From Bolinopsis microptera (taxonomy: Eukaryota > Ctenophora > Tentaculata > Lobata > Bolinopsidae), in the NCBI RefSeq assembly GCF_026151205.1, contig NC_087074.1, forward strand, positions 9,155,726 to 9,219,725: 64,000 bases of DNA. The letters run 5' to 3'. Shown piece after piece: positions 1-64,000 of the stretch (positions are counted from its first letter, which is position 1; every line of letters starts with the position of its first letter). Below the pieces are notes generated by a model that did not search any database, was not told the DNA's origin, and saw nothing but the letters and a program-made list of their open reading frames with translations. A program made the translations under genes and the position numbers.

Positions 1-904
1 CGTGTTCCTTGCTTACTTCCGTTCGTTACCAAGCAACGAAAAAGTTGCGCGCGTGCGAGAATTGCTTGCGGAGATGTGATGTATAGATAGCCTGTGATCT
101 ATGAATGCGCGGCGCGACTGTGTTTTAATGTATATGATGCATGTAATTTGTATAATATTACTATTAGGTAATACACCCAATTTGTACGTGGCACGTGTAG
201 TGTATTGATGTGTATACTCGAGTATAGTTTACCTTTGCTGATAATTTCTTGAATTACAGATACAAGTTAAGTTCTACGGCAATTGAACTGAATTTCAAGT
301 GTTTCCCGTATTTGATGCATAATTTATCAATATTATTATCATGAAGATTGAAGTGAGCTGATCGGAGCTTATACTTAAATTTATAGTAAATGTGGAATGG
401 AAATCTAGCGTCCGCCAAAACGAAACAACGGGCGCAATTCTTGTTAAATTCTTAAATTCAACTTTAACTGTGAACGTTGTACAATGTACGTTTTAGACGG
501 TTTTTCACTTAGGTATTCGTAGCAACTACCAAATTTCCGACCTGGCTTCGTCCAATTACACCAATTATCTTTGCCCGAAGTTGACTATTAGTACTATAAG
601 TACTAATTGTAAATAGTCAATCAATACTAGCCTTTGACACGAACCTGATTACCATTGTTCTTGTTAGTTATCCTAACGGAATGCTATATAATATTGCTAT
701 ACGTTAGTCGGCATTCGTCACAATGAAAATGTCATATTCGTATCATAACTTTTGATACGTTAACTCTGACCAATTCTTATATTTGACACATTATAAAGTA
801 TACAGTTAAAACGTGGTACGAAACTGAGTTTTTTATGAACGGAATAACAGATACCTCATTACCAAATTATGTTATAATTATTTCACGATCTATCACACTA
901 TATG
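1..904. other. No gene recognised (upstream part of a myosin intron)
   Basis: I see no exon-like reading frame or family match on either strand here. The first recognisable myosin exon, at 1029, already encodes the middle of the motor domain, so this stretch is probably intron, and the first roughly 330 codons of the gene must lie before the window. Confidence 0.5.
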
Positions 905-1020
905 CTAACTGTTACCCATCACTAACGGTTACCCCTCACTTATCGTTACCCCTCACTAATCGTTACCCCTCACTAATCGTTGCCCCTCACTAATCGTTAC
1001 CCCTCACTAACCGCTACCAA
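905..1020 (+). repeat. 17-bp minisatellite at a myosin 3' splice site
   Basis: About seven tandem units of CACTAATCGTTACCCCT with small changes. The last, degenerate unit (CACTAACCGCTACC) runs straight into the acceptor CTTTCAG that opens the first visible myosin exon at 1029. Each unit contains a branch-point-like CTAAY. Confidence 0.8.
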
Positions 1021-1028
1021 ACTTTCAG

Positions 1029-4000
1029 AGGAACTACAGAGGAAGATATTCAGGTTCGCTGCTGGAGTACTACATCTTGGTAACACCCAGCTGAAGTCCA
1101 ACAAGAGAGATGAGGGTTGTACCATTGATGACGCTCAGGTACGATTTGGGAGAGAGTTGATTTTTAGGTGTTTTTAGGGTTTAAAATTTATTCGGTATTA
1201 TCATTAACTTAATGACTGATGATTTGGTTCTTTATAAAGATTAAAATAGATGGTCGATGTGACTTTTAGTGTGTTCGGTATTATTGTAAAGTTAATGGCT
1301 GATGACTTTGATTTGATATCATGTCCTAAGTCTTCAATTGGTGTGCATTCCATACACCGCAAAAGGTTTTCTGCCCGCTAATATAGTAATATAGTAATAT
1401 ATTAGCAGTATTGAATATTTACTAAATACTTCACAGTGGATCGACAAAGCTTGCCACATGTTTGGTGTAAACGCTGTCGAGATGACCAAAGCTCTGATCA
1501 AACCTAGGATCAAAGTAGGAAACGAGTACGTCCACAAGGGTCAGAACGCAGAACAGGTTAGTCGGTCGTGGTCACCAGCTTCAATACCGTCTCTTAATAG
1601 TAAGCTTAGTCAGTCGTGGTCACCAGCTTCAATACCGTCTCTTAATAGTAAGCTTTAAGTCCCAACTTCTACAATGCCAAATAGTGGACAAAATAGGTTG
1701 GTATGAGATGGCTCTAATTTCTAGATTACGACAGTTACCCTACTTCAGGTAAAATACAGTATCAATGCCCTTTGTAAGAGTGTGTTCGAGAAGCTGTTTA
1801 AACTTGTTCTGGACATGTGTAACGAGACACTCGAGACCAAACTCAGGAAGAACTTCTTCATTGGTGTTCTTGATATTGCTGGATTCGAAATCTTCGAGGT
1901 AAGTTGGTTTCTCTAACCTGTATGAATAAATAAACAGTGATATCCCCAGTTTCCTGTTCTCCTCGTTGTATCGTTTTCATGATTTTGTTTCTAATGTGAT
2001 CACGTGGTTAAACACAGTTCTTTCTCAGTTCAACTCGTTCGAGCAGCTGTGTATTAACCTTACAAACGAGAAGATCCAGCAGTTCTTCAATCACCACATG
2101 TTCACATTAGAGCAGGAAGAATACAGGAAGGAAGGTATCAAGTGGGACTTCATCGACTTCGGGCTGGATCTGGAGCCAACGATTGAGCTCATTGAGAAGG
2201 TTTGTCCAAACTTAATTTGTACAAACAAACTTTTAATTTGTACAATAACTTAATTTTGTAAAGTGTGACTCCTACCGTCTCTTGGGTTACTCAGTTTCTG
2301 GCAGTTTGGTGCCTGCCAAATATCGAAACTTATCGGGCAGAGCTTTGGCATGTAAGTGTCAAATTGGAACTTGAGAATATTTAATTGAGGATAATAATAA
2401 TAATATGTTAAGGAAACCACATTACGGGTATTATGCTCGCGAGTTAGTTACAATAAATGTAAAGTGTTGAAATGTTGTAAATACCCTTTATCTCAGAATA
2501 TGGGAGTGTTTGCGGTCATGGACGAGGAATGTATCATGCCAAAAGCTTCCGACCAGACCTTCCTCTCAAAACTTACCCTCTGTCACAACAACAAACATCC
2601 TAAATTCCTTAAACCATCCGCTAAGAGTGAGTTATCTAAATTTTCAGTTAAAATTGTCAAAAACAGATCTGTGAGAGCATGTTAAAATCCTTCCTTAGGA
2701 TTTTATCGTTTTTATTACGATTCCTGTTAAGTTAACCATGGCTTTTTCAGGCTCGATGGGTATAAACCCAGTGCACTTCCAAGTAATCCATTACGCCGGA
2801 GTTGTTGGCTATAACGTCGACGGTTGGTTAGACAAGAACAAGGATCCTCTGAACGAAAATGTTGTCGAGGTTTGTGTACAATTTTTCTCAAGAATTGTGA
2901 GCGTTGAATATTCAAATTATAACCTGAATATCCTACGCTTCCCAAAATGTCTGGTTTCAAATTGAGTAGTCTGGTTTTGGATGTAAAATAAATTTAGACA
3001 CGAAAACCTGCAACCGGTTCTGAGGATACTCAGGATCTTTTCGTTCCGGGTGTGGAGTCCAGTGTCTACTAAAATGTCTACGAAAATGTCTTCGAACTGT
3101 AGCCTGCTCTGCTATTTGTGCTGTTGAAAGAGATAATATTCCCTCTTTGAACAGCACACATAATAAAATAACGATGATAAAACGAAAATATCCATGAGAA
3201 TTGTTCCAACTTTTACAATTATTTTACACAATTATCCATCACAGCTGTTCGTTAAGAGTAAGGACCCCGTATTCAGCAAGCTCTTCGAAGCTCCAGAGGT
3301 AGCTCACACTGGCCGAGGACGTAAGAAGGGAGGATCCTTCCAGACGGTGGCCATGATCCACAAACAGGCTGTGGAGCACCTCCTCAACACCCTCCAACAG
3401 ACCACACCTCACTTCATCAGGTTACTTTATTTCCTTGTAAGGTCAACAACACAGCCTGCAGCAACATTTTGTCACATTCTGGGGAGTTTTTGTAGCTGTT
3501 TTTTTGGTGTCTCGATGTCTTTCCAAATTGCTGAGATATTATCCCCTGCACACGTTGCTGTCTGATGATGCATCATCCCAGCAGCAGCAGACGTACTAAA
3601 ACAAGTTATCTAGCAAATATTTCTGGAGAATTGTTGACCAAAAAGGAGTCCCGACATATGATCTATCATAAAAATTTATTAAACTCAGTCAAACAGACGA
3701 AGCCAAACCAAAGTTTAAAATTCTGCCAAAGCTCAACCAATCAGATAAAAACTGAATCCTAACTAAATTTTGACGCGTGCCTGTCTCAAAATGTTCGTCG
3801 AAAACTGATAGTGATAGCTAGACGCGATGCTTTTAGAGTTTTACAAATATGTAGCACTTGCTAGTGGCGATAAAATCAGTTAAACTTTAACTATAAATCT
3901 CCAGGTGTATCCTGCCCAACATGAAAAAGAAGAGCGGTATTATTGAGGCTAAACTTGTTCTCGAACAGCTCAGGTGCAATGGTGTACTTGAAGGTATCCG

Positions 4001-4361
4001 TATTGTCAGAAAGGGATTCCCTAACCGTCTCCTTTATCAAGAGTTCGTCCAAAGGTTGGTACATTTAATCTAATATAGCAAATCTCTCGCCTTCCACCAA
4101 TATACATTATACATGATACACACATTACATAGTACATACATACAAAAAATTAATGTTACTTTTGCTTTTGTTACTTTTGTTATGTTGTGTGTTCACATTT
4201 TCACAACATTAGGTGGAGTTTATAATGATCTTATTTTCAGGTATACAATTCTTGCCCCCAAGGCTATACCAGCTGGCTTTGTTGATGGAATGAAGGCCAC
4301 TGAGAAACTTGTTGAGGCCCTGAATCTAGAGGAGAATGAATTCCGAATGGGTTACAGCAAG
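1029..4361 (+). CDS. Myosin motor domain, C-terminal two thirds (9 exons)
   Basis: Begins at the [12 protein letters not shown] helix of the upper 50-kDa domain. Exon 1749-1898 carries switch 2 ([11 protein letters not shown]), which senses the ATP gamma-phosphate. Exon 2029-2199 has [20 protein letters not shown], the highly conserved relay-helix region. Exon 2497-2626 has the [16 protein letters not shown] segment and 2751-2869 the [14 protein letters not shown] segment. Exon 3245-3420 carries loop 2 ([16 protein letters not shown]), a Gly/Lys-rich actin-binding loop. Exon 3905-4054 carries the SH2-SH1 helices: the SH2 cysteine is present in [10 protein letters not shown], but the SH1 position reads IRIVRKGF, with Val where vertebrate muscle myosins have Cys. 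Exon 4241-4361 leads into the converter (NEFRMGYSK). The introns are short (about 110-490 bp). Confidence 0.93.
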
Positions 4362-7300
4362 GTAATTATCACTTTCAATTTATACACAAATTTGCTCGCG
4401 CAAAACAGCGATATACACAAATCGAAATCACACGATGAAATTTTAAATAGCTTGGATTGTAAACTTTCATTATTCAGATCTTCCTTCGAGCCGGTGTGAT
4501 CGGATCTCTAGAAGATAAGCGTGATGAGAGAGTAAAGGAGGTTCTGATCGGATTCCAGACCCTTGCAAGAGGCTGGCTGGCCAGGAAGAGGTTCAGGAAG
4601 CTTCTAGACCTGAGAGTAGGAGTGCTCGTTGCTCAGAGGAACACAAGACAGTACTTCATTCTGAGGAAATGGCAGTGGTGGAGACTGTTCACCAAGGTCA
4701 AACCACTCCTCTCCGTCACCAGGTGTGTAGAGAAAATATTACTTACTTGTACTTGAAAAGGTCTCCTCCTAGTCGTTGGAGTGGCCTGCACCACATAGTA
4801 ACTCCTTTCTCCGATGTATTAGGCCTCTCCAATGTACCCTGTTTGTTGCTTGTTGTTCTGCATCTTCTATCGTGATGTTATCGACACCTGTGAAGATTGC
4901 TGCATCCTCCCGGACACATGACAGCCAATTTTTCCGAGGTCTACCTCTTGATCTTTTACCATGCTTTGGGATCCAGTGCAGAAGATAGTTGGGTATTCTT
5001 TCTTCTGGCATCCTCACCACATGGCCAAACCATCGGAGCCTAGCTGCTCGTACGAAAGTATCAACAGGGGCGATGTTGGCCCGCTTACGTACGTCAGCAT
5101 TAGATACGTGATAAAACCATTTGATTTTCAGGATTCTTCTCAGACATCTGTGATGGAACACCTCAAATCTTTTCATCTGCGTCTGTGTGGTATTCCATAC
5201 CTCACTTCCATAAAGCAGTATAGTGAGGACAGCCGCTTTGTAGATCCTGATTTTAGTCGGTGTCTTGATGTTGCGACTGTACCATATACTGCTAAGCTGA
5301 TAGAATGCCCCAGAGGCCTTCTGAATTCGAGCTGATAGTTCTTTGTCGATTGTTCCATCCGCACTGATGATAGCACCCAAGTAAGTGAAGCTGCTGACCT
5401 GCTGTATTGGGAGACCTTCCACATTGATGTCCATAGTGTCGTCTTTAGAAAACGGCCTCTGCGATGCACTTTTACTGACAGCCATGCTCTGTGTTTTGCC
5501 AGCATTAATCTTCAGACCCGCATAGGCACTGTATTTGCAGAGAAGGTCAGTGGTTTCCTGCAGCCCCTCTTTTGAGTTATCTAACATGGCCATGTCATCA
5601 GCGTAATCAGTGTCCAAGAGATGTTTCTCTTCTACCCCGGGGGCTGGCAGCTGTAATAGAGCCCCCTTACTAATGACGGTTCTTCAATAAATCTTTTGTC
5701 TTCTGAGATTGGTGCCTGTCCTTCTTTTTTCGAGGTCTTTGCCCAAGGATTTCCATGGAGACTTGTTGGACAGTTGTCTTGAAGTTGTCCCACATTGATT
5801 CCAGGTCAACCTCAGGTTCCAAACAGTCAAATTTGTTTCTCAGAACAATATTGTATTCGGAAACAAGTGAATGATCACGCAGATGCTCAATAGCAGGAAT
5901 CTCAAGCTTACGATCCTGCTTCTTTTTCACTGACATAAGCTTCATTCTCAGTCGTGCTCTTACCAAATAGTGATCAGACCCAATGTCAGCCCCCCTACAA
6001 ACTTTTACATTTAGCAAAGAGCCTCCAAACTTCTTACTGATACAGATATGGTCTATTTGGTTTACAGTACGACCATTAGGTGATCTCCACGTACCTTTAT
6101 GTATATCCTTTTGCTGAAACATAGTGCCACCGATGGTAAGTTGGTGGGCAATGCAAAAGTCCAACAATCGGGTACCATTGTCATTTGATGAGCTGTGAAG
6201 CGAGTGTCCACCAATGACACCTGACATAGAACTGCAGTCCGATGTGACCTTAGCATTAAGATCACCGAGCAGTAATTTTAAATCATGTCGGGGTAGCTCA
6301 TCGAATGCACTTGACAACTGCTGGTAGAATTCATCCTTATCATTATCTGAAGCCCCCTCAGTTGGCGCATATGCCACAACAACAGAGATGTTCAGGTGTT
6401 GACTATGCAGCCTTGCACTCAACAAACGGTCAGATATTGGTAGATAGGAAATTAATGAATTTTTAATCCTCTTTGAAAGGGTAAGACCGACACCTCGCCT
6501 TCTTATACCGTCCGTCCTCCCTGAATAAACAAGTAAGGAGCCATTATCCAGTAGCTCTGATCCAGTACCAGGCATATGGGTCTCAGTTATACCCAGCAAG
6601 TCCAACTTATACTCAGAGATATTCTGTGATAGCTGGAACAACTGACTTGAACTACTTGTCAGAGATAATACATTCCATGTCCCAAATGTAAGACCTGTTT
6701 TAGAATAATTCGCTGGCTGTTTCTTATTAGAGTCGGAGTCCACATGGGTGATCTGTGGAGAAATAAATCTGCTACAATGACGTGTTCTCCCAACACTCAT
6801 CTGGCCACGGGGGTCCCTTAGGCTTTGCCCCGCCACCTTCATACTGGTATCATCCGTCCTTGCAGAGGGAGCCACACACCGTTTCTTGTTGTTACTTTGT
6901 GATGTTTCTGCAGCAAAATTTTTAGAGAGGAGAAGTTGCCAGCATCTCGCACCCGGTTTTTTATCGACCTTTGCCTGTCTAGATCCATAGTGTTTAGTTG
7001 CATGTCATCTGTTTATACTGGAGTCACCCAGGACAGATTACAATGCTTAATAGTAGCACCTCGAAAAGGATGTGATTCTTCATCACGCACTATGGTCATT
7101 GGAATAGGAGAGGTGATTGGTTACACGATCACTATTCCCTGAGATTAAAAATAATCTCTTGCCACCAAGAGAAAATATTAGGATAGAATAATATTTAGGA
7201 TAGAATATTAGGATAGAATAATATTTTACAGTGGTCATGTCTGCTTTTTCAGAAGCTGTTTTGTTTTTAGGATCGGATTTAATTGTAGTTCATACATAAA

Positions 7301-10300
7301 TTCTCCGTAGGCAAGAGGAAGAGTTCAAAGAGAAAGAAAAAGAGATCGAAAGAGCGAGAATACAAGCGGAAGAGTTCAAGGTTCATACTGATGATCTCCA
7401 GGCGAGACTGGACGCCGCCCTGACTGAGAACGGGAAAGTGAAGGACACCCTCACTAAAGAACAACAAGCTGCTATTGAAGCCGAAGAGCAGTGTACCAAA
7501 CTTGAATCTATGAAATCCAAATTAGAAGATGAAGTGTCGGGCTTGATGGATCAGATAGATGAAGAGCAAGATAACAACTTCAAGATAAGCGCCCAGAAGA
7601 GAGCTCTGGAGGCTGAACTCTCGGATGTGAAATCTAACATAGAAATTTTAGAATCGAGTATCAAGACGGTTAGTGTGTGAATATTATTTTCTGTCCTTCT
7701 GGTTTTAATATCAGAAGTCAATTCTCCAAACTGCACTGATCTTACCTCATTATATTTCCCACTTTTATGAACAAAATTATTGAACCAGTGCTTTTCCAGA
7801 AAGACGCAGATCTGCATAGGAAGGACGAGGCTTTAACTGCTAAAGAGGGGGAATGTGCGAAGAAAGACGAAGAGATGAGAAGATTGGCTGATAAACAGAA
7901 GAGTCTGGAAGCTGCCATAACCGATCTTGAAGTGAGCCTTGCGTCCGCTTCCGAGAAAGCAGCCAGTTTGGATAGAGCCAAGAAGAAGGCAGATACTGAA
8001 GTCAAACGTAGGTGTTATTATACTTGGCATTGTTTGCTATTTGAAGCACTTTACCGTTAAATGTTCACGATAGATTGAACTGACCTAATTCCCTATGGAA
8101 TTTCACTATTTCTCATGTCGTTACTTTTGTACTACTCAGGTTTGACCGAGGAGCTGGATAACGAAAGGCTCAACAAAGCTACTTTGGACAAGAACCTGAG
8201 GACCAAAGAAACCGAACTCAAAGACACAGTCGCCAAGCTTGAGGATATTTCCAAGTAATGACCATTCTTGTGGCAAATTCTCCTTGTAACATCCCTATAG
8301 TTAGCATTTCGTACAAATTCTTATGTTTAATTTAAAATTTGTGATAATAACACGATATTATCTCAGCGCCAAAGCACTTTGCGAGGCAGAGCTGAAGAAG
8401 CGCGAAGCTGAGTTGGCTCAATCGAACCAGCTGCTGGAAGAGGAACAAGAGGCCGGTCAGAAGAAAGATAGAAATGCTAAAGATCTGAACAACAAGATCC
8501 ACGATCTTGAGGAAGAACTTGAGGTAGGATAACAGTTTTTAGGTTCATGCGAATGCAGTGATTTAGATTACAGTGTTTGTACATTTCACCTAGCGGATGA
8601 AAATACATGTTGGGTTATTGTTGGCGTAGTGTATCGCAATTTTAAACATAACTATACAGTATACAGTATACAGTATACACCTCGATGTTTAAATTTTATG
8701 TCTGTGTACCAAACTGGTACTGACAAGTCCTTCATAAACGCTTTATTTCAGGGCGAAAAAGCCGCCAAAGCCCGAGTAGAAAGACAGTGTAAAGAGCTGG
8801 ATCGTGAATTACAGGATCTTAATGAGAGGTTGGAAGAAGCTGGAGGTGCTACTGCTGCTCAGGTTAATCCAGTTAAATCTTACTGTTCTGGTTTTACATA
8901 TGGGCTATCATGATAGTTTAAAGTTTTTACCTAAATTCAGATAGTTTATGTTATCGAAATCAGGCATATAGCGATAAAATGAAAGCGTTTGCAATTGAAA
9001 TCCGTGAATGACCCATCCATAAGTGACCATCCCGGCCCGTCAGCTGATGTTACTATAGTGTACAAATTTGAAGGAGTGTTACCAGGCAAACCACTCGGCT
9101 GTACAGACTCCTGCACAGAGACTATTATTAAGTTTGTAATGAGTTTACCTCTGTCAAACATCATTACATCAGCTATGGCAGGTTCCTGATTGATCTCGAA
9201 TCTCGGGACACTGACATAAGTTGTTGAAAGTTAACCCGACATTTTCGTTTCGTTATCTTGTATCGTTCTAATGTAGCCTTTCTAGTATTTACACACAACC
9301 ATGTCGGTGTTAGATTTATCCTATTCCTACAAAGTAATATGAATAACTGGTATTAATTGTCGTCTTTCCCTGGACTGATTCACTTAGTCTTTATTTACTC
9401 TTCATGATTTCTCTTGAATTACATGATCGATTTCGTTCATTAATAACTCGATTGATAGATTAATTGACGCTCCAACTTTCTTTAGATCGACGTGAACCGA
9501 CGAAGGGAGGAGGAGATACAGAATTTGAAGAATGAACTCGAGAACTCCGAAAGGGAACATGGTGAGGCAGTTGATGGTCTCAAGAAGAAGCTTAATGAGA
9601 CTCAACTTATGTTGGAAGAATCACAGGAGCTCGCCAAGAAGACTAAATTGAAGTGGGTATTCGTTTAAAATACTTTCTAGATTTACCATTCCACTAGATG
9701 ATACTATTCTAGTGTCGAGTATAATACCTTCTCACAGAATGATTTGAATTAATCCCTTGAAAATAACTTTATTTCTCACGTATCATATCTCCAGGAACGA
9801 CAAAGACCGAGCCGCTGCTAAGGGTGAGTTTGATGCTCTAAGCGAAGCCCACGACAACCTCCAAAAACAGAAATCAGCGCTGGAGAAAACAGCCAGAACG
9901 TTGGACGAACAGTTGGGAGACTCTAATAGTCGTTGTGCTACCATGGAAACAAATCTGAGGGACCTAGCTGATAAATACAACAAGTAAGATATTTTCTAAA
10001 GTTACAGTCGATGTTTAGAGGTTTTTCTATTAATAATATAGTAATATACTCGAGTAAATAATGTATATATATATATTTGAATTTTTAATTTAGCGCCATC
10101 AATGGTTGATATGAATAGGATGAGGCTTTTTAATTTATTGTCACTAAAACGAAATTTTCAGATTGGTTAAGGAGAACAACGAATTGTGTGCTCGTATCGA
10201 GGATATGGAAGTTAAAGAAGTTAACTTGAACCGAAGCAAAAAGGGCCTGCAAAACCAGATCGATGAGCTTAACAGCCAGATCGAAGTCGTTACTTCTGAG

Positions 10301-13300
10301 AAGAACGGTCTCGCAAATCAGCTGAAACAGGCTGCCTCCGAGATTGACAATCTACAGGAAGAGCTGGAGATGTCTATCAGCGAACGGGAGGACAAGGAGA
10401 GAATGCTTGGCCTCGCACAAAACGAGCTGATTGCTGTTAAGGGTGTTTGTGAAAGCGAACATGTACCCAGGATCGAAGAACTTGAAACTGAGAACAGGAA
10501 ACTCCAGCTGAAGATTGCAGAATTGGAGGATACTGTTGATGAAGTTCAAACGAAGGCCAACCAAGCTGACAAGACGAGACAGCGTCTCACACTAGAGTTG
10601 GAGGATACAACTATTGAGCTTGATCGTGTGAAGAACGATCTGGGATCTATGGAGAAGAAACAGAGGAAGGTGGATCAACTGGTGAGCGAATGGAAGGCAA
10701 AATACGACCAGGAGACGACAAAGAACGAGGGTCTTGTCAGAGAGATCCAGAAGATCAACACTGATTCTATGAACATGAAGAACTCCAACACAGAGCTTCA
10801 AGATGAACTTGATAATGTGAAGCGACAAATGAAGTCACTCCAGGGTGAAAATGCTGATCTTATTGAACAGCTGGAGGGAGGCGGCAAAGCCACTCACGAG
10901 ATTGAGAAACTGAGGAGAAAGTTGGAGGCAGAGAATGAAGAGCTAAGGAACCAGCTAGAGGAAGCTGAAACTCTTCTGACAATGGAGGAGAACAAGACCT
11001 CTAAGCTAACTCTAGAGCTTAGCCAGCTGAAAATGGAAATGGAGAAGAGGCTCGGAGAGAAGGACGAGGAGACCGACAAGGACAGAAAGAATCTGCTGAG
11101 ACAGATCGACTCTCTGCATCAATCTATCGAGGATGAAACCAAGATTAAGAACGACCTGATGAAAGCCAGGAAGATGGCTGATACTGAGGTCGCTGGACTC
11201 CACGATGACCTTGACAATGCCGAGAAAACAATAGGAACTCTAAACAGTAACCTAGGCAAGCAGCAGAAGGCAATCAACGAGCTCCAAACAGCGCTCGAGG
11301 ACTCTAACAAGAATGGAGAGAACCTCAAAACAGCGCTTATTAAGAGTGACAAGAAGGCCTCTACTCTTGCTAACGAGAAGAGCGATCTCGAAGCGGCAGT
11401 TGAGAGAGTCGAGAGACTCCTTAAGAGCATGGAGAACGAGAAAGCAGAGCTCACCGGTCAAGTCGCCAACCTCGAAACTCAGGTTTGTTTTATACAGAGA
11501 GTCCAGTGGTTAAAATACTAAATCATATAATTTTGCGATCTGGTGTAATTTTGTTGTTTTATGTTCACAATAACACTCTCACTACATTTCACTTTAGATA
11601 ACTCTATGTTATATACGGTTTTTACGGTGTAACCGCTTTATATTGATTACATATTTTTGGCAATAATAATAACGATGTACACCCTGCAGCGTAATTCTGT
11701 GGAGAGCTCTCGTAAGAAGCTGGATGCAGAATGCCACCAGTTGCGTGACTCAATCGAGGATCTTGAGGAGGAAAAGAGGACTGCTGATACGATGACTCAA
11801 CGAGCTAACGAGGCCCTTCACCGCACTCAGAGCGAACTAGCTGTAGAACAGGAAGCTAAGAGCAACCAAGAGAGAGCTTGCCAGACTCTTACCAGGAGAA
11901 TTGTCGAACTTGAGGTAAAGATATATGAGGGCCGAGGGGTTGTCAGGTGTAGTTAATGTTATATATTATTACATTTGAAGATTTGTCACACTTAAGCTTT
12001 TGTCTGTGGTACATATTTGCATAATCAGTTCCTTTCAGAGCCAACTCGAGGACTTGGAACAGCAAGCAAGAAACGCTGGCAAGTCCAAGATAGCCGCCCT
12101 GCAGAACAAGGTCCGACAGTCTGAAGCTGATCTCGACAACGAGTCTAAGAGGCGCATGGACGCGGAGAAGGTAAGCTTTAAAAAACATCAAAACATCATT
12201 AGAAAACTAGATATACATTCATTCTCAATCGAGTTGTTTCTTTAAACATCAACTCAATATTCTACCATGCATAGTTTCGAGATTGTAAGTTATTCTCTCT
12301 ATCAGGCTGTTAAGAAACTGGAGCGAGTGATCAAGGAGAACGCGTTCAACGCAGAGGAAGATCATAAGACGATCCAAAGACAGCAAGCAACTCTCGACAT
12401 GAACAACACCAAAATCAAGACACTCAAGCGAAACATGGATGACTCTGTAAGGCTCACAATATAAGCAAAAATTCCGAAATTTCAAATTCTCAGTTTTCCT
12501 AGTTTTTTTCCATGTGTATGAGCTGAAACTGTTAACTGATAGACTCTTCTTTCCTCTTCAGGAGACTCAAGTGTCTCAGCTGCAATCCAAGCTGAGGAAG
12601 GCTCAAGCTGAGTTAGCAGAGGCCGAGGAGCGGGCGGATCTGGCTGAGAGCTCTCTAAGCAGAGCTGCTGGCAGGAACAGAGCGGCTGCTGGTCGAGTAG
12701 CTAGGACGGTAAGTAAAGAACTTGGTTAACAGCTACCGAAGTTAACTTCGGTATCCGCGCTGCTGATCAGTTTTAAGCGCTTTTACTGTCATCTACCTTG
12801 GCTAGATTTTTAATTATTTTATCCAGGAGCTCTTTGATTTGGTTAGCCCGACCAAACCTGGATCTGTAAGTGGACTGCTTACTGTGAATTTGAAGCACGT
12901 ATCCCACGAGCATTTTGCAGCATACACAATTAATGAGGCCCAAATAATGAATGCTTTTATGTTCATATTCATAAAAAAGTACAACAATCAATTTACCGAG
13001 AGCATAAGCTTGAACGTTTTTGCATTACTATAACAGCTATGATTGAATCACTTTGGAGGTTTTCAGCATAAAAAAGGCAACATGCAAAGCAACGAAGCAT
13101 TTTATGTTGTTGAAATTGTAAGAATCAAATGTCTCTATGTTCTCTGTACATTCATAGGCTGTTTTGCTTATCTTTCAAAAGTTTTTTTACCCGGTACTGC
13201 AAGCCAAATTGTCTCTGCTAGAGTGGATCCCGTATTTTCTCGAGCCTGCTCGAGCGGATCCCGATTGTTTTTCTAGCACACCGAGCGTACCCACTTTTGA

Positions 13301-15253
13301 AAGGTAATCAGAGTATTTTTATCATCTTCAGAATTCCCCACTAAGTATGGCCTGTCTTATAGTATATATATATAGTATATAGCGCTGAACATTCCCAATA
13401 TTTAGGTCCCTGGTGTACGCCACCATTTGTGCAAATTTGTTTTATATATATATTAGGCAATTCCCGTAGTTAATTTGTCGAAGTGAATCTTTTGAGTGGT
13501 TTCTCGGTCGTTTAAGTTGAGCCAATATGCACCTGTTGTTTGTTGTTGCACTGCTAGTGCTATTATATGCTCTTTAGTCTTCAAGCTTTACCACAAACGG
13601 CACCTTTGCCTTTTTTCAGCCATCATTTCACGCGACAAATCACACATCACATAATGGCACATTTGTCACAAGACATCGTCATAGCAACGTGACATGACAT
13701 TTGTCACGTGTTACATTTGTCACGTGTTACAGGAGTACGTTCCAAGAAACTCTCGAAATAAGCAGGAAGATGAAGAAGAGGAATAGTAAGTGTGCTGCAT
13801 GTGTGTGTGTGTGTGTTTCACTAGTTACCATGGTCTTTCAGCATGTGTTATCATGGTAACTGCATGTTTTTTTGTGTGGTAACTGCATGTTTTTTGTGGT
13901 CACTGCATGTTTTTTGTGGTAACTACATGGTTTATGTTTATGGTCATTGCATGTTTTTTGTGTCTACGTTCACGGCATCTTTTCTGAGTTTTCAACTCAA
14001 GATATTTTATTATTAAGGGACACATTTTACATGGTTTGCTGGGCTGCAATCCAACAAAATTAGGTTAAATACTTGTAGTGGGAGCTTTCTAGTTGTTAAT
14101 CGCTAAAAGTAAAATATTAGTTTGGTTCGAGTTCAATAGAATATCTAACACAGGTGCCTTGTCAAATAAGTTGATTTAACACAGAGTTCAAGATTTTGAC
14201 ATAAGATTCTCTGACTACTCGTGTTTTCAGTTATAAATTTTCGAAGCACTTTTGTGATTAACTCTTCATTCATAAAAAAAGATATTACGTCTTGAAAATT
14301 AAGCTTTTAAACTTATTGTTGTGCATGTCTGTTCAGAAGTGGCAATACCACCTCGCACTAACCTCCCTCCTCCCAGAATACCACCCCACACTAACCTCCC
14401 TCCTCCCAGAATACCACCTCGCACTAACCTCCCTCCTCCCAGAATAACACCTCACACTAACCTCCCTCCTCCCAGAATACCACCTCACACTAACCTCCCT
14501 CCTCCCAGAATACCACCTCACACTAACTTCCCTCCTCCCAGAATACCACCTCACACTAACATCCCTCCTCCCAGAATACCACCTCGCACTAACCTCCCTC
14601 CTCCCAGAATACCAGCCCACACTAACCTCCCTCCTCCCAGAATAACACCTCACACTAACCTCCCTCCTCCCAGAATACTACCTCACACTAACCTCCCTCC
14701 ACCCTGCCACCCAGAATACCACCTCACACTAACCTCCCTACTCCTAGAATACCACTTCACACTAACATCCCTCCTCCCAGAATACCACTTCACACTAACC
14801 TCCCTCCTCCCAGAATACCACCTCACACTAACCTCCCTCCCAGAATACCACCTCACACTAACTTCCCTTCTCCCAGAATACCACCTCACACTAACCTCCC
14901 TCCACCCAGAATACCACCTCACACTAACCTCCCTCCTCCCAGAATACCACCTCACACTAACCTCCCTCCTCCCAGAATACCACCTCACGCTAACCTCCCT
15001 CCTCCCAGAATACCACCTCACACTAACCTCCCTCCTCCCAGAATACCAACTCACACTAACCTCCCTCCTCCCAGAATACCACCTCACACTACCTCCCTCC
15101 TCCCCCAATACCACCTCACACTAACCTTCTTCACAGAACAGCAGCAGTGGTGGGTCGTACAGTGGGAAACTCCAGAGAATGGGCAGCACCAGCTCTACCT
15201 CGGGCACTCCTCCCCTAACTCGCACCAGCTCTAACTCGAGCACTAAAGGATAA
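1029..15253 (+). CDS. Myosin II heavy chain, striated-muscle type (5' partial, 24 exons)
   Basis: Actin-based motor of muscle thick filaments. It hydrolyses ATP, binds two light chains at the neck and dimerises through a long coiled-coil rod. Exons joined by GT-AG introns with matching phase: 1029-1138, 1437-1556, 1749-1898, 2029-2199, 2497-2626, 2751-2869, 3245-3420, 3905-4054, 4241-4361, 4478-4722, 7311-7668, 7800-8007, 8140-8254, 8367-8523, 8752-8862, 9486-9652, 9795-9983, 10162-11482, 11690-11914, 12039-12170, 12306-12446, 12562-12708, 13733-13785, 15142-15253. They encode about 1,640 residues against 1,940-1,990 usual for the family, so only the N-terminal SH3-like region, P-loop and switch 1 (about 330 residues) are outside the window. 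The reading frame is intact. The family is certain; striated rather than non-muscle type is judged from loop 2, the neck ([10 protein letters not shown]) and the rod. The last two exons are less certain than the rest. Confidence 0.93.
1559..1654 (+). repeat. 48-bp tandem duplication just inside a myosin intron
   Basis: Two nearly identical 48-bp units (each with TCGTGGTCACCAGCTTCAAT) start three bases after the donor GT at 1557. The length is a multiple of three, so a reading frame happens to run through both copies. The next exon joins in frame without them, so they are read as intronic. Confidence 0.8.
4478..4722 (+). CDS. Myosin neck exon: converter end and two light-chain-binding IQ motifs
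   Basis: Encodes [17 protein letters not shown], the end of the converter, followed by the first IQ motif ([19 protein letters not shown], essential light chain). A second, degenerate IQ motif ([15 protein letters not shown], regulatory light chain) and the hook [17 protein letters not shown] close the neck. The exon ends two bases into an Arg codon, completed at 7311 after a 2.6-kb intron. That intron holds an antisense LINE. Confidence 0.93.
4769..5617 (-). pseudogene. LINE reverse transcriptase, C-terminal part from the YADD box
   Basis: Starts just before the catalytic [11 protein letters not shown] motif of the RT palm. It continues through [12 protein letters not shown] (thumb side), the conserved [11 protein letters not shown] block and [15 protein letters not shown], both typical of LINE C-termini, then RGRPRKNW near the end. 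The preceding RT blocks (primer grip side, first catalytic Asp) are absent, so it cannot be an active polymerase. The nominal start is only the first Met of the frame; the frame itself is open further upstream. Confidence 0.85.
5670..6875 (-). pseudogene. LINE apurinic-type endonuclease domain
   Basis: Exonuclease-endonuclease-phosphatase fold of about 230 residues. Visible motifs: FGTWNVLSL (catalytic Asn), [10 protein letters not shown] (catalytic Glu), [19 protein letters not shown] (Asp and Asn of the active site), QIDHICIS and GSDHYLVRA (terminal catalytic Asp-His). All key residues are present. After the domain the frame ends in DLLKNRH shortly before the deletion that removed most of the RT. 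In life this domain nicks target DNA to prime reverse transcription. Homologous frames in genome annotations are often mislabelled as host proteins. Confidence 0.88.
7170..7232 (+). repeat. Short AT-rich tandem repeat (AGGATAGAATAAT type)
   Basis: Three imperfect copies of TATTAGGATAGAATAATATT lie between the 5' edge of the antisense LINE and the next myosin exon. They could be target-side microsatellite or part of the LINE 5' end. Confidence 0.6.
7311..12708 (+). CDS. Myosin rod: S2 and light meromyosin coiled coil (12 exons)
   Basis: Continuous heptad-repeat coiled coil of about 1,090 residues, rich in Glu, Lys and Leu and almost without Pro. It forms the dimeric rod and packs thick filaments through its C-terminal third. 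The small early exons carry S2; the single large exon 10162-11482 (440 codons) holds the middle of the rod. The short Gly-rich interruptions [10 protein letters not shown] at the end of exon 8752-8862 and [11 protein letters not shown] in the large exon resemble skip or hinge sites. The end, [26 protein letters not shown], corresponds to the assembly-competence region of other myosin rods. Every exon junction keeps frame. Intron 8863-9485 shows nothing beyond non-coding sequence. Confidence 0.94.
12709..13732 (+). other. Intron before the myosin tailpiece exons, no gene seen
   Basis: About 1 kb between the last rod exon and the tailpiece exon. It contains only short AT repeats (TATATAGTATATAG near 13365) and no exon-like frame. 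Its last 70 bases carry a short tandem repeat at the acceptor. Confidence 0.6.
13659..13732 (+). repeat. 16-bp repeat ending at a myosin 3' splice site
   Basis: ACATTTGTCACGTGTT occurs twice head to tail (13697-13712, 13713-13728), with a partial older copy at 13659. The final ACAG is the acceptor of the exon at 13733. Confidence 0.8.
13733..15253 (+). CDS. Myosin non-helical tailpiece (last two exons, alternative C-terminus)
   Basis: Exon 13733-13785 encodes [17 protein letters not shown] and stops two bases into a codon at an ideal donor (GTAAGT). Joined to the acceptor at 15141, the codon becomes TAC (Tyr). The frame then runs 36 codons of Ser/Thr-rich sequence ([18 protein letters not shown]..., SNSSTKG at the end) to TAA at 15251, a plausible phosphorylatable tailpiece. 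If the intron is retained the protein ends at TAG 13784-13786. If the AG five bases earlier (15136), or any AG in the upstream array, is used, the junction reads TAA. Two C-termini are therefore encoded: one ending after the acidic EEEE, one with the Ser-rich tail. This is inference from frame; no transcript was available. Confidence 0.7.
13800..13973 (+). repeat. (TG)n and 21-bp repeat after the last myosin donor site
   Basis: A short TG run follows the donor. Then come about five units of the type GGTAACTGCATGTTTTTTGT (13854-13973). Each starts with GGTAACT or GGTCACT, resembling a 5' splice site and the true donor context GTAAGTGTGCTGCATG. Confidence 0.7.
14346..15136 (+). repeat. 33-bp minisatellite made of 3' splice-site units
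   Basis: About 22-23 tandem copies of a 33-bp unit of the form ACCACCTCACACTAACC + TCCCTCCTCCCAG + AAT. Each contains a branch-point-like CACTAAC, a pyrimidine tract and CAG. The native acceptor of the last myosin exon (CACACTAACC, TTCTTCACAG) is a diverged member at the downstream edge. Because the unit is 11 codons long, frames stay open on both strands; these are not taken as genes. Confidence 0.92.
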
Positions 15254-15514
15254 ACTACTGCATGAGGAGCTCTGAATCCTACTTATATATCTACTTTATC
15301 ACTCGCTACATGCTCCACGAATACCATTGATTTGGACGTATGCTTTTCTCGGAAAAAGTGTATTTTTTATAGTTTATTACTAACTATTGCTTTGTTGAAA
15401 AAGATTCAATTAAATATGTAGCTACAATTTTGAAGAGAAATGTTATGAATATGAATTGCTATGATGTACTTTGTTATTTTCTGATATGCCAGTAATGCCG
15501 AATGCTTATGTATC

Positions 15515-15520
15515 AATAAA
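15515..15520 (+). terminator. Polyadenylation signal of the myosin gene
   Basis: AATAAA about 260 bases after the stop codon, in AT-rich sequence. Confidence 0.6.
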
Positions 15521-15539
15521 ATTTTAAATATTAAAATAT

Positions 15540-16375
15540 GGAATGGAGGTTCACTTCTTTTCATGTCACTCTAATTAGCGTTTTGAATTTAAACCAGTTT
15601 TGTTAAGTTGTAAATCGTCGAATATGGAATTTCTTAAATCTTTTGTTTAAAGTGAGGTATGGACTTTTATGCGACCAACTATTTTAAGAGAATAAGTTTG
15701 GCTTTGTTTCAAGACAATGACTACATGTTAATTTCTACACCTTTTTAATTTCAAGCATCGTGGGATTTAGGCCCAAGATCCATTAATTATGGACTTTTAT
15801 ATACATGTTGATTTTGGAATTTATAATTTTATTAAATTCACTCTTATTTAGAAAATTTGAAAGAATTTTTTAATTGAAAATCAGTCCTATTGTCCGATCA
15901 AATTTCCATTGTTATAATACATAGTATCAAATATAGAATAGTGACCAAAGCCTATAACATATAAAAAAGGGTTCGCGTCTGGAAAAGTAGTCATAGTCTA
16001 TCTAATAAGCGTCATAATTTGGCACAATATTTTGTCTCCGATTTTGATAAATTTGGTTACAAAAGTTGCCTCTAAGTATGAATAATACAAATTCACCGTG
16101 CAGAACGATAGCGTCGAGCTGTATGTTATGTGGGCATCCTGTGTATTGCAAGTGAGTAAAAAGGACGAAAAGTTGATAATTTTCCCCTTAAAATACCTAA
16201 CTTCTAAAAGTAAAATATCAAATATTTAATTGTAATAAACTTGGCCAGATAAGACGCAACTTAACTTGTAGTATCAATGTTAATCATAATATTTGAAGGA
16301 CCAAATAAAATTAAAAACTCACACAACACAAGTGTTCAGGTTCAACAATTTTAAAGATGATGTCCCTTTAAATCT
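15540..16375. other. Intergenic, nothing recognised
   Basis: AT-rich sequence without exon-like frames, tandem repeats or similarity to the other repeats in this window. Confidence 0.6.
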
Positions 16376-16495
16376 TAAAATATTAGTATCAAAAGTTTCG
16401 TCTCGCTGAGCTGATTATTAACGGGTGATACTTTGACACGCTGTAACCCCTTTTGATCGCGCGCGCGGCCGGCTGGCGTGAGGCCAGGTATACAA

Positions 16496-16596
16496 CGTGT
16501 AGCAAGTGATACTCCTAAAATATGGACCGTCGACGAATCCAACTCGGCGCGCGTCCTGGTAGGTAAGTAGGTTATAAACCTACAAAGCTGATTATT
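16496..16596 (-). repeat. Dispersed CpG-rich repeat, copy 1 (inverted partner at 18325)
   Basis: The reverse complement of this stretch closely matches 18325-18420. Shared pieces include CCAGGACGCGCGCCGAGTTG, CGTCGACGGTCC and GAGTATCAC. The two copies are about 1.8 kb apart in opposite orientation. Not a recognised family. Confidence 0.75.
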
Positions 16597-16619
16597 GATT
16601 GACGATGTCAACCCATCGA

Positions 16620-16715
16620 GATCGTTGCTCTGCGAATGGCGAAGCAGAGCAACGACGAACGAAGCAAGAATGCTAGTTTGCGCGGCGCATCGAAGCGGCG
16701 AAGTCCTCCAAAGCT
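16620..16715 (-). repeat. Dispersed repeat with inverted partner at 17281-17370
   Basis: The reverse complement shares GGAGGACTTCGCCGCTTCGA, AACTAGCATTCTTGCTTCG and CGTTGCTCTGCTTCGCC with 17281-17370. The two arms are about 570 bp apart and could form a long stem. Confidence 0.8.
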
Positions 16716-16889
16716 GATTATACGACTTTATATTAATTAACAATTATTTAAAAATAATTGAAACTGTGGACGTTGTATAGGCTAAAATAAAAACTACGAG
16801 AATTGCAAAATGTGTGTAAAAAAAGCGCGCGCGGCGACCAAGCGCCGCGAAGCATTTTTAGCAAAAATTGCTGCACGGTGGAATTAGTT

Positions 16890-16978
16890 TATTTACAAAA
16901 TTTTACTCACAAAATTGTATTCTCAAAATTTTACTCACAAAATTGTATTCTCAAAATTTAATTCACAAAATTTATCAA
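16890..16978 (+). repeat. 28-bp AT-rich tandem repeat, three copies
   Basis: ACAAAATTTTACTCAC / AAAATTGTATTCTC repeated about three times. Confidence 0.75.
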
Positions 16979-17061
16979 AATCGGAGAAAACGTTTGTGCC
17001 AACTCATGAACTCATGTGTCATGGCGCTTATTAATATTACAATTGGACTATCAGCTAGTTA

Positions 17062-17201
17062 GTGTTACACTTGTAGCGCGATGCACTACTGGGTCGCGCG
17101 CGCATCAAATAATGCTTCTCGCAACCTTCGGTAGATCGGCGAGATGCACCACTGTGCCTCACCGAGCTGCAAAGGATTGACATCGTGAATCAAGTGTTAC
17201 A
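17062..17201 (+). mobile_element. 140-bp MITE-like element with 14-bp flanking duplication
   Basis: Ends are GTGTTACACTTG on the left and CAAGTGTTAC on the right (imperfect inverted repeats). The 14 bp CTATCAGCTAGTTA lies on both sides (17048-17061, 17202-17215), as expected of a target-site duplication. The body (GATGCACTAC ... TCGGTAGATCGGCGA ... GGATTGACATCGTGAATCAAG) recurs in diverged form at 18985-19140 and partly at 18598-18690. Confidence 0.7.
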
Positions 17202-17280
17202 CTATCAGCTAGTTAAGTGTACATTTCACCTATACTATGTACTAGCCATGAGTTTATGCGTACTGCGTGACTGGTGACGT

Positions 17281-17370
17281 TGTTGGAGGACTTCGCCGCT
17301 TCGACGCGCCGCGCGAACTAGCATTCTTGCTTCGCATCGTCGTCGATCGTTGCTCTGCTTCGCCAGACCA
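17281..17370 (+). repeat. Inverted partner of the repeat at 16620-16715
   Basis: See the copy at 16620; this is the opposite orientation, with a handful of substitutions. Confidence 0.8.
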
Positions 17371-17509
17371 TTAACAATCACAATGGTCAACGCGTATACA
17401 CATGGCTATGTGAACTGGTGAAGCACATGTTTCGGCGGTCGCGCACTACTGTAAGCGGGAAGGCTCTGTGCAGTTGCGCGCGTGTCTTTACTGCGCAATG
17501 CACGCCGCG

Positions 17510-17715
17510 CGCAACTGCTACAAACTGCTAATAAAGCTGCTACAAACTGCCACTAACTGCCACTAACTGCCATGCCACAAACTGCTACTAACTGCTGCAA
17601 ACGGCGTGCGAATGCGTGGGCGCGATTGCAGCAGTTAGTAGCAATTTGTGGCATGGCAGTTACTGGCAGTTTGTAGCAGTTAGTAGCAGTTTGTAGCAGT
17701 TTGTGGCAGTTTCTT
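17510..17715. repeat. Imperfect palindrome built from ~10-bp units
   Basis: The left arm consists of AACTGCTACA / AACTGCCACT units; the right arm has the complementary TGTAGCAGTT / GTGGCAGTTT units. The centre is near 17610 (GCGTGCGAATGCGTGGGCGC). It could extrude a hairpin of about 90 bp per arm. Confidence 0.8.
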
Positions 17716-17840
17716 TGCACTTTGCGTGTCATGTGAGGTGAGTTAACGGACGCGGAAGAAACCAACAATCAATAATGTTTGCCTCATGTATTGGAACCGT
17801 CAAACTTGAAGAATTGAAAACAGCAAAGCAGCTAATTGGA

Positions 17841-17857
17841 GCGCGCGCGCGCGCGTC
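17841..17857. repeat. (GC)n alternating purine-pyrimidine tract
   Basis: Pure alternating GC run followed by GTCCG; a possible Z-DNA site. No gene nearby uses it visibly. Confidence 0.6.
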
Positions 17858-18324
17858 CGTAGGTTTAGTTTGAGGTTGTGACCGTACATGCATAATACAA
17901 CTTACAACTTAGGGCCTTAATAAGTTGATATTTTACGAGAATCACCCGTTAAAACTATCCAACTTCATCAATAGACGCGCGGTGCCAACTCTTTCGTATA
18001 TATCATATATATCGTAGCTCTGCAACGACATACACCGCGCCGCAGCAATTGGCAATGCAACTTGCTTCGGAAGCAAGCATGGCATCAAGCTTGTAGTGCG
18101 ATGCGTTACGCGCCACACACTCAATTATACAACAACAACAACAATGGCGAACCTAGTAAGCTAGGATCGAGTTGTCATACGTTGTATGACCCGCCGCGCA
18201 CGAGTGCGCGGCTCCCCTGTATCGTAGAAACTCTACAGTGGTAGTGAAGCGACTGTGGGGGTCATCACGTGATACAAGGATCGAGGGGCCGATCTCCTTT
18301 TCTTTTGCGGTGCGGCCACGGTCC

Positions 18325-18420
18325 TTTTGTAGGTTTACAACATACCAGGACGCGCGCCGAGTTGGACTCGTCGACGGTCCAATATATGGAACAGATATTT
18401 TACGAGTATCACCCGTTAAC
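18325..18420 (+). repeat. Dispersed CpG-rich repeat, copy 2
   Basis: Inverted relative to 16496-16596; contains CCAGGACGCGCGCCGAGTTG and ACGAGTATCACCCGTTAACG. Confidence 0.75.
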
Positions 18421-18597
18421 GGTCCTTTCGGTACAGATTTCCTTGCAGCATAGTCGGGACTTGACCATTGTTAATGATCTGGCCCGGCGCGCGCTACTTC
18501 GTAGCCCGTGCTTTTGAGAAGAAAGCGGCACGCGCTACTTCGAAGAAATTTAGACGAGTATCATCCGTCAAAGTCGGGACGCAACCCCAGGCATATG

Positions 18598-18690
18598 CAC
18601 TCAATTATCAATTATGCTTCTCGCTAGATCGTCGAAATGCGCTACCGTGCCTTGCCGAGCTGCGATGAATTGACATCGTCAATTAATATA
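18598..18690 (+). repeat. Partial copy of the 17062 MITE-like family
   Basis: Shares ATGCTTCTCGC, GATCGTCGAAATGC, CCGAGCTGCGA and ATTGACATCGT with 17100-17190, with clear divergence. Confidence 0.6.
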
Positions 18691-18984
18691 TATTAATATA
18701 TATAACATCAGGCATGATGTTCTAAATCATAAATACGTGTTAGGGATCGATAAACCAGTATCAATTATAGCCTTGCGCGCGTTCGAAAGATTTGTCAGAT
18801 CAGATCAGCTAGATTGCAGCCAGATCTCTAATTGCTTTATGGTTAAAATTGATTAGCTAGTCTGAAGTCAGGGTTTGAACTATTTGTCAGAGTTCTTTTA
18901 TTTTTTATAAAAGGGTCGGGTAATACTTTCACCTAGCCACTAGTCTAGTCTACGCGTACTGCGTGACGCGCTTGTTTCAAGCGA

Positions 18985-19140
18985 CAGGGTTGTAACGCGA
19001 TGCACTACAAGCTGGGCCGGCAGCGCCGAGCATCAAATAATTCTTCTCGCAACCACAAATTGACTTCGGTAGATCGGCGAAATGCACCAGGCCACTGGGC
19101 CTCACCGAGCTGCGAAGGATTGACATCGTGAATCAAGCGA
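18985..19140 (+). repeat. Second, longer copy of the 17062 MITE-like family
   Basis: Same order of blocks as 17072-17193: GCGATGCACTAC, GCATCAAATAAT, CTTCTCGCAACC, TCGGTAGATCGGCGA, CTCACCGAGCTGC, GATTGACATCGTGAATCAAG. It has two small insertions. Confidence 0.75.
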
Positions 19141-19890
19141 GAGGGCTCTGGATAGAGCAAGGTAATATTTGTAAAATCATTTGTTTGTATTTGTAAATAA
19201 ATATTATTGACTGATCGAGTGCATACAGTCCGACAGCTGCAACATCAAGATGGGCTTCATCCTGTGTGTTGGTCTTCCATGAGAATGAGCTTGGTTGGAC
19301 TGGCAGGAGTGCTAGTTCTATCCTTACGTCTTTACACTTTCAACTTTGCTTCTCGGAGGAAGAAAGCAGCAGTGTATCTTATGGCATTGTGGCGCATGGA
19401 AAAGTATCCACCTAGTTTGTGGCTCTTGAACCAGTAACTGTTTGTATACACGTTGATAGTATAACTTATTGATTCACGTTGTGAATTATTTTTCACAGAA
19501 AAGAGGTACACAACATGTAAATTTTTTTTTTTATTTTTTTTTTTAAGTAACTTTCAAACTACAAGTTTCCATCATATAGTCTTTATCAAAAAGCGTTGTC
19601 AGCTTTTGGATTGCTACACGTTGTATACCTCTTATCTTAGAAAGGACAGTCCTGCTTCGCGTGCGAAAAGGGGTTTGCAACGTGTATCAACTTTTGGAAC
19701 AAGTTGCAATTTTTTATTATTTATGATGAATTGTCGATTTGTTTTAGTACTTGTTTTCTTCAATTCATTATGACGACAATTTCACAGACTAAGCTGTGGA
19801 AAATACAGGAATGTAATATAGTTAAACCTTAGCCAAGAAAAAATTGTGAACATTTAAATTTATGTTTATCATATTATTTTTAATAACATT
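19141..19890. other. Intergenic, nothing recognised apart from a T-run
   Basis: Contains a T-rich run (about 19522-19544). A 76-codon frame at 19207 shows no family features. The 5' edge of the following LINE is near 19890. Confidence 0.5.
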
Positions 19891-19899
19891 TAAATCTAA

Positions 19900-20535
19900 T
19901 TGTATACGATATTCAAACTTCGACATCATCAAATTAACAAACTATCTTTAGCCAGGAATCAAGAAATATCATCAGGTGATGCTAAAAAGACTTATTCCAT
20001 CGTTAATAAGTTGCTCAATAAAGAAAAAGTTAGTACTACTACACCTTCTTGCTCTTCAAATCTTGAGAGTGCTAACAACTTTGCACAGTTCTTTAAATCA
20101 AAGGTCGACAACATATACAACAACATTTATTTAGAACAACAATCCCAAGATTCTCCTAACTCAGATGAATTTGTTCCTCTTTCTAATAGCCCAAAGATAG
20201 TACAATTCCGTCATGTGTCTGATGAAGAACTAGTAAGCATCATAAAGAATATGTCTAACAAATTCTGTGATCTTGACCCCATACCTACAAAGATTCTCAT
20301 CAAGTGTCTCCCAGAACTCCTTCCTCTGATCTCATTTATAGTCAATGAATCATTAGTTAAAGGTGAGTTTCCTATAAAACTTAAGGAGGCTCTCATTCGT
20401 CCAAGTTTGAAGAAACGTGGCCTTGACGGTGAATCTCTATCTAACTATAGGCCTATTAGCAATCTCTCATTCTTGTCAAAAATCATTGAGAAGTGTGTAT
20501 CTATACAGCTCACCAGTTATCTTGAGGATAACAAC
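19900..20535 (+). pseudogene. LINE reverse transcriptase, N-terminal half (interrupted)
   Basis: Encodes the linker and RT fingers: VSDEELVSIIKNMSNKFCDL, DPIPTKILIKCLPELLPLIS, ALIRPSLKK and NYRPISNLSFLSKIIEKCV, all standard blocks of LINE RTs, ending in SYLEDNN. The frame leaves LINE sequence exactly at the transposon edge; the second half continues in the same frame at 21817 with LLSKVQSGYRK. The first codon given is only where the recognisable frame opens. Confidence 0.88.
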
Positions 20536-21808
20536 CCCAGTGGCAAATAGTCAGGCGTCCAGGAATTTAACACCTAGTCAAAATTTGTTGATAACCGGTA
20601 AAAAAAGATTCTTGTGGAAAAAATATTCACATTAATTTAAAATTAAATCAAAATTGGTCGCTCTCAGGGCTAACGCGATGTTACATCATTTTATCGACTC
20701 GAAGTTCGAATCGAGCGCATTCCTAGATTCCATGACTATTTCTTACCTATAAGATTGCTTGACTATTTTTTGCGCATTCAGACACCAAAAAACGCGCAGA
20801 AAACGCGAGCTATCCATTCCTCCTTCCTCAACATCCCGGAATATGAAAAAAATAGTCATGTAAAATAGTCATTTGAAATAGTCATGCAAAATTTCAGCTC
20901 TGATACGCTAAAATATCAAGTTAATCTTAAACAATCGACAATCTAATATGAATCCTCCCAATCCTCCCAGCCATATTAACTGGTGAACGGTGTAAATATA
21001 GAGCGGTATTTTAAAATGTAGCATTCAAAATTTTATGGATTCAAGTTGGCTCCTTTAGTCTAGATTCATTTAGAAAATTCTCGAAGTTCGAGTAATACAG
21101 TATTCTCAGGGTTTGGCGCTTAAGGAAGCTTCACATCCGAGACCGATTTCCACGAATCAATTTAATATTGTAGCTACAAGTCAACAACAGTGCAAGTGGG
21201 AAAGAAGTGAATCTAGCCATTGCTACTATATCAGGGGAACTCGTGTGTTCTAGGCTTAAGCAAGCTTCACATCCTAGATCATCTAGAGTACAGTGCAGAC
21301 AACCCCCTCCATTATACATCCCTATCCCGCTTTAAGTCCGAAGTTTATCATTGTTTATTGTCCAATATTGTATCTAACCTGGCAGAAGCAAGCTTCAGAT
21401 CCTAAGTCAGGCCATAAATATCGACACAAGGTCGATGCCACTTTCAGAGTAGCGAATCGTTCATCATGCTGATGAGAGTCTAATCTTTGAACCTCGATCC
21501 ACCGATTATGTATGAAGAATAGTAAGGAGATTTCTGTGGGCTAGGCTCTATACTTCTTTTAAAAAATATTTCCTTGCGTTTCAAATAAATTAAAGAATTC
21601 TCAGAAATTTTTTATTTAATTTCAAAATTTGCAATTGCATATTCATCCGGTAATTATTCTAATGGATACGCTAAGCATTTCAAACTAATCTTGACCTGGG
21701 AGAAGAGCTGACCAGTGACAAGTCGGCCGCAAAGCGGCCGAAAAATATATAGCCTTTTTTTCTTCCCAAAATGGATTCCTAGTCATATTTAAAATTTATT
21801 CCACTGGG
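20536..21808 (+). mobile_element. 1.27-kb non-autonomous DNA transposon, hAT-like, inside the LINE
   Basis: The edges are exact. The left end is CCCAGTGGCAAATAG and the right end complements to CCCAGTGGAATAAA; both sides are flanked by the 8-bp ATAACAAC (20528-20535 and 21809-21816). An 8-bp duplication with CAGTGG-type ends fits the hAT superfamily. The motif AAATAGTCA recurs about six times near the left end in both orientations (20545, 20735, 20761, 20850-20885), like transposase-binding subterminal repeats. No transposase frame is present. AAGCTTCACATCC-type repeats occur three times at 21128-21400. Confidence 0.8.
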
Positions 21809-21816
21809 ATAACAAC

Positions 21817-23064
21817 TTGCTTTCTAAAGTTCAGTCCGGCTATAGGAAGTTTCATAGCTGTGAAACTGCAACAACCAGAATCCATAACGACATCTTGATA
21901 ACTATTGACAAGAAAACTAAAGTTGTTCTTTTACTTCTAGATTTGAGTGCTGCCTTTGATACTGTCAATCACCCAAGATTAATCAAGAAGCTAAGATCTG
22001 CTTATGGCATTACAGGCATTGCTCTTACATGGATCAGGTCCTACTTGGCTAACCGTTCATTTTGTGTCAAAGTCAAGGATTCGTCTTCCTCAGCAACTGT
22101 TCTTGAGATAGGTGTGCCACAAGGTTCAATCCTTGGCCCCCTGCTATTCATATTGTACACCAAAGATCTTGAGAACATTGCAAGTATGCATGGGTGCTGT
22201 ATTCATTTGTATGCTGATGACACCCAGCTGTATTTCACTCTTGATTCTGATGACCCATCACAGCTAGAGCACAATATGGAACACTGTATGTCTGATATCA
22301 AGAAATGGATGACAAACAATTTCCTTCAACTGAATTCTTCTAAGACTGAAGTCATCGTTATATCCTCTAAATTTGACTCAACAAATATTCCAGCCTCTCT
22401 ACAGATTGTTAAGGATCAAGAGCCACATGTTGTTAGTGGAACTGTGAAGAGTCTTGGGCTGTATTTGGACAGTTATCTTTCAATGAGTGATCAGATTACG
22501 TCAGTGGTTCAAGCATGTAATATTCAGATCAGAAATTTGTGGTTTATTGCATCAAAACTGTCTTTTAACCTTAAGATTCAGCTTGTTCATGCTCTAGTAC
22601 TCTCTAGAATTGATTATTGCAATAGCGTATATTTTGGACTGAGCTCTTATGATTTAAGTCGTTTACAGAAGGTGCAAAATTCTGCTGTAAGATTTATTTT
22701 CGGGAGAGGAAGAAAGGCACACACTACTCCACTACTTAAGAAAGTTCATTTTCTACCAGTTAGATTTAGAATAGATTTTAAGATTGCCCTACTTGCCTAC
22801 AAGTGTTTAAATAATATAGCTCCTCCTTACTTAAAAGAGTTGATATTTCCTAGGCAGCAAAGTTTTAAAAATGTACGTCTTGATAATGATTATTTTTACC
22901 TTAGTTTTCCGCCCTCTCCTAACTATGTAAACACAGAGAAAGCTTTTAGTCACTGTGCAGTTACAGTATTTAATTCCTTGCCATACGACATAAGATCAGC
23001 TGAGTCAGTTACATCTTTCAAGACCAAACTTAAAACATACTTCTTTTCTCTAGCATTTGATTGA
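21817..23064 (+). pseudogene. LINE reverse transcriptase, C-terminal half
   Basis: Contains the first catalytic Asp block (VVLLLLDLSAAFDTVNH), GVPQGSILGPLLFILY, the catalytic CIHLYADDTQLYF box, the thumb and the typical C-terminal region (LSRIDYCNSVYFGL, LQKVQNSAVRFIFGR, FNSLPYDIRSAESVTSFKTK). The frame is fully open for 415 codons with no decay, so the copy is young apart from the insertion. It begins right after the target duplication, so the nominal first codon is not a real start. Confidence 0.92.
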
Positions 23065-23232
23065 TTTTGCATTTACATAGGTAAAATGAACTTGTCATGT
23101 CTAATTTTCAATTAAACTAAGCTCAGTTAATGTAAGAGCCGCTTTAGAAAGCACTGGAGTTTATCTCCAGGATTAAATTATATCGAGTTATATGATTCAG
23201 CTATAAGGCGGTTTATAAATGTTGTATTTATT
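23055..23232 (+). repeat. LINE 3' tail, copy 1
   Basis: Runs from the last codons of the RT (FD, stop) to TTGTATTTATT, followed by (TTA)n. Same sequence at 24871-25048 except one C/T difference at 23198 versus 25014. Confidence 0.93.
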
Positions 23233-24880
23233 TATTATTATTATTATGTTACTTAAAGTGAGTGTCCCGATGGATTTTGGAAGGCACCTGATAGGATCCC
23301 CGACTCACAGCAACCTAAAACTAAACACAAGTGAAGGAGGTGAGGTACGAGCCAGTTCAGTGATCCTATCCTTCAACAGCCCCGTCATTGATCACATGAC
23401 AACCATCCTTCACATGACCAGTGTGGACATGTTGGAGTTCAGTAAAGCTGCTGTTCAGCTGCTTGTTGATGCTGCTTACTCTGGAACTGCAGAGGGGATA
23501 ACCAAGGAACTCTTCAGGGATATCAATAAGATAGCAAATGTGTTTGAATTGTCTTGGTTAGCTGAAAAGTGTGCTGAATATTTCACTGAAGTAGCTGACT
23601 CGGTTAAAACACCGTCTTATACAGAACTGCTTTATTTATTTGAAGAGGCAGGTTTTGTTTATGAGAAGCTGAAGATAAAAGATTATCTAAATCTTACCAT
23701 CAAAAAGATTGAAATAATGAAGTGGAAAAAGGAGTTTATAGACAGGTATCTTGAGAATGCAGACAAGTTATCTACACAGAAACTAGACATGGTGATAGAG
23801 CTAGCTGGTTCTGAAGTTAACTGTGTTGTACAAACTCTAACTAATCAGTTATCAGAACAGTTAAAAGTTCAGGGTTCAAGTCTTTCTGTTTCTTGTCAGT
23901 ATTTTCTGGAAAATTCTAATTTGTTTCTCTGTAAAAAGTCTGATGAAGTTTTGTTTGACCACTTATTTGATATTCTTGGGGAGCTTCCAGACGAAAGAAT
24001 AAGATGGACTTTTGAGCTTCATCGCAAAAGTTGTAAAAATAGAACTGAGTTGGCTCATAGTTCTGATGAATTAAGAGGATCCAGCTCAACAACAGTATCT
24101 AGATGTAACATTATACCGAACTTGTACCATGATATGGATATGAACATGTCATTTAATCTGTTGCTTGACTGGCTGTCTGTGTCTGAGGATGTTACCAGTT
24201 TGATGATGGCTATAGAAGCTGTGTACACATGGAACAGATACCGGTACTATTATTGTAGAAAGATCAATAAGAAGAGTTGCAATGTTGACTTTTCTGCTTT
24301 GTCTGCTAGACTAACAGACCTAGTAGAAAGGCGAGGCTGGTCTCTTTTACCGTCCTACTTCACGTATTATGAGTATGATTTAGGTCTAAAGAATAACGAA
24401 GGTGAACAGGGGAGGTATAGTTTAAAACAATTCTGTACAGCTAATAAACAGGATACCTCATACGTTACCGTAATTCCCTGTATTAAATGGTGTACAAACC
24501 CACTGAGTTCAATACACTGTAGAGACTCCAAGATGATCTTCCACTTCCAACACCCGTCAGTAACATCTTGTAGTTTAACTGGTAAATGTGGGTTTATTCT
24601 AAAAACAGTCCCCAGTGAAGCCGCATTGTGGACCTTGAGACTGTGTACTGATAAAGAAGATTACCTGGGTGAAACTGTGCACTTTCATGATGAGATAAGA
24701 GCAGAGAAAATGCATGTTTTTATTAGTGACATTAATAACGAACTATTGCCAATAACGTGGTTAGGTTGCCTTCATGTTAAAGATGCTCATAAAGATATAT
24801 ACGTCTGGGAGAGAAACTATCTTAAAATTGATTTTGAATCAAACAACTTTCAAGTTATGTATAATAGTAAATTTGATTGA
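23219..24880 (+). CDS. Intronless BTB-domain protein between two LINE tails
   Basis: An open frame of 553 codons, much longer than chance. The N-terminal part (LKLNTSEGGEVRASSVILSF, DMLEFSKAAVQLLVDAAYSG, LFRDINKIANVFELSWLAEK) matches a BTB/POZ domain, which dimerises and often recruits Cullin-3; a BACK-like helical region follows. The C-terminal half (about residues 300-550, many Cys, Trp and Tyr) I do not recognise. The first ATG lies inside the LINE tail, so its first ten residues are LINE-derived (MLYLFIIIIM). More likely starts are Met10 (23246) or Met18 (23270). The last codons and stop (FD, stop) coincide with the start of the second LINE tail. It may be a transduced retrogene; whether it is expressed is unknown. 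Confidence 0.75.
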   Translation: MLYLFIIIIMLLKVSVPMDFGRHLIGSPTHSNLKLNTSEGGEVRASSVILSFNSPVIDHMTTILHMTSVDMLEFSKAAVQLLVDAAYSGTAEGITKELFRDINKIANVFELSWLAEKCAEYFTEVADSVKTPSYTELLYLFEEAGFVYEKLKIKDYLNLTIKKIEIMKWKKEFIDRYLENADKLSTQKLDMVIELAGSEVNCVVQTLTNQLSEQLKVQGSSLSVSCQYFLENSNLFLCKKSDEVLFDHLFDILGELPDERIRWTFELHRKSCKNRTELAHSSDELRGSSSTTVSRCNIIPNLYHDMDMNMSFNLLLDWLSVSEDVTSLMMAIEAVYTWNRYRYYYCRKINKKSCNVDFSALSARLTDLVERRGWSLLPSYFTYYEYDLGLKNNEGEQGRYSLKQFCTANKQDTSYVTVIPCIKWCTNPLSSIHCRDSKMIFHFQHPSVTSCSLTGKCGFILKTVPSEAALWTLRLCTDKEDYLGETVHFHDEIRAEKMHVFISDINNELLPITWLGCLHVKDAHKDIYVWERNYLKIDFESNNFQVMYNSKFD

Positions 24881-25048
24881 TTTTGCATTTACATAGGTAA
24901 AATGAACTTGTCATGTCTAATTTTCAATTAAACTAAGCTCAGTTAATGTAAGAGCCGCTTTAGAAAGCACTGGAGTTTATCTCCAGGATTAAATTATATC
25001 GAGTTATATGATTTAGCTATAAGGCGGTTTATAAATGTTGTATTTATT
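24871..25048 (+). repeat. LINE 3' tail, copy 2, forming the end of the BTB gene
   Basis: 178 bp with one mismatch to 23055-23232. It supplies the stop codon and 3' UTR of the BTB frame. Confidence 0.93.
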
Positions 25049-25054
25049 ATATTT

Positions 25055-25385
25055 CAACGGCTTAGTGGCTCAGTTGGTTAATCCGGGCCTGGTATTGCTT
25101 GAGGTACCAGGTTCGATTCCCGACTCTGCCACTAGCCGTGGGGTGAGCGTCGTCGACGCTCAGCTAAGGATCCTGAGTGGTCTATGCAGCCCCCCGGTCC
25201 ACTCAGCCAAATACTCGAGAAATCGGGTGTGAGGGTTAAATGAGGAGCTGCCCATTGCAGCAAAGTCTCGGGCGAAGAAAGTATGGTACACACTACCTTA
25301 ACCGTCACTGGCCTAATGTATAATTGAATCCTTCGGCTTCCTGTAATTGGCTGGTTACACACTTGTGTAACAATGTGGCTGTTGG
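25055..25385 (+). mobile_element. tRNA-derived SINE
   Basis: A pol III A box (TGGCTCAGTTGG, 25066-25077) and B box (GGTTCGATTCC, 25110-25120) with tRNA-like spacing. CGGCTTAG at 25059 can pair with CTAGCCG near 25132, like an acceptor stem with one bulge. The anticodon arm is not tRNA-like and the sequence continues as an unrelated body, so this is a SINE head, not a tRNA gene. It begins a few bases after the LINE tail. The 3' edge is approximate. Confidence 0.75.
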
Positions 25386-26290
25386 AATGTCCGAAGTAAA
25401 ATAAGAGTTGAGATTATAAGTGATAGTTAATGCTTGTGATCTCATTGTTGGTTTGTAGACAAGACAAGTTTTGTTCTAGAAAACTAGAAGTGTACTTGTT
25501 TACCAAGTTGAGGTTCCTCCAGTAACAAAGAGGACTGTAATTATCAGCTGCAGAATTAATATTCTGTTCCTGATCTCATGATAACTTATTTTTCCAACCT
25601 TCTTGTTATGTTAATGTTTGTAAGCTCTACCAGCTGTACACCACTACATTACACCTTATAATCTAGAATATTGATATGAGTCTTTATCTGATTGAGTAGA
25701 CTTCATGTTAGCATGGGAGCAAATGTTAAAAAATTGTAACATTACTTTTGGAATTGGATTGATTTTTGTACCTACAAAATTTATACTTGATTACAGTTGA
25801 TTACGGAGGGGGGTAAAAATTGCTAAAATATTGATTACGTAATGTGTGAAGGACCCCTGGCCCTTACTAACATTTTTGATGATCTTATGTACCATCATGT
25901 TTTGATTCGATTTGATAGATGTGGTCAACAAACTTTCATATTCTTCATGGTAGAAGGGACACCAAGCTTTGCTTGTATAGTGTAGAGCAGTAATAATCCA
26001 CTCATATGAATATTTTCATGAAGTCTTTCTTCCTTTGATCACTTATACTATGTTTCATTCTGTTTTTTGTACCACCCACATGCCACTTTTAAGTTATAGT
26101 TAGGAAATTGCCCAGTACAGGAATACCCCAAATTAAGTGCGTGATTTTTAATCAATTGTAACCTCAGTTGGGATGGATATTTTGATGCGATTGAAACTGG
26201 CTATCAAAGTATTACTATTAGCTGTATCTAATATGATACTCCCTGTGACCACACGCTCTAAAGTGTAATATAAATTTAATGTGATATTTG
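25386..26290. other. Upstream region of TBP, no gene seen
   Basis: AT-rich and without exon-like frames except for a MITE fragment at 25797. It probably contains the TBP promoter and either a 5'-UTR intron or a trans-splice acceptor region. Confidence 0.5.
25797..25857 (+). mobile_element. 3' fragment of the GGGGTCGTTCACAT MITE
   Basis: TTGATTACGGAGGGGGGTAA ... GATTACGTAATGTGTGAAGG ACCCC matches the right end of the complete copy at 42134-42306. Confidence 0.7.
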
Positions 26291-26305
26291 TTCAGGAAGG
26301 TAAAG

Positions 26306-26986
26306 ATGAGTGAGTACGAAGGACCACCCAGTGTCAGTTTGTCTGCCCCTTCCTTGGCTGACCTCCAGTCTGTACCCACACCTGGACCTTCCTACTATGG
26401 TCTCAACTCTCCCGCAGCTTTCACTCCCTCCACACCTATGGACCACGGTATAGAACCCACCATTCAGAACATTGTCTCTACAGTCAACTTGGGCTGTAGA
26501 CTTGATCTCAAGCAGATTGCGCTGCATGCAAGGAATGCTGAGTACAATCCAAAACGATTTGCAGCAGTGATAATGAGGATAAGAGAGCCGCGGACCACTG
26601 CGTTATTGTTCAATAGTGGCAAGATGGTCTGTACAGGGGCCAAGAGTGAAGACGAATCCAGACTTGCTGCCCGAAAATATGCGAGGGTTGTTCAGAAATT
26701 AGGTTTCCCTGCCAAATTCACCGAGTTTAAAATTCAGAATATGGTAGGCAGTTGTGATGTTAAATTTCCAATTAGACTTGAAGGGCTATATGCACAACAT
26801 GGACAGTTTTCTCATTATGAGCCTGAGTTATTTCCTGGGCTTATTTACAGAATGTTGAGACCAAAGATTGTTCTCCTGATATTCGTGTCGGGAAAAGTTG
26901 TACTAACGGGAGCAAAAGACAGACAAGATATAAATGCTGCATTTGAATGTATTTATCCCATCTTGAAGAATTTCCGGAAAAAATAA
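26306..26986 (+). CDS. TBP: TATA-box-binding protein
   Basis: General transcription factor that bends promoter DNA as the core of TFIID and also serves Pol I and Pol III. 226 residues. The N-terminal 48 residues are short, Pro/Ser-rich and lack the poly-Gln of vertebrates. The saddle core follows from about residue 49 ([20 protein letters not shown]) as two direct repeats. Each repeat ends in the signature ([39 protein letters not shown]), and the DNA-intercalating Phe residues are present in [23 protein letters not shown] and LIFVSGK. The coding region has no intron. The start is fixed by the conserved MSEYEGPP-like opening; an in-frame stop lies 24 bases upstream (26282). A 3' splice acceptor (TTTGTTCAG, ending 26295) lies 10 bases before the ATG. 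Confidence 0.97.
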
Positions 26987-27154
26987 TCTCATCAGAGAAG
27001 TTTACCTGGATTTTCTGATGATCTGTACAAAACATTTTTTTGTTTACAATATCATGTAAAGCTCAGATAACAAACAAGAAAGGGATAAATCTGAAGCAAT
27101 CACATTTTCAAATGGATAAATTTTAATTGAACTGAGGGTGATTAAATCATATAA

Positions 27155-27160
27155 AATAAA
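27155..27160 (+). terminator. Polyadenylation signal of TBP
   Basis: AATAAA about 170 bases after the TBP stop codon. Confidence 0.55.
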
Positions 27161-28228
27161 TAGTTCTTTTATTTATTTACGAGACAAACGTATTTCCTGT
27201 TTCAGCTTAATCATTCCCCTGTAATTTAATCTAGGTTCTTCCATTCGATGAAAATGGTTTAATTGTTGTTTTTGAGTACCAGTCCAAAATTAGCACAAGT
27301 GCTCCTAGTAGCTACAACTTATATTGCACAATGCATGTATTGTGTATGGTTAACAGTTTTATTTGATTTCTATTGATCTGCAGACGATAGATCAAAGTTT
27401 TAAAGTTTTTGCTGACCAATAGAAATTATTGTTATATTGCAGTAAAGATTTTTAATGCTGAGTAATGGTTATTCTGCATTGCTCTTTATGGAAAAATTGA
27501 CATTTGAACTTCGTATCTACGCATTTTGGGGATTCTTATATTTTGTTTGTGTTGATATGAAGATTGAAGAATGATGGATCGATAGTTAACAATAGATATT
27601 CAAATATTCTGGATTAATGAGCTTCAGTTCCTGTGGCATACAATGCCAAGTCCATAAAGGCATCTGTCCAGTAGTTGTGTATAAACTGAAGATGTGCAAC
27701 AATGTTGTTTCCTCTTGTCCTTGATACATATTTTGCATAATTTTAGTTCATCCATCATCATTCTCCTAACATTAACATAACATTAACATAATGTAGCTAT
27801 GATAGCTATTTTATAAAATGAGGTCTGATTGGTTTGCTAGCGGATGTTCTAAGCATTAGTCCTTATATATAGTCTGTCTTCTTAATTCGACTATTAGAAC
27901 CCATTAGTCCTCATGTAAGTAGACACCAATAAGTTTTTTATAGTAGACGAATTCTATAATATGATCCCCAAAGTGCAAATTGGAAGTTTGAAGTTATATC
28001 CATTAAAAGCGTATTCAATTATGTCAATTTGTTTTATTTTTATTTATTAGTCTGATGTTTCCCAAAATTGACTTTAAAAAGTAAATAGATGATTTTGAAA
28101 TTTGAATGTACAACTTAAGACGCAGTGAACATATCATACTGAATGAGTAAGTTTAAACCAAAGCTTTGGAAATAATGTAACTGCTACACCTACGATCCAG
28201 TAGTCAGTAAATGATAAGTAATATTCCA
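27161..28228. other. Intergenic, nothing recognised
   Basis: AT-rich, no family-like frames. A small repeat of CATTAACATAA occurs at about 27770. Confidence 0.5.
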
Positions 28229-28238
28229 GGTGTATTAA

Positions 28239-29075
28239 ATGAATGAGGGGGGACTAAAGGACAGACATCGGAGAGAGTTAAAAGAGCTACAAGCAAAGAT
28301 CCAAGCTGTTAAAAAGTCAGTTCCAAAAGGAGACAAGAAAGCAAAGAAAAAATCAGTCGAAGAAATCGCGTTACTGCAGAAAGAGCTATCTGATAGACAT
28401 GAGCGGGAGCTGAAAGAACTTGAATCTTTGTCAAATGAAGTTGAACATATAAATTTAGAAGAAGGCCACAAAGCTGGTGTTGTGGGAGAACAACACGATG
28501 AGTCTGTAAAGAAGATGAGTAAATCAGAGAAAAGAAGAGAAGCTAAAGCTGCAGCAACCCAAAAGAAACTAGAGCAGATCTCTGAACTGAGCTCTGAAGT
28601 AACCAAGCGCTCCACCGAACACCTCAAGATCACAGAGCACCTCAAATCTTATAATTTATCAGTGTACGAGATAGCAGCAGACGGTAACTGTATGTTCTAC
28701 GCGCTACAGCACCAGCTACAAGACCGGGGGTTACCACAAAGTGTGAACGATCTACGCGAGACTGCTGCCAACTACATGACCCAACACCAGGACGACTTTT
28801 TACCCTACTTAGTGCACCCTAAAACGGGAGACATGTTGAGTTTGGAGGAGTTTGCTACTTACTGTCGGGAGATTAAAACTGATGGGGTGTGGGGTGGGAT
28901 GCACGAGGCTCACGCTATCAGCTCATCACTTAAAGTACCCATCAAAATACTTCAGGCGGATGTACCTCCTATTGTTTTTGGTGAGGGGTACGTGCAGGAG
29001 CCAGTTATCCTGCTTTATTATAAACATAAGTACGGTTTGGGAGAACATTATGATTCGATAACGCCGTGCAGGTAG
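28239..29075 (+). CDS. OTUD6B: OTU-domain deubiquitinase, OTUD6 family
   Basis: Cysteine protease that removes ubiquitin; in other animals OTUD6 proteins act on translation-associated targets. 278 residues. The N-terminal helical, Lys/Glu-rich region (LKELQAKIQAVKKSVPKGDK) is characteristic of OTUD6. The OTU domain begins near residue 140 with the catalytic loop AADGNCMFYAL (Asp and Cys), has TYCREIKTDGVWGGMHEAHA in the middle, and ends with GLGEHYDSI, which holds the catalytic His. The start is decided by an in-frame TAA directly before the ATG. An acceptor-like AATATTCCAG ends 10 bases upstream. The coding region has no intron. OTUD6A/B cannot be separated here; the symbol follows the ancestral form. 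Confidence 0.93.
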   Translation: MNEGGLKDRHRRELKELQAKIQAVKKSVPKGDKKAKKKSVEEIALLQKELSDRHERELKELESLSNEVEHINLEEGHKAGVVGEQHDESVKKMSKSEKRREAKAAATQKKLEQISELSSEVTKRSTEHLKITEHLKSYNLSVYEIAADGNCMFYALQHQLQDRGLPQSVNDLRETAANYMTQHQDDFLPYLVHPKTGDMLSLEEFATYCREIKTDGVWGGMHEAHAISSSLKVPIKILQADVPPIVFGEGYVQEPVILLYYKHKYGLGEHYDSITPCR

Positions 29076-29480
29076 CACAACTCACTCATTTCTATTATAG
29101 ATTGGCATGTCCTGTTTTGTTTTCAGCTTTATAGTTATGCTTTCGCTTTTCAATTATAGTCATATTTTTGGTGGAGAATTTGTATATGGGTCATAGATGT
29201 GAATATTGGGAAAAAAACGAGCTAAGCACTGATTCTACTATTACCATTTTGCTTTGTATTTGAATAGGTTTTAGGATATTTGAATAAGGTGGTTAGATAT
29301 CTTAGTTTAATTATACTCTGAGGAACTCTTTAATGTTAACTCTTTAATGCAGTTAAAGTTGATTGAAACCACAATAGAAATACAATTTCATCGTTTTATT
29401 TTACTGTGCTCGTCAACGAAATTAGTCGAATTATGGTCAGGAAGCATCGAGTAAGTTCAACCAAAAAATATAGAAACTGG
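29076..29480. other. Intergenic, nothing recognised
   Basis: AT-rich 3' flank of OTUD6 up to the G-run element; no clear AATAAA seen. Confidence 0.5.
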
Positions 29481-30061
29481 AAAGTTGGGGGGGGGGGGGG
29501 GGGGGGGGGTCCAACCCGATGTCCGATATGAGGGTTGATGAGGCCAAAATCGGAATCGGAAAAATCGGAAAAATCGGAAAATTGAGAAATTTACTGAATC
29601 AATCTCTAAAAGCTCTCAGAAGTGATATAATTTAACCAGAACCCCTACATATGCTATGTATGCTATATGAAAACGAACCAATTGGACATTCCAATAGTAT
29701 GTTTTATGTGTATTTCCACTGCAGGGGCGCTAGTATGCTCACTACTAGTTGGAGTTATCATGCAATGTACTCCCAGACCCGAGTGCTTTGGTCTCTTGTG
29801 AGATCGATTGTTTCTGCTCATTGATTCTATCCATGTTACTTGTTATTATCATGTATTAGTACAACACTAGGTACCGGGTTATATTTTTTGGTCCAGTCTT
29901 AAAACATACCATAATATCACTAGTACACTGCACCTTAAATGTATAGTCAAGTACATTTGTATCGTAACACATGCTTGGCTGGGGGATCATGTTTTGTGTC
30001 CGTTCGGTATATTTTCAAAACGGACAAAAAGTAGGGCGGACAAAAACAGACAGAACATTTA

Positions 30062-33000
30062 GATGTCCTCCTCCTCCCTAGTCTTCCTCCTCCTTCTTAT
30101 CAGTCCTCCTCCTCCTCCTAAGTCTTCCTCCTCCTCCTGAGACTTTCTCCTCCTCAGTCCTCTTCAGTCCTCTTCCTGACTCCTCGTCCTCCTCCTTCTC
30201 CTTAGATCTCCTCACCCTCCTCACCCTCCTCCTCAGTTCCCTTCTCCTCCTCCTCCTCCTCCTCATCCTCCTCCTCCTCCTCACTTCTCCTCCTCATCCT
30301 CCTCCTCCTCAGTCCTCCTCTTAGTCGTCCTCCTCCTCCTGAGTCCTCCTCCTCATCCTCCTCCACCTCCTGAGTCCTCCTCCTGAGTCCCCCTCCTCAA
30401 CCTCCTCCTCAGTCATCCTCCTCTTCCTCCTCAGTCCTCCCCAGTCCTCCTCCTCCTCCTTCTCCTCCTCATCAGTCCTCATCCTCTGTCCTCCTCATAA
30501 TCGTCCTTATCCTCGTCCTTATCCTCCTCCTCAGTCCTCTCCCAGTCCTCCTCCTCATCCTCCTTCTCCTTCTCCTTCTCCTCTTTCTTTTCCTCCTAAT
30601 CGGTCCTCCTCGTCCTTAGTCCTCGTCCTTTTCTCGTCCTCCTCAGTCTTCCTCCTCAGTCCTCCTCAGTCCTCCTCCTTATCATCCTCCTCATCATCCT
30701 CCTCATCATCCTCCTCCTCAACAGTCCTCCTCCTCCTCCTCAGTCTCCTCATCCTCCTCCCCAGTCCTCCTCAGTCCTCCACCTCCTTCTCCTACTCCTA
30801 AGTCCTCCTTCATCAGTCCTCATCCTCAGTCCTCCACTAGTTGTCCTCGTCCTTAGTCCTCCTCCTTTTCCTCCTCCTGAGTCCTCCTGAGTCCTCCTCC
30901 TCCTCCTCCTCCTCATCAGTCCTCCTCCTCCTCTTCAGTCCTCCTCCTGAGTCCACCTCCTCATCCTCATCCACCTCCTGAGTCCTTCTGAGTCATCCTC
31001 CTCTTCCTCCTCCTCCTCCTCCTCAATATCCTCCTTATCCTACTCCTTCTCAGTCCTCCTCCTTCTCCTCATTCTCCTCCTTATCCTCCTCCTCCTCAGT
31101 CCTCCTCCTTCTCCTCCTCCTTCTCCTTTTCCTTCTCCTCCTAATCAGTCCTCTTCCTTAGCCCTCGTTATCATCCTCCTAGTCCTCGTCCTTAGTCCTC
31201 GTCCTCATCCTCCTCAGTCCTCCTCCTCCTTATCATCCTCCTCATCATCCTCCTCATCATCCTCCTCCTCAACAGTCCTCCTCCTCCTCCTCAGTCTCCT
31301 CATCCTCCTCCCCAGTCCTCCTCAGTCCTCCACCTCCTTCTCCTACTCCTAAGTCCTCCTTCATCAGTCCTCATCCTCAGTCCTCCACTAGTTGTCCTCG
31401 TCCTTAGTCCTCCTCCTTTTCCTCCTCCTGAGTCCTCCTGAGTCCTCCTCCTCCTCCTCCTCCTCATCAGTCCTCCTCCTCCTCTTCAGTCCTCCTCCTG
31501 AGTCCACCTCCTCATCCTCATCCACCTCCTGAGTCCTTCTGAGTCATCCTCCTCTTCCTCCTCCTCCTCCTCCTCAATATCCTCCTTATCCTACTCCTTC
31601 TCAGTCCTCCTCCTTCTCCTCATTCTCCTCCTTATCCTCCTCCTCCTCAGTCCTCCTCCTTCTCCTCCTCCTTCTCCTTTTCCTTCTCCTCCTAATCAGT
31701 CCTCTTCCTTAGCCCTCGTTATCATCCTCCTAGTCCTCGTCCTTAGTCCTCGTCCTCATCCTCCTCAGTCCTCCTCCTCCTTCTCCTCCTCCTTCTCCTC
31801 GTCCTCATCCTCGTCCTCCTCATTCTCGTCCTCCTTCTCCTCCTCTTTTTTCTCCTCCTAATCAGTCCTCCTCAGTCTTCCTCCTCAGTCCTCCTCAGTC
31901 CTCCTCCTCGTCATCCTCCTCCTCAACAGTCCTCCTCCTCAACAGTCCTCCCCCTCCTCCTCAGTCTCCTCCTCTTCAGTCCTCCTTAGTTCTCCTCCTC
32001 CTCCTTATCCTACTCCTAAGTCCTCCTCCTACTCCTCCTCATCAGTCCTCATCATCAGTCCTCCACTAGTTGTCCTCGTCCTCGTCCTTAGTCCTCCTCC
32101 TCCTCTTCCTCCTCCTGAGTCCTCCTCCTCTGCAGTCCTCCTCCTCCTCTGCAGTCCTCCTCCTGAGTCCACCTCCTCATCCTCCTCCACCTCCTGAGTC
32201 CTCCTCCTGAGTCCTCCTCCTCCTCCTCAATCTCCTCCTTATCCTCCTCCTCAGTCCTCCTCCTCCTCCTCATTCTCCTCCTTATCTACCTCCTCCTCAG
32301 TCCTTCTCCTCCCTCTCCTCCTCCTTCTCCTTTTCCTTTTCCTAATCAGTCCTCTTCCTTCTAGCCCTCGATATCATCCTCCTAGTCCTCGTCCTTAGTC
32401 CTCGTCCTCATCCTCCTCAGTCTTCCTCCTTAGTCCTCCCCCTCCTCAGTCCTGCTCCTCAGTCCTCCTCCTCCTCCTCATCCTCCTCAGTCCTCTTCCT
32501 CAGTCCTCATCCTCTTCCTCCTCAGTCCTCCTCCTCCTTAGCCCCCGTCCTCCTCCTACTCGTCAGTCCTCCTTCTCCTCCTTCTCATCCTCAGTCCTCC
32601 TCATCATCCTCCTCAGTCCTCCCCCAGTCCTCCTCCTCCTCAGTCCTCCCTAAGTCCTCCTCTTCCTCAGTCCTCCCCCAGTTCTCTTTCTCCTTCTCCT
32701 CCTGCTCAGTCCTCCTGCTCAGTCCTCCTCCTCCTCCTCCTTCTTATCAGTCCTCCTCCTCAGTCCTCCTCCTCAACAGTCCTCCTCCTCCTCCTCAGTC
32801 TCCTCATCCTCCTCCCCAGTCCTCCTCAGTCCTCCACCTCCTTCTCCTACTCCTAAGTCCTCCTTCATCAGTCCTCATCCTCAGTCCTCCACTAGTTGTC
32901 CTCGTCCTTAGTCCTCCTCCTTTTCCTCCTCCTGAGTCCTCCTGAGTCCTCCTCCTCCTCCTCCTCCTCATCAGTCCTCCTCCTCCTCTTCAGTCCTCCT

Positions 33001-34966
33001 CCTGAGTCCACCTCCTCATCCTCATCCACCTCCTGAGTCCTTCTGAGTCATCCTCCTCTTCCTCCTCCTCCTCCTCCTCAATATCCTCCTTATCCTACTC
33101 CTTCTCAGTCCTCCTCCTTCTCCTCATTCTCCTCCTTATCCTCCTCCTCCTCAGTCCTCCTCCTTCTCCTCCTCCTTCTCCTTTTCCTTCTCCTCCTAAT
33201 CAGTCCTCTTCCTTAGCCCTCGTTATCATCCTCCTAGTCCTCGTCCTTAGTCCTCGTCTTCATCCTCCTCAGTCCTCCTCCTCCTTCTCCTCCTCCTTCT
33301 CCTCGTCCTCATCCTCGTCCTCCTCATTCTCGTCCTCCTTCTCCTCCTCTTTTTTCTCCTCCTAATCAGTCCTCCTCAGTCTTCCTCCTCAGTCCTCCTC
33401 AGTCCTCCTCCTCGTCATCCTCCTCCTCAACAGTCCTCCTCCTCAACAGTCCTCCCCCTCCTCCTCAGTCTCCTCCTCTTCAGTCCTCCTTAGTTCTCCT
33501 CCTCCTCCTTATCCTACTCCTAAGTCCTCCTCCTACTCCTCCTCATCAGTCCTCATCATCAGTCCTCCACTAGTTGTCCTCGTCCTCGTCCTTAGTCCTC
33601 CTCCTCCTCTTCCTCCTCCTGAGTCCTCCTCCTCTGCAGTCCTCCTCCTCCTCTGCAGTCCTCCTCCTGAGTCCACCTCCTCATCCTCCTCCACCTCCTG
33701 AGTCCTCCTCCTGAGTCCTCCTCCTCCTCCTCAATCTCCTCCTTATCCTCCTCCTCAGTCCTCCTCCTCCTCCTCATTCTCCTCCTTATCTACCTCCTCC
33801 TCAGTCCTTCTCCTCCCTCTCCTCCTCCTTCTCCTTTTCCTTTTCCTAATCAGTCCTCTTCCTTCTAGCCCTCGATATCATCCTCCTAGTCCTCGTCCTT
33901 AGTCCTCGTCCTCATCCTCCTCAGTCTTCCTCCTTAGTCCTCCCCCTCCTCAGTCCTGCTCCTCAGTCCTCCTCCTCCTCCTCATCCTCCTCAGTCCTCT
34001 TCCTCAGTCCTCATCCTCTTCCTCCTCAGTCCTCCTCCTCCTTAGCCCCCGTCCTCCTCCTACTCGTCAGTCCTCCTTCTCCTCCTTCTCATCCTCAGTC
34101 CTCCTCATCATCCTCCTCAGTCCTCCCCCAGTCCTCCTCCTCCTCAGTCCTCCCTAAGTCCTCCTCTTCCTCAGTCCTCCCCCAGTTCTCTTTCTCCTTC
34201 TCCTCCTGCTCAGTCCTCCTGCTCAGTCCTCCTCCTCCTCCTCCTTCTTATCAGTCCTCCTCCTCAGTCCTCCTCCTCGATCTCGCACTCGTCCTCCTGG
34301 AGTCCTCCTCCTCCTCATCAGTCCTCCTACTCCTCTTCAGTCCTCCCCCTGAGTCCTCCTCCTCAATCCTCATCCTCCTCCACCTCCTGAGTCGTCCTCC
34401 TGAGTCATCCACCTCCTCCTCCTCCTCATTCTTATCCTTATCCTCCTCCACCTCAGTCCTCCTCATCCTCATTCTCCTCCTTATCCTCCTCCTCCTCATC
34501 CTCCTCCTCCTCCTTCTCCTCTTCCTTCTCCTCCTAATCAGTCTTCCTCCTCAGTCGTCCTCCTCCTTTTCCTTAGCCCTTGTCCTCATCCTCCTAGTCC
34601 TTAGTCCTCCTCCTCATCCTCCTCAGTCTTCCTCCTCATCATCCTCAGTCTTCCTCCTCAGTCCTCCTCTTCCTCCTCATCAGTCTTCTCCTCTTCATCC
34701 GCCTCCTTAGTTCTCCTCCTCCTCCTCAGTCCTACTCCTCAGTCCTCCTCATTCTCCTCCTTCTCCCTTTCCTTCTCCTAATCAGTCCTCTTCCTTAGCC
34801 CTCGTTATCATCCTCCTAGTCCTCGTCCTTAGTCCTCGTCCTCATCCTCCTCAGTCTTCCTCCTCAGTCCTCCTCCTCCTTCTCCTCCTCATCAGTCCTC
34901 CTCCTCCTCAGCCTCCTCCTCCTCAGTCCTCCTCTTCTTCAGTCCTCCTCCTCCTCCTCATCAGTT
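30062..34966. repeat. ~4.9-kb polypyrimidine (TCC/TCAG-type) low-complexity tract
   Basis: Almost every base of the + strand is C or T, in TCC triplets broken by AG, GAG and AT dinucleotides (CAGTCCTCC, GAGTCCTCC, TTATCCTCC). The complementary strand is correspondingly GGA-rich. Arginine/glutamate-rich frames on the minus strand are by-products of this composition. Confidence 0.95.
31271..34278 (+). repeat. 1,504-bp tandem duplication within the pyrimidine tract
   Basis: The segment starting AACAGTCCTCC at 31271 recurs at 32775. Landmarks such as TCCACTAGTTGTCCTCG and CTCTGCAGTCC are shifted by exactly 1,504 bp throughout (for example 32088 and 33592). I noticed only isolated differences (GTCCTCATCC versus GTCTTCATCC near 31753/33257). 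A further, shorter copy of the first ~430 bp lies 550 bp upstream at 30721. Confidence 0.88.
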
Positions 34967-35500
34967 TACACAATGTATTGTTACTAAAATGTTTTTAAAC
35001 GCATTTGAGTCTGTAACATATTGACATGTTACTGTTACTGACTCAAAATGTGCTCGAGAATTTTTTTTGATAAATAAAGATTTTGATAAATAAAGTGATT
35101 TTCATCCCTTTTAATGTTATTAAAAATTGTGTAGACTATTCTTTGTATCTAACTGAGGATTAGAAGTTTGAGAAAGGACCATGGTCATTAACCGTGCTAC
35201 CCATTTCTGCAGATAGCCTGTTACAAATTGTGGAGACAATTTAAATCAAAAGTTACTAAAGCGTTCGCTATTTGTTACGATTGTTATTACCAACTGTACC
35301 TCTTTCAATTCTGGACCGGGGTGGATGTTTCTGTCGAACAAGAGTTGATACGACAGTGTGTTATTTTTCGGACGAAACGATTCTTGTTTGGAACAAGAAA
35401 CAATTTTGGGGTTCTGGGACCACCACCAATCGATTTCTTGTCATATTTAAGTACAGAAATAGCTACTTATATCGCCTAGAAAGCTCAGAGGGAAAATTTA
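34967..35500. other. Right interior of the G-run element
   Basis: AT-rich sequence between the pyrimidine tract and the right terminus. Two overlapping frames at 35228-35532 show no family features. Confidence 0.5.
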
Positions 35501-35738
35501 AATTTTCCCGATTTTTCCGATATGAGGGTTGATGAGGCCAAAATCGGAATCGGAATGATCGGAAACGTCGGGTTGGACCCCCCCCCAAAGTTCTAGAAAT
35601 ATTTCACTGCACAAATTTATGCTACAGATGGCTTTGAAATAAAATTTGCACAAATCACCTCATCCTATAGGATCAGATGTAATAAAACCCTTTGTTACAA
35701 GTAGCTCATTATATAAAACATGATTCCCCCCGTGCAGT

Positions 35739-36950
35739 ATGTCCATGGTTACGCGCTACACAAATTGCCGTGTTCTCCGAGATGACTCCCTCCTTGACGA
35801 CGACCTGTGGGTAGCTGATGGGCACATCATTAACCCTAAAAACTATTTCTGGAACTCCAGGAAGATCCCTGACAGGACTTTCGACTGCCAGGGTAAGATC
35901 ATAGTACCAGGGTTCATTGAATCTCAGATTAATGGTGGGTTTGGTGTGGATTTCTCGTCTAACGTAGACTCTTTAAAGGAGGGTTTAGCGTCGTTCAGGA
36001 AGGAGATAACACAGTTCGGTATCACAGGATTCTGTCCAACTATGATCACGTCTCCATGTGAAGTCTACAAAAAAGCACTGCCACTGCTGAGGAAACAGCG
36101 AGGTAACCTGGTACAAGGTGCTGCGGTGCTGGGGGCCCACGTGGAGGGTCCTTTTATTAACAAAGACAAAAACGGGGCTCACCCAACTGAGTTCATTCAG
36201 TCACAATGTCTGTCCTCAAAAGATGAGATTATCGACTTCTTCGGGTCTATAAACAATATTACCATCATGACAATAGCACCTGAGCTTCCTAAGGCCCTGG
36301 AAATGATAGAGTGTCTTGTAAAGAACAATGTGATATGCTCTATAGGCCACTCCACTGCAAATATAGATGAAGCAGAGGGTGGTGTAAACACTGGTGCTAC
36401 TTTCATTACTCATCTGTTCAACGCAATGCAGCCCTTCCACCACAGGGACCCCGGCATTGTGGGCATATTATCTAGTGTAAAGTTAAACAGGAAGTGTTAT
36501 TACGGGATTATAGCTGATGGTCTGCACACTCACCCTGCTGCACTGAGAATAGCACACAGAACTAATGCACCGTGCGCTGTGCTGGTCACTGATGCCATGG
36601 CTGCTATGGGGTTAGGCGATGGGTCACATTGTATTGGCTCTCAGTCTGTGACTGTGACGGGAAAGAAAGCTGTGATATCGGGGACTGAGACACTGGCAGG
36701 AAGTGTGGCCACTATGAACTCTTGTGTTGAAAACTTTATGAGGAACTCTGGTTGTACTTTGGTTGAGGCGGTTAATTGTGCTACAAAACACCCGGCACAG
36801 TTGCTGAAATGTGTGGATTTGTACGGAACACTGGACTTTGGGACGGTCGCTGATTTTGTTATTATTGATACTGATGTTAACGTTTTAGCTACTTTTATTG
36901 GAGGTGATTGCGTTTACAAGTCTGACAATATTGTTGGGTTTTTTGATTGA
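35739..36950 (+). CDS. AMDHD2: N-acetylglucosamine-6-phosphate deacetylase
   Basis: Cytosolic amidohydrolase that converts GlcNAc-6-phosphate to glucosamine-6-phosphate and acetate, feeding back on the hexosamine pathway. 403 residues, normal length. Visible motifs: VPGFIESQINGGFGVDF near residue 56; HVEGPFINKDKNGAH (metal-binding Glu136); SIGHSTANIDEA (His204); TFITHLFNAMQPFHHRDPG (His225); IADGLHTHP; and LVTDAMAAMG with the catalytic Asp285. ADFVIIDTD is the usual end of the small beta domain. No intron interrupts the coding region. ATG at 35739 follows directly after an acceptor-like CCCCCCGTGCAG; a second ATG two codons later could also serve. The catalytic set is complete. Confidence 0.96.
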   Translation: MSMVTRYTNCRVLRDDSLLDDDLWVADGHIINPKNYFWNSRKIPDRTFDCQGKIIVPGFIESQINGGFGVDFSSNVDSLKEGLASFRKEITQFGITGFCPTMITSPCEVYKKALPLLRKQRGNLVQGAAVLGAHVEGPFINKDKNGAHPTEFIQSQCLSSKDEIIDFFGSINNITIMTIAPELPKALEMIECLVKNNVICSIGHSTANIDEAEGGVNTGATFITHLFNAMQPFHHRDPGIVGILSSVKLNRKCYYGIIADGLHTHPAALRIAHRTNAPCAVLVTDAMAAMGLGDGSHCIGSQSVTVTGKKAVISGTETLAGSVATMNSCVENFMRNSGCTLVEAVNCATKHPAQLLKCVDLYGTLDFGTVADFVIIDTDVNVLATFIGGDCVYKSDNIVGFFD

Positions 36951-36979
36951 AATGTTTATTTTGAAAATACTATTTTTTG

Positions 36980-37007
36980 AAAAAAGAAATATATATATTT
37001 CTTTTTT
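36980..37007. repeat. Perfect 28-bp AT palindrome after AMDHD2
   Basis: AAAAAAGAAATATA followed by its exact complement, 30 bases after the stop codon. It can fold as a hairpin in the 3' UTR. Confidence 0.8.
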
Positions 37008-38679
37008 AAGTTTTTTATTCTTAGATATTGATTGTTTATACATTTTTTGACATTCAGAAATATGTAGATTAGTGATATTTTATAAGATTGGGCCCTTACT
37101 TAACATTAATGGGTATCAATTCGAAACGTTGTCAAAATTGTTGGCGCAGAAACTGTCGCACAGCGATTAAAGGGTCTTCTCTAAATTGAGATGTAAGGCG
37201 CGTTCCTATTTAAGTAAACTGACCATCTCCATTATTGCGCAGCTAGCTAATTTAAGCAGCTATACTAGCTAGCTAGCTAAGCTGTATATATAATACTAAT
37301 TTAATCATATATCGAATTGAAATTAAATTAAATTAAATTATTGCTTGATATGATCTAAGCATATGCTAACTAGCTGAGCTGACACTCTTCCTTTACATGA
37401 TGCAGTGTCAAGTGTATAATAGTGTAGTATGTCGTATAATATGAACATATGCAATGGAGCGTTACTAGGGGCTAGGGCCCTCTGATATACTAAATTGATT
37501 ACCTCCGCTGCACGTGCTCAGGTAGCCGTTCGAATTTGTTTTCCGACCCGATAAGAAATGTAAATATTACTTATTCCATCGGCTCCTAATACTGATCTGG
37601 AGTTGACAAGATAAAGAAAGGAGCAGTACCGGCATCTGGCTACCGTATACGTTACTGCTGCATGCTGCCTTGAAAATAGCGTCTCGTTTTGGACAGCCGA
37701 CAGCTGTATATGATTATGAATAGCAAACGTTGCGTTTAAATAGATAGTAACTGAAATTTCTCTAACAATGTTATATTTGTCGTGCTATGTGTGTAAGATA
37801 CTGCACTCACAGCCATCAGCCAGCTGGCATTTGATAAATCGCTGATTAAAGTTAAGTTGAATATCTTTAAGGCTTAAGCTAAGAAGTTCTTGCATCACCA
37901 GATTCTGTTATCGTATCACGCTGACGAACGTCATAATTCTTATCTCTATCTATGAGCTACCGTTGCCTGCAACTTCAGATTTCCTAGAAACTGTCCTCCT
38001 ATGTCGTTAAGAAATCAAATTATGACGATGTCGATCGGAAATAAGCTGGTGGGAAGAAAACATTGTTATCTAATTTAGATAAGCGTGACCGACAGCCGAC
38101 TTTCGATTCAGAAAATCCGGTTAACTTTCGTGATAAAGGGGTTGAACAATAAAAAGAGACATGTCACTCAAGGGTGCGAATCAATTTAACGTGTACATAA
38201 AATATCACAAAATTTAAAAGCAAGTATCTCGCTAACGCAGAAATTAATTGCTCGAGATCTTCCAGTCCCATGTGCTAACAATCGCAATAATAACCAATTC
38301 AAATAAAGGTTTGCAAAGTATTGAGCTCTATCCAGTTCGCTTTGGAATCTACTCACATATCATATCACAATTGCTAAATAAGAAGGATCCTTCAACGTTG
38401 AACGTGTTAAATCGAACAATCTTTGCGTAAAAATGTATGTGGTAATATGTGAGTGATTTTCAATCTGTCATAGTAAAATAATTTAACCTATCAGAGCACC
38501 AAAATAAAGCAATATAATTAAAATTTAAAATGAGCCAATCTAATATTTCAATCTAGTACATAATATCAAATCTTTCATGCAGTTAAACCTATACTATAAT
38601 AATACAAATAAGGCTTTATCGATCATACCGATCGTTTTTCAAATTCACCTTCTCCACTGCATCTTCTTCGCTTTGGATA
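37008..38679. other. Intergenic, nothing recognised
   Basis: Only small simple repeats (CTAGCTAGCTAGC near 37265; AAATTAAATTAAATT near 37325). No exon-like frames. Confidence 0.5.
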
Positions 38680-38685
38680 TTTATT
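38680..38685 (-). terminator. Polyadenylation signal (minus strand)
   Basis: TTTATT on the plus strand is AATAAA on the minus strand, about 100 bases beyond the stop codon of the membrane-protein gene. Confidence 0.5.
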
Positions 38686-38784
38686 GCATAATCATCTAAA
38701 CTCACTCACACACTCCACAAGGATACAATATCACAAATAACATCGACATACCCGATCAAATCAGTGACCGGGGACTAGTTTTTA

Positions 38785-39623
38785 TCACGTGTTAAGAACT
38801 AAATCGCAGCACTTAACTGTGATGATACCGTTATGCCGTTTGATCCCAACGATAACCCGATAAGTGCTGTTCGCGAAGTGTTTGTTTGTGTAACACATAT
38901 ATTTTGTGTCATCACGGTCATCGTGATCGTAGTACTCACACTCAATTAATTTCAACTGTGGTGAGATTTCTGCAACTTCAGATGTCTCAGCCTTTTTGTT
39001 TTTCTTATTCTTATTTTTGTCTTTCTTAGTCTTACTTTTTCTCGCCCTGTCCGTTCTCCTCCGAGGAGTTTCTGCTTCTGAAATCACTCACCATGAGATG
39101 AAGGAAAACAACAAATTTCAATTACATACATATTCAACATCAACTTTGAAACTGATGCGTTAGTATGAGCACAGTACGATAGCTGAAAATTATTTCCATA
39201 AAATTACCACTTTTTACCTGGAGAAGAATCGTCAGACTCTAAGTCGGAAGCACTCGTAGGCTCGATGCTGGAACTAGTCGGAAACGATGCTAATGTACTG
39301 GATTGTTCAATGAAATCTGTTGCTTCAGGGATGCTCGGCGGGGCTCCTTCAGATGTATACTGTTTTTTCTCTGGAGAGGGTTTCTGAATAACATAGTCGG
39401 CTACTGCATCATTTTCTGTTGCATCGGGGGGATAGGATGTCGAGCAAGGGGCGTTGTTAACCCCAATGAAAATGTGGTATATCACCGCAGATATGATGAC
39501 AATTAGGATCGCCAAAGAGTTGACCATGGTTAGGAGAAGTGCTTTCCTACAGGTGGGGCAGCATTGTGGATGAGTTCTTGGGAGATCACTCGAGTCACTT
39601 CTCGTGTAGCCTTGGTGCGACAT
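38785..39623 (-). CDS. Unrecognised type II membrane protein with basic processing-like region
   Basis: Two exons, 39623-39218 and 39077-38785, joined at a GT-AG intron in matching phase; 232 residues. The short N-terminus (28 residues with QCCPTCRK) is followed by one hydrophobic segment (residues about 29-53, LLLTMVNSLAILIVIISAVI) and no signal peptide, so the C-terminus is probably outside or luminal. Next comes a Ser/Pro/Glu-rich stalk, then a strongly basic stretch (TPRRRTDRARKSKTKKDK), where a furin-like protease could cut. A compact C-terminal part follows with four Cys (LIECEYYDHDD, YMCYTNKHF, TVKCCDLVLNT). I do not recognise the family; a shed ligand would fit the layout but is speculation. 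AG lies directly before the ATG. Confidence 0.7.
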
Positions 39624-40042
39624 CTATTCTGAGTTTGCGATTCTTTCCTACGATGAACGAACGGTTTAACGAATCAGATATTTACTAAATTGAAAGTTGT
39701 TCTATAATTATTGACATTAAAAATGATCTTAAAAATGATAATATTAATAAAGCAAATAACCAACGCTGAATTTTTATCATGAACTCATATGTATGAATCA
39801 TGTCCTTACAGTTACGCTACAAAAAGTCGAATCAAGAAATGGTTGAGTGACCACTGCACCATAGTCCTACTCCAAATCATGACTAGTTGGTGGATTCATT
39901 AAGTCGTTTACAACGTAACGTAATATGCAAAAGTGAAAACTGATACGACTTTTAAATATCATGCATCATGGCCACGAAGAGTTAAAATCGCAATTGGATT
40001 TAAAATGTTATTAAACAATAAAACTACAAAATATTTACGATC

Positions 40043-40230
40043 GGGAGGTTCTGTTGGCAACCAGGAGGTTGGCATCAGGAGGTTGGCAACCGGGAGGTTG
40101 GCACCAGGAGGTTGACAACCGGGAGGTTGGCACCAGGAGGTTGGCACCAGGAGGTTGACAACCGGGAGGTTGACAACCAGGAGGTTGGCACCAGGAGGTT
40201 GACAACCAGGAGGTTGACAACCAGGAGGTT
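40043..40230. repeat. ~15-bp minisatellite (GGGAGGTTGGCACCA type)
   Basis: About a dozen units alternating AGGAGGTTGGCACC and AGGAGGTTGACAACC / CGGGAGGTTGACAACC. Short frames through it are not taken as genes. Confidence 0.9.
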
Positions 40231-42133
40231 CAAATGGTGATTGATCTATTTTAGCTTAGAACATTTGCCGCCCTTACAGCTTTTTGCCGCCACGTGAAAG
40301 CATGTTGTACCTCCAAATATTTTGTTCACGTCGAGCGCGAGCGAACGTTCAAGTGGACGGGATAATCAGAAATCGAAAATTTAAAGAAACAGATCTAAAA
40401 TTTGGGAAAATTCCTCCCCCTTAGATTCAAATGAAATTAATAAAGTGTAGTTCCTAATTCTACTATGAAACACGAAACTTTCAATTTCGCGACCTAATCA
40501 AACTTCAAAGAGGTAGGTTCACAAATACTGTCTGAGTCCGTTCTTAAGTTCTTAGGAAGTTCAATCAATACTCTGTAGTGAACACAGAATAACACGTTAG
40601 TTAAAAACAGGGACAAGTATTTTCTATCCTTACAGTTACACTGGGCCACCAACATGTTGTGATTTGCTGTCTGCTCACAGGTGATATCACTTATTTGGGA
40701 TTAGTGATAAGAAAGATGATCTTTGTTGAGACCTGAATTGAGCTGTTTTAATTTTTGTTCTATCTTAAGAGATCAACAAAACCTTGGGGGCACGTGTCCC
40801 CTCCCCCCCCCCGGAATAATGTCCTGTAAATTCACAAGACAGCAAAGAATCGATAACCACAAAATAGCTGCACCAAGGGAAATGCAAAACTCTTCCTGTG
40901 CGCAAAGACACCACGGAGGCAACGTATATCTTATACCAGCAAGTCACAGCTCCTTTTATACCCAACTGGTGATGCAGAAAATAAGATAAAAGATGACGTC
41001 CTGGCAAGACCCCATAGAGAGATGCAGTAGTCAGGTCAGCTTAATCATATCTGAGAGGAGAGAATATTATCATGCTTGAAGATTCCGAATTTTTGAAAGG
41101 TGTCGACTTGTACAGTGCAAGATGCAGTAAGTAATTGTTTTATCAAATTGAAATGATAATTTCTGTAAGACTACAAGGTGTTTATCTTAACGTCCGCCGG
41201 CTTAGATTTAATTAAAATTCCTCACAGCGATGCAATGACATCATATGTAAGAGTTTAGATTCATGATAGATTCACGGTCTGTTTGAACTGTGGATGAAAT
41301 AAGGTAGTGATAAATGTCGTGTACTGGGAAATGCCAAGTGGAGCGTGCCAAACAAAACCAAAACTGGACACGTGCCGACCTGGAATGATAAAGGCAGGGA
41401 AATGATATTTTATATAGGGCAAGGACAGGTTGACTAAAAAATCAGGCCTGTCAGAAAATTCGTAACTGTTTCTACACATGGAGTTGCTGTTAATTGTACA
41501 GAGAAACATTCAAAAACGTAGCTAGGAAGTATGATGGATTTTAAAGGGCGTAATTAAGTGGAACTTTTATTTCTCAACTGGGAAAGGTTAAAACAAGTAT
41601 TTTAACAAGATCTGTCTTTGTAATAATCGTTATATTATATCTAAATCTAATATGAATTTTGTAATCTTTCATTTAACAAAGTTAGGCCCAGCTTGACCAC
41701 ACTTGGGTAGAACTAGAAGCGTTCATGCAGAAATTTTAATCCATTTACAGAATGAGTCAATCAACATAACAACAAGAAGCGTACTAATAATAACCAAAAA
41801 ATATTCCAACACAATATTCATTATGTATTAGCAATTTAATTATCTTCTCAGTATGGATCACCGATCAGCTCACGAATTCAAAAGCAAAAGTGGCCCATGG
41901 CCGGTTTTGGTATTATTAGTATTACTTCTTTTAAAATGTTGGCTTATCAAAAACTCGATTCAAGTTGAATTTTAAAAGTTACCGTGTAGTAACAAATTTT
42001 CTTTTGCACTAAAACAGAGCGATAAGAAATTTATCCACAAATATGAACCGGGGTGAATTAATTGTCAACGCCAAGTGTTGGTTTGTGCCCAAAGATAAGT
42101 TATAATATCCAAAATCACGTCATGTCATATTTA
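40231..42133. other. Intergenic, nothing recognised
   Basis: Contains a C-run near 40802 and otherwise unremarkable AT-rich sequence. Confidence 0.5.
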
Positions 42134-42306
42134 GGGGTCGTTCACATAATCATATTGTGTTATCACTGAGGGCGAGGAAAGGGGTTCCTAAATAATTACG
42201 CTAGTGTAATTTTAACACAATAGCTATGTGTCAAACTGATTACGGAGGGTGGGGAAGGGGGTTATAAATTTGCCAAAAAGTGAGTACGTAATATGTGAAC
42301 GACCCC
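42134..42306 (+). mobile_element. Complete 173-bp MITE with GGGGTCGTTCACAT ends and TTA duplication
   Basis: Starts GGGGTCGTTCACATAAT and ends ACGTAATATGTGAACGACCCC, an inverted repeat of about 17 bp. TTA stands on both sides (42131-42133, 42307-42309). A 3-bp TTA duplication with a G-rich end fits PIF/Harbinger-type elements. Partial copies: 25797-25857 and 46402-46516. Confidence 0.88.
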
Positions 42307-42309
42307 TTA

Positions 42310-43590
42310 CAAGAACATGAGGGAAGCTCCTGAAAATTCCTTAGTTGCTCTAATTTTGATATGTTATTTGCATATAAATAAAAATTTATAAAGATAGCGG
42401 CACTGAAGAAACTATTTTGGCTGCAGTGCCAGTGGCAGTACCAGTGGCTTCATAGAAATAAATAATAGTGCCTTTAAAATTAAAGGCCTTACAAAAAACA
42501 TACCGCCGATGACACTAAACATAAGAAAGGTGGCACTCAGACTTTGGTATCCGGCTATTGGGACCGGGGTCGTTCTTAAGTCGTTAATCGTATTACAAAT
42601 GTTTATAGTTCATGCCTTAATCAAATTTTAAACTTAATGAATGGATTTTCGATTTAATTTTTGATGATACAGATTTTTAAAAGAATCTACTAAAACTTGT
42701 TCTTGATTGTATGCTATCACTATCAGTTGTATCGACTTTATAATTTTCACTTCGAGATGGCAGGGCCTACTCTCATGCTGTCTATATGTGACGATTAACT
42801 CTGAAAAACCAGGGGACAACTGGGTAAATGCGAATATCTAATCTAATAACTATATAATTTTCGTATCGGCGATAATCGTTATTTAACGGTGCACAGAAGT
42901 GATGATAACATGAAATCATAAATACCGATGAAATCGCCACGCCCGCCACGGTCGTTACAGGATAATTGGTGGGTTTTGTTGGACGATCATAATATAGTTA
43001 TAACATTGGTCCACACCAATTTGCAATTAAAGCAAAAGATGACACATCTTTGATTTTAAACAAAGATTTGGTTTGGTTTGGTTTGGTTTCAAGAGCTTAT
43101 ACTTGCCACGTATGTCCAGGTTCATTATAATAATGCAGGACTTCTAGGCAATGAGCTTGGTTGTGGGACACACTCAACTAGGGAAGTTGAGAGGCCTCAA
43201 TCAAGTCTCATTAAAGAGATATCAACAGAGTGTGAACCACTGCCAGACTTACCTTTGATTAGAGTTTGCCAGGCTCTATAAGTGTGGCAGACAGTGTCTT
43301 CTTTGTCCTATCCTTTGTCCGTGATGCTGGTAACAAACTCTTGTTGCAGGTGATGGTGACATAAACTCATTTGCATGATTGGGTCTAGAGATGGGTCGAT
43401 TGTGAAGTGTGCTATAAATAAGTAGTTGTGATAAATAGTACTGCTCAGTACCGTAATTATAAAACCATTATCTGAGAACTTGTCTCAACATAGAAGATCT
43501 AAATGACATGAGGTCTAAACTGGGTCGATTAAAAGTGAGCTACAGATTAGCGGCTGGGAAAAACAAAGAGATGGAGATTAGTGATTAATA
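42310..43590. other. Intergenic, (GGTTT)n only
   Basis: A (GGTTT)n microsatellite lies at 43067-43089; no gene-like frame. Confidence 0.5.
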
Positions 43591-43599
43591 CAGGTAATC

Positions 43600-44130
43600 A
43601 GTACAGGTGCTGAGTGAACGTATGACGGACCGTAAAATCGGAAGATTAACTGTTAATGACTAAAACACCCTAGAATTAAGTGCCACAACCATGAGGTTAT
43701 AAAGTAAAGAGGGTCTATATAGACTACCAGAAGATAATAAGTGGGCTGAAGCTAATAACTGGTTAACTTGTCGCAATAGAGAATGAAACATATCACAACA
43801 AAGAGGGACAAATTGTCGAGAAAAATTAAAGTATCCGGTAAATATCACTACGCTGGGTAACTCGTGATGTAGCCACGTGTTAAGAATTCCTCGTGTAGGA
43901 GGAGGTAGAATAAATAAAGTAGTGCAGGTAATTATCACGATGCTGGGTAAACGGACAGTGAAAACAAGGCCAGGAGAGAAGGGTTACTAATGGCTTAAAC
44001 ACTAAATGCAGACTAATGAGAGTGAAGTGCTAGGCACAGAGTAAGGGGAAATTAAACTACTGAAGATAATAAGTGGGCTGAAGATATAAACTTGAAACAT
44101 GTCGCAATGGAGATTGAAACATATCACTAA
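43600..44130 (+). repeat. Diverged ~330-bp direct repeat
   Basis: GAAGATAATAAGTGGGCTGA with the following GTCGCAAT-GAGA-TGAAACATATCAC occurs at about 43732 and again at about 44062. Weaker similarity precedes each copy. Confidence 0.55.
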
Positions 44131-44486
44131 AAGAGTGTGCACAATATGAGATCCGAATATATTGAAGAATGGGGAAAACAGTAATAGTGGGATAATTATA
44201 GTGGTAAAGAGTTTACTAGAGAGTGGTCCACAAGGAGGTTACGTGGGAGAGGTTGAGGTGCATGCTGTGATGGGTGGTCAAGAGCTGTCCAGCCAAGTTT
44301 ATATGGCCTAAAATAAACACACAAAGCCTACAATAGTTCAGAAACCGAGTAAGGAGGTGCGGCTACTGATGAGAAGCCTCCTTAAAGTTTATTTGGGTTA
44401 GAAACGACATCTGGGTCCCTACCCTCGCACAAGATTATTCTCAATTTTCTTGTTGTGTTCCACAACTATACTTCTGTATACTTCAG

Positions 44487-44673
44487 TGATTGGGCTGATG
44501 ACTCCAGTGAAAGGGCTGGTGACTCTAGTGAAAGTGCTGGTGACGATGAGAAAGACCATAAACCAGGGATTCCTTCGGGAGCATGTAAGATTATATCCAA
44601 AGTTTGTTCGCCAATGGGGTGTGTCTGGGTGTCAAAGATCTTCAAGGTGGGTGCTACTTGTGATGAACTCTAG
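44487..44673 (+). CDS. Possible terminal exon of a small Cys-rich protein (copy 1)
   Basis: An acceptor-like ATACTTCAG is followed by a 61-codon frame. An acidic part (DWADDSSERAGDSSESAGDD) leads to a compact part with four Cys (SGACKIISKVCSPMGCVWV, then GATCDEL) and TAG. The acidic-then-Cys-rich layout looks like a processed secreted peptide, but the upstream exon with a signal peptide is not seen and the family is unknown. A longer frame on the same strand (MLCSTT...) competes. Low confidence. Confidence 0.3.
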
Positions 44674-44877
44674 AAGGATGGGGTGGTAATACTCGGTCTG
44701 GCCGTCTGGAAGCCCATAGAATTCCAGTTCAGAAACCGAGTAAGGAGGTGCGGCTACTGATGAGAAGCCTCCTTAAAGTTTATTTGGGTTAGAAACGACA
44801 TCTGGGTCCCTACCCTCGCACAAGATTATTCTCAATTTTCTTGTTGTGTTCCACAACTATACTTCTGTATACTTCAG

Positions 44878-45064
44878 TGATTGGGCTGATGACTCCAGTG
44901 AAAGGGCTGGTGACTCTAGTGAAAGTGCTGGTGACGATGAGAAAGACCATAAACCAGGGATTCCTTCGGGAGCATGTAAGATTATATCCAAAGTTTGTTC
45001 GCCAATGGGGTGTGTCTGGGTGTCAAAGATCTTCAAGGTGGGTGCTACTTGTGATGAACTCTAG
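44878..45064 (+). CDS. Possible terminal exon of a small Cys-rich protein (copy 2)
   Basis: Identical duplicate of the frame at 44487-44673 within the second 391-bp unit. The third, partial unit stops before this exon would begin. Confidence 0.3.
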
Positions 45065-45734
45065 AAGGATGGGGTGGTAATACTCGGTCTGGCCGTCTGG
45101 AAGCCCATAGAATTCCAGTTCAGAAACCGAGTAAGGAGGTGCGGCTACTGATGAGAAGCCTCCTTAAAGTTTATTTGGGTTAGAAACGACATCTGGGTCC
45201 CTACCCTCGCACAAGATTATTCTCAATTTTCTTGTTGTGTTCCACAACTAAGGAGCCGCCACACTGCACTTGGCCAGGCAAGTGAACGAGGAGAGATCAG
45301 TGCAGTACGGCAACATCAAAAGAACGTTTTGAATTACAGTACAATGGTAGGCAGGGCTAGGTAGCAGCACTTTAATCACTGAGAAGAAGTCCGAAAGAAG
45401 GCCTAATTTAACATTGTTTTTAAAGTGCACCGTAGTTGTGCTGTTATTCGATTGAATGTTTACACTGTGCAAAATGAAGTCATCTTCCAGTGCCTAGCTG
45501 TAAAAAAAATGCTACGTGCGCGGGAGTGTGTGAACAAAAATACGGCACTAACTAGCGAGCATGAGCAAGGGAAACAGGACTCTACACTAGTGTTTGTGAC
45601 ACTAAGGGGAGCGCACGCGAGGGTAAAGAGGGCTAAAATTTAAGCAAGCAAATGCGCGAGCAATAAGACTCTGCCGACTTAAGTTGTAAAATAAGTGACC
45701 AAAACAGAATCTAAATTAGAAGTATATCCATATG

Positions 45735-46115
45735 TTAAAACTTAAAGGAGTAGCAGGTTACCAGCTGATGAGAAGGGTGCTGATGAAAATGTAAGATGAC
45801 AGATAAAAGAAAGGTGATGGCATGAGTAAAGTCATAATGAAACGTCAGCGCAGAGAAATAGTAGATGAATTTATAAAGTAAAAGCTAAAAACTTAGAAGA
45901 GGATCATGGTTAATAATTAGTTAAAGAGTGGCAGGTTACCAGCTTTAGAGAAAATGCTTTAGTTGAAATGCTATTGAAGATGAAAGATTGCAAATAAAAG
46001 AACGTTGAAGACGTAAGTAAAGTCATAATAGATCGTTACGTAAGTAGTAAAGTCATATTAAAACTTACGTAAGTAAAGACATATTAAAACTTAAGCGCAA
46101 AAGGAATAGCAGATG
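45735..46115 (+). repeat. Diverged ~178-bp tandem repeat, two copies
   Basis: GCAGGTTACCAGCT near 45753 and 45931, each followed by AAAATG...GAAAGATGACAG / AAGATTGCAAATAAAAGAA and AGTAAAGTCATAAT. Confidence 0.6.
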
Positions 46116-46401
46116 GGTTTATTAATGAAGTGATACGCCAAACCCTGATCTGACAACGTGATGTTTCCGTTACGTTGGTGTAATCGAAGTTGCGTCGGTA
46201 TAATCGGAGTTGAAGTAGGGCTGAGCTGCCTTGAGTGTGCTGCTTGCTGAAGGACATTTGCGAAATATCGGGCCCTTTTACTAGTATAGCGGGCTGCGCA
46301 GGCCTGCTGTAGAGAAAGAGGCCGCTGGTGGATATATATAAGAACTAATAATAAGAAGCTTTGACAAAACTATAAAGCATTAGAGAAGAAATAACGAATA
46401 A

Positions 46402-46516
46402 GGGGTCGTTCACATATTACGTTATCAGCCGAGGGGGGAGGGGGGATTTCTAAATGATTACGCTATAGTATTGTAATTTTGACACAATAGCTATGTGTAA
46501 AACTGATTACGACCCC
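46402..46516 (+). mobile_element. Internally deleted copy of the GGGGTCGTTCACAT MITE
   Basis: Has the left end GGGGTCGTTCACATATTACG and the middle ACACAATAGCTATGTGTAAA. It jumps from CTGATTACG to ACCCC, lacking about 55 bp of the right half. Confidence 0.75.
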
Positions 46517-47690
46517 TGAATGAAACAGAAGATACTTGCCGCAACAGCCGCAAGTCTTAAAAACATATCAATATCATCGGATTTACCCCGGCATCAACAT
46601 AATATCACAAATTTGAACCCTCTCATTAGCATGCAATTGCTCTTCACGATTCCTAGCTCGACTCAATATATTTGTGTTTACTAAGATTATTTAGTACACA
46701 GTTTGTTCGAGTCAGCCTTTATGACTGAGAAGTTGACTTTATCCTTTAATCATGACCCACAAACAACATACCACAACACGAACATTTTAAGAAATTAACC
46801 ATATTTCCAATTTTGGCAAGGTAGTGTTGAAAATTAAAATAACTGAGCACATGGGTTTCACCCTTTTTATGGTTAGATGTTGAAGTTACCTCGCCTTTAA
46901 GGTGTGAGTCTTATTAAGGTTGAGAAGAGTTTTAAAAGATATTACAAATTTCTCCGAAAACGAAGAGCTCACGTACGATTATTTTCAAAATTCAATTCAA
47001 CTTTGGGGATTGCGGCTGTTTACTGTCAGTATTTCTATTCGAAAATAAAACTTTAATCTATACCCAAACCTAAACTGTTCGCAACCCTATCTTTATCTAA
47101 AGATAGGAGGAGTACAGTTAAGGTTGCAAATAATTAAATTTATATTATTTATAGTTGAAACCAAGTTTAACCTTCGGCAGAAACATCACAACTATGCGGC
47201 TAATAAAGTATGTTCCAATCGGGATATTACACTTTGGACTTTGGTATTGGTAAGGATCGTTTATACATTGATGAAAGTTCATTAAATGGGAACTGGAAGA
47301 ACTACATTTCATCAAAGATAACTTTTTTTTCCACGAAAAATTATTAAAATTTCCAATACATAATGCTCGCCCAATATAGCATCAAACTTTCAGTTCCTCT
47401 AAAATGTTATCTCGCTGAATTAAAGATTGGACCAGACCATGTCTAAATCAAATTATAGAGCAGTAAGTGTGGTTACAGTGCACGTTGCCGATGCGAGATA
47501 AAAGATGGAACCATTTAATTAACTCTCATAGTTGAATCTTGAAATAACGGCACTTAATACTTTTTTAGCTGAACCATAATCATCCAGCCACAAATCTGAC
47601 ACTATACCTCTACTTCTAGCTGTTGTGATACTACAGCTATTTAATAATCTAAATATTTGTATCTATAAAAATATTTGATCATCCATTCGC
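46517..47690. other. Intergenic, nothing recognised
   Basis: AT-rich, no supported frames or repeats. Confidence 0.5.
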
Positions 47691-47694
47691 CATC

Positions 47695-48477
47695 CAAGCT
47701 CAAACATATGAAGTGTCTAACGGAAACATGCTGTACCCCACTCAAACGGTGAAAGATCTAGGAGTGACAGTTTCCGCTGATTTGTCCTGGACCCCACACA
47801 TCAACAGGATAGCGTTAGCTGAACGTGCAGGAAAAGTTGCTTCTTGGGTGCTAAGTGCGTTCAAAACGAGAGACAAAGCCACCATGATGACTCTGTACAA
47901 GTCTCTCGTTAGAAGCCATCTGGAGTATTGCTGTCCTCTGTGGAATTGCTCTAAGAAAAAGGACATCCAACAGCTAGAAGGGATTCAGCGTACGTTTACA
48001 GCGAAAATAGATGGCACCCAGCACCTCAACTATTACTAATGGCAGAGATTAAAGGCCCTAGATCTGATGTCATTGCAAAGAAGAAGAGAACGGTATTTAA
48101 TCATCAACATGTGGAAAGTTCTGCATTGCAAGTGCCCTAATGATATTGGTATCCAGTTCTCGGTGACTCTCACACATGGTCAAAAAGCAGTTGTGCCCAG
48201 TATAGCTAAGTCCAGCAGTCAACGTAATCAAGCACTACATGACAACTCATTTGCAGTCACTGGACCTCGATTATGGAATGTAATCCCAACACATATGCAC
48301 ACCATCGAGGATCCTATGCAATTCAAAGCAGCTTTAACGAACTTTGTGAAGTCATTTCCGGACGAGCCTCCAGCTCCAGGATACAGCCGTCGGAATGGAA
48401 ACTCCTTGCGGGATTGGAGTGGTGATAAAACAGTTTCTACACTGTCCGGGGGGTCGACTTTTTCGATGGCCCGATAG
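47695..48477 (+). pseudogene. LINE fragment: C-terminal RT region with one stop codon
   Basis: Frame from TQTVKDLGVTVSADLSWTPH (end of the RT thumb), through LVRSHLEYCCPLWNCSKKKD and MSLQRRRERYLIINMWK, to SFAVTGPRLWNVIPTHMHTI and the stop at 48475. A single in-frame TAA (48037-48039, after LNYY) breaks it; otherwise the frame is intact. These blocks are typical of the region after the RT of CR1/Rex-like LINEs. The catalytic RT is missing, so this is a 5'-truncated, dead copy. Confidence 0.85.
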
Positions 48478-51149
48478 AGGATTCTATGAAGCCCTACAAA
48501 GTAACAAAGTAAGTATAGTTGCAATATTAGATCCTTTTTGGCGAGGGATTAGAAAAGTTGGAAAAAAGGGAGAAAACTTGCCACATAGGTCCAGGATCGA
48601 GATTAAAGTATACAGGGTGAAGACGATTTACACAAGTACGATTTACACGACTAAACATGGGTAATAATAGTCGTGATGGTCAGTTATAAGTACCCTTGCG
48701 CAGTTATGAGATAAGACTAACTGTCGGTTAAGATTAATTGTTATAAAGTTGAGGGTCGAAGGAGCAGGACCAGTACTTCCTACTGTGATTCTTAGTCCAC
48801 CATCGCCCATCGGGCAGTAAGCGCCTATGTCCTGTATTTTAGTGTACTTTATTTGAAAATTGAATCAAAGTGCGTAATTCTGTCAAATTCGAGTGCAAGT
48901 ATCATTTTTATGATACTTGCTGATCACAAGGAAAACCGTACACAAATGACAAATATATACCTTTCTGGTAAGTGCCAGAATATAGGACTCAGTCATCAGG
49001 AACAGGTTCAAAAACACAAAATACGCACATTAGGAAGAAAAGAATCTGGTGCTATCAGCAATAAATCAGTAATCTAATTAGCGGATGATACTGTTAATCG
49101 TAATATAATTATTAAGTACGAAACAATAGTAATGCTTCGAATCACACATCATCACATTATGGGGGGCAGAGTATCAATTTCTCAGATAATACCGCAGGCA
49201 AAAGATCTGGAAGAATCCCGGGTGGGGGCCGTGATGATAAGGTATGTGTTCCGGAGCAGTTCCACTAAAATATGAGGAGGTTTTGTGGTCTTACAGTTAT
49301 ATTGGAGGTAAGCTGGAGTTGTATTTCAATTCAATAAAAGATGAAAGAACAGGGCTTATATTTTGACACTGTTTATAAAAAAGAATTAGATATGCAAACT
49401 GGACAGTAGCAACAAGAACAAGAGACAAGCCTGGCCTGAATTTGTGGACCCCCTGAAATAGGGAGCACTGCTGAGTTAAGCAGTATTCTCCGGGGTTAAC
49501 GTTGTTGGTTGTTGGTATTATAGAACATTATGATCGAAATAGATAGGGTTGATTATCAATATTGTATCGAAACAAAATAGAAATCATCACAAAGGTTCCT
49601 TAATATGATCATGTACCAGTGACGTGATATTTGGCAATTAACATGCAATTAACTAATCGATCGATTAATAATTAGATCTGCAACAGGATACATATGAGTA
49701 ACGGCACGATGATGTATCGAGAGGGCAGTATATTTTACGTGGAAGACAAAAAGGGAGGGCTGCAAAGAGAAAAAAATCTCGCAGCAACATTAGCATATCA
49801 ACAATTAGGCCTGACGGGCTTCCCAGTAGTAATTAATAAAATCAATACGACCTTGCTTGCTAGGACTTAATAATACAACTTTTTACACCTCCCCAGAACT
49901 ACTTGCTCCTCTTCCTAATCGTTTAGGGTGTTAAGAGTTTTCTTGCAATAAGCTGTAACATTTCTTGTCCACTTCACCGGAAGTAATGGAGGCTAGGTCC
50001 GTTAGTATTGGGTCCCATTTCGGGTTCTTATCTGCTGTCTCGTACATTCAAGTTCACAGGTTACTATGCCATACGATCGTGGGACATTATATCGCTGACA
50101 TTAACAATAATCAAGTGACAAGTTGGTGCGTGATTGCCCTGTGTGACCCTCCCAGTAGACCATCACGTGACTCAGTTGTAGATAATCACGTGACTTATTT
50201 GTAGCTAATCTCGGTCACGACCAGTTAATTTCAGTCACGACAGTGTGACTTTTGCTTGACAGTGGGACTAAAACAATTACGTTCTGCTGACTGTAGAACA
50301 ATTAAAAGTCGACATCATTACAGACGTTACAGTTAAATCTGCTGATTTGTGTCAAACCGAAAACGTTTACTAAGAAAGCGAAATAAATCTCATGGTATAT
50401 GTTGCTGGAAATAAGAAATCTCTTTCAAATCCCCCTAAAAATTCAAACTGATACAACGTGCAGATGGTTGCTATTTTCAGCAAAAACAAAATTCACATAA
50501 ACAGAACATAAAGGAACGAATATAAATACCGCAGAAATAATATATTCTTTACATCGAACACAGCTTTCCATACTTTGGTATGACCGGCCTAGCAAAATTA
50601 ATGGGAAGCACATTCTTATTTCTTTGTGGTTTCATACATGCGTGGCGCGATATTAGAATATCTATTATATCCCAAAATCGAACGTCAAGTTCTGGTAAGT
50701 TAATGCATTTTTCCAATCGTCACTAACTGTTACCGGCCTGTCTGCAGTTATTATTCCCATACCTAGTGCAAATCTTGTATTACAACACCTACATCATAAT
50801 TGTGCTACCTACTTTTTCCTCGCATTGATATGACATACTTGCATAGCACACCCTAGCAGGTTGAAAAATAATGCTGATGTCACAATATCGTGCACACAGG
50901 AAGTTGAGGTTATGACTAAAGAACCAATGTTTACTTATGAAATTCAAAAACTTTCAAAAGCAACGAGTAGAAATTAAAAGTTATGAGACATAACGTAGAC
51001 TAAAAATGCGTCACCACTCATTAGTCATCATCAAGTGTCAAGGAGACATATGAAGCACGGCTTAAAACATAATATTAACAACGCTTACAAGTCATTGTAA
51101 GATATGATGACATTAAGATATAACCTTCTATTACAGTTTACTCGACATG
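48478..51149. other. Intergenic, nothing recognised
   Basis: About 2.7 kb without supported genes, tandem arrays or matches to the repeats seen elsewhere here. Confidence 0.45.
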
Positions 51150-51155
51150 TTTATT
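51150..51155 (-). terminator. Polyadenylation signal of TBC1D31
   Basis: AATAAA on the minus strand, about 215 bases after the TBC1D31 stop codon. Confidence 0.5.
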
Positions 51156-51370
51156 AGCCAAAGATATACCAACGGAAATAATAAAATCTCATTAGATTTT
51201 CAACAGAGGGCGCATACTTCCCGCGCTTATTTGCAATATAATTCGGCCATGGCGTGAAATATCGCAGATATGCAGCTGTTTTATCTGAAGATGAAGTCAT
51301 TGGGTTTCACCAACCGATTACGCCTGAGTAATCTTAAATAGTTGTTAACAACTAGTCTTGCAATGCCCCA

Positions 51371-54299
51371 TCATCCCACACTAGAGTTTACTGATCGAGT
51401 AGCCGAAGAGAGAGTGCTCTGTTCGGAGCGATTGTCCTCCGTTATCTTGTGTCTGAGGTCTCTGACATGCCTCAACACGTCAGCTTGTCGCCGGTCCAAA
51501 CTCTCTCGTCTCTTGTTCAGCACCACTGTGTTACCCTGTTCAGCATTCTCCTTATCATCACTTGCACCTGTAATCAAATACACCTGTTATACAATTAGAG
51601 GAAGGGTTTTTATCGATATAATTAATAAAATTACTTAATGTTAGAATGAGTTCGTAAATGAGATTACGAAATCCCAATGAGAAAGCTAATACTTAATTAC
51701 ATTAACATTACTAGTACTTATTCACGTTGTAACAACATAAAGCTATTGTACAGTTGGAAAGTTCTCATTATTACATTCTGCAGCAACTATTTTTTCATTC
51801 CTCCATTATTTTCTCATTTTAAGCTTTTAAATATTTTGTAATCCAATTACAACACACGGTAAAATAAGAAAAAGTCTCAAAAATTCCAGATTTAATGAGA
51901 TTATCAACATTTTCAAACAATGACAATTTGCCAAAGTAAGAATTTTGCAGGTTCGGAAGATAAAGGTAACAAATTCATTTTAAGCTATTTTAAACTTAAG
52001 TATTAAGTAATTAAGTGCAGACATTAGACAGAGCCGATAAAGCGGAGTCTCGCCGGTCAGATGAGTGGTTATACCTCGGAGTTGCTGGATTTCACCGTAG
52101 AGTCCTTCGACCCTCTTCTCGGTTGACAAGGTCTCCAAGCGTTGCTGCTCAATGGCTGCCCGCTGATACTGCATTTCCGCGTGCTATTATGAAGTCATTG
52201 GTTAAGTATAATCAGGAAACACCGAAAATTCAAAAGCGAAAGTGTTTACTGTAACATCGAGTTCTAAAATGGAAGTCTTGCCGCATGTCGATTCTAGCTA
52301 GCTGAGACGTACGTACGTGCCTTACATTAATGCAAAGACGCGCACACGTGGCGCGCGAACAACACTAACTGCAAAAGAAAGGCCTTGTGATAATAAAAGC
52401 TGTTAGCGCGCTACCGAACTAAACATATTTTAATGTGACAGCCCCAACGAAAAACCGCCAAACTTGAATGGGCTGTATTTTGTTATTCATTTTCATATTT
52501 TTATTTCGTAACTACGACAGACGTTAAATTTTTGAACTAATCTTCGAAATGAGACTGAATGATTCTCACCATATCCCTTGTAACATCCTTCAGAGCTGTT
52601 TCCAATTTTTCTTTCTCCGTTTGATCTCTAGCTTCTTTTTGTCGCACATTATTAAGCGCTATTTCAGTGTAAATAGCGTTAATATGTCGGGCTCTCTCTT
52701 CGTCTCGACCATGCTTCAAAGACATGGTTTTCACTGCACTCCTCGCCAAATCGTGTTGGGCTCCCTATAGGGATATGTGTTAGTGAAATTTGGGACATAA
52801 ATTCAAAACAATTTGTGTCACTATTTTTCATTGAAAATGAATAAATTCAGTAAAATATTTCCAACAACCGCTATCTCAAATCCAAGATAAAGGGCAAAAT
52901 AAGAGACTAACCTGGACTCTGATAGTGGCCCTATCCTCAATGATATCGCCATCTAGATCATGTTTTCTTCTGAGTAATTCACTTCTTTCTCTTTGATTAG
53001 CTGATAAAGCCTCTTCCTTCTTGTTTGTAACGTAAAGTTCTCTGAGGTCAATAGTAGCCAACATACTGACAAAACTACCTACCAATCCGTGATCTTAGAG
53101 CTTAAAACCACAATTTAACAACAATATTTATTGTTCTTTGGAAAGTTAATATCATCGGCAAAGATCCCAAGAAGTTATTTGAATAATTAATATTTCTCAA
53201 CTGATTTACTTTACAGCTCACTATGTAATCAGGGCGACAAGCTTGAAACTGGCTGGAGGGGGTTCATAGTCCCCCCGCATAGCAAACCTGTGTTTTATTT
53301 GTTAATGTTCTATAAGAAATCGTACAAGTTTTACCTGGCAAGTTCCTGTTGCAGAAATCCCTTCTGAGTTTCCATTTCTAGTTCTTTCAAAGCTACTTCT
53401 TCCAGTGCTCCTTTCGTTTCCAAATCTCTTAACAAAGCTTTCTTCTTGATCTAAAGTTCAATTATTTGAGCACGTAAAATAGCACACAAAAGGATGACAC
53501 GCAACTAGCACATAACTTCACGGGTCATCTAGATTCTAGAGGATAATATTTTTAGAGGTAAGATTGAAACAAACCTCCTCTTCCAGTAAAACAAGTTTTT
53601 CCTTGTGATCATTCTCTGCAGTTTCTATAAAGTTCTTGCGGGCAGAGTCCAATACCTGAACCTCCCTAAGTCGCAGTTCCCTCTTCATTGCCTGCAACCT
53701 GAACAGAAAGGTCACTTGACTAGAAGTATTGGACTCCTATTATAATGCACATGAAACATCTCACCAGCGATCCATCATAACATCTTGTGTAAGTTGTCAG
53801 AAGTCTCATTCGATATATAATATACTATTAATGAAACTCAAATGCACAGAATGCAAAACAAATAATGGTATAAATTGTACCTGATACGTTGTTCGGTAAG
53901 TTTGTTCTCCTCAGCTAGCAGTATCTTACGCCTCTGTTGTTCAGCCTCAGACAATAACTGTTGTTCCCTCCTCCACACTTCCTCCTGTTGCTGCAGGTGG
54001 GCTGTGTGCGACTTCAGCTCCTCCGCTAACTGCCTGAATAGTTGTTGTCTTATTAGAATAATTAGTCCTAGACGAACGAAAATACAACAAATAACAAGAC
54101 AAGCACAATAATTAACACTTAGTTAACAAACTAACAGCAAGCTGTTTATATAGAATGTTCTACAAAAACAGGATGCTGCTGTGTTCTACCTCTGTTTGAT
54201 GTATTCTAATTCATCATTGTGAATCCTCTCTCGTTCCTTTAGCTGATAATCCACTACTTTCTCAGGATAGTTGTTAAATATAGGGTAATCTCCTGCTAC
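51371..54299 (-). CDS. TBC1D31: TBC1D31 C-terminal coiled coil (8 exons)
   Basis: From VAGDYPIFNNYPEKVVDYQL (the conserved link after the TBC domain) through long Glu/Lys/Arg/Gln helices (EEVWRREQQLLSEAEQQRRK; RLQAMKRELRLREVQVLDSA) to the conserved end LNKRRESLDRRQADVLRHVR, RDLRHKITEDNRSEQ. The final VNSSVG is followed by TGA. The helical part mediates centrosome targeting in relatives (family knowledge). Introns are short. Confidence 0.9.
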
Positions 54300-57200
54300 C
54301 TGCGACGTGATAGAACTGGTTAACATTCTCTTTGGATGCGTAGAAAATAAAGAATTTCTACATTTATTAACATAATATTATGTAGTATGTAGTATGAATA
54401 TTTTATTATGTAAACGAAATACAATCTACATACCAGTGGGGTGATAGGTTTTATGAAGGAGCGAGGGTGTATCTCAGAAGGGCATGTTTCCCACAGAGTG
54501 TAAGCGTTTGAAACCAGCCGGGATATCAGGATTCTGTTCCGGTTGTGAAAGTAAAACTGAAATTGGGAGGAAATTATGGAACTGTCACTGTGAAGTTTCA
54601 ACACTTATTACGCCTTAACTAACAGCAATAGCAGCAAATCTGGGGAAACTTTGAAATACACCAATTTGAAGCATTTAACCACCCCTTAAAAATCAAAGAT
54701 TATGAATTTTAGTAATCTGATTATTTACATAGGTCCAAAAATGTCATAGCTTCATGATAGTGCAACGAAAAAAATCTCAGAACATTTTGGTGCTGAGTTA
54801 GGTGGTTAAGTAGTCGAAAAATGACTGATTTGTTAGTGGACATTTTTTATACCTCTAACACCCAAACCCTTACTACAGTGAAGATATAAGTGTTACAGTT
54901 AATATTGATGGTCATTATTGAACAAAAACGGTTCATTGACACATAGTTGAAGAAAGAAATTAAAAAGGTTAATAAATGTGGTCTGTGGAGTGGTTTATTT
55001 GTTTATGTTATAGTGTACGCGTGCGCGCGCGCTAGCGCGTACTTAACCATCTGTAGGCCAACATATTTAGTTTATGCTTAATTTCTTTATATATTATGTC
55101 ACCACTAGAGTGCCCAATACTTTTAGTGAAGGTTTGATGTAGAACAGTTAACCACCAACTGTGGTATATCAAAAAAACCATGTTTGTACGCGTGCGCGCG
55201 CTAGCGCGTACTTAACCACCTGGAATGGCACAGCATTGAGTTATCACCATAATTCCAAAAGCAGAAGACACCATTCAGGTGCCCAAAACTTTTGGCTATG
55301 GTCCCAATACCATAAAACCTTAGATGTGGCCTCAATGTGGTTAAAACATGTTTATTTTGGACTTTCGGTCAACAGAAGCCATCACAAATTAACCATTATT
55401 CAGCAACCTCTGACCTTTTGGTGCCTTATTTTGTTTTGATATTTGATTATGAGAGATAGCTGGAGGATAATAAGTGATTTTAAAGATAATGCAACAAAAT
55501 GTGTGGCCGTATGGCGGTTAAAACGACCAAAAACACTGATTTTGGTCAATTTTAGACCTTTATTAACCATGATGGACGCAACATAGGACTCAGCAATGTT
55601 TCTGGTCATATAAATGAGCAGGTAGTTATATCTAGATAATGTAGCATGGCCAGCTATAGCTTTACAAAGCTAATATGTGCTCTAAAAATGGTTAATTAGT
55701 GCAAATATAGGGTATTTTCGAGACATTTTAACCACCTTAGCTGCACATTGATCGGAATGCATGAACTTGGGGTCAATTATGCATTTGCAAACAAATATAC
55801 ACTCATTTGGATAGCAAACCATTATCTGAAGTTCATATTGTGGTTAATTTTCACTTTAATAGATGCCTTGTTCAACAGCCTAGCAAGTAATATAGCCCTT
55901 TTAACCACTTTTATGACAACATTTCTTGATAAATTTTATCAAGACCCTTCAAATGTCCTTTGTTGACCATAAAATGTTGACTAAAATCATTAATAATGTT
56001 TTGATTGGTGGTAAACAATAAATTTTGACATTTTAACCATCTTTTTAGCACTTTTTACGAATATTAACCACCTCAAATCAACCATACTATTAAATTGCAC
56101 ATTTGTGATAAAAAATTATCATCCATGCACAAATGAACAACCAACACTATACATCTATAATCAGAGCAATATTTATAGCTCACCGTTCATCTTCAATTTA
56201 ACCACCATTAGGACCACAAAATGCCCCCAATGAGGTTTGAAAACTTTTGTGATAGTTGCACCATGATATGATCTCAATATAATGACTATTCAGTTCATAA
56301 TATCATATCTCAAAATGGTGGTTAACCCTAAAACTGGTATTTTAACCACCATAGTGGCCACATAGATGACCCATTAACCACAATTATTCAACATGACCGT
56401 ACTGCAGTGTTTTGTGCACCAGAAAAACATCACTCCAACATTGAGATTAACCACAATGAGCTGCAACATAATGTTGAAGTCAACATACTCAAATTGTGTG
56501 AAAAAAGTCAATGTCCACCAAGTTTCCCCAGATTTGCTGCTATTGCTGCTAATTATTTGTTCTTTACATATTTTATAATCGTATTCAAATGCGAACAACC
56601 TACACTTTGTACACAAACAAGTCAAACATATTATAGTTTTGTTACCTATAACTTTGGAAGCATACAATATAGTAATATGATTTTACCTCAAAGTCCTTGA
56701 TTTCAGTGCAATTTAACAGGACTTGTCTGCTACAGTTCAAATACACGACAACCAGACAGAGCAAGTAACCTGATAATATCATTTATTAGCTACACTATAT
56801 TCGTAATAGTCACTTTAATATTTCAATGGTTCCTACTAAATGAACTAGAATTGCTCTGAGTAGGTGTGTCCTGATGGATTACAAACTATATGTAATCCAA
56901 ATATCTTTCATTATTTGTTACAAATGCAATGATTTACCAGGAGGGTTAGACACAATGTGATCCATAAGTACCATCCACTCCTGAGCAGAGAGAACTTCTG
57001 AGAATACAGTGTACAACAGTGGCCAGCAGTAAACCTGAGATATAGAGCAGTAAATTAGGGGTAGATAACTAAAGAGTATAATTATTATCTGCTAATATTA
57101 CTGATAGTTGATACTGTTACCTTGGCCTTAGATGTTATTGATACTGATCTATAATACATATTAGATCTATAAGTTCTATGTAACCGACTCTTAGCCGCCA

Positions 57201-60200
57201 TATGAATTAACGTTGACTATTAACCGACGGTTGGGGGACAAATTACCTGCTAACAGCTGGTAGACAATGCACCTGATCACTAGATAATAGATACTTATAT
57301 GGAACTAGGCGACAAATAAAATATATTATATCTGTATAACCACTTAATTACTTCAGTAATTAATAACTTGCAGCGTACCTTGGCAGACACGTCGCATTGA
57401 GTAAGATGTTGAAGCAGTTTGGTGTCGTAGTGATTCAGCAAGTTCTCAACACAGGTTAGAATGTTTACAGGGGGGTGAGGGAAGTAGTCGTACCATCCTT
57501 GACACCATGATACTGGGGAAATAAAGAGAAAATGATATAGTGTATTTGTTGTGGAGTCGAATAGTCATACAACATAACTATAAAATTATAATGATAACTA
57601 TAAAATTATAATGATTACAAACTCGCTGATACTCACAAACGAAAGTAGCGATGACTTCAAAAGCTACGAGGTGGTTGTTTTGGAACATCTTGACGAAGGG
57701 GAAAGCTAACATTGGAAGGAAGTCGGAGATACTGAAGATACTGGACCAGTGTCCCATACAGGATAATACCCTGATGTGGGCAGGGGTTAATTAACTATTG
57801 TTTTAAAGTTTTGTAAGCAACGCAATATCTACTAACTTAGTTTATAAAACTCAAGTATATAACAAAAATAGAGGTTTTCTAACACTGAATTTACGTGTAA
57901 ACTTGGTATTAAACAATTAAAGGGGTATCATGGCGAGGAAAAAATAAAATCAGTTTTTTAACAGGTTTTAACGAGCAACATATCACTAACTTTTGAAGGA
58001 CTCTGAGAAGTTTGGCAGATTTGACAGGGCAAACTTGCTGTAAGTTTTTGAATGCTGGATGAGTTCCTTTGTCCAGTAGCACTCCGTACGCCTCTGTGTT
58101 TTCTGGAATCTAGAAGAATTAATTCTCAGCGAGTAAGTACTGTATAACCGAACCGTCAAAGCAAGTCCGACTAACAAAATGATCAAAAGCATAATATCTA
58201 ATGATCTAAATTCATCGATCTCGTAGAATGACAAATTGTAATTAGTTATAACTATAAATAGAAACCATGTAGTCCACTATATACATATTTTGTTCGTTTA
58301 GAAGTAATTGCACTTATTTAACCTTGAGAAGGAGTCGCCAGATGAAATGACGATATTTCTCAGGATATTCTCCGTATCCTTTCAGTATCTTCTTCAGCTT
58401 CTTTTTGTCTAGCTTCGATATCTACAGATGAATTTATTGTAAACTATATAATGTAAACTGTAAAACGAACACCGAAAATTTTGCTGTGGCCCTGTTACTA
58501 ACCACCGTTTATATCTTCCATTCCCCATCTTAAAAAGAAATTTAACTAGGAAAACCAAACACGGTAACATATTTCTAACCAAGTTAATATCGCTGTCCTG
58601 AAAACATCGTCTCCTCGGAGTGGCTTTCTCGCCGACTGTCAACTTAACTTCTTTAGCAGGAACACTGACTGCTCTTACTAGAGGTGCTGGAGCTACGTTC
58701 AGACTCTTTGTCAGGGCTTTAACACTCAGTAACTGAAACAGAAACTTACTTACAGAATACGCTTGGGTGGTTGAAACTGGAAAGGTACACCAAAAACACG
58801 AAATGTACCAGGAATCGAGGAATATTCTGAAATTGTGGACAGAATTGGATATTGTAAACGGAGAAGAACACTGAATATATCAATGTAAAATACCTGACAA
58901 GAACCAGAATCCAGTATAACAGCAAGATGTTTAGCATTAGGACTAATAGACACGTGGTTTATAACAGTATCAGGTCCTCCAACTGTGAACACTATCTTGT
59001 AGGTGTTGAGACTGATAAACCGGAGGATACCGTCTTGGGAGAGAGCTCCGAACACCTGGTGTTACAGAGGTGTTACAGTGGTGTTACAGTGGTGTTACAG
59101 TGGTGTTACAGTGGTGTTACAGAGGTGTTACAGAGGTGTTACAGAGGAGTTACAGTGGTGTTACAGAGGTGTTACAGAGGAGTTACAGTGGTGTTACAGA
59201 GGTGTTACAGAGGTGTTACAGAGGTGTTACAGAGGAGTTACAGAGGTGTTACAGAGGTGTTACAGAGGTGTTACAGAGGTGTTACAGAGGTGTTACAGTG
59301 GTGTTACAGAAGTGTTACAGTGGTGTTACAGTGGTGTTACAGAGGTGTTACAGTGGTGTTACAGAGGAGTTACAGTGGTGTTACAGAGGTGTTACAGAGG
59401 TGTTACAGAGGAGTTACAGTGGTGTTACAGAAGTGTTACAGAAGTGTTACAGTGGTGTTACAGAGGTGTTACAGTGGTGTTACACTGTTACAGTGGTGTT
59501 ACAGAGGTGTTACAGAGGTGTTACAGAGGAGTTACAGTGGTGTTACAGAGGTGTTACAGAGGTGTTACAGAGGAGTTACAGTGGTGTTACAGAGGTGTTA
59601 CAGAGGTGTTACAGAGGTGTTACAGTGGTGTTACAGAGGAGTTACAGTGGTGTTACAGAGGTGTTACAGAGGTGTTACAGAGGAGTTACAGTGGTGTTAC
59701 AGAAGTGTCACAGAGGTGTTACAGAGGTGTTACAGAGGTGTTACAGAGGTGTTACAGAGGAGTTACAGTGGTGTTACAGAGGTGTTACAGAGGTGTTACA
59801 GAAGTGTTACAGTGGTGTTACAGAGGTGTTACAGTGTTATTACAGTGGTGTTACAGAGGTGTTACAGTGGTGTTACAGTGGTATTACAGTGGTGTTACAT
59901 TGTGCGTTACAGTGGTGTTACAGAGGTATTACAGTGGTGTTACAGTGTTATGACAGTGGTGTTACAGAGGTGTTACAGTGGTGTTACAGTGGTATTACAG
60001 TGGTGTTACAGATAAGAAACTGTTGTTACAGAGGCTCATTAAAATGGATTTTCAAAACCATATTTTCATCATGTGGTACATACCGTGTTGTTATGCTGAT
60101 CGAATATTTGTTCAACAGCAATAAGCTGCTTCACAGACTTGACTCGCTCGGGAAGTTCAACTATGTGGTGCAACTTCTGGTCTTGTAACCTCCACACGTG

Positions 60201-60566
60201 CAAGTAGCGTGACCTGATAAGATAAACCTAGTTACACACATGTGAAGATAACAGAATATTATAACACACGTGGGCAGATACCGGCGTGATATTACACACA
60301 GGCAGATAAGAGATTCATTATGATTATAATGTTGTGATTAATTTTGGTCGTTAAAAAACGCTTGAAACCGTCCGGATCAAAACGAACCTTCCACCAGCAA
60401 TAAGGAACTCTCCACTAGCGGTAGTAGAGAAACAGTTGAAGGCTGGTTGTTCCCCGGGCTGTTTGTGTAAAGTGTAGAGGTGCTCCAAAGATTCACAGTC
60501 CCAGGCAAATATACTGTCGTCACGGAAACAGGTCAGTAGGATGTTACTCTTCGGAACAAACAACAG
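51371..60566 (-). CDS. TBC1D31: TBC1 domain family member 31 (N-terminus not found)
   Basis: Centrosomal/centriolar-satellite protein; the family has N-terminal WD40 repeats, a TBC (Rab-GAP) fold and a C-terminal coiled coil, and recruits kinases for cilia formation. Nineteen exons on the minus strand, phases all matching: 60566-60388, 60213-60084, 59055-58894, 58732-58580, 58421-58323, 58109-57991, 57770-57637, 57512-57379, 57034-56938, 56769-56687, 54556-54434, 54299-54190, 54033-53881, 53698-53575, 53450-53335, 53065-52912, 52764-52570, 52183-52075, 51567-51371 (stop). Together 856 residues. Compared with other animals about 200 N-terminal residues (first WD40 repeats) are missing. I did not find them between 60567 and 62942, so they lie elsewhere or have been lost. 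Confidence 0.93.
54434..58421 (-). CDS. TBC1D31: TBC1D31 TBC (Rab-GAP-like) domain (7 exons)
   Basis: Begins with LKGYGEYPEKYRHFIWRLLL and continues with LLDKGTHPAFKNL, CMGHWSSIFSISDFLPMLAF, PFVKMFQNNHLVAFEVIATF, SWCQGWYDYFPHPPVNIL, VYCWPLLYTVFSEVLSAQEW, MDHIVSNPPGYLL and FYFHNRNRILISRLVSNAY. These are the TBC-fold helices. The catalytic Arg and Gln fingers of active Rab-GAPs are not evident, as in the family, so GAP activity is doubtful. The 2.1-kb intron 54557-56686 holds an unusual repeat. Confidence 0.92.
54670..56460. repeat. Interspersed TTAACCAC motif in a TBC1D31 intron
   Basis: TTAACCA(C/T)(C/T) or its complement GGTTAA occurs about 20 times in 1.8 kb, for example at 54676, 54804, 55148, 55209, 55565, 55729, 55899, 56063, 56197, 56341 and 56371, at spacings near 60-170 bp. 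Longer blocks around it (GTGCCCAA-ACTTTT-G) also recur, which suggests a strongly diverged tandem array. Confidence 0.6.
55015..55211. repeat. Duplicated GC-alternating near-palindrome
   Basis: GTACGCGTGCGCGCGCGCTA + GCGCGTAC (55015-55042) recurs two bases shorter at 55186-55211. Both are followed by TTAACCA. Strong Z-DNA and hairpin potential in an otherwise AT-rich intron. Confidence 0.8.
58580..60566 (-). CDS. TBC1D31: TBC1D31, end of the WD40 region and linker (4 exons)
   Basis: Encodes ILLTCFRDDSIFAWDCESLE, FNCFSTTASGEFLIAGGR, SRYLHVWRLQDQKLHHIVEL, GALSQDGILRFISLNTYKIV and NAKHLAVILDSGSCQ, which are beta-propeller blades, then a basic linker (LTKSLNVAPAPLVRAVSVPA, ATPRRRCFQDSDIN). The intron 59056-60083 between the second and third of these exons is almost entirely minisatellite. 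Confidence 0.9.
59058..60018. repeat. 12-bp minisatellite (GTGTTACAG[A/T]GG), ~80 copies, filling a TBC1D31 intron
   Basis: Units GTGTTACAGAGG and GTGTTACAGTGG, with GAGTTACAGAGG and GTGTTACAGAA variants, cover nearly the whole intron. On the gene's (minus) strand the unit is CCTCTGTAACAC, containing a branch-point-like CTGTAAC. The last unit runs into the acceptor CACCAG directly before the exon at 59055. Because the unit is four codons long, three plus-strand frames of 316-372 codons stay open; they are not genes. Confidence 0.97.
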
Positions 60567-61000
60567 CTGTAGTATAAACTGTTATTTATTTGACTTTAAG
60601 TTAAAACTGTTAATTTATCAAATTTTTGATTAAATATCAACCAACGATTCAGGTTGGAAACGAATACTCTGTACCTTGACTCTAGAAGCACTCTAGTTTC
60701 AATAGTTAAGACCATGCTAAATCTATTTAAATTCAGATTCTAAAGAGCCTGCAGACTTTTATGTTGATAATTCGAATTGTACATTACAAGCAATTTCACG
60801 AGTACGTGTTCACAAGCATGCGTTTCTCTGTTCTTCTTCAGTCTACACTCTACACTTTTACTCAAAAGTTACGTTTTGTTATTTGTGCAGAGTTTGTTAC
60901 ATGTAATTGTGTCATCTTGTACATGAATTTTAGTAAGATTTATGTTGTAATATGGCTGGTGTTCATTTGACCTTGCCTCCAGTATGGCACGTCTTCGAGT
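60567..61000. other. Upstream intron of TBC1D31, no further exon recognised
   Basis: Searched on the minus strand for the missing WD40 blades; none seen. Confidence 0.4.
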
Positions 61001-61045
61001 CTGTAATATTATATTCATGCTTCTCAGCTGAATATAATATTACAG
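61001..61045. repeat. Perfect 17-bp inverted repeat with 11-base loop
   Basis: CTGTAATATTATATTCA and its exact complement TGAATATAATATTACAG, located exactly at the 5' edge of the LINE fragment. Confidence 0.85.
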
Positions 61046-62208
61046 TTTATTAAGGACCGTAAACAAAAAAGGGCATTCTATCTAGCGCTGGTTAGAAGCC
61101 TTTTCGAAAATTGCAGTGTTGTCTGGAGACCAACAAGTGTAGTTCTTAATAACAAAGTTGAAAACATCCAGCGCAGAGCAGTTAAGTGGATCCTTGGCGA
61201 ACAGGATCATCACTATAATGACATAGAATATTTGGCTCGGTTAAGAGAGCTAGACATGTTGCCGATGGAGCTAAAGTTTGAATACACAGACCTACTATTA
61301 TTTCACCAGATATACAATGGCCAATCTGTACTGAAGCTCCCATCCTATTTAACCCCGATAACAACCAGTGAACAGGGTAGATTGCGTTCAAATATAAGGC
61401 AACCCTCGAGATATAATGAAGCTGATACATCTCAAATGCCTGATATCAACCAGAGGCGACAGAACAGACACGACAACTTCTCCCTGAAATGTACTGTGGA
61501 AGCAAAGGCACACCCCTTTAAGAGAAGCTTCTTCTTCAGAACACACAGTGTCTGGAATGATCTACCGACTGACCTTAAAGAGATAGGTGATGCCGGAACT
61601 TTCAAGGCGAACCTGGCAAAACACTTCTGGGACAAAATGACAGACCCCGACTAAGTCCAGGAATGCAAATGATATTTATAGGTGGCCCCCGCCACTGATA
61701 GATCGATCACGATGCTGAATATAACAAGTATAATAGAACTATATCTATTAAATCACATTTACTTTCTGTCGCCAGGATGTGGCCCTTGCGTGGTCCACAG
61801 TGAATATACGAAATTGGATTACGCGAAATTAAATCAGAATGTAGCAATGCTTTTCAGCGCTGTGTTACGAATGCCGCGCATTATGCATTGTTGCGCCACA
61901 TCTTCGGTCGAATCGTGGTGGCATTGTCTATCATTATATTATTTATTTTGACAATTCTAAATTTGTGTGTTTTAGATTAATTTTGTGTGTTTAGATGGAG
62001 GTGGTGTTAGTGAGTCTGGGGGTAGAAATATTACCTGTAATACGTATATCCCCAGAACTTGTACCACTTACCCATGCTTTTAGTATTTCTACAATAAGGT
62101 CTACGACTTTTACACAGCATAATACCCCATGATGTCGTTTATTTTAAATTCTCTTTGCTGTATTGTATAATATGTACTATTTGTAAAAGTTTCAAATCAA
62201 ATCAAATC
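61046..62208 (+). mobile_element. 5'-truncated LINE with (AAATC)n tail
   Basis: Coding frame from 61046 (FIKDRKQKRAFYLALVRSLF, ENCSVVWRP) through VENIQRRAVKWILGEQDHHY, LELDMLPMELKFEY-type and FKRSFFFRTHSVWNDLPTDL blocks to the stop at 61652-61654. This is the C-terminal region of a CR1/Jockey-like RT protein. A 3' UTR of about 550 bp ends in (AAATC)n at about 62190-62208. The frame has no stop, so the insertion is fairly young. Confidence 0.85.
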
Positions 62209-62942
62209 AGCGGAATTATTAATCGGCGGAACCTTCCAAATTGAGGATTATTGAAGAAACGGTTCCAAAAGACTTGTTTTTCTTCTATAATCATAATTTG
62301 ACAAAGATTATGTAACAGATACTAAGGTAGTTATATCCCGAATACCTTCTGCGATCATTGAACTTCCTATAGAGTCATATAATTAAGGCTTGTGTATTCC
62401 TAGAAAATAGAACTTCCTATTTAGGCATATTTTACAATAACAGCTCCCGTTCTGATAACGTTGTTTGCTTTTATCTTTTTATCTAATTGTAGTTTTCTCG
62501 ACTTTGTATACAGGTAACCAGGTTTTATGTACCGTCTGTCGTCTATATATTGTTTACATGAACTGTAGGATTTTATGGACAGATATCAAATATTATGTGA
62601 TCTATCTGTCTATATTGATGGTATGTGACTGCTACTGCGGCACACGGACCATGAAATGGTAACGATGTTAAATTTATGACGTTTTGCAGGCATAACTTGA
62701 TCTAGATCGTGGACTTTGTTTTGGAGTTGTTGTACGGACAAATTTAGTTAAGTTTGGTTCCAGCATTATTTGGTCAAAAAATTTCATTTTTGCTTTTTCT
62801 GCTTGAACAATAATGATTTTAAACTTCATGTAACTGTACGCTCGTAAGTCGTGGAGATAAGAGGGAGATAGAGATAAATGGGTTTCCAAATTAGTATTTG
62901 TCCCTAACTTGCACAATCTATGTAATCTAACTCCAGTAGATA
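62209..62942. other. Upstream region of the DOMON gene, nothing recognised
   Basis: AT-rich with no supported frames. It presumably contains the promoter and 5' UTR. Confidence 0.5.
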
Positions 62943-63893
62943 ATGTTAGTCTTAGTACTGCAATTACTGGTGACCACTGTAAAGAGTGACATGGTATGTG
63001 ACAGTGACGGTGTTAAATGTGTTAAAGACCCGGCTAATTGTGACTCCTCCGCTCCTACTGACTGTAATTATCTTCTCAAGTACAAGGCTGCCTCAGCAGA
63101 CACCACTAAGGTATGTAAAACATGTTGACATCAAATACACCTTCAAATGTTTTGAATAACTCAAACTCCCACTATACTAGCTTTATCCGAGTCTAATTAT
63201 ACAGTAAAACCACGAATTACCGAAAAACCCGATTCACTGCGGCCATTTCCTTCCCCCAAATGAGGTGTCAACGTACAGTACAATCAAAACCCCGATTTAC
63301 TGCAGCTGTCTCCTTCCCCCAAAACTCTGCGGTACATCAGGGTTTTACTGTAAACTGAATTTGAGTTTATCTTCAGATAGAGATATCAGGGAAACCCAGT
63401 AAGTTCAGCCTGACATCCTATCTAGAGAACATGTGGCTGGTATTTGGGTTTTCTCCCAGCAGTAGCGGAATGTCAGGTATAAATCTGTATGCTTGCCAGC
63501 TAGTCGGTGGCACTCAGTACGATGTCAGGAAGTTAAAAACTAATGGTTATAGTGGTGTAGACAAGTAAGTGATATTTCATTTCATTATTTAATTTCCAAC
63601 AATTCATCAAGTATAGTTTTTATCTTCGTTATTTTTTTCCGTGGTACTCACAACATTGAAAAGGTTTTATTTTGAAAGATTGATTTTTATTTGTTCTAAA
63701 TTGAGCTGTTCATGAACACACATCACCATTGCAAATATCCTTGGCAAAAATAACAATCCCAGCGCTGGATCGGCAATCGTTGCTAAAGGGGGAAGTGTGA
63801 GTGGAAGTAATCAGGACGACCTAATGTCATGTTCATACGAGATACTCAACTCAGAACTTCCTACTAGCAATCAATATCTCGTTAAAGCTATGG
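62943..63893 (+). CDS. Secreted DOMON-domain protein, ferric-chelate-reductase-1-like (3' partial)
   Basis: Exons 62943-63110, 63377-63564 and 63763 to about 63893 (last donor uncertain), joined in matching phase. A signal peptide (MLVLVLQLLVTTVKS) is followed by a Cys-rich start (VCDSDGVKCVKDPANCDS, TDCNYLLKYKA) and a DOMON beta-sandwich (SLTSYLENMWLVFGFSPSSS; GINLYACQLVGGTQYDVRKL; DDLMSCSYEILNS). DOMON domains bind heme or sugar, and in FRRS1-like proteins they precede a cytochrome b561 membrane domain; whether that follows here is beyond the window. AG occurs 4 and 7 bases before the ATG. Confidence 0.82.
63202..63350 (+). mobile_element. 149-bp pogo/Tigger-like MITE in the DOMON gene intron
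   Basis: Begins CAGTAAAACCACGAATTACC and ends GGTACATCAGGGTTTTACTG, an inverted repeat of CAGTAAAACC flanked by TA on both sides (63200-63201, 63351-63352). CAGTAAAACC ends with a TA duplication fit Tc1/mariner-pogo elements. Its two halves are also related to each other (CACTGC / TACTGC ... TCCTTCCCCCAAA). Confidence 0.8.
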
Positions 63894-64000
63894 GTGATTA
63901 CTTTTACCATTTTTCAAAATACAGCTCAAAGCTGGCTTTTTCGTTATCATATTGCAGAGTATGTCAAGGCATATTCAAATTGAAAATTGCTGAAAAATAC

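Follow-up and report, generated by a model that had tools for sequence, protein, structure and literature searches.

Tandem copies of splice junctions have been described in amphioxus, in which so-called mirages affect the globin genes BflGb6 and BflGb9, Adh3, troponin C, and PGBD5; splice sites are duplicated in them and reportedly no aberrant mRNAs arise (PMC3087553, PMC3902484). Intron 1A of C. elegans unc-60 contains CUAAC repeats and a UGUGUG stretch, a few juxtaposed words that are bound by ASD-2 and SUP-12 and for which both binding and effect are shown (PMC3469465). Alternative C-terminal exons are known from the muscle Mhc genes of other animals and have EST support in Capitella and Lottia; the available sections of that account mention no repeat array (PMC3912159). 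A literature search on ctenophore intronic minisatellites found no description of such arrays in ctenophores.

The window analyzed here is a stretch of 64,000 nucleotides from Bolinopsis microptera (NC_087074.1, positions 9,155,726–9,219,725), and it contains the 3′ end of a myosin gene with a tandem array in front of its last exon (Table 1). The original prediction held that a 3′ splice site had been amplified about 22 times at this position. This is borne out by the 23 units found, 22 of which have CTAAC, an AG, and acceptor-like scores; the start of the array lies at 14344 instead of 14346.

Table 1. Features of the myosin gene and its arrays (positions within the window)
Feature	Position	Strand	Evidence
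Second acceptor-side array of the gene, 17-bp CACTAAY unit GTTACCCCTCACTAATC, 6.4 copies, before acceptor 1028	911..1018	+	acceptor 4.84
Last conserved rod exon, phase-0 end, strong donor ACG/GTAAGT	12562..12708	+	donor 10.37
Possible 39-nt cassette exon, 13 residues, phase 0 at both ends	12827..12865	+	donor 5.82; sequence-based
Possible exon, 17 residues, ending TA/GTAAGTG	13733..13785	+	acceptor 5.37, donor 5.94; sequence-based
(TG)8 tract inside the array-bearing intron	13800..13815	+	motif count
Tandem array, 23 head-to-tail units of ~33 bp, consensus AATACCACCTCACACTAACCTCCCTCCTCCCAG	14344..15106	+	repeat finding, unit splitting
Putative native 3′ splice site, diverged 24th unit; branch A 15124, AG 15135–15136	15107..15136	+	units; score 9.04
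AACAG, second AG at 15140–15141, opens the tail from donor 13785 only	15137..15141	+	score 5.32
Last-exon coding part with a Ser-rich tail of 38 residues, phase 0	15137..15250	+	parallel with last exon of paralogue L006

Tandem Repeats Finder reports the array as a match at 14344–15127 with a period of 33, 23.6 copies, 91% matches, and a score of 1307. When the array and the native site were split together, 24 units were obtained, 20 of them exactly 33 nt long; the others are units 11 (41 nt), 15 (30 nt), 23 (32 nt), and 24 (30 nt). CTAAC, a pyrimidine tract, and a terminal AG are kept in 22 of the 23 upstream units, and both CTAAC and the terminal AG are lost from unit 23 (15075–15106), the neighbor of the native site. 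The distance from the branch A to the G of the AG is 15 nt in 20 units, 23 nt in unit 11, and 12 nt both in unit 15 and in the native site at 15136. CTAAC and AG are invariant in the 20 full-length units, but since 23 of the 33 unit positions are invariant overall, this constancy is no evidence of selection. A dispersed repeat was ruled out, as a 66-nt consensus searched against the whole 264.65-Mb genome (with a search that skips very common words) gave 11 matches, all of them at this locus.

The array shares with the amphioxus mirages the presence of minisatellite-like copies at an intron boundary and of splice signals inside the repeats, and in amphioxus both 3′ and 5′ boundaries are affected, as they are in this genome (PMC3087553, PMC3902484). 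The tandem copies end in the native acceptor, and 22 of the 23 units carry splice signals. In contrast to the amphioxus cases as described, the myosin unit represents the intron end only and lacks exon sequence: the units continue after the AG with AATACC (AAT being the next triplet in 22 of 22) and the exon with AACAGC. A unit that spans the exon-intron boundary is found elsewhere in this genome, at loci K22, K11, K19, and C2b. Further differences are the animal phylum and the copy number, with 23 extra copies here versus 6 and 3 units reported for the two BflGb6 haplotypes (PMC3087553). Because its unit has no exon sequence, we regard the array as probably mirage-like in its working and do not class it as a mirage. 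The array is real and striking, a member of a class that recurs in the genome, and close to a kind already described, contrary to the earlier view that no such form was known.

The strength of the units was assessed with splice matrices built from 63 introns inferred in this genome's myosin and kinesin genes (61 inferred introns, minus two poor fits and one duplicated junction, plus five read by hand); exon positions throughout this analysis come from profile hits and these matrices. With the acceptor matrix, the 22 intact units score from 3.08 to 10.14 with a median of 7.55, and real acceptors scored by leave-one-out have a median of 8.29 and a lower quartile of 5.17. Among 3433 other intronic AGs, 2.3% reach the unit median. 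That value is reached by 13 of the 22 units versus 1.05 expected in 793 nt, a comparison in which the units are copies of one another and not independent. In addition, the branch-type motif YTRAY is 2–3 times commoner at 15–44 nt upstream of acceptors than at distances above 100 nt, which makes CACTAAC a plausible branch point in the units. Each unit is thus a plausible acceptor that scores like ordinary acceptors of this genome, and the native site at 15136 outscores 21 of the 22.

The original prediction joined the exon at 13733–13785 to an acceptor at 15141 and took the diverged last member of the array to be that acceptor. The diverged member exists as unit 24, but the native acceptor, TTCTTCACAG, ends at 15136, and 15141 corresponds to the second AG in CACAGAACAG. 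Entered from donor 12708 or from the cassette donor 12865, 15136 opens the Ser-rich tail in phase 0. From donor 13785, 15136 and the three units for which the junction was computed give TAA. Of all the acceptors tried with the exon at 13733–13785, only 15141 and 15144 leave it free of a stop, either carried by the exon or completed at the junction. The claim that 15141 alone opens the tail is therefore correct for donor 13785, if 15144 is added, and does not extend to the phase-0 donors. The paralogue L006 appears to join a phase-0 donor (9.64) to a phase-0 Ser-rich last exon, which begins with FSSSIGPSTTVRRSS, lies behind an acceptor scoring 7.8, and reads in full to its stop as FSSSIGPSTTVRRSSVTQSSNAAAAE. 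Because of this parallel, and because 15136 outscores 15141 and donor 12708 outscores 13785, the true tail acceptor is most likely 15136, reached in phase 0 from either 12708 or 12865, and the pair 13785→15141 was rejected as the primary model. The exon at 13733–13785, if real, would be a stop-carrying cassette, and use of 15136 as the tail acceptor is the simpler model. No AATAAA or ATTAAA was found between 12709 and 15408, and an AATAAA poly(A) signal is present at 15515.

Use of a unit instead of the native site would truncate the protein from whichever donor. The stop expected from the junction of TA with A is formed with donor 13785; a phase-0 donor spliced to a unit would give five residues and then a stop in 21 of the 22 units (NTTSH in 15), the stop being the TAA in CACTAAC of the next unit. 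Unit 22 reads on from a phase-0 donor through a frame of 47 residues because unit 23 has lost its TAA. The early phase-0 stop in 21 units also rules out the array itself as an exon; the open frames of its units exist because the unit measures 33 bp.

The gene upstream of these sites encodes a rod that matches striated-muscle-type myosin heavy chains in collections without ctenophore myosins, the best match being 3jbh (E 1.3e-57), an entry titled "myosin 2 heavy chain striated muscle." Upstream of the window, two alternative exons cover loop 1 and switch 1 and have, as read, 63 and 73 residues, so that the 3′ exon is the longer by ten. Mnemiopsis Mhc2 is described as having mutually exclusive loop-1 exons with the 3′ one nine residues longer (PMC3912159). 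By the pair of loop-1/switch-1 exons, read as mutually exclusive and with the longer one 3′, our gene appears to match ctenophore Mhc2 (MHCIIb2). The Pleurobrachia orthologue of Mhc2 is reported as strictly non-muscular and expressed in non-muscle cells only (PMC3502136). By analogy, the gene, originally taken for a muscle gene, may not be one, and muscle cDNA, the proposed source of transcripts, may come from the wrong tissue.

The 22 acceptor-like units, the truncation that their use would cause, and the possible cassette exons upstream are what would be expected if, as originally proposed, competition between the units and the true site determined how much of the protein has a truncated rather than a Ser-rich C terminus. 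The alternative C-terminal exons of other animal Mhc genes, so far as the source describes them, point the same way and make the candidates at 12827–12865 and 13733–13785 plausible at the end of a rod, although these are predictions and those of Capitella and Lottia have transcript support (PMC3912159). Against such a regulator, arrays with comparable or higher copy numbers lie beside motor-domain exons of kinesins and other myosins, the native site outscores nearly all intact units, and the amphioxus precedent is reportedly passive (PMC3087553, PMC3902484). Based on these results, control of isoforms by the array is possible, although unsupported, and we consider it improbable.

The same array also presents 22 ACTAAY words that could bind a Quaking/ASD-2-like STAR protein, perhaps together with (UG)8, and so control inclusion of the exon at 13733–13785 or of the tail exon. 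The (TG)8 tract is the sole tract of at least six TG/CA units in the window, and four occur in 248 kb of gene regions. A STAR response element consists of a core ACUAAY with another UAAY no more than about 20 nt away. Each unit of the array has one UAAC per 33 nt, with no second UAAY half-site within 20 nt of the core, and the gene may be a non-muscle gene. The unc-60 intron offers a precedent from a contractile-system gene that is similar in combining repeated CUAAC with a UG tract within a single intron, and different in that its elements are juxtaposed (PMC3469465); here the UG tract lies ∼530 nt from a 22-fold acceptor-like array. These data make control by a STAR protein a very improbable explanation. 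The STAR_dimer profile PF16544 had no match in the genome, nor did it have one in any control genome.

Whether arrays of this type are peculiar to the locus was addressed in 30 genes picked regardless of arrays, comprising 11 myosin-head loci (PF00063; 11 gene loci from 73 matches among those listed) and 19 kinesin genes (PF00225, 109 matches). The kinesins were taken as 20 regions chosen on their exon hits before array inspection, and nine loci were excluded (two in one exon, one near-identical duplicate, and six that were short or had few hits). In these genes, arrays that run into the gene's own acceptor or donor recur. Among the myosins, a AAGTTACTAATC array of 22 copies stops 46 nt short of an exon hit, a AGTAACCA array of 240 copies extends up to an acceptor, and a 40-mer made of an exon end and its donor is present 22 times at 100% in another gene. 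In the kinesins, a 49-mer containing an acceptor and the exon start FSFIDLAG is repeated 26 times. A 26-mer acceptor unit occurs 112 times and donors 52 and 25 times, again beside motor-domain exons. The periods 49, 26, 40, and 35 of the junction arrays are not multiples of three, so that splicing to a wrong copy would in most cases cause a frameshift. Outside the surveyed genes, a 19-bp array of the CACTAACACTCACATTCAG type on C1, with 44 copies, CACTAAC in each and CAG in most of them, precedes an exon for a GAS2 domain (Pfam E 3.7e-18).

The placement of arrays was evaluated for those with a period of at least 7, at least 3 copies, and exon hits on both sides, with the array under study excluded and uniform placement within the gap between exon hits as the null. 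On the acceptor side, the distance from the array end to the following exon hit is no more than 100 nt for 17 of the 75 arrays, versus 7.47 expected (p = 5e-5), and this excess is found in the myosins (8 of 48 versus 2.71, p = 0.002) and in the kinesins (9 of 27 versus 4.76, p = 0.008) taken separately. With the largest array per intron only, 16 of 40 are near the acceptor and 6.49 are expected. On the donor side, 8 arrays fall within 100 nt (7.47 expected, p = 0.47) and 7 within 50 nt (3.79 expected, p = 0.06). Three acceptors and six donors of the 63 introns lie inside an array. Per-base array coverage showed no excess at junctions and is higher deep in introns, and CTAAY was not special relative to permuted words in 119 array units of the myosin set, although the genome-wide count of the branch-type word (below) was large.

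The surveyed regions are full of intronic minisatellites with unrelated units, many of them far from junctions, and this abundance, together with the coverage by array bases, would fit an ordinary minisatellite without splice-site origin that has acceptor-like words at the end of an intron by chance. We find this explanation quite improbable here: the native branch-point region belongs to the last unit of the array, and in both gene sets array ends crowd acceptors beyond what uniform placement gives.

A search for three CACTAAC words spaced 15–45 nt apart returned 7217 matches in the whole genome versus 588 for the reversed word, the one control word used. Among the matches listed, CACTAAC occupies seven distinct places in the first 2.47 Mb of C1, and the reversed word four over the entire 26.2 Mb of C1, with CACTAAC present at one of these four as well; with this single control and the matches listed, tandem CACTAAC has ∼18 times more places per Mb. 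Of the seven C1 arrays, two lie against a sense acceptor, one clearly and one possibly. The first is the array before the GAS2 exon; the second, at L051, continues into an acceptor with a score of 7.51 that is followed by an open frame of 40 residues, possibly an exon. The array at L046 has a good donor (8.6) next to it on the other strand. No recognizable exon was seen alongside the remaining four, so CACTAAC arrays are not splice-site arrays in every case.

The reading that we prefer, with a probability of roughly 0.75, is that the array is an intronic minisatellite grown from the gene's own acceptor, that it belongs to a large set of arrays at splice junctions in this genome, and that its units are tolerated decoys. 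Growth from the native site, which the original prediction also assumed, is suggested by the way in which the array grades into the acceptor and by the recurrence of similar arrays. Branch point, pyrimidine tract, and AG of the native 3′ splice site would have been duplicated in tandem, and slippage or unequal exchange would have extended the array, with the duplicated acceptors landing on the intron side of the exon. In the transcript, the 22 acceptor-like units would then line up as decoys and normally be skipped. Exon definition is established knowledge: internal exons are recognized with their nearest flanking sites, so an exon-proximal copy would win. The last exon would be recognized as a unit with the poly(A) signal at 15515, and the exon-proximal site 15136 would be chosen to give the Ser-rich tail. 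Such a choice would explain how arrays come to flank exons on the acceptor and on the donor side even where correct splicing of the gene is presumably required. The putative decoys resemble the intronic element of caspase-2, reportedly a decoy 3′ splice site, in being acceptor-like without being productive sites; that is said to be a single element with shown repression, whereas the decoys here form a tandem array. Since similar arrays are found at junctions of other genes, a tolerated repeat is more likely than a dedicated regulator.

Several observations fit the preferred reading less well. The loss of both signals from unit 23 might also reflect selection against a competing site, alternative-looking exons are present in the array-bearing intron and leave room for regulation of the C terminus, and array coverage is deep-intronic, with CTAAY unremarkable and so few of the C1 arrays at acceptors.

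A more specific version, which we consider unlikely, is that a process tied to junctions, beyond chance slippage, seeds minisatellites from acceptors and donors, that exon definition makes from dozens to more than a hundred such copies per gene tolerable, and that arrays like the present one leak alternative isoforms at a low level that depends on copy number. The crowding of array ends at acceptors and the excess of CACTAAC over the reversed word on C1 speak for it.

If the survey holds genome-wide, junctions repeated 22–112 times beside exons would be natural experiments in splice-site choice and would let one ask what makes the exon-proximal copy win and whether tandem repeats are seeded by splice signals. 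They would also extend the phenomenon reported in amphioxus to a very distant animal lineage and to far higher copy numbers (PMC3087553).

Two minor observations concern the genome in general. A COX1 search of the genome for the mitochondrial code gave no match. In keeping with a probable ctenophore origin, the score at a glutamate-receptor locus was 213 bits to the 256-residue domain ML032222a, in which ML presumably denotes Mnemiopsis, versus 255 bits to the 875-residue GluK2 chain.

Directly 5' of the window, in the upstream part of its myosin gene (L008), loop-1/switch-1 is covered by an alternative exon pair of 63 and 73 residues as read (C3:9154012-9154485 of G000, the genome under study). 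Alternative loop-1/switch-1 exons are the mark of ctenophore Mhc2, a feature that this myosin gene shares.

Tandem repeats whose unit copies a splice junction are also present in other motor-protein genes of this genome. In a second myosin gene (L025, G000 C2:3172800-3179100), a 40-mer that contains an exon end and donor, ACGCTCAG joined to GTAGGAGAG, is repeated 22 times with 100% identity (reversed 1675-2559). A kinesin gene (L036, reversed 2155-5065 and 5535-7280) carries both an acceptor-type 26-mer (112 copies) and a donor-type 33-mer (52 copies), and these arrays flank neighbouring exons, one on each side.

Other reading frames of the window were compared with Pfam; five have matches, and frame 19900-20547 returned none.

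Other reading frames of the window with Pfam matches
Match	Window position
Reverse transcriptase	21817-23061
BTB	23219-24877
TATA-binding protein	26288-26983
OTU protease	28239-29072
Amidohydrolase	35739-36947

Degenerate TCC-rich repeats with units resembling TCCTCCTCCTCCTCAG occupy 4.9 kb of the window (30066-34959), and the myosin gene on C9 contains a similar stretch. At 59058-60012, GGTGTTACAGA is repeated 87 times, and this array is open in several frames because its unit is 11 bp. At 44335-45250, a 391-bp unit is present in 2.3 copies with 100% identity; either it was duplicated very recently or the repetition stems from the assembly.
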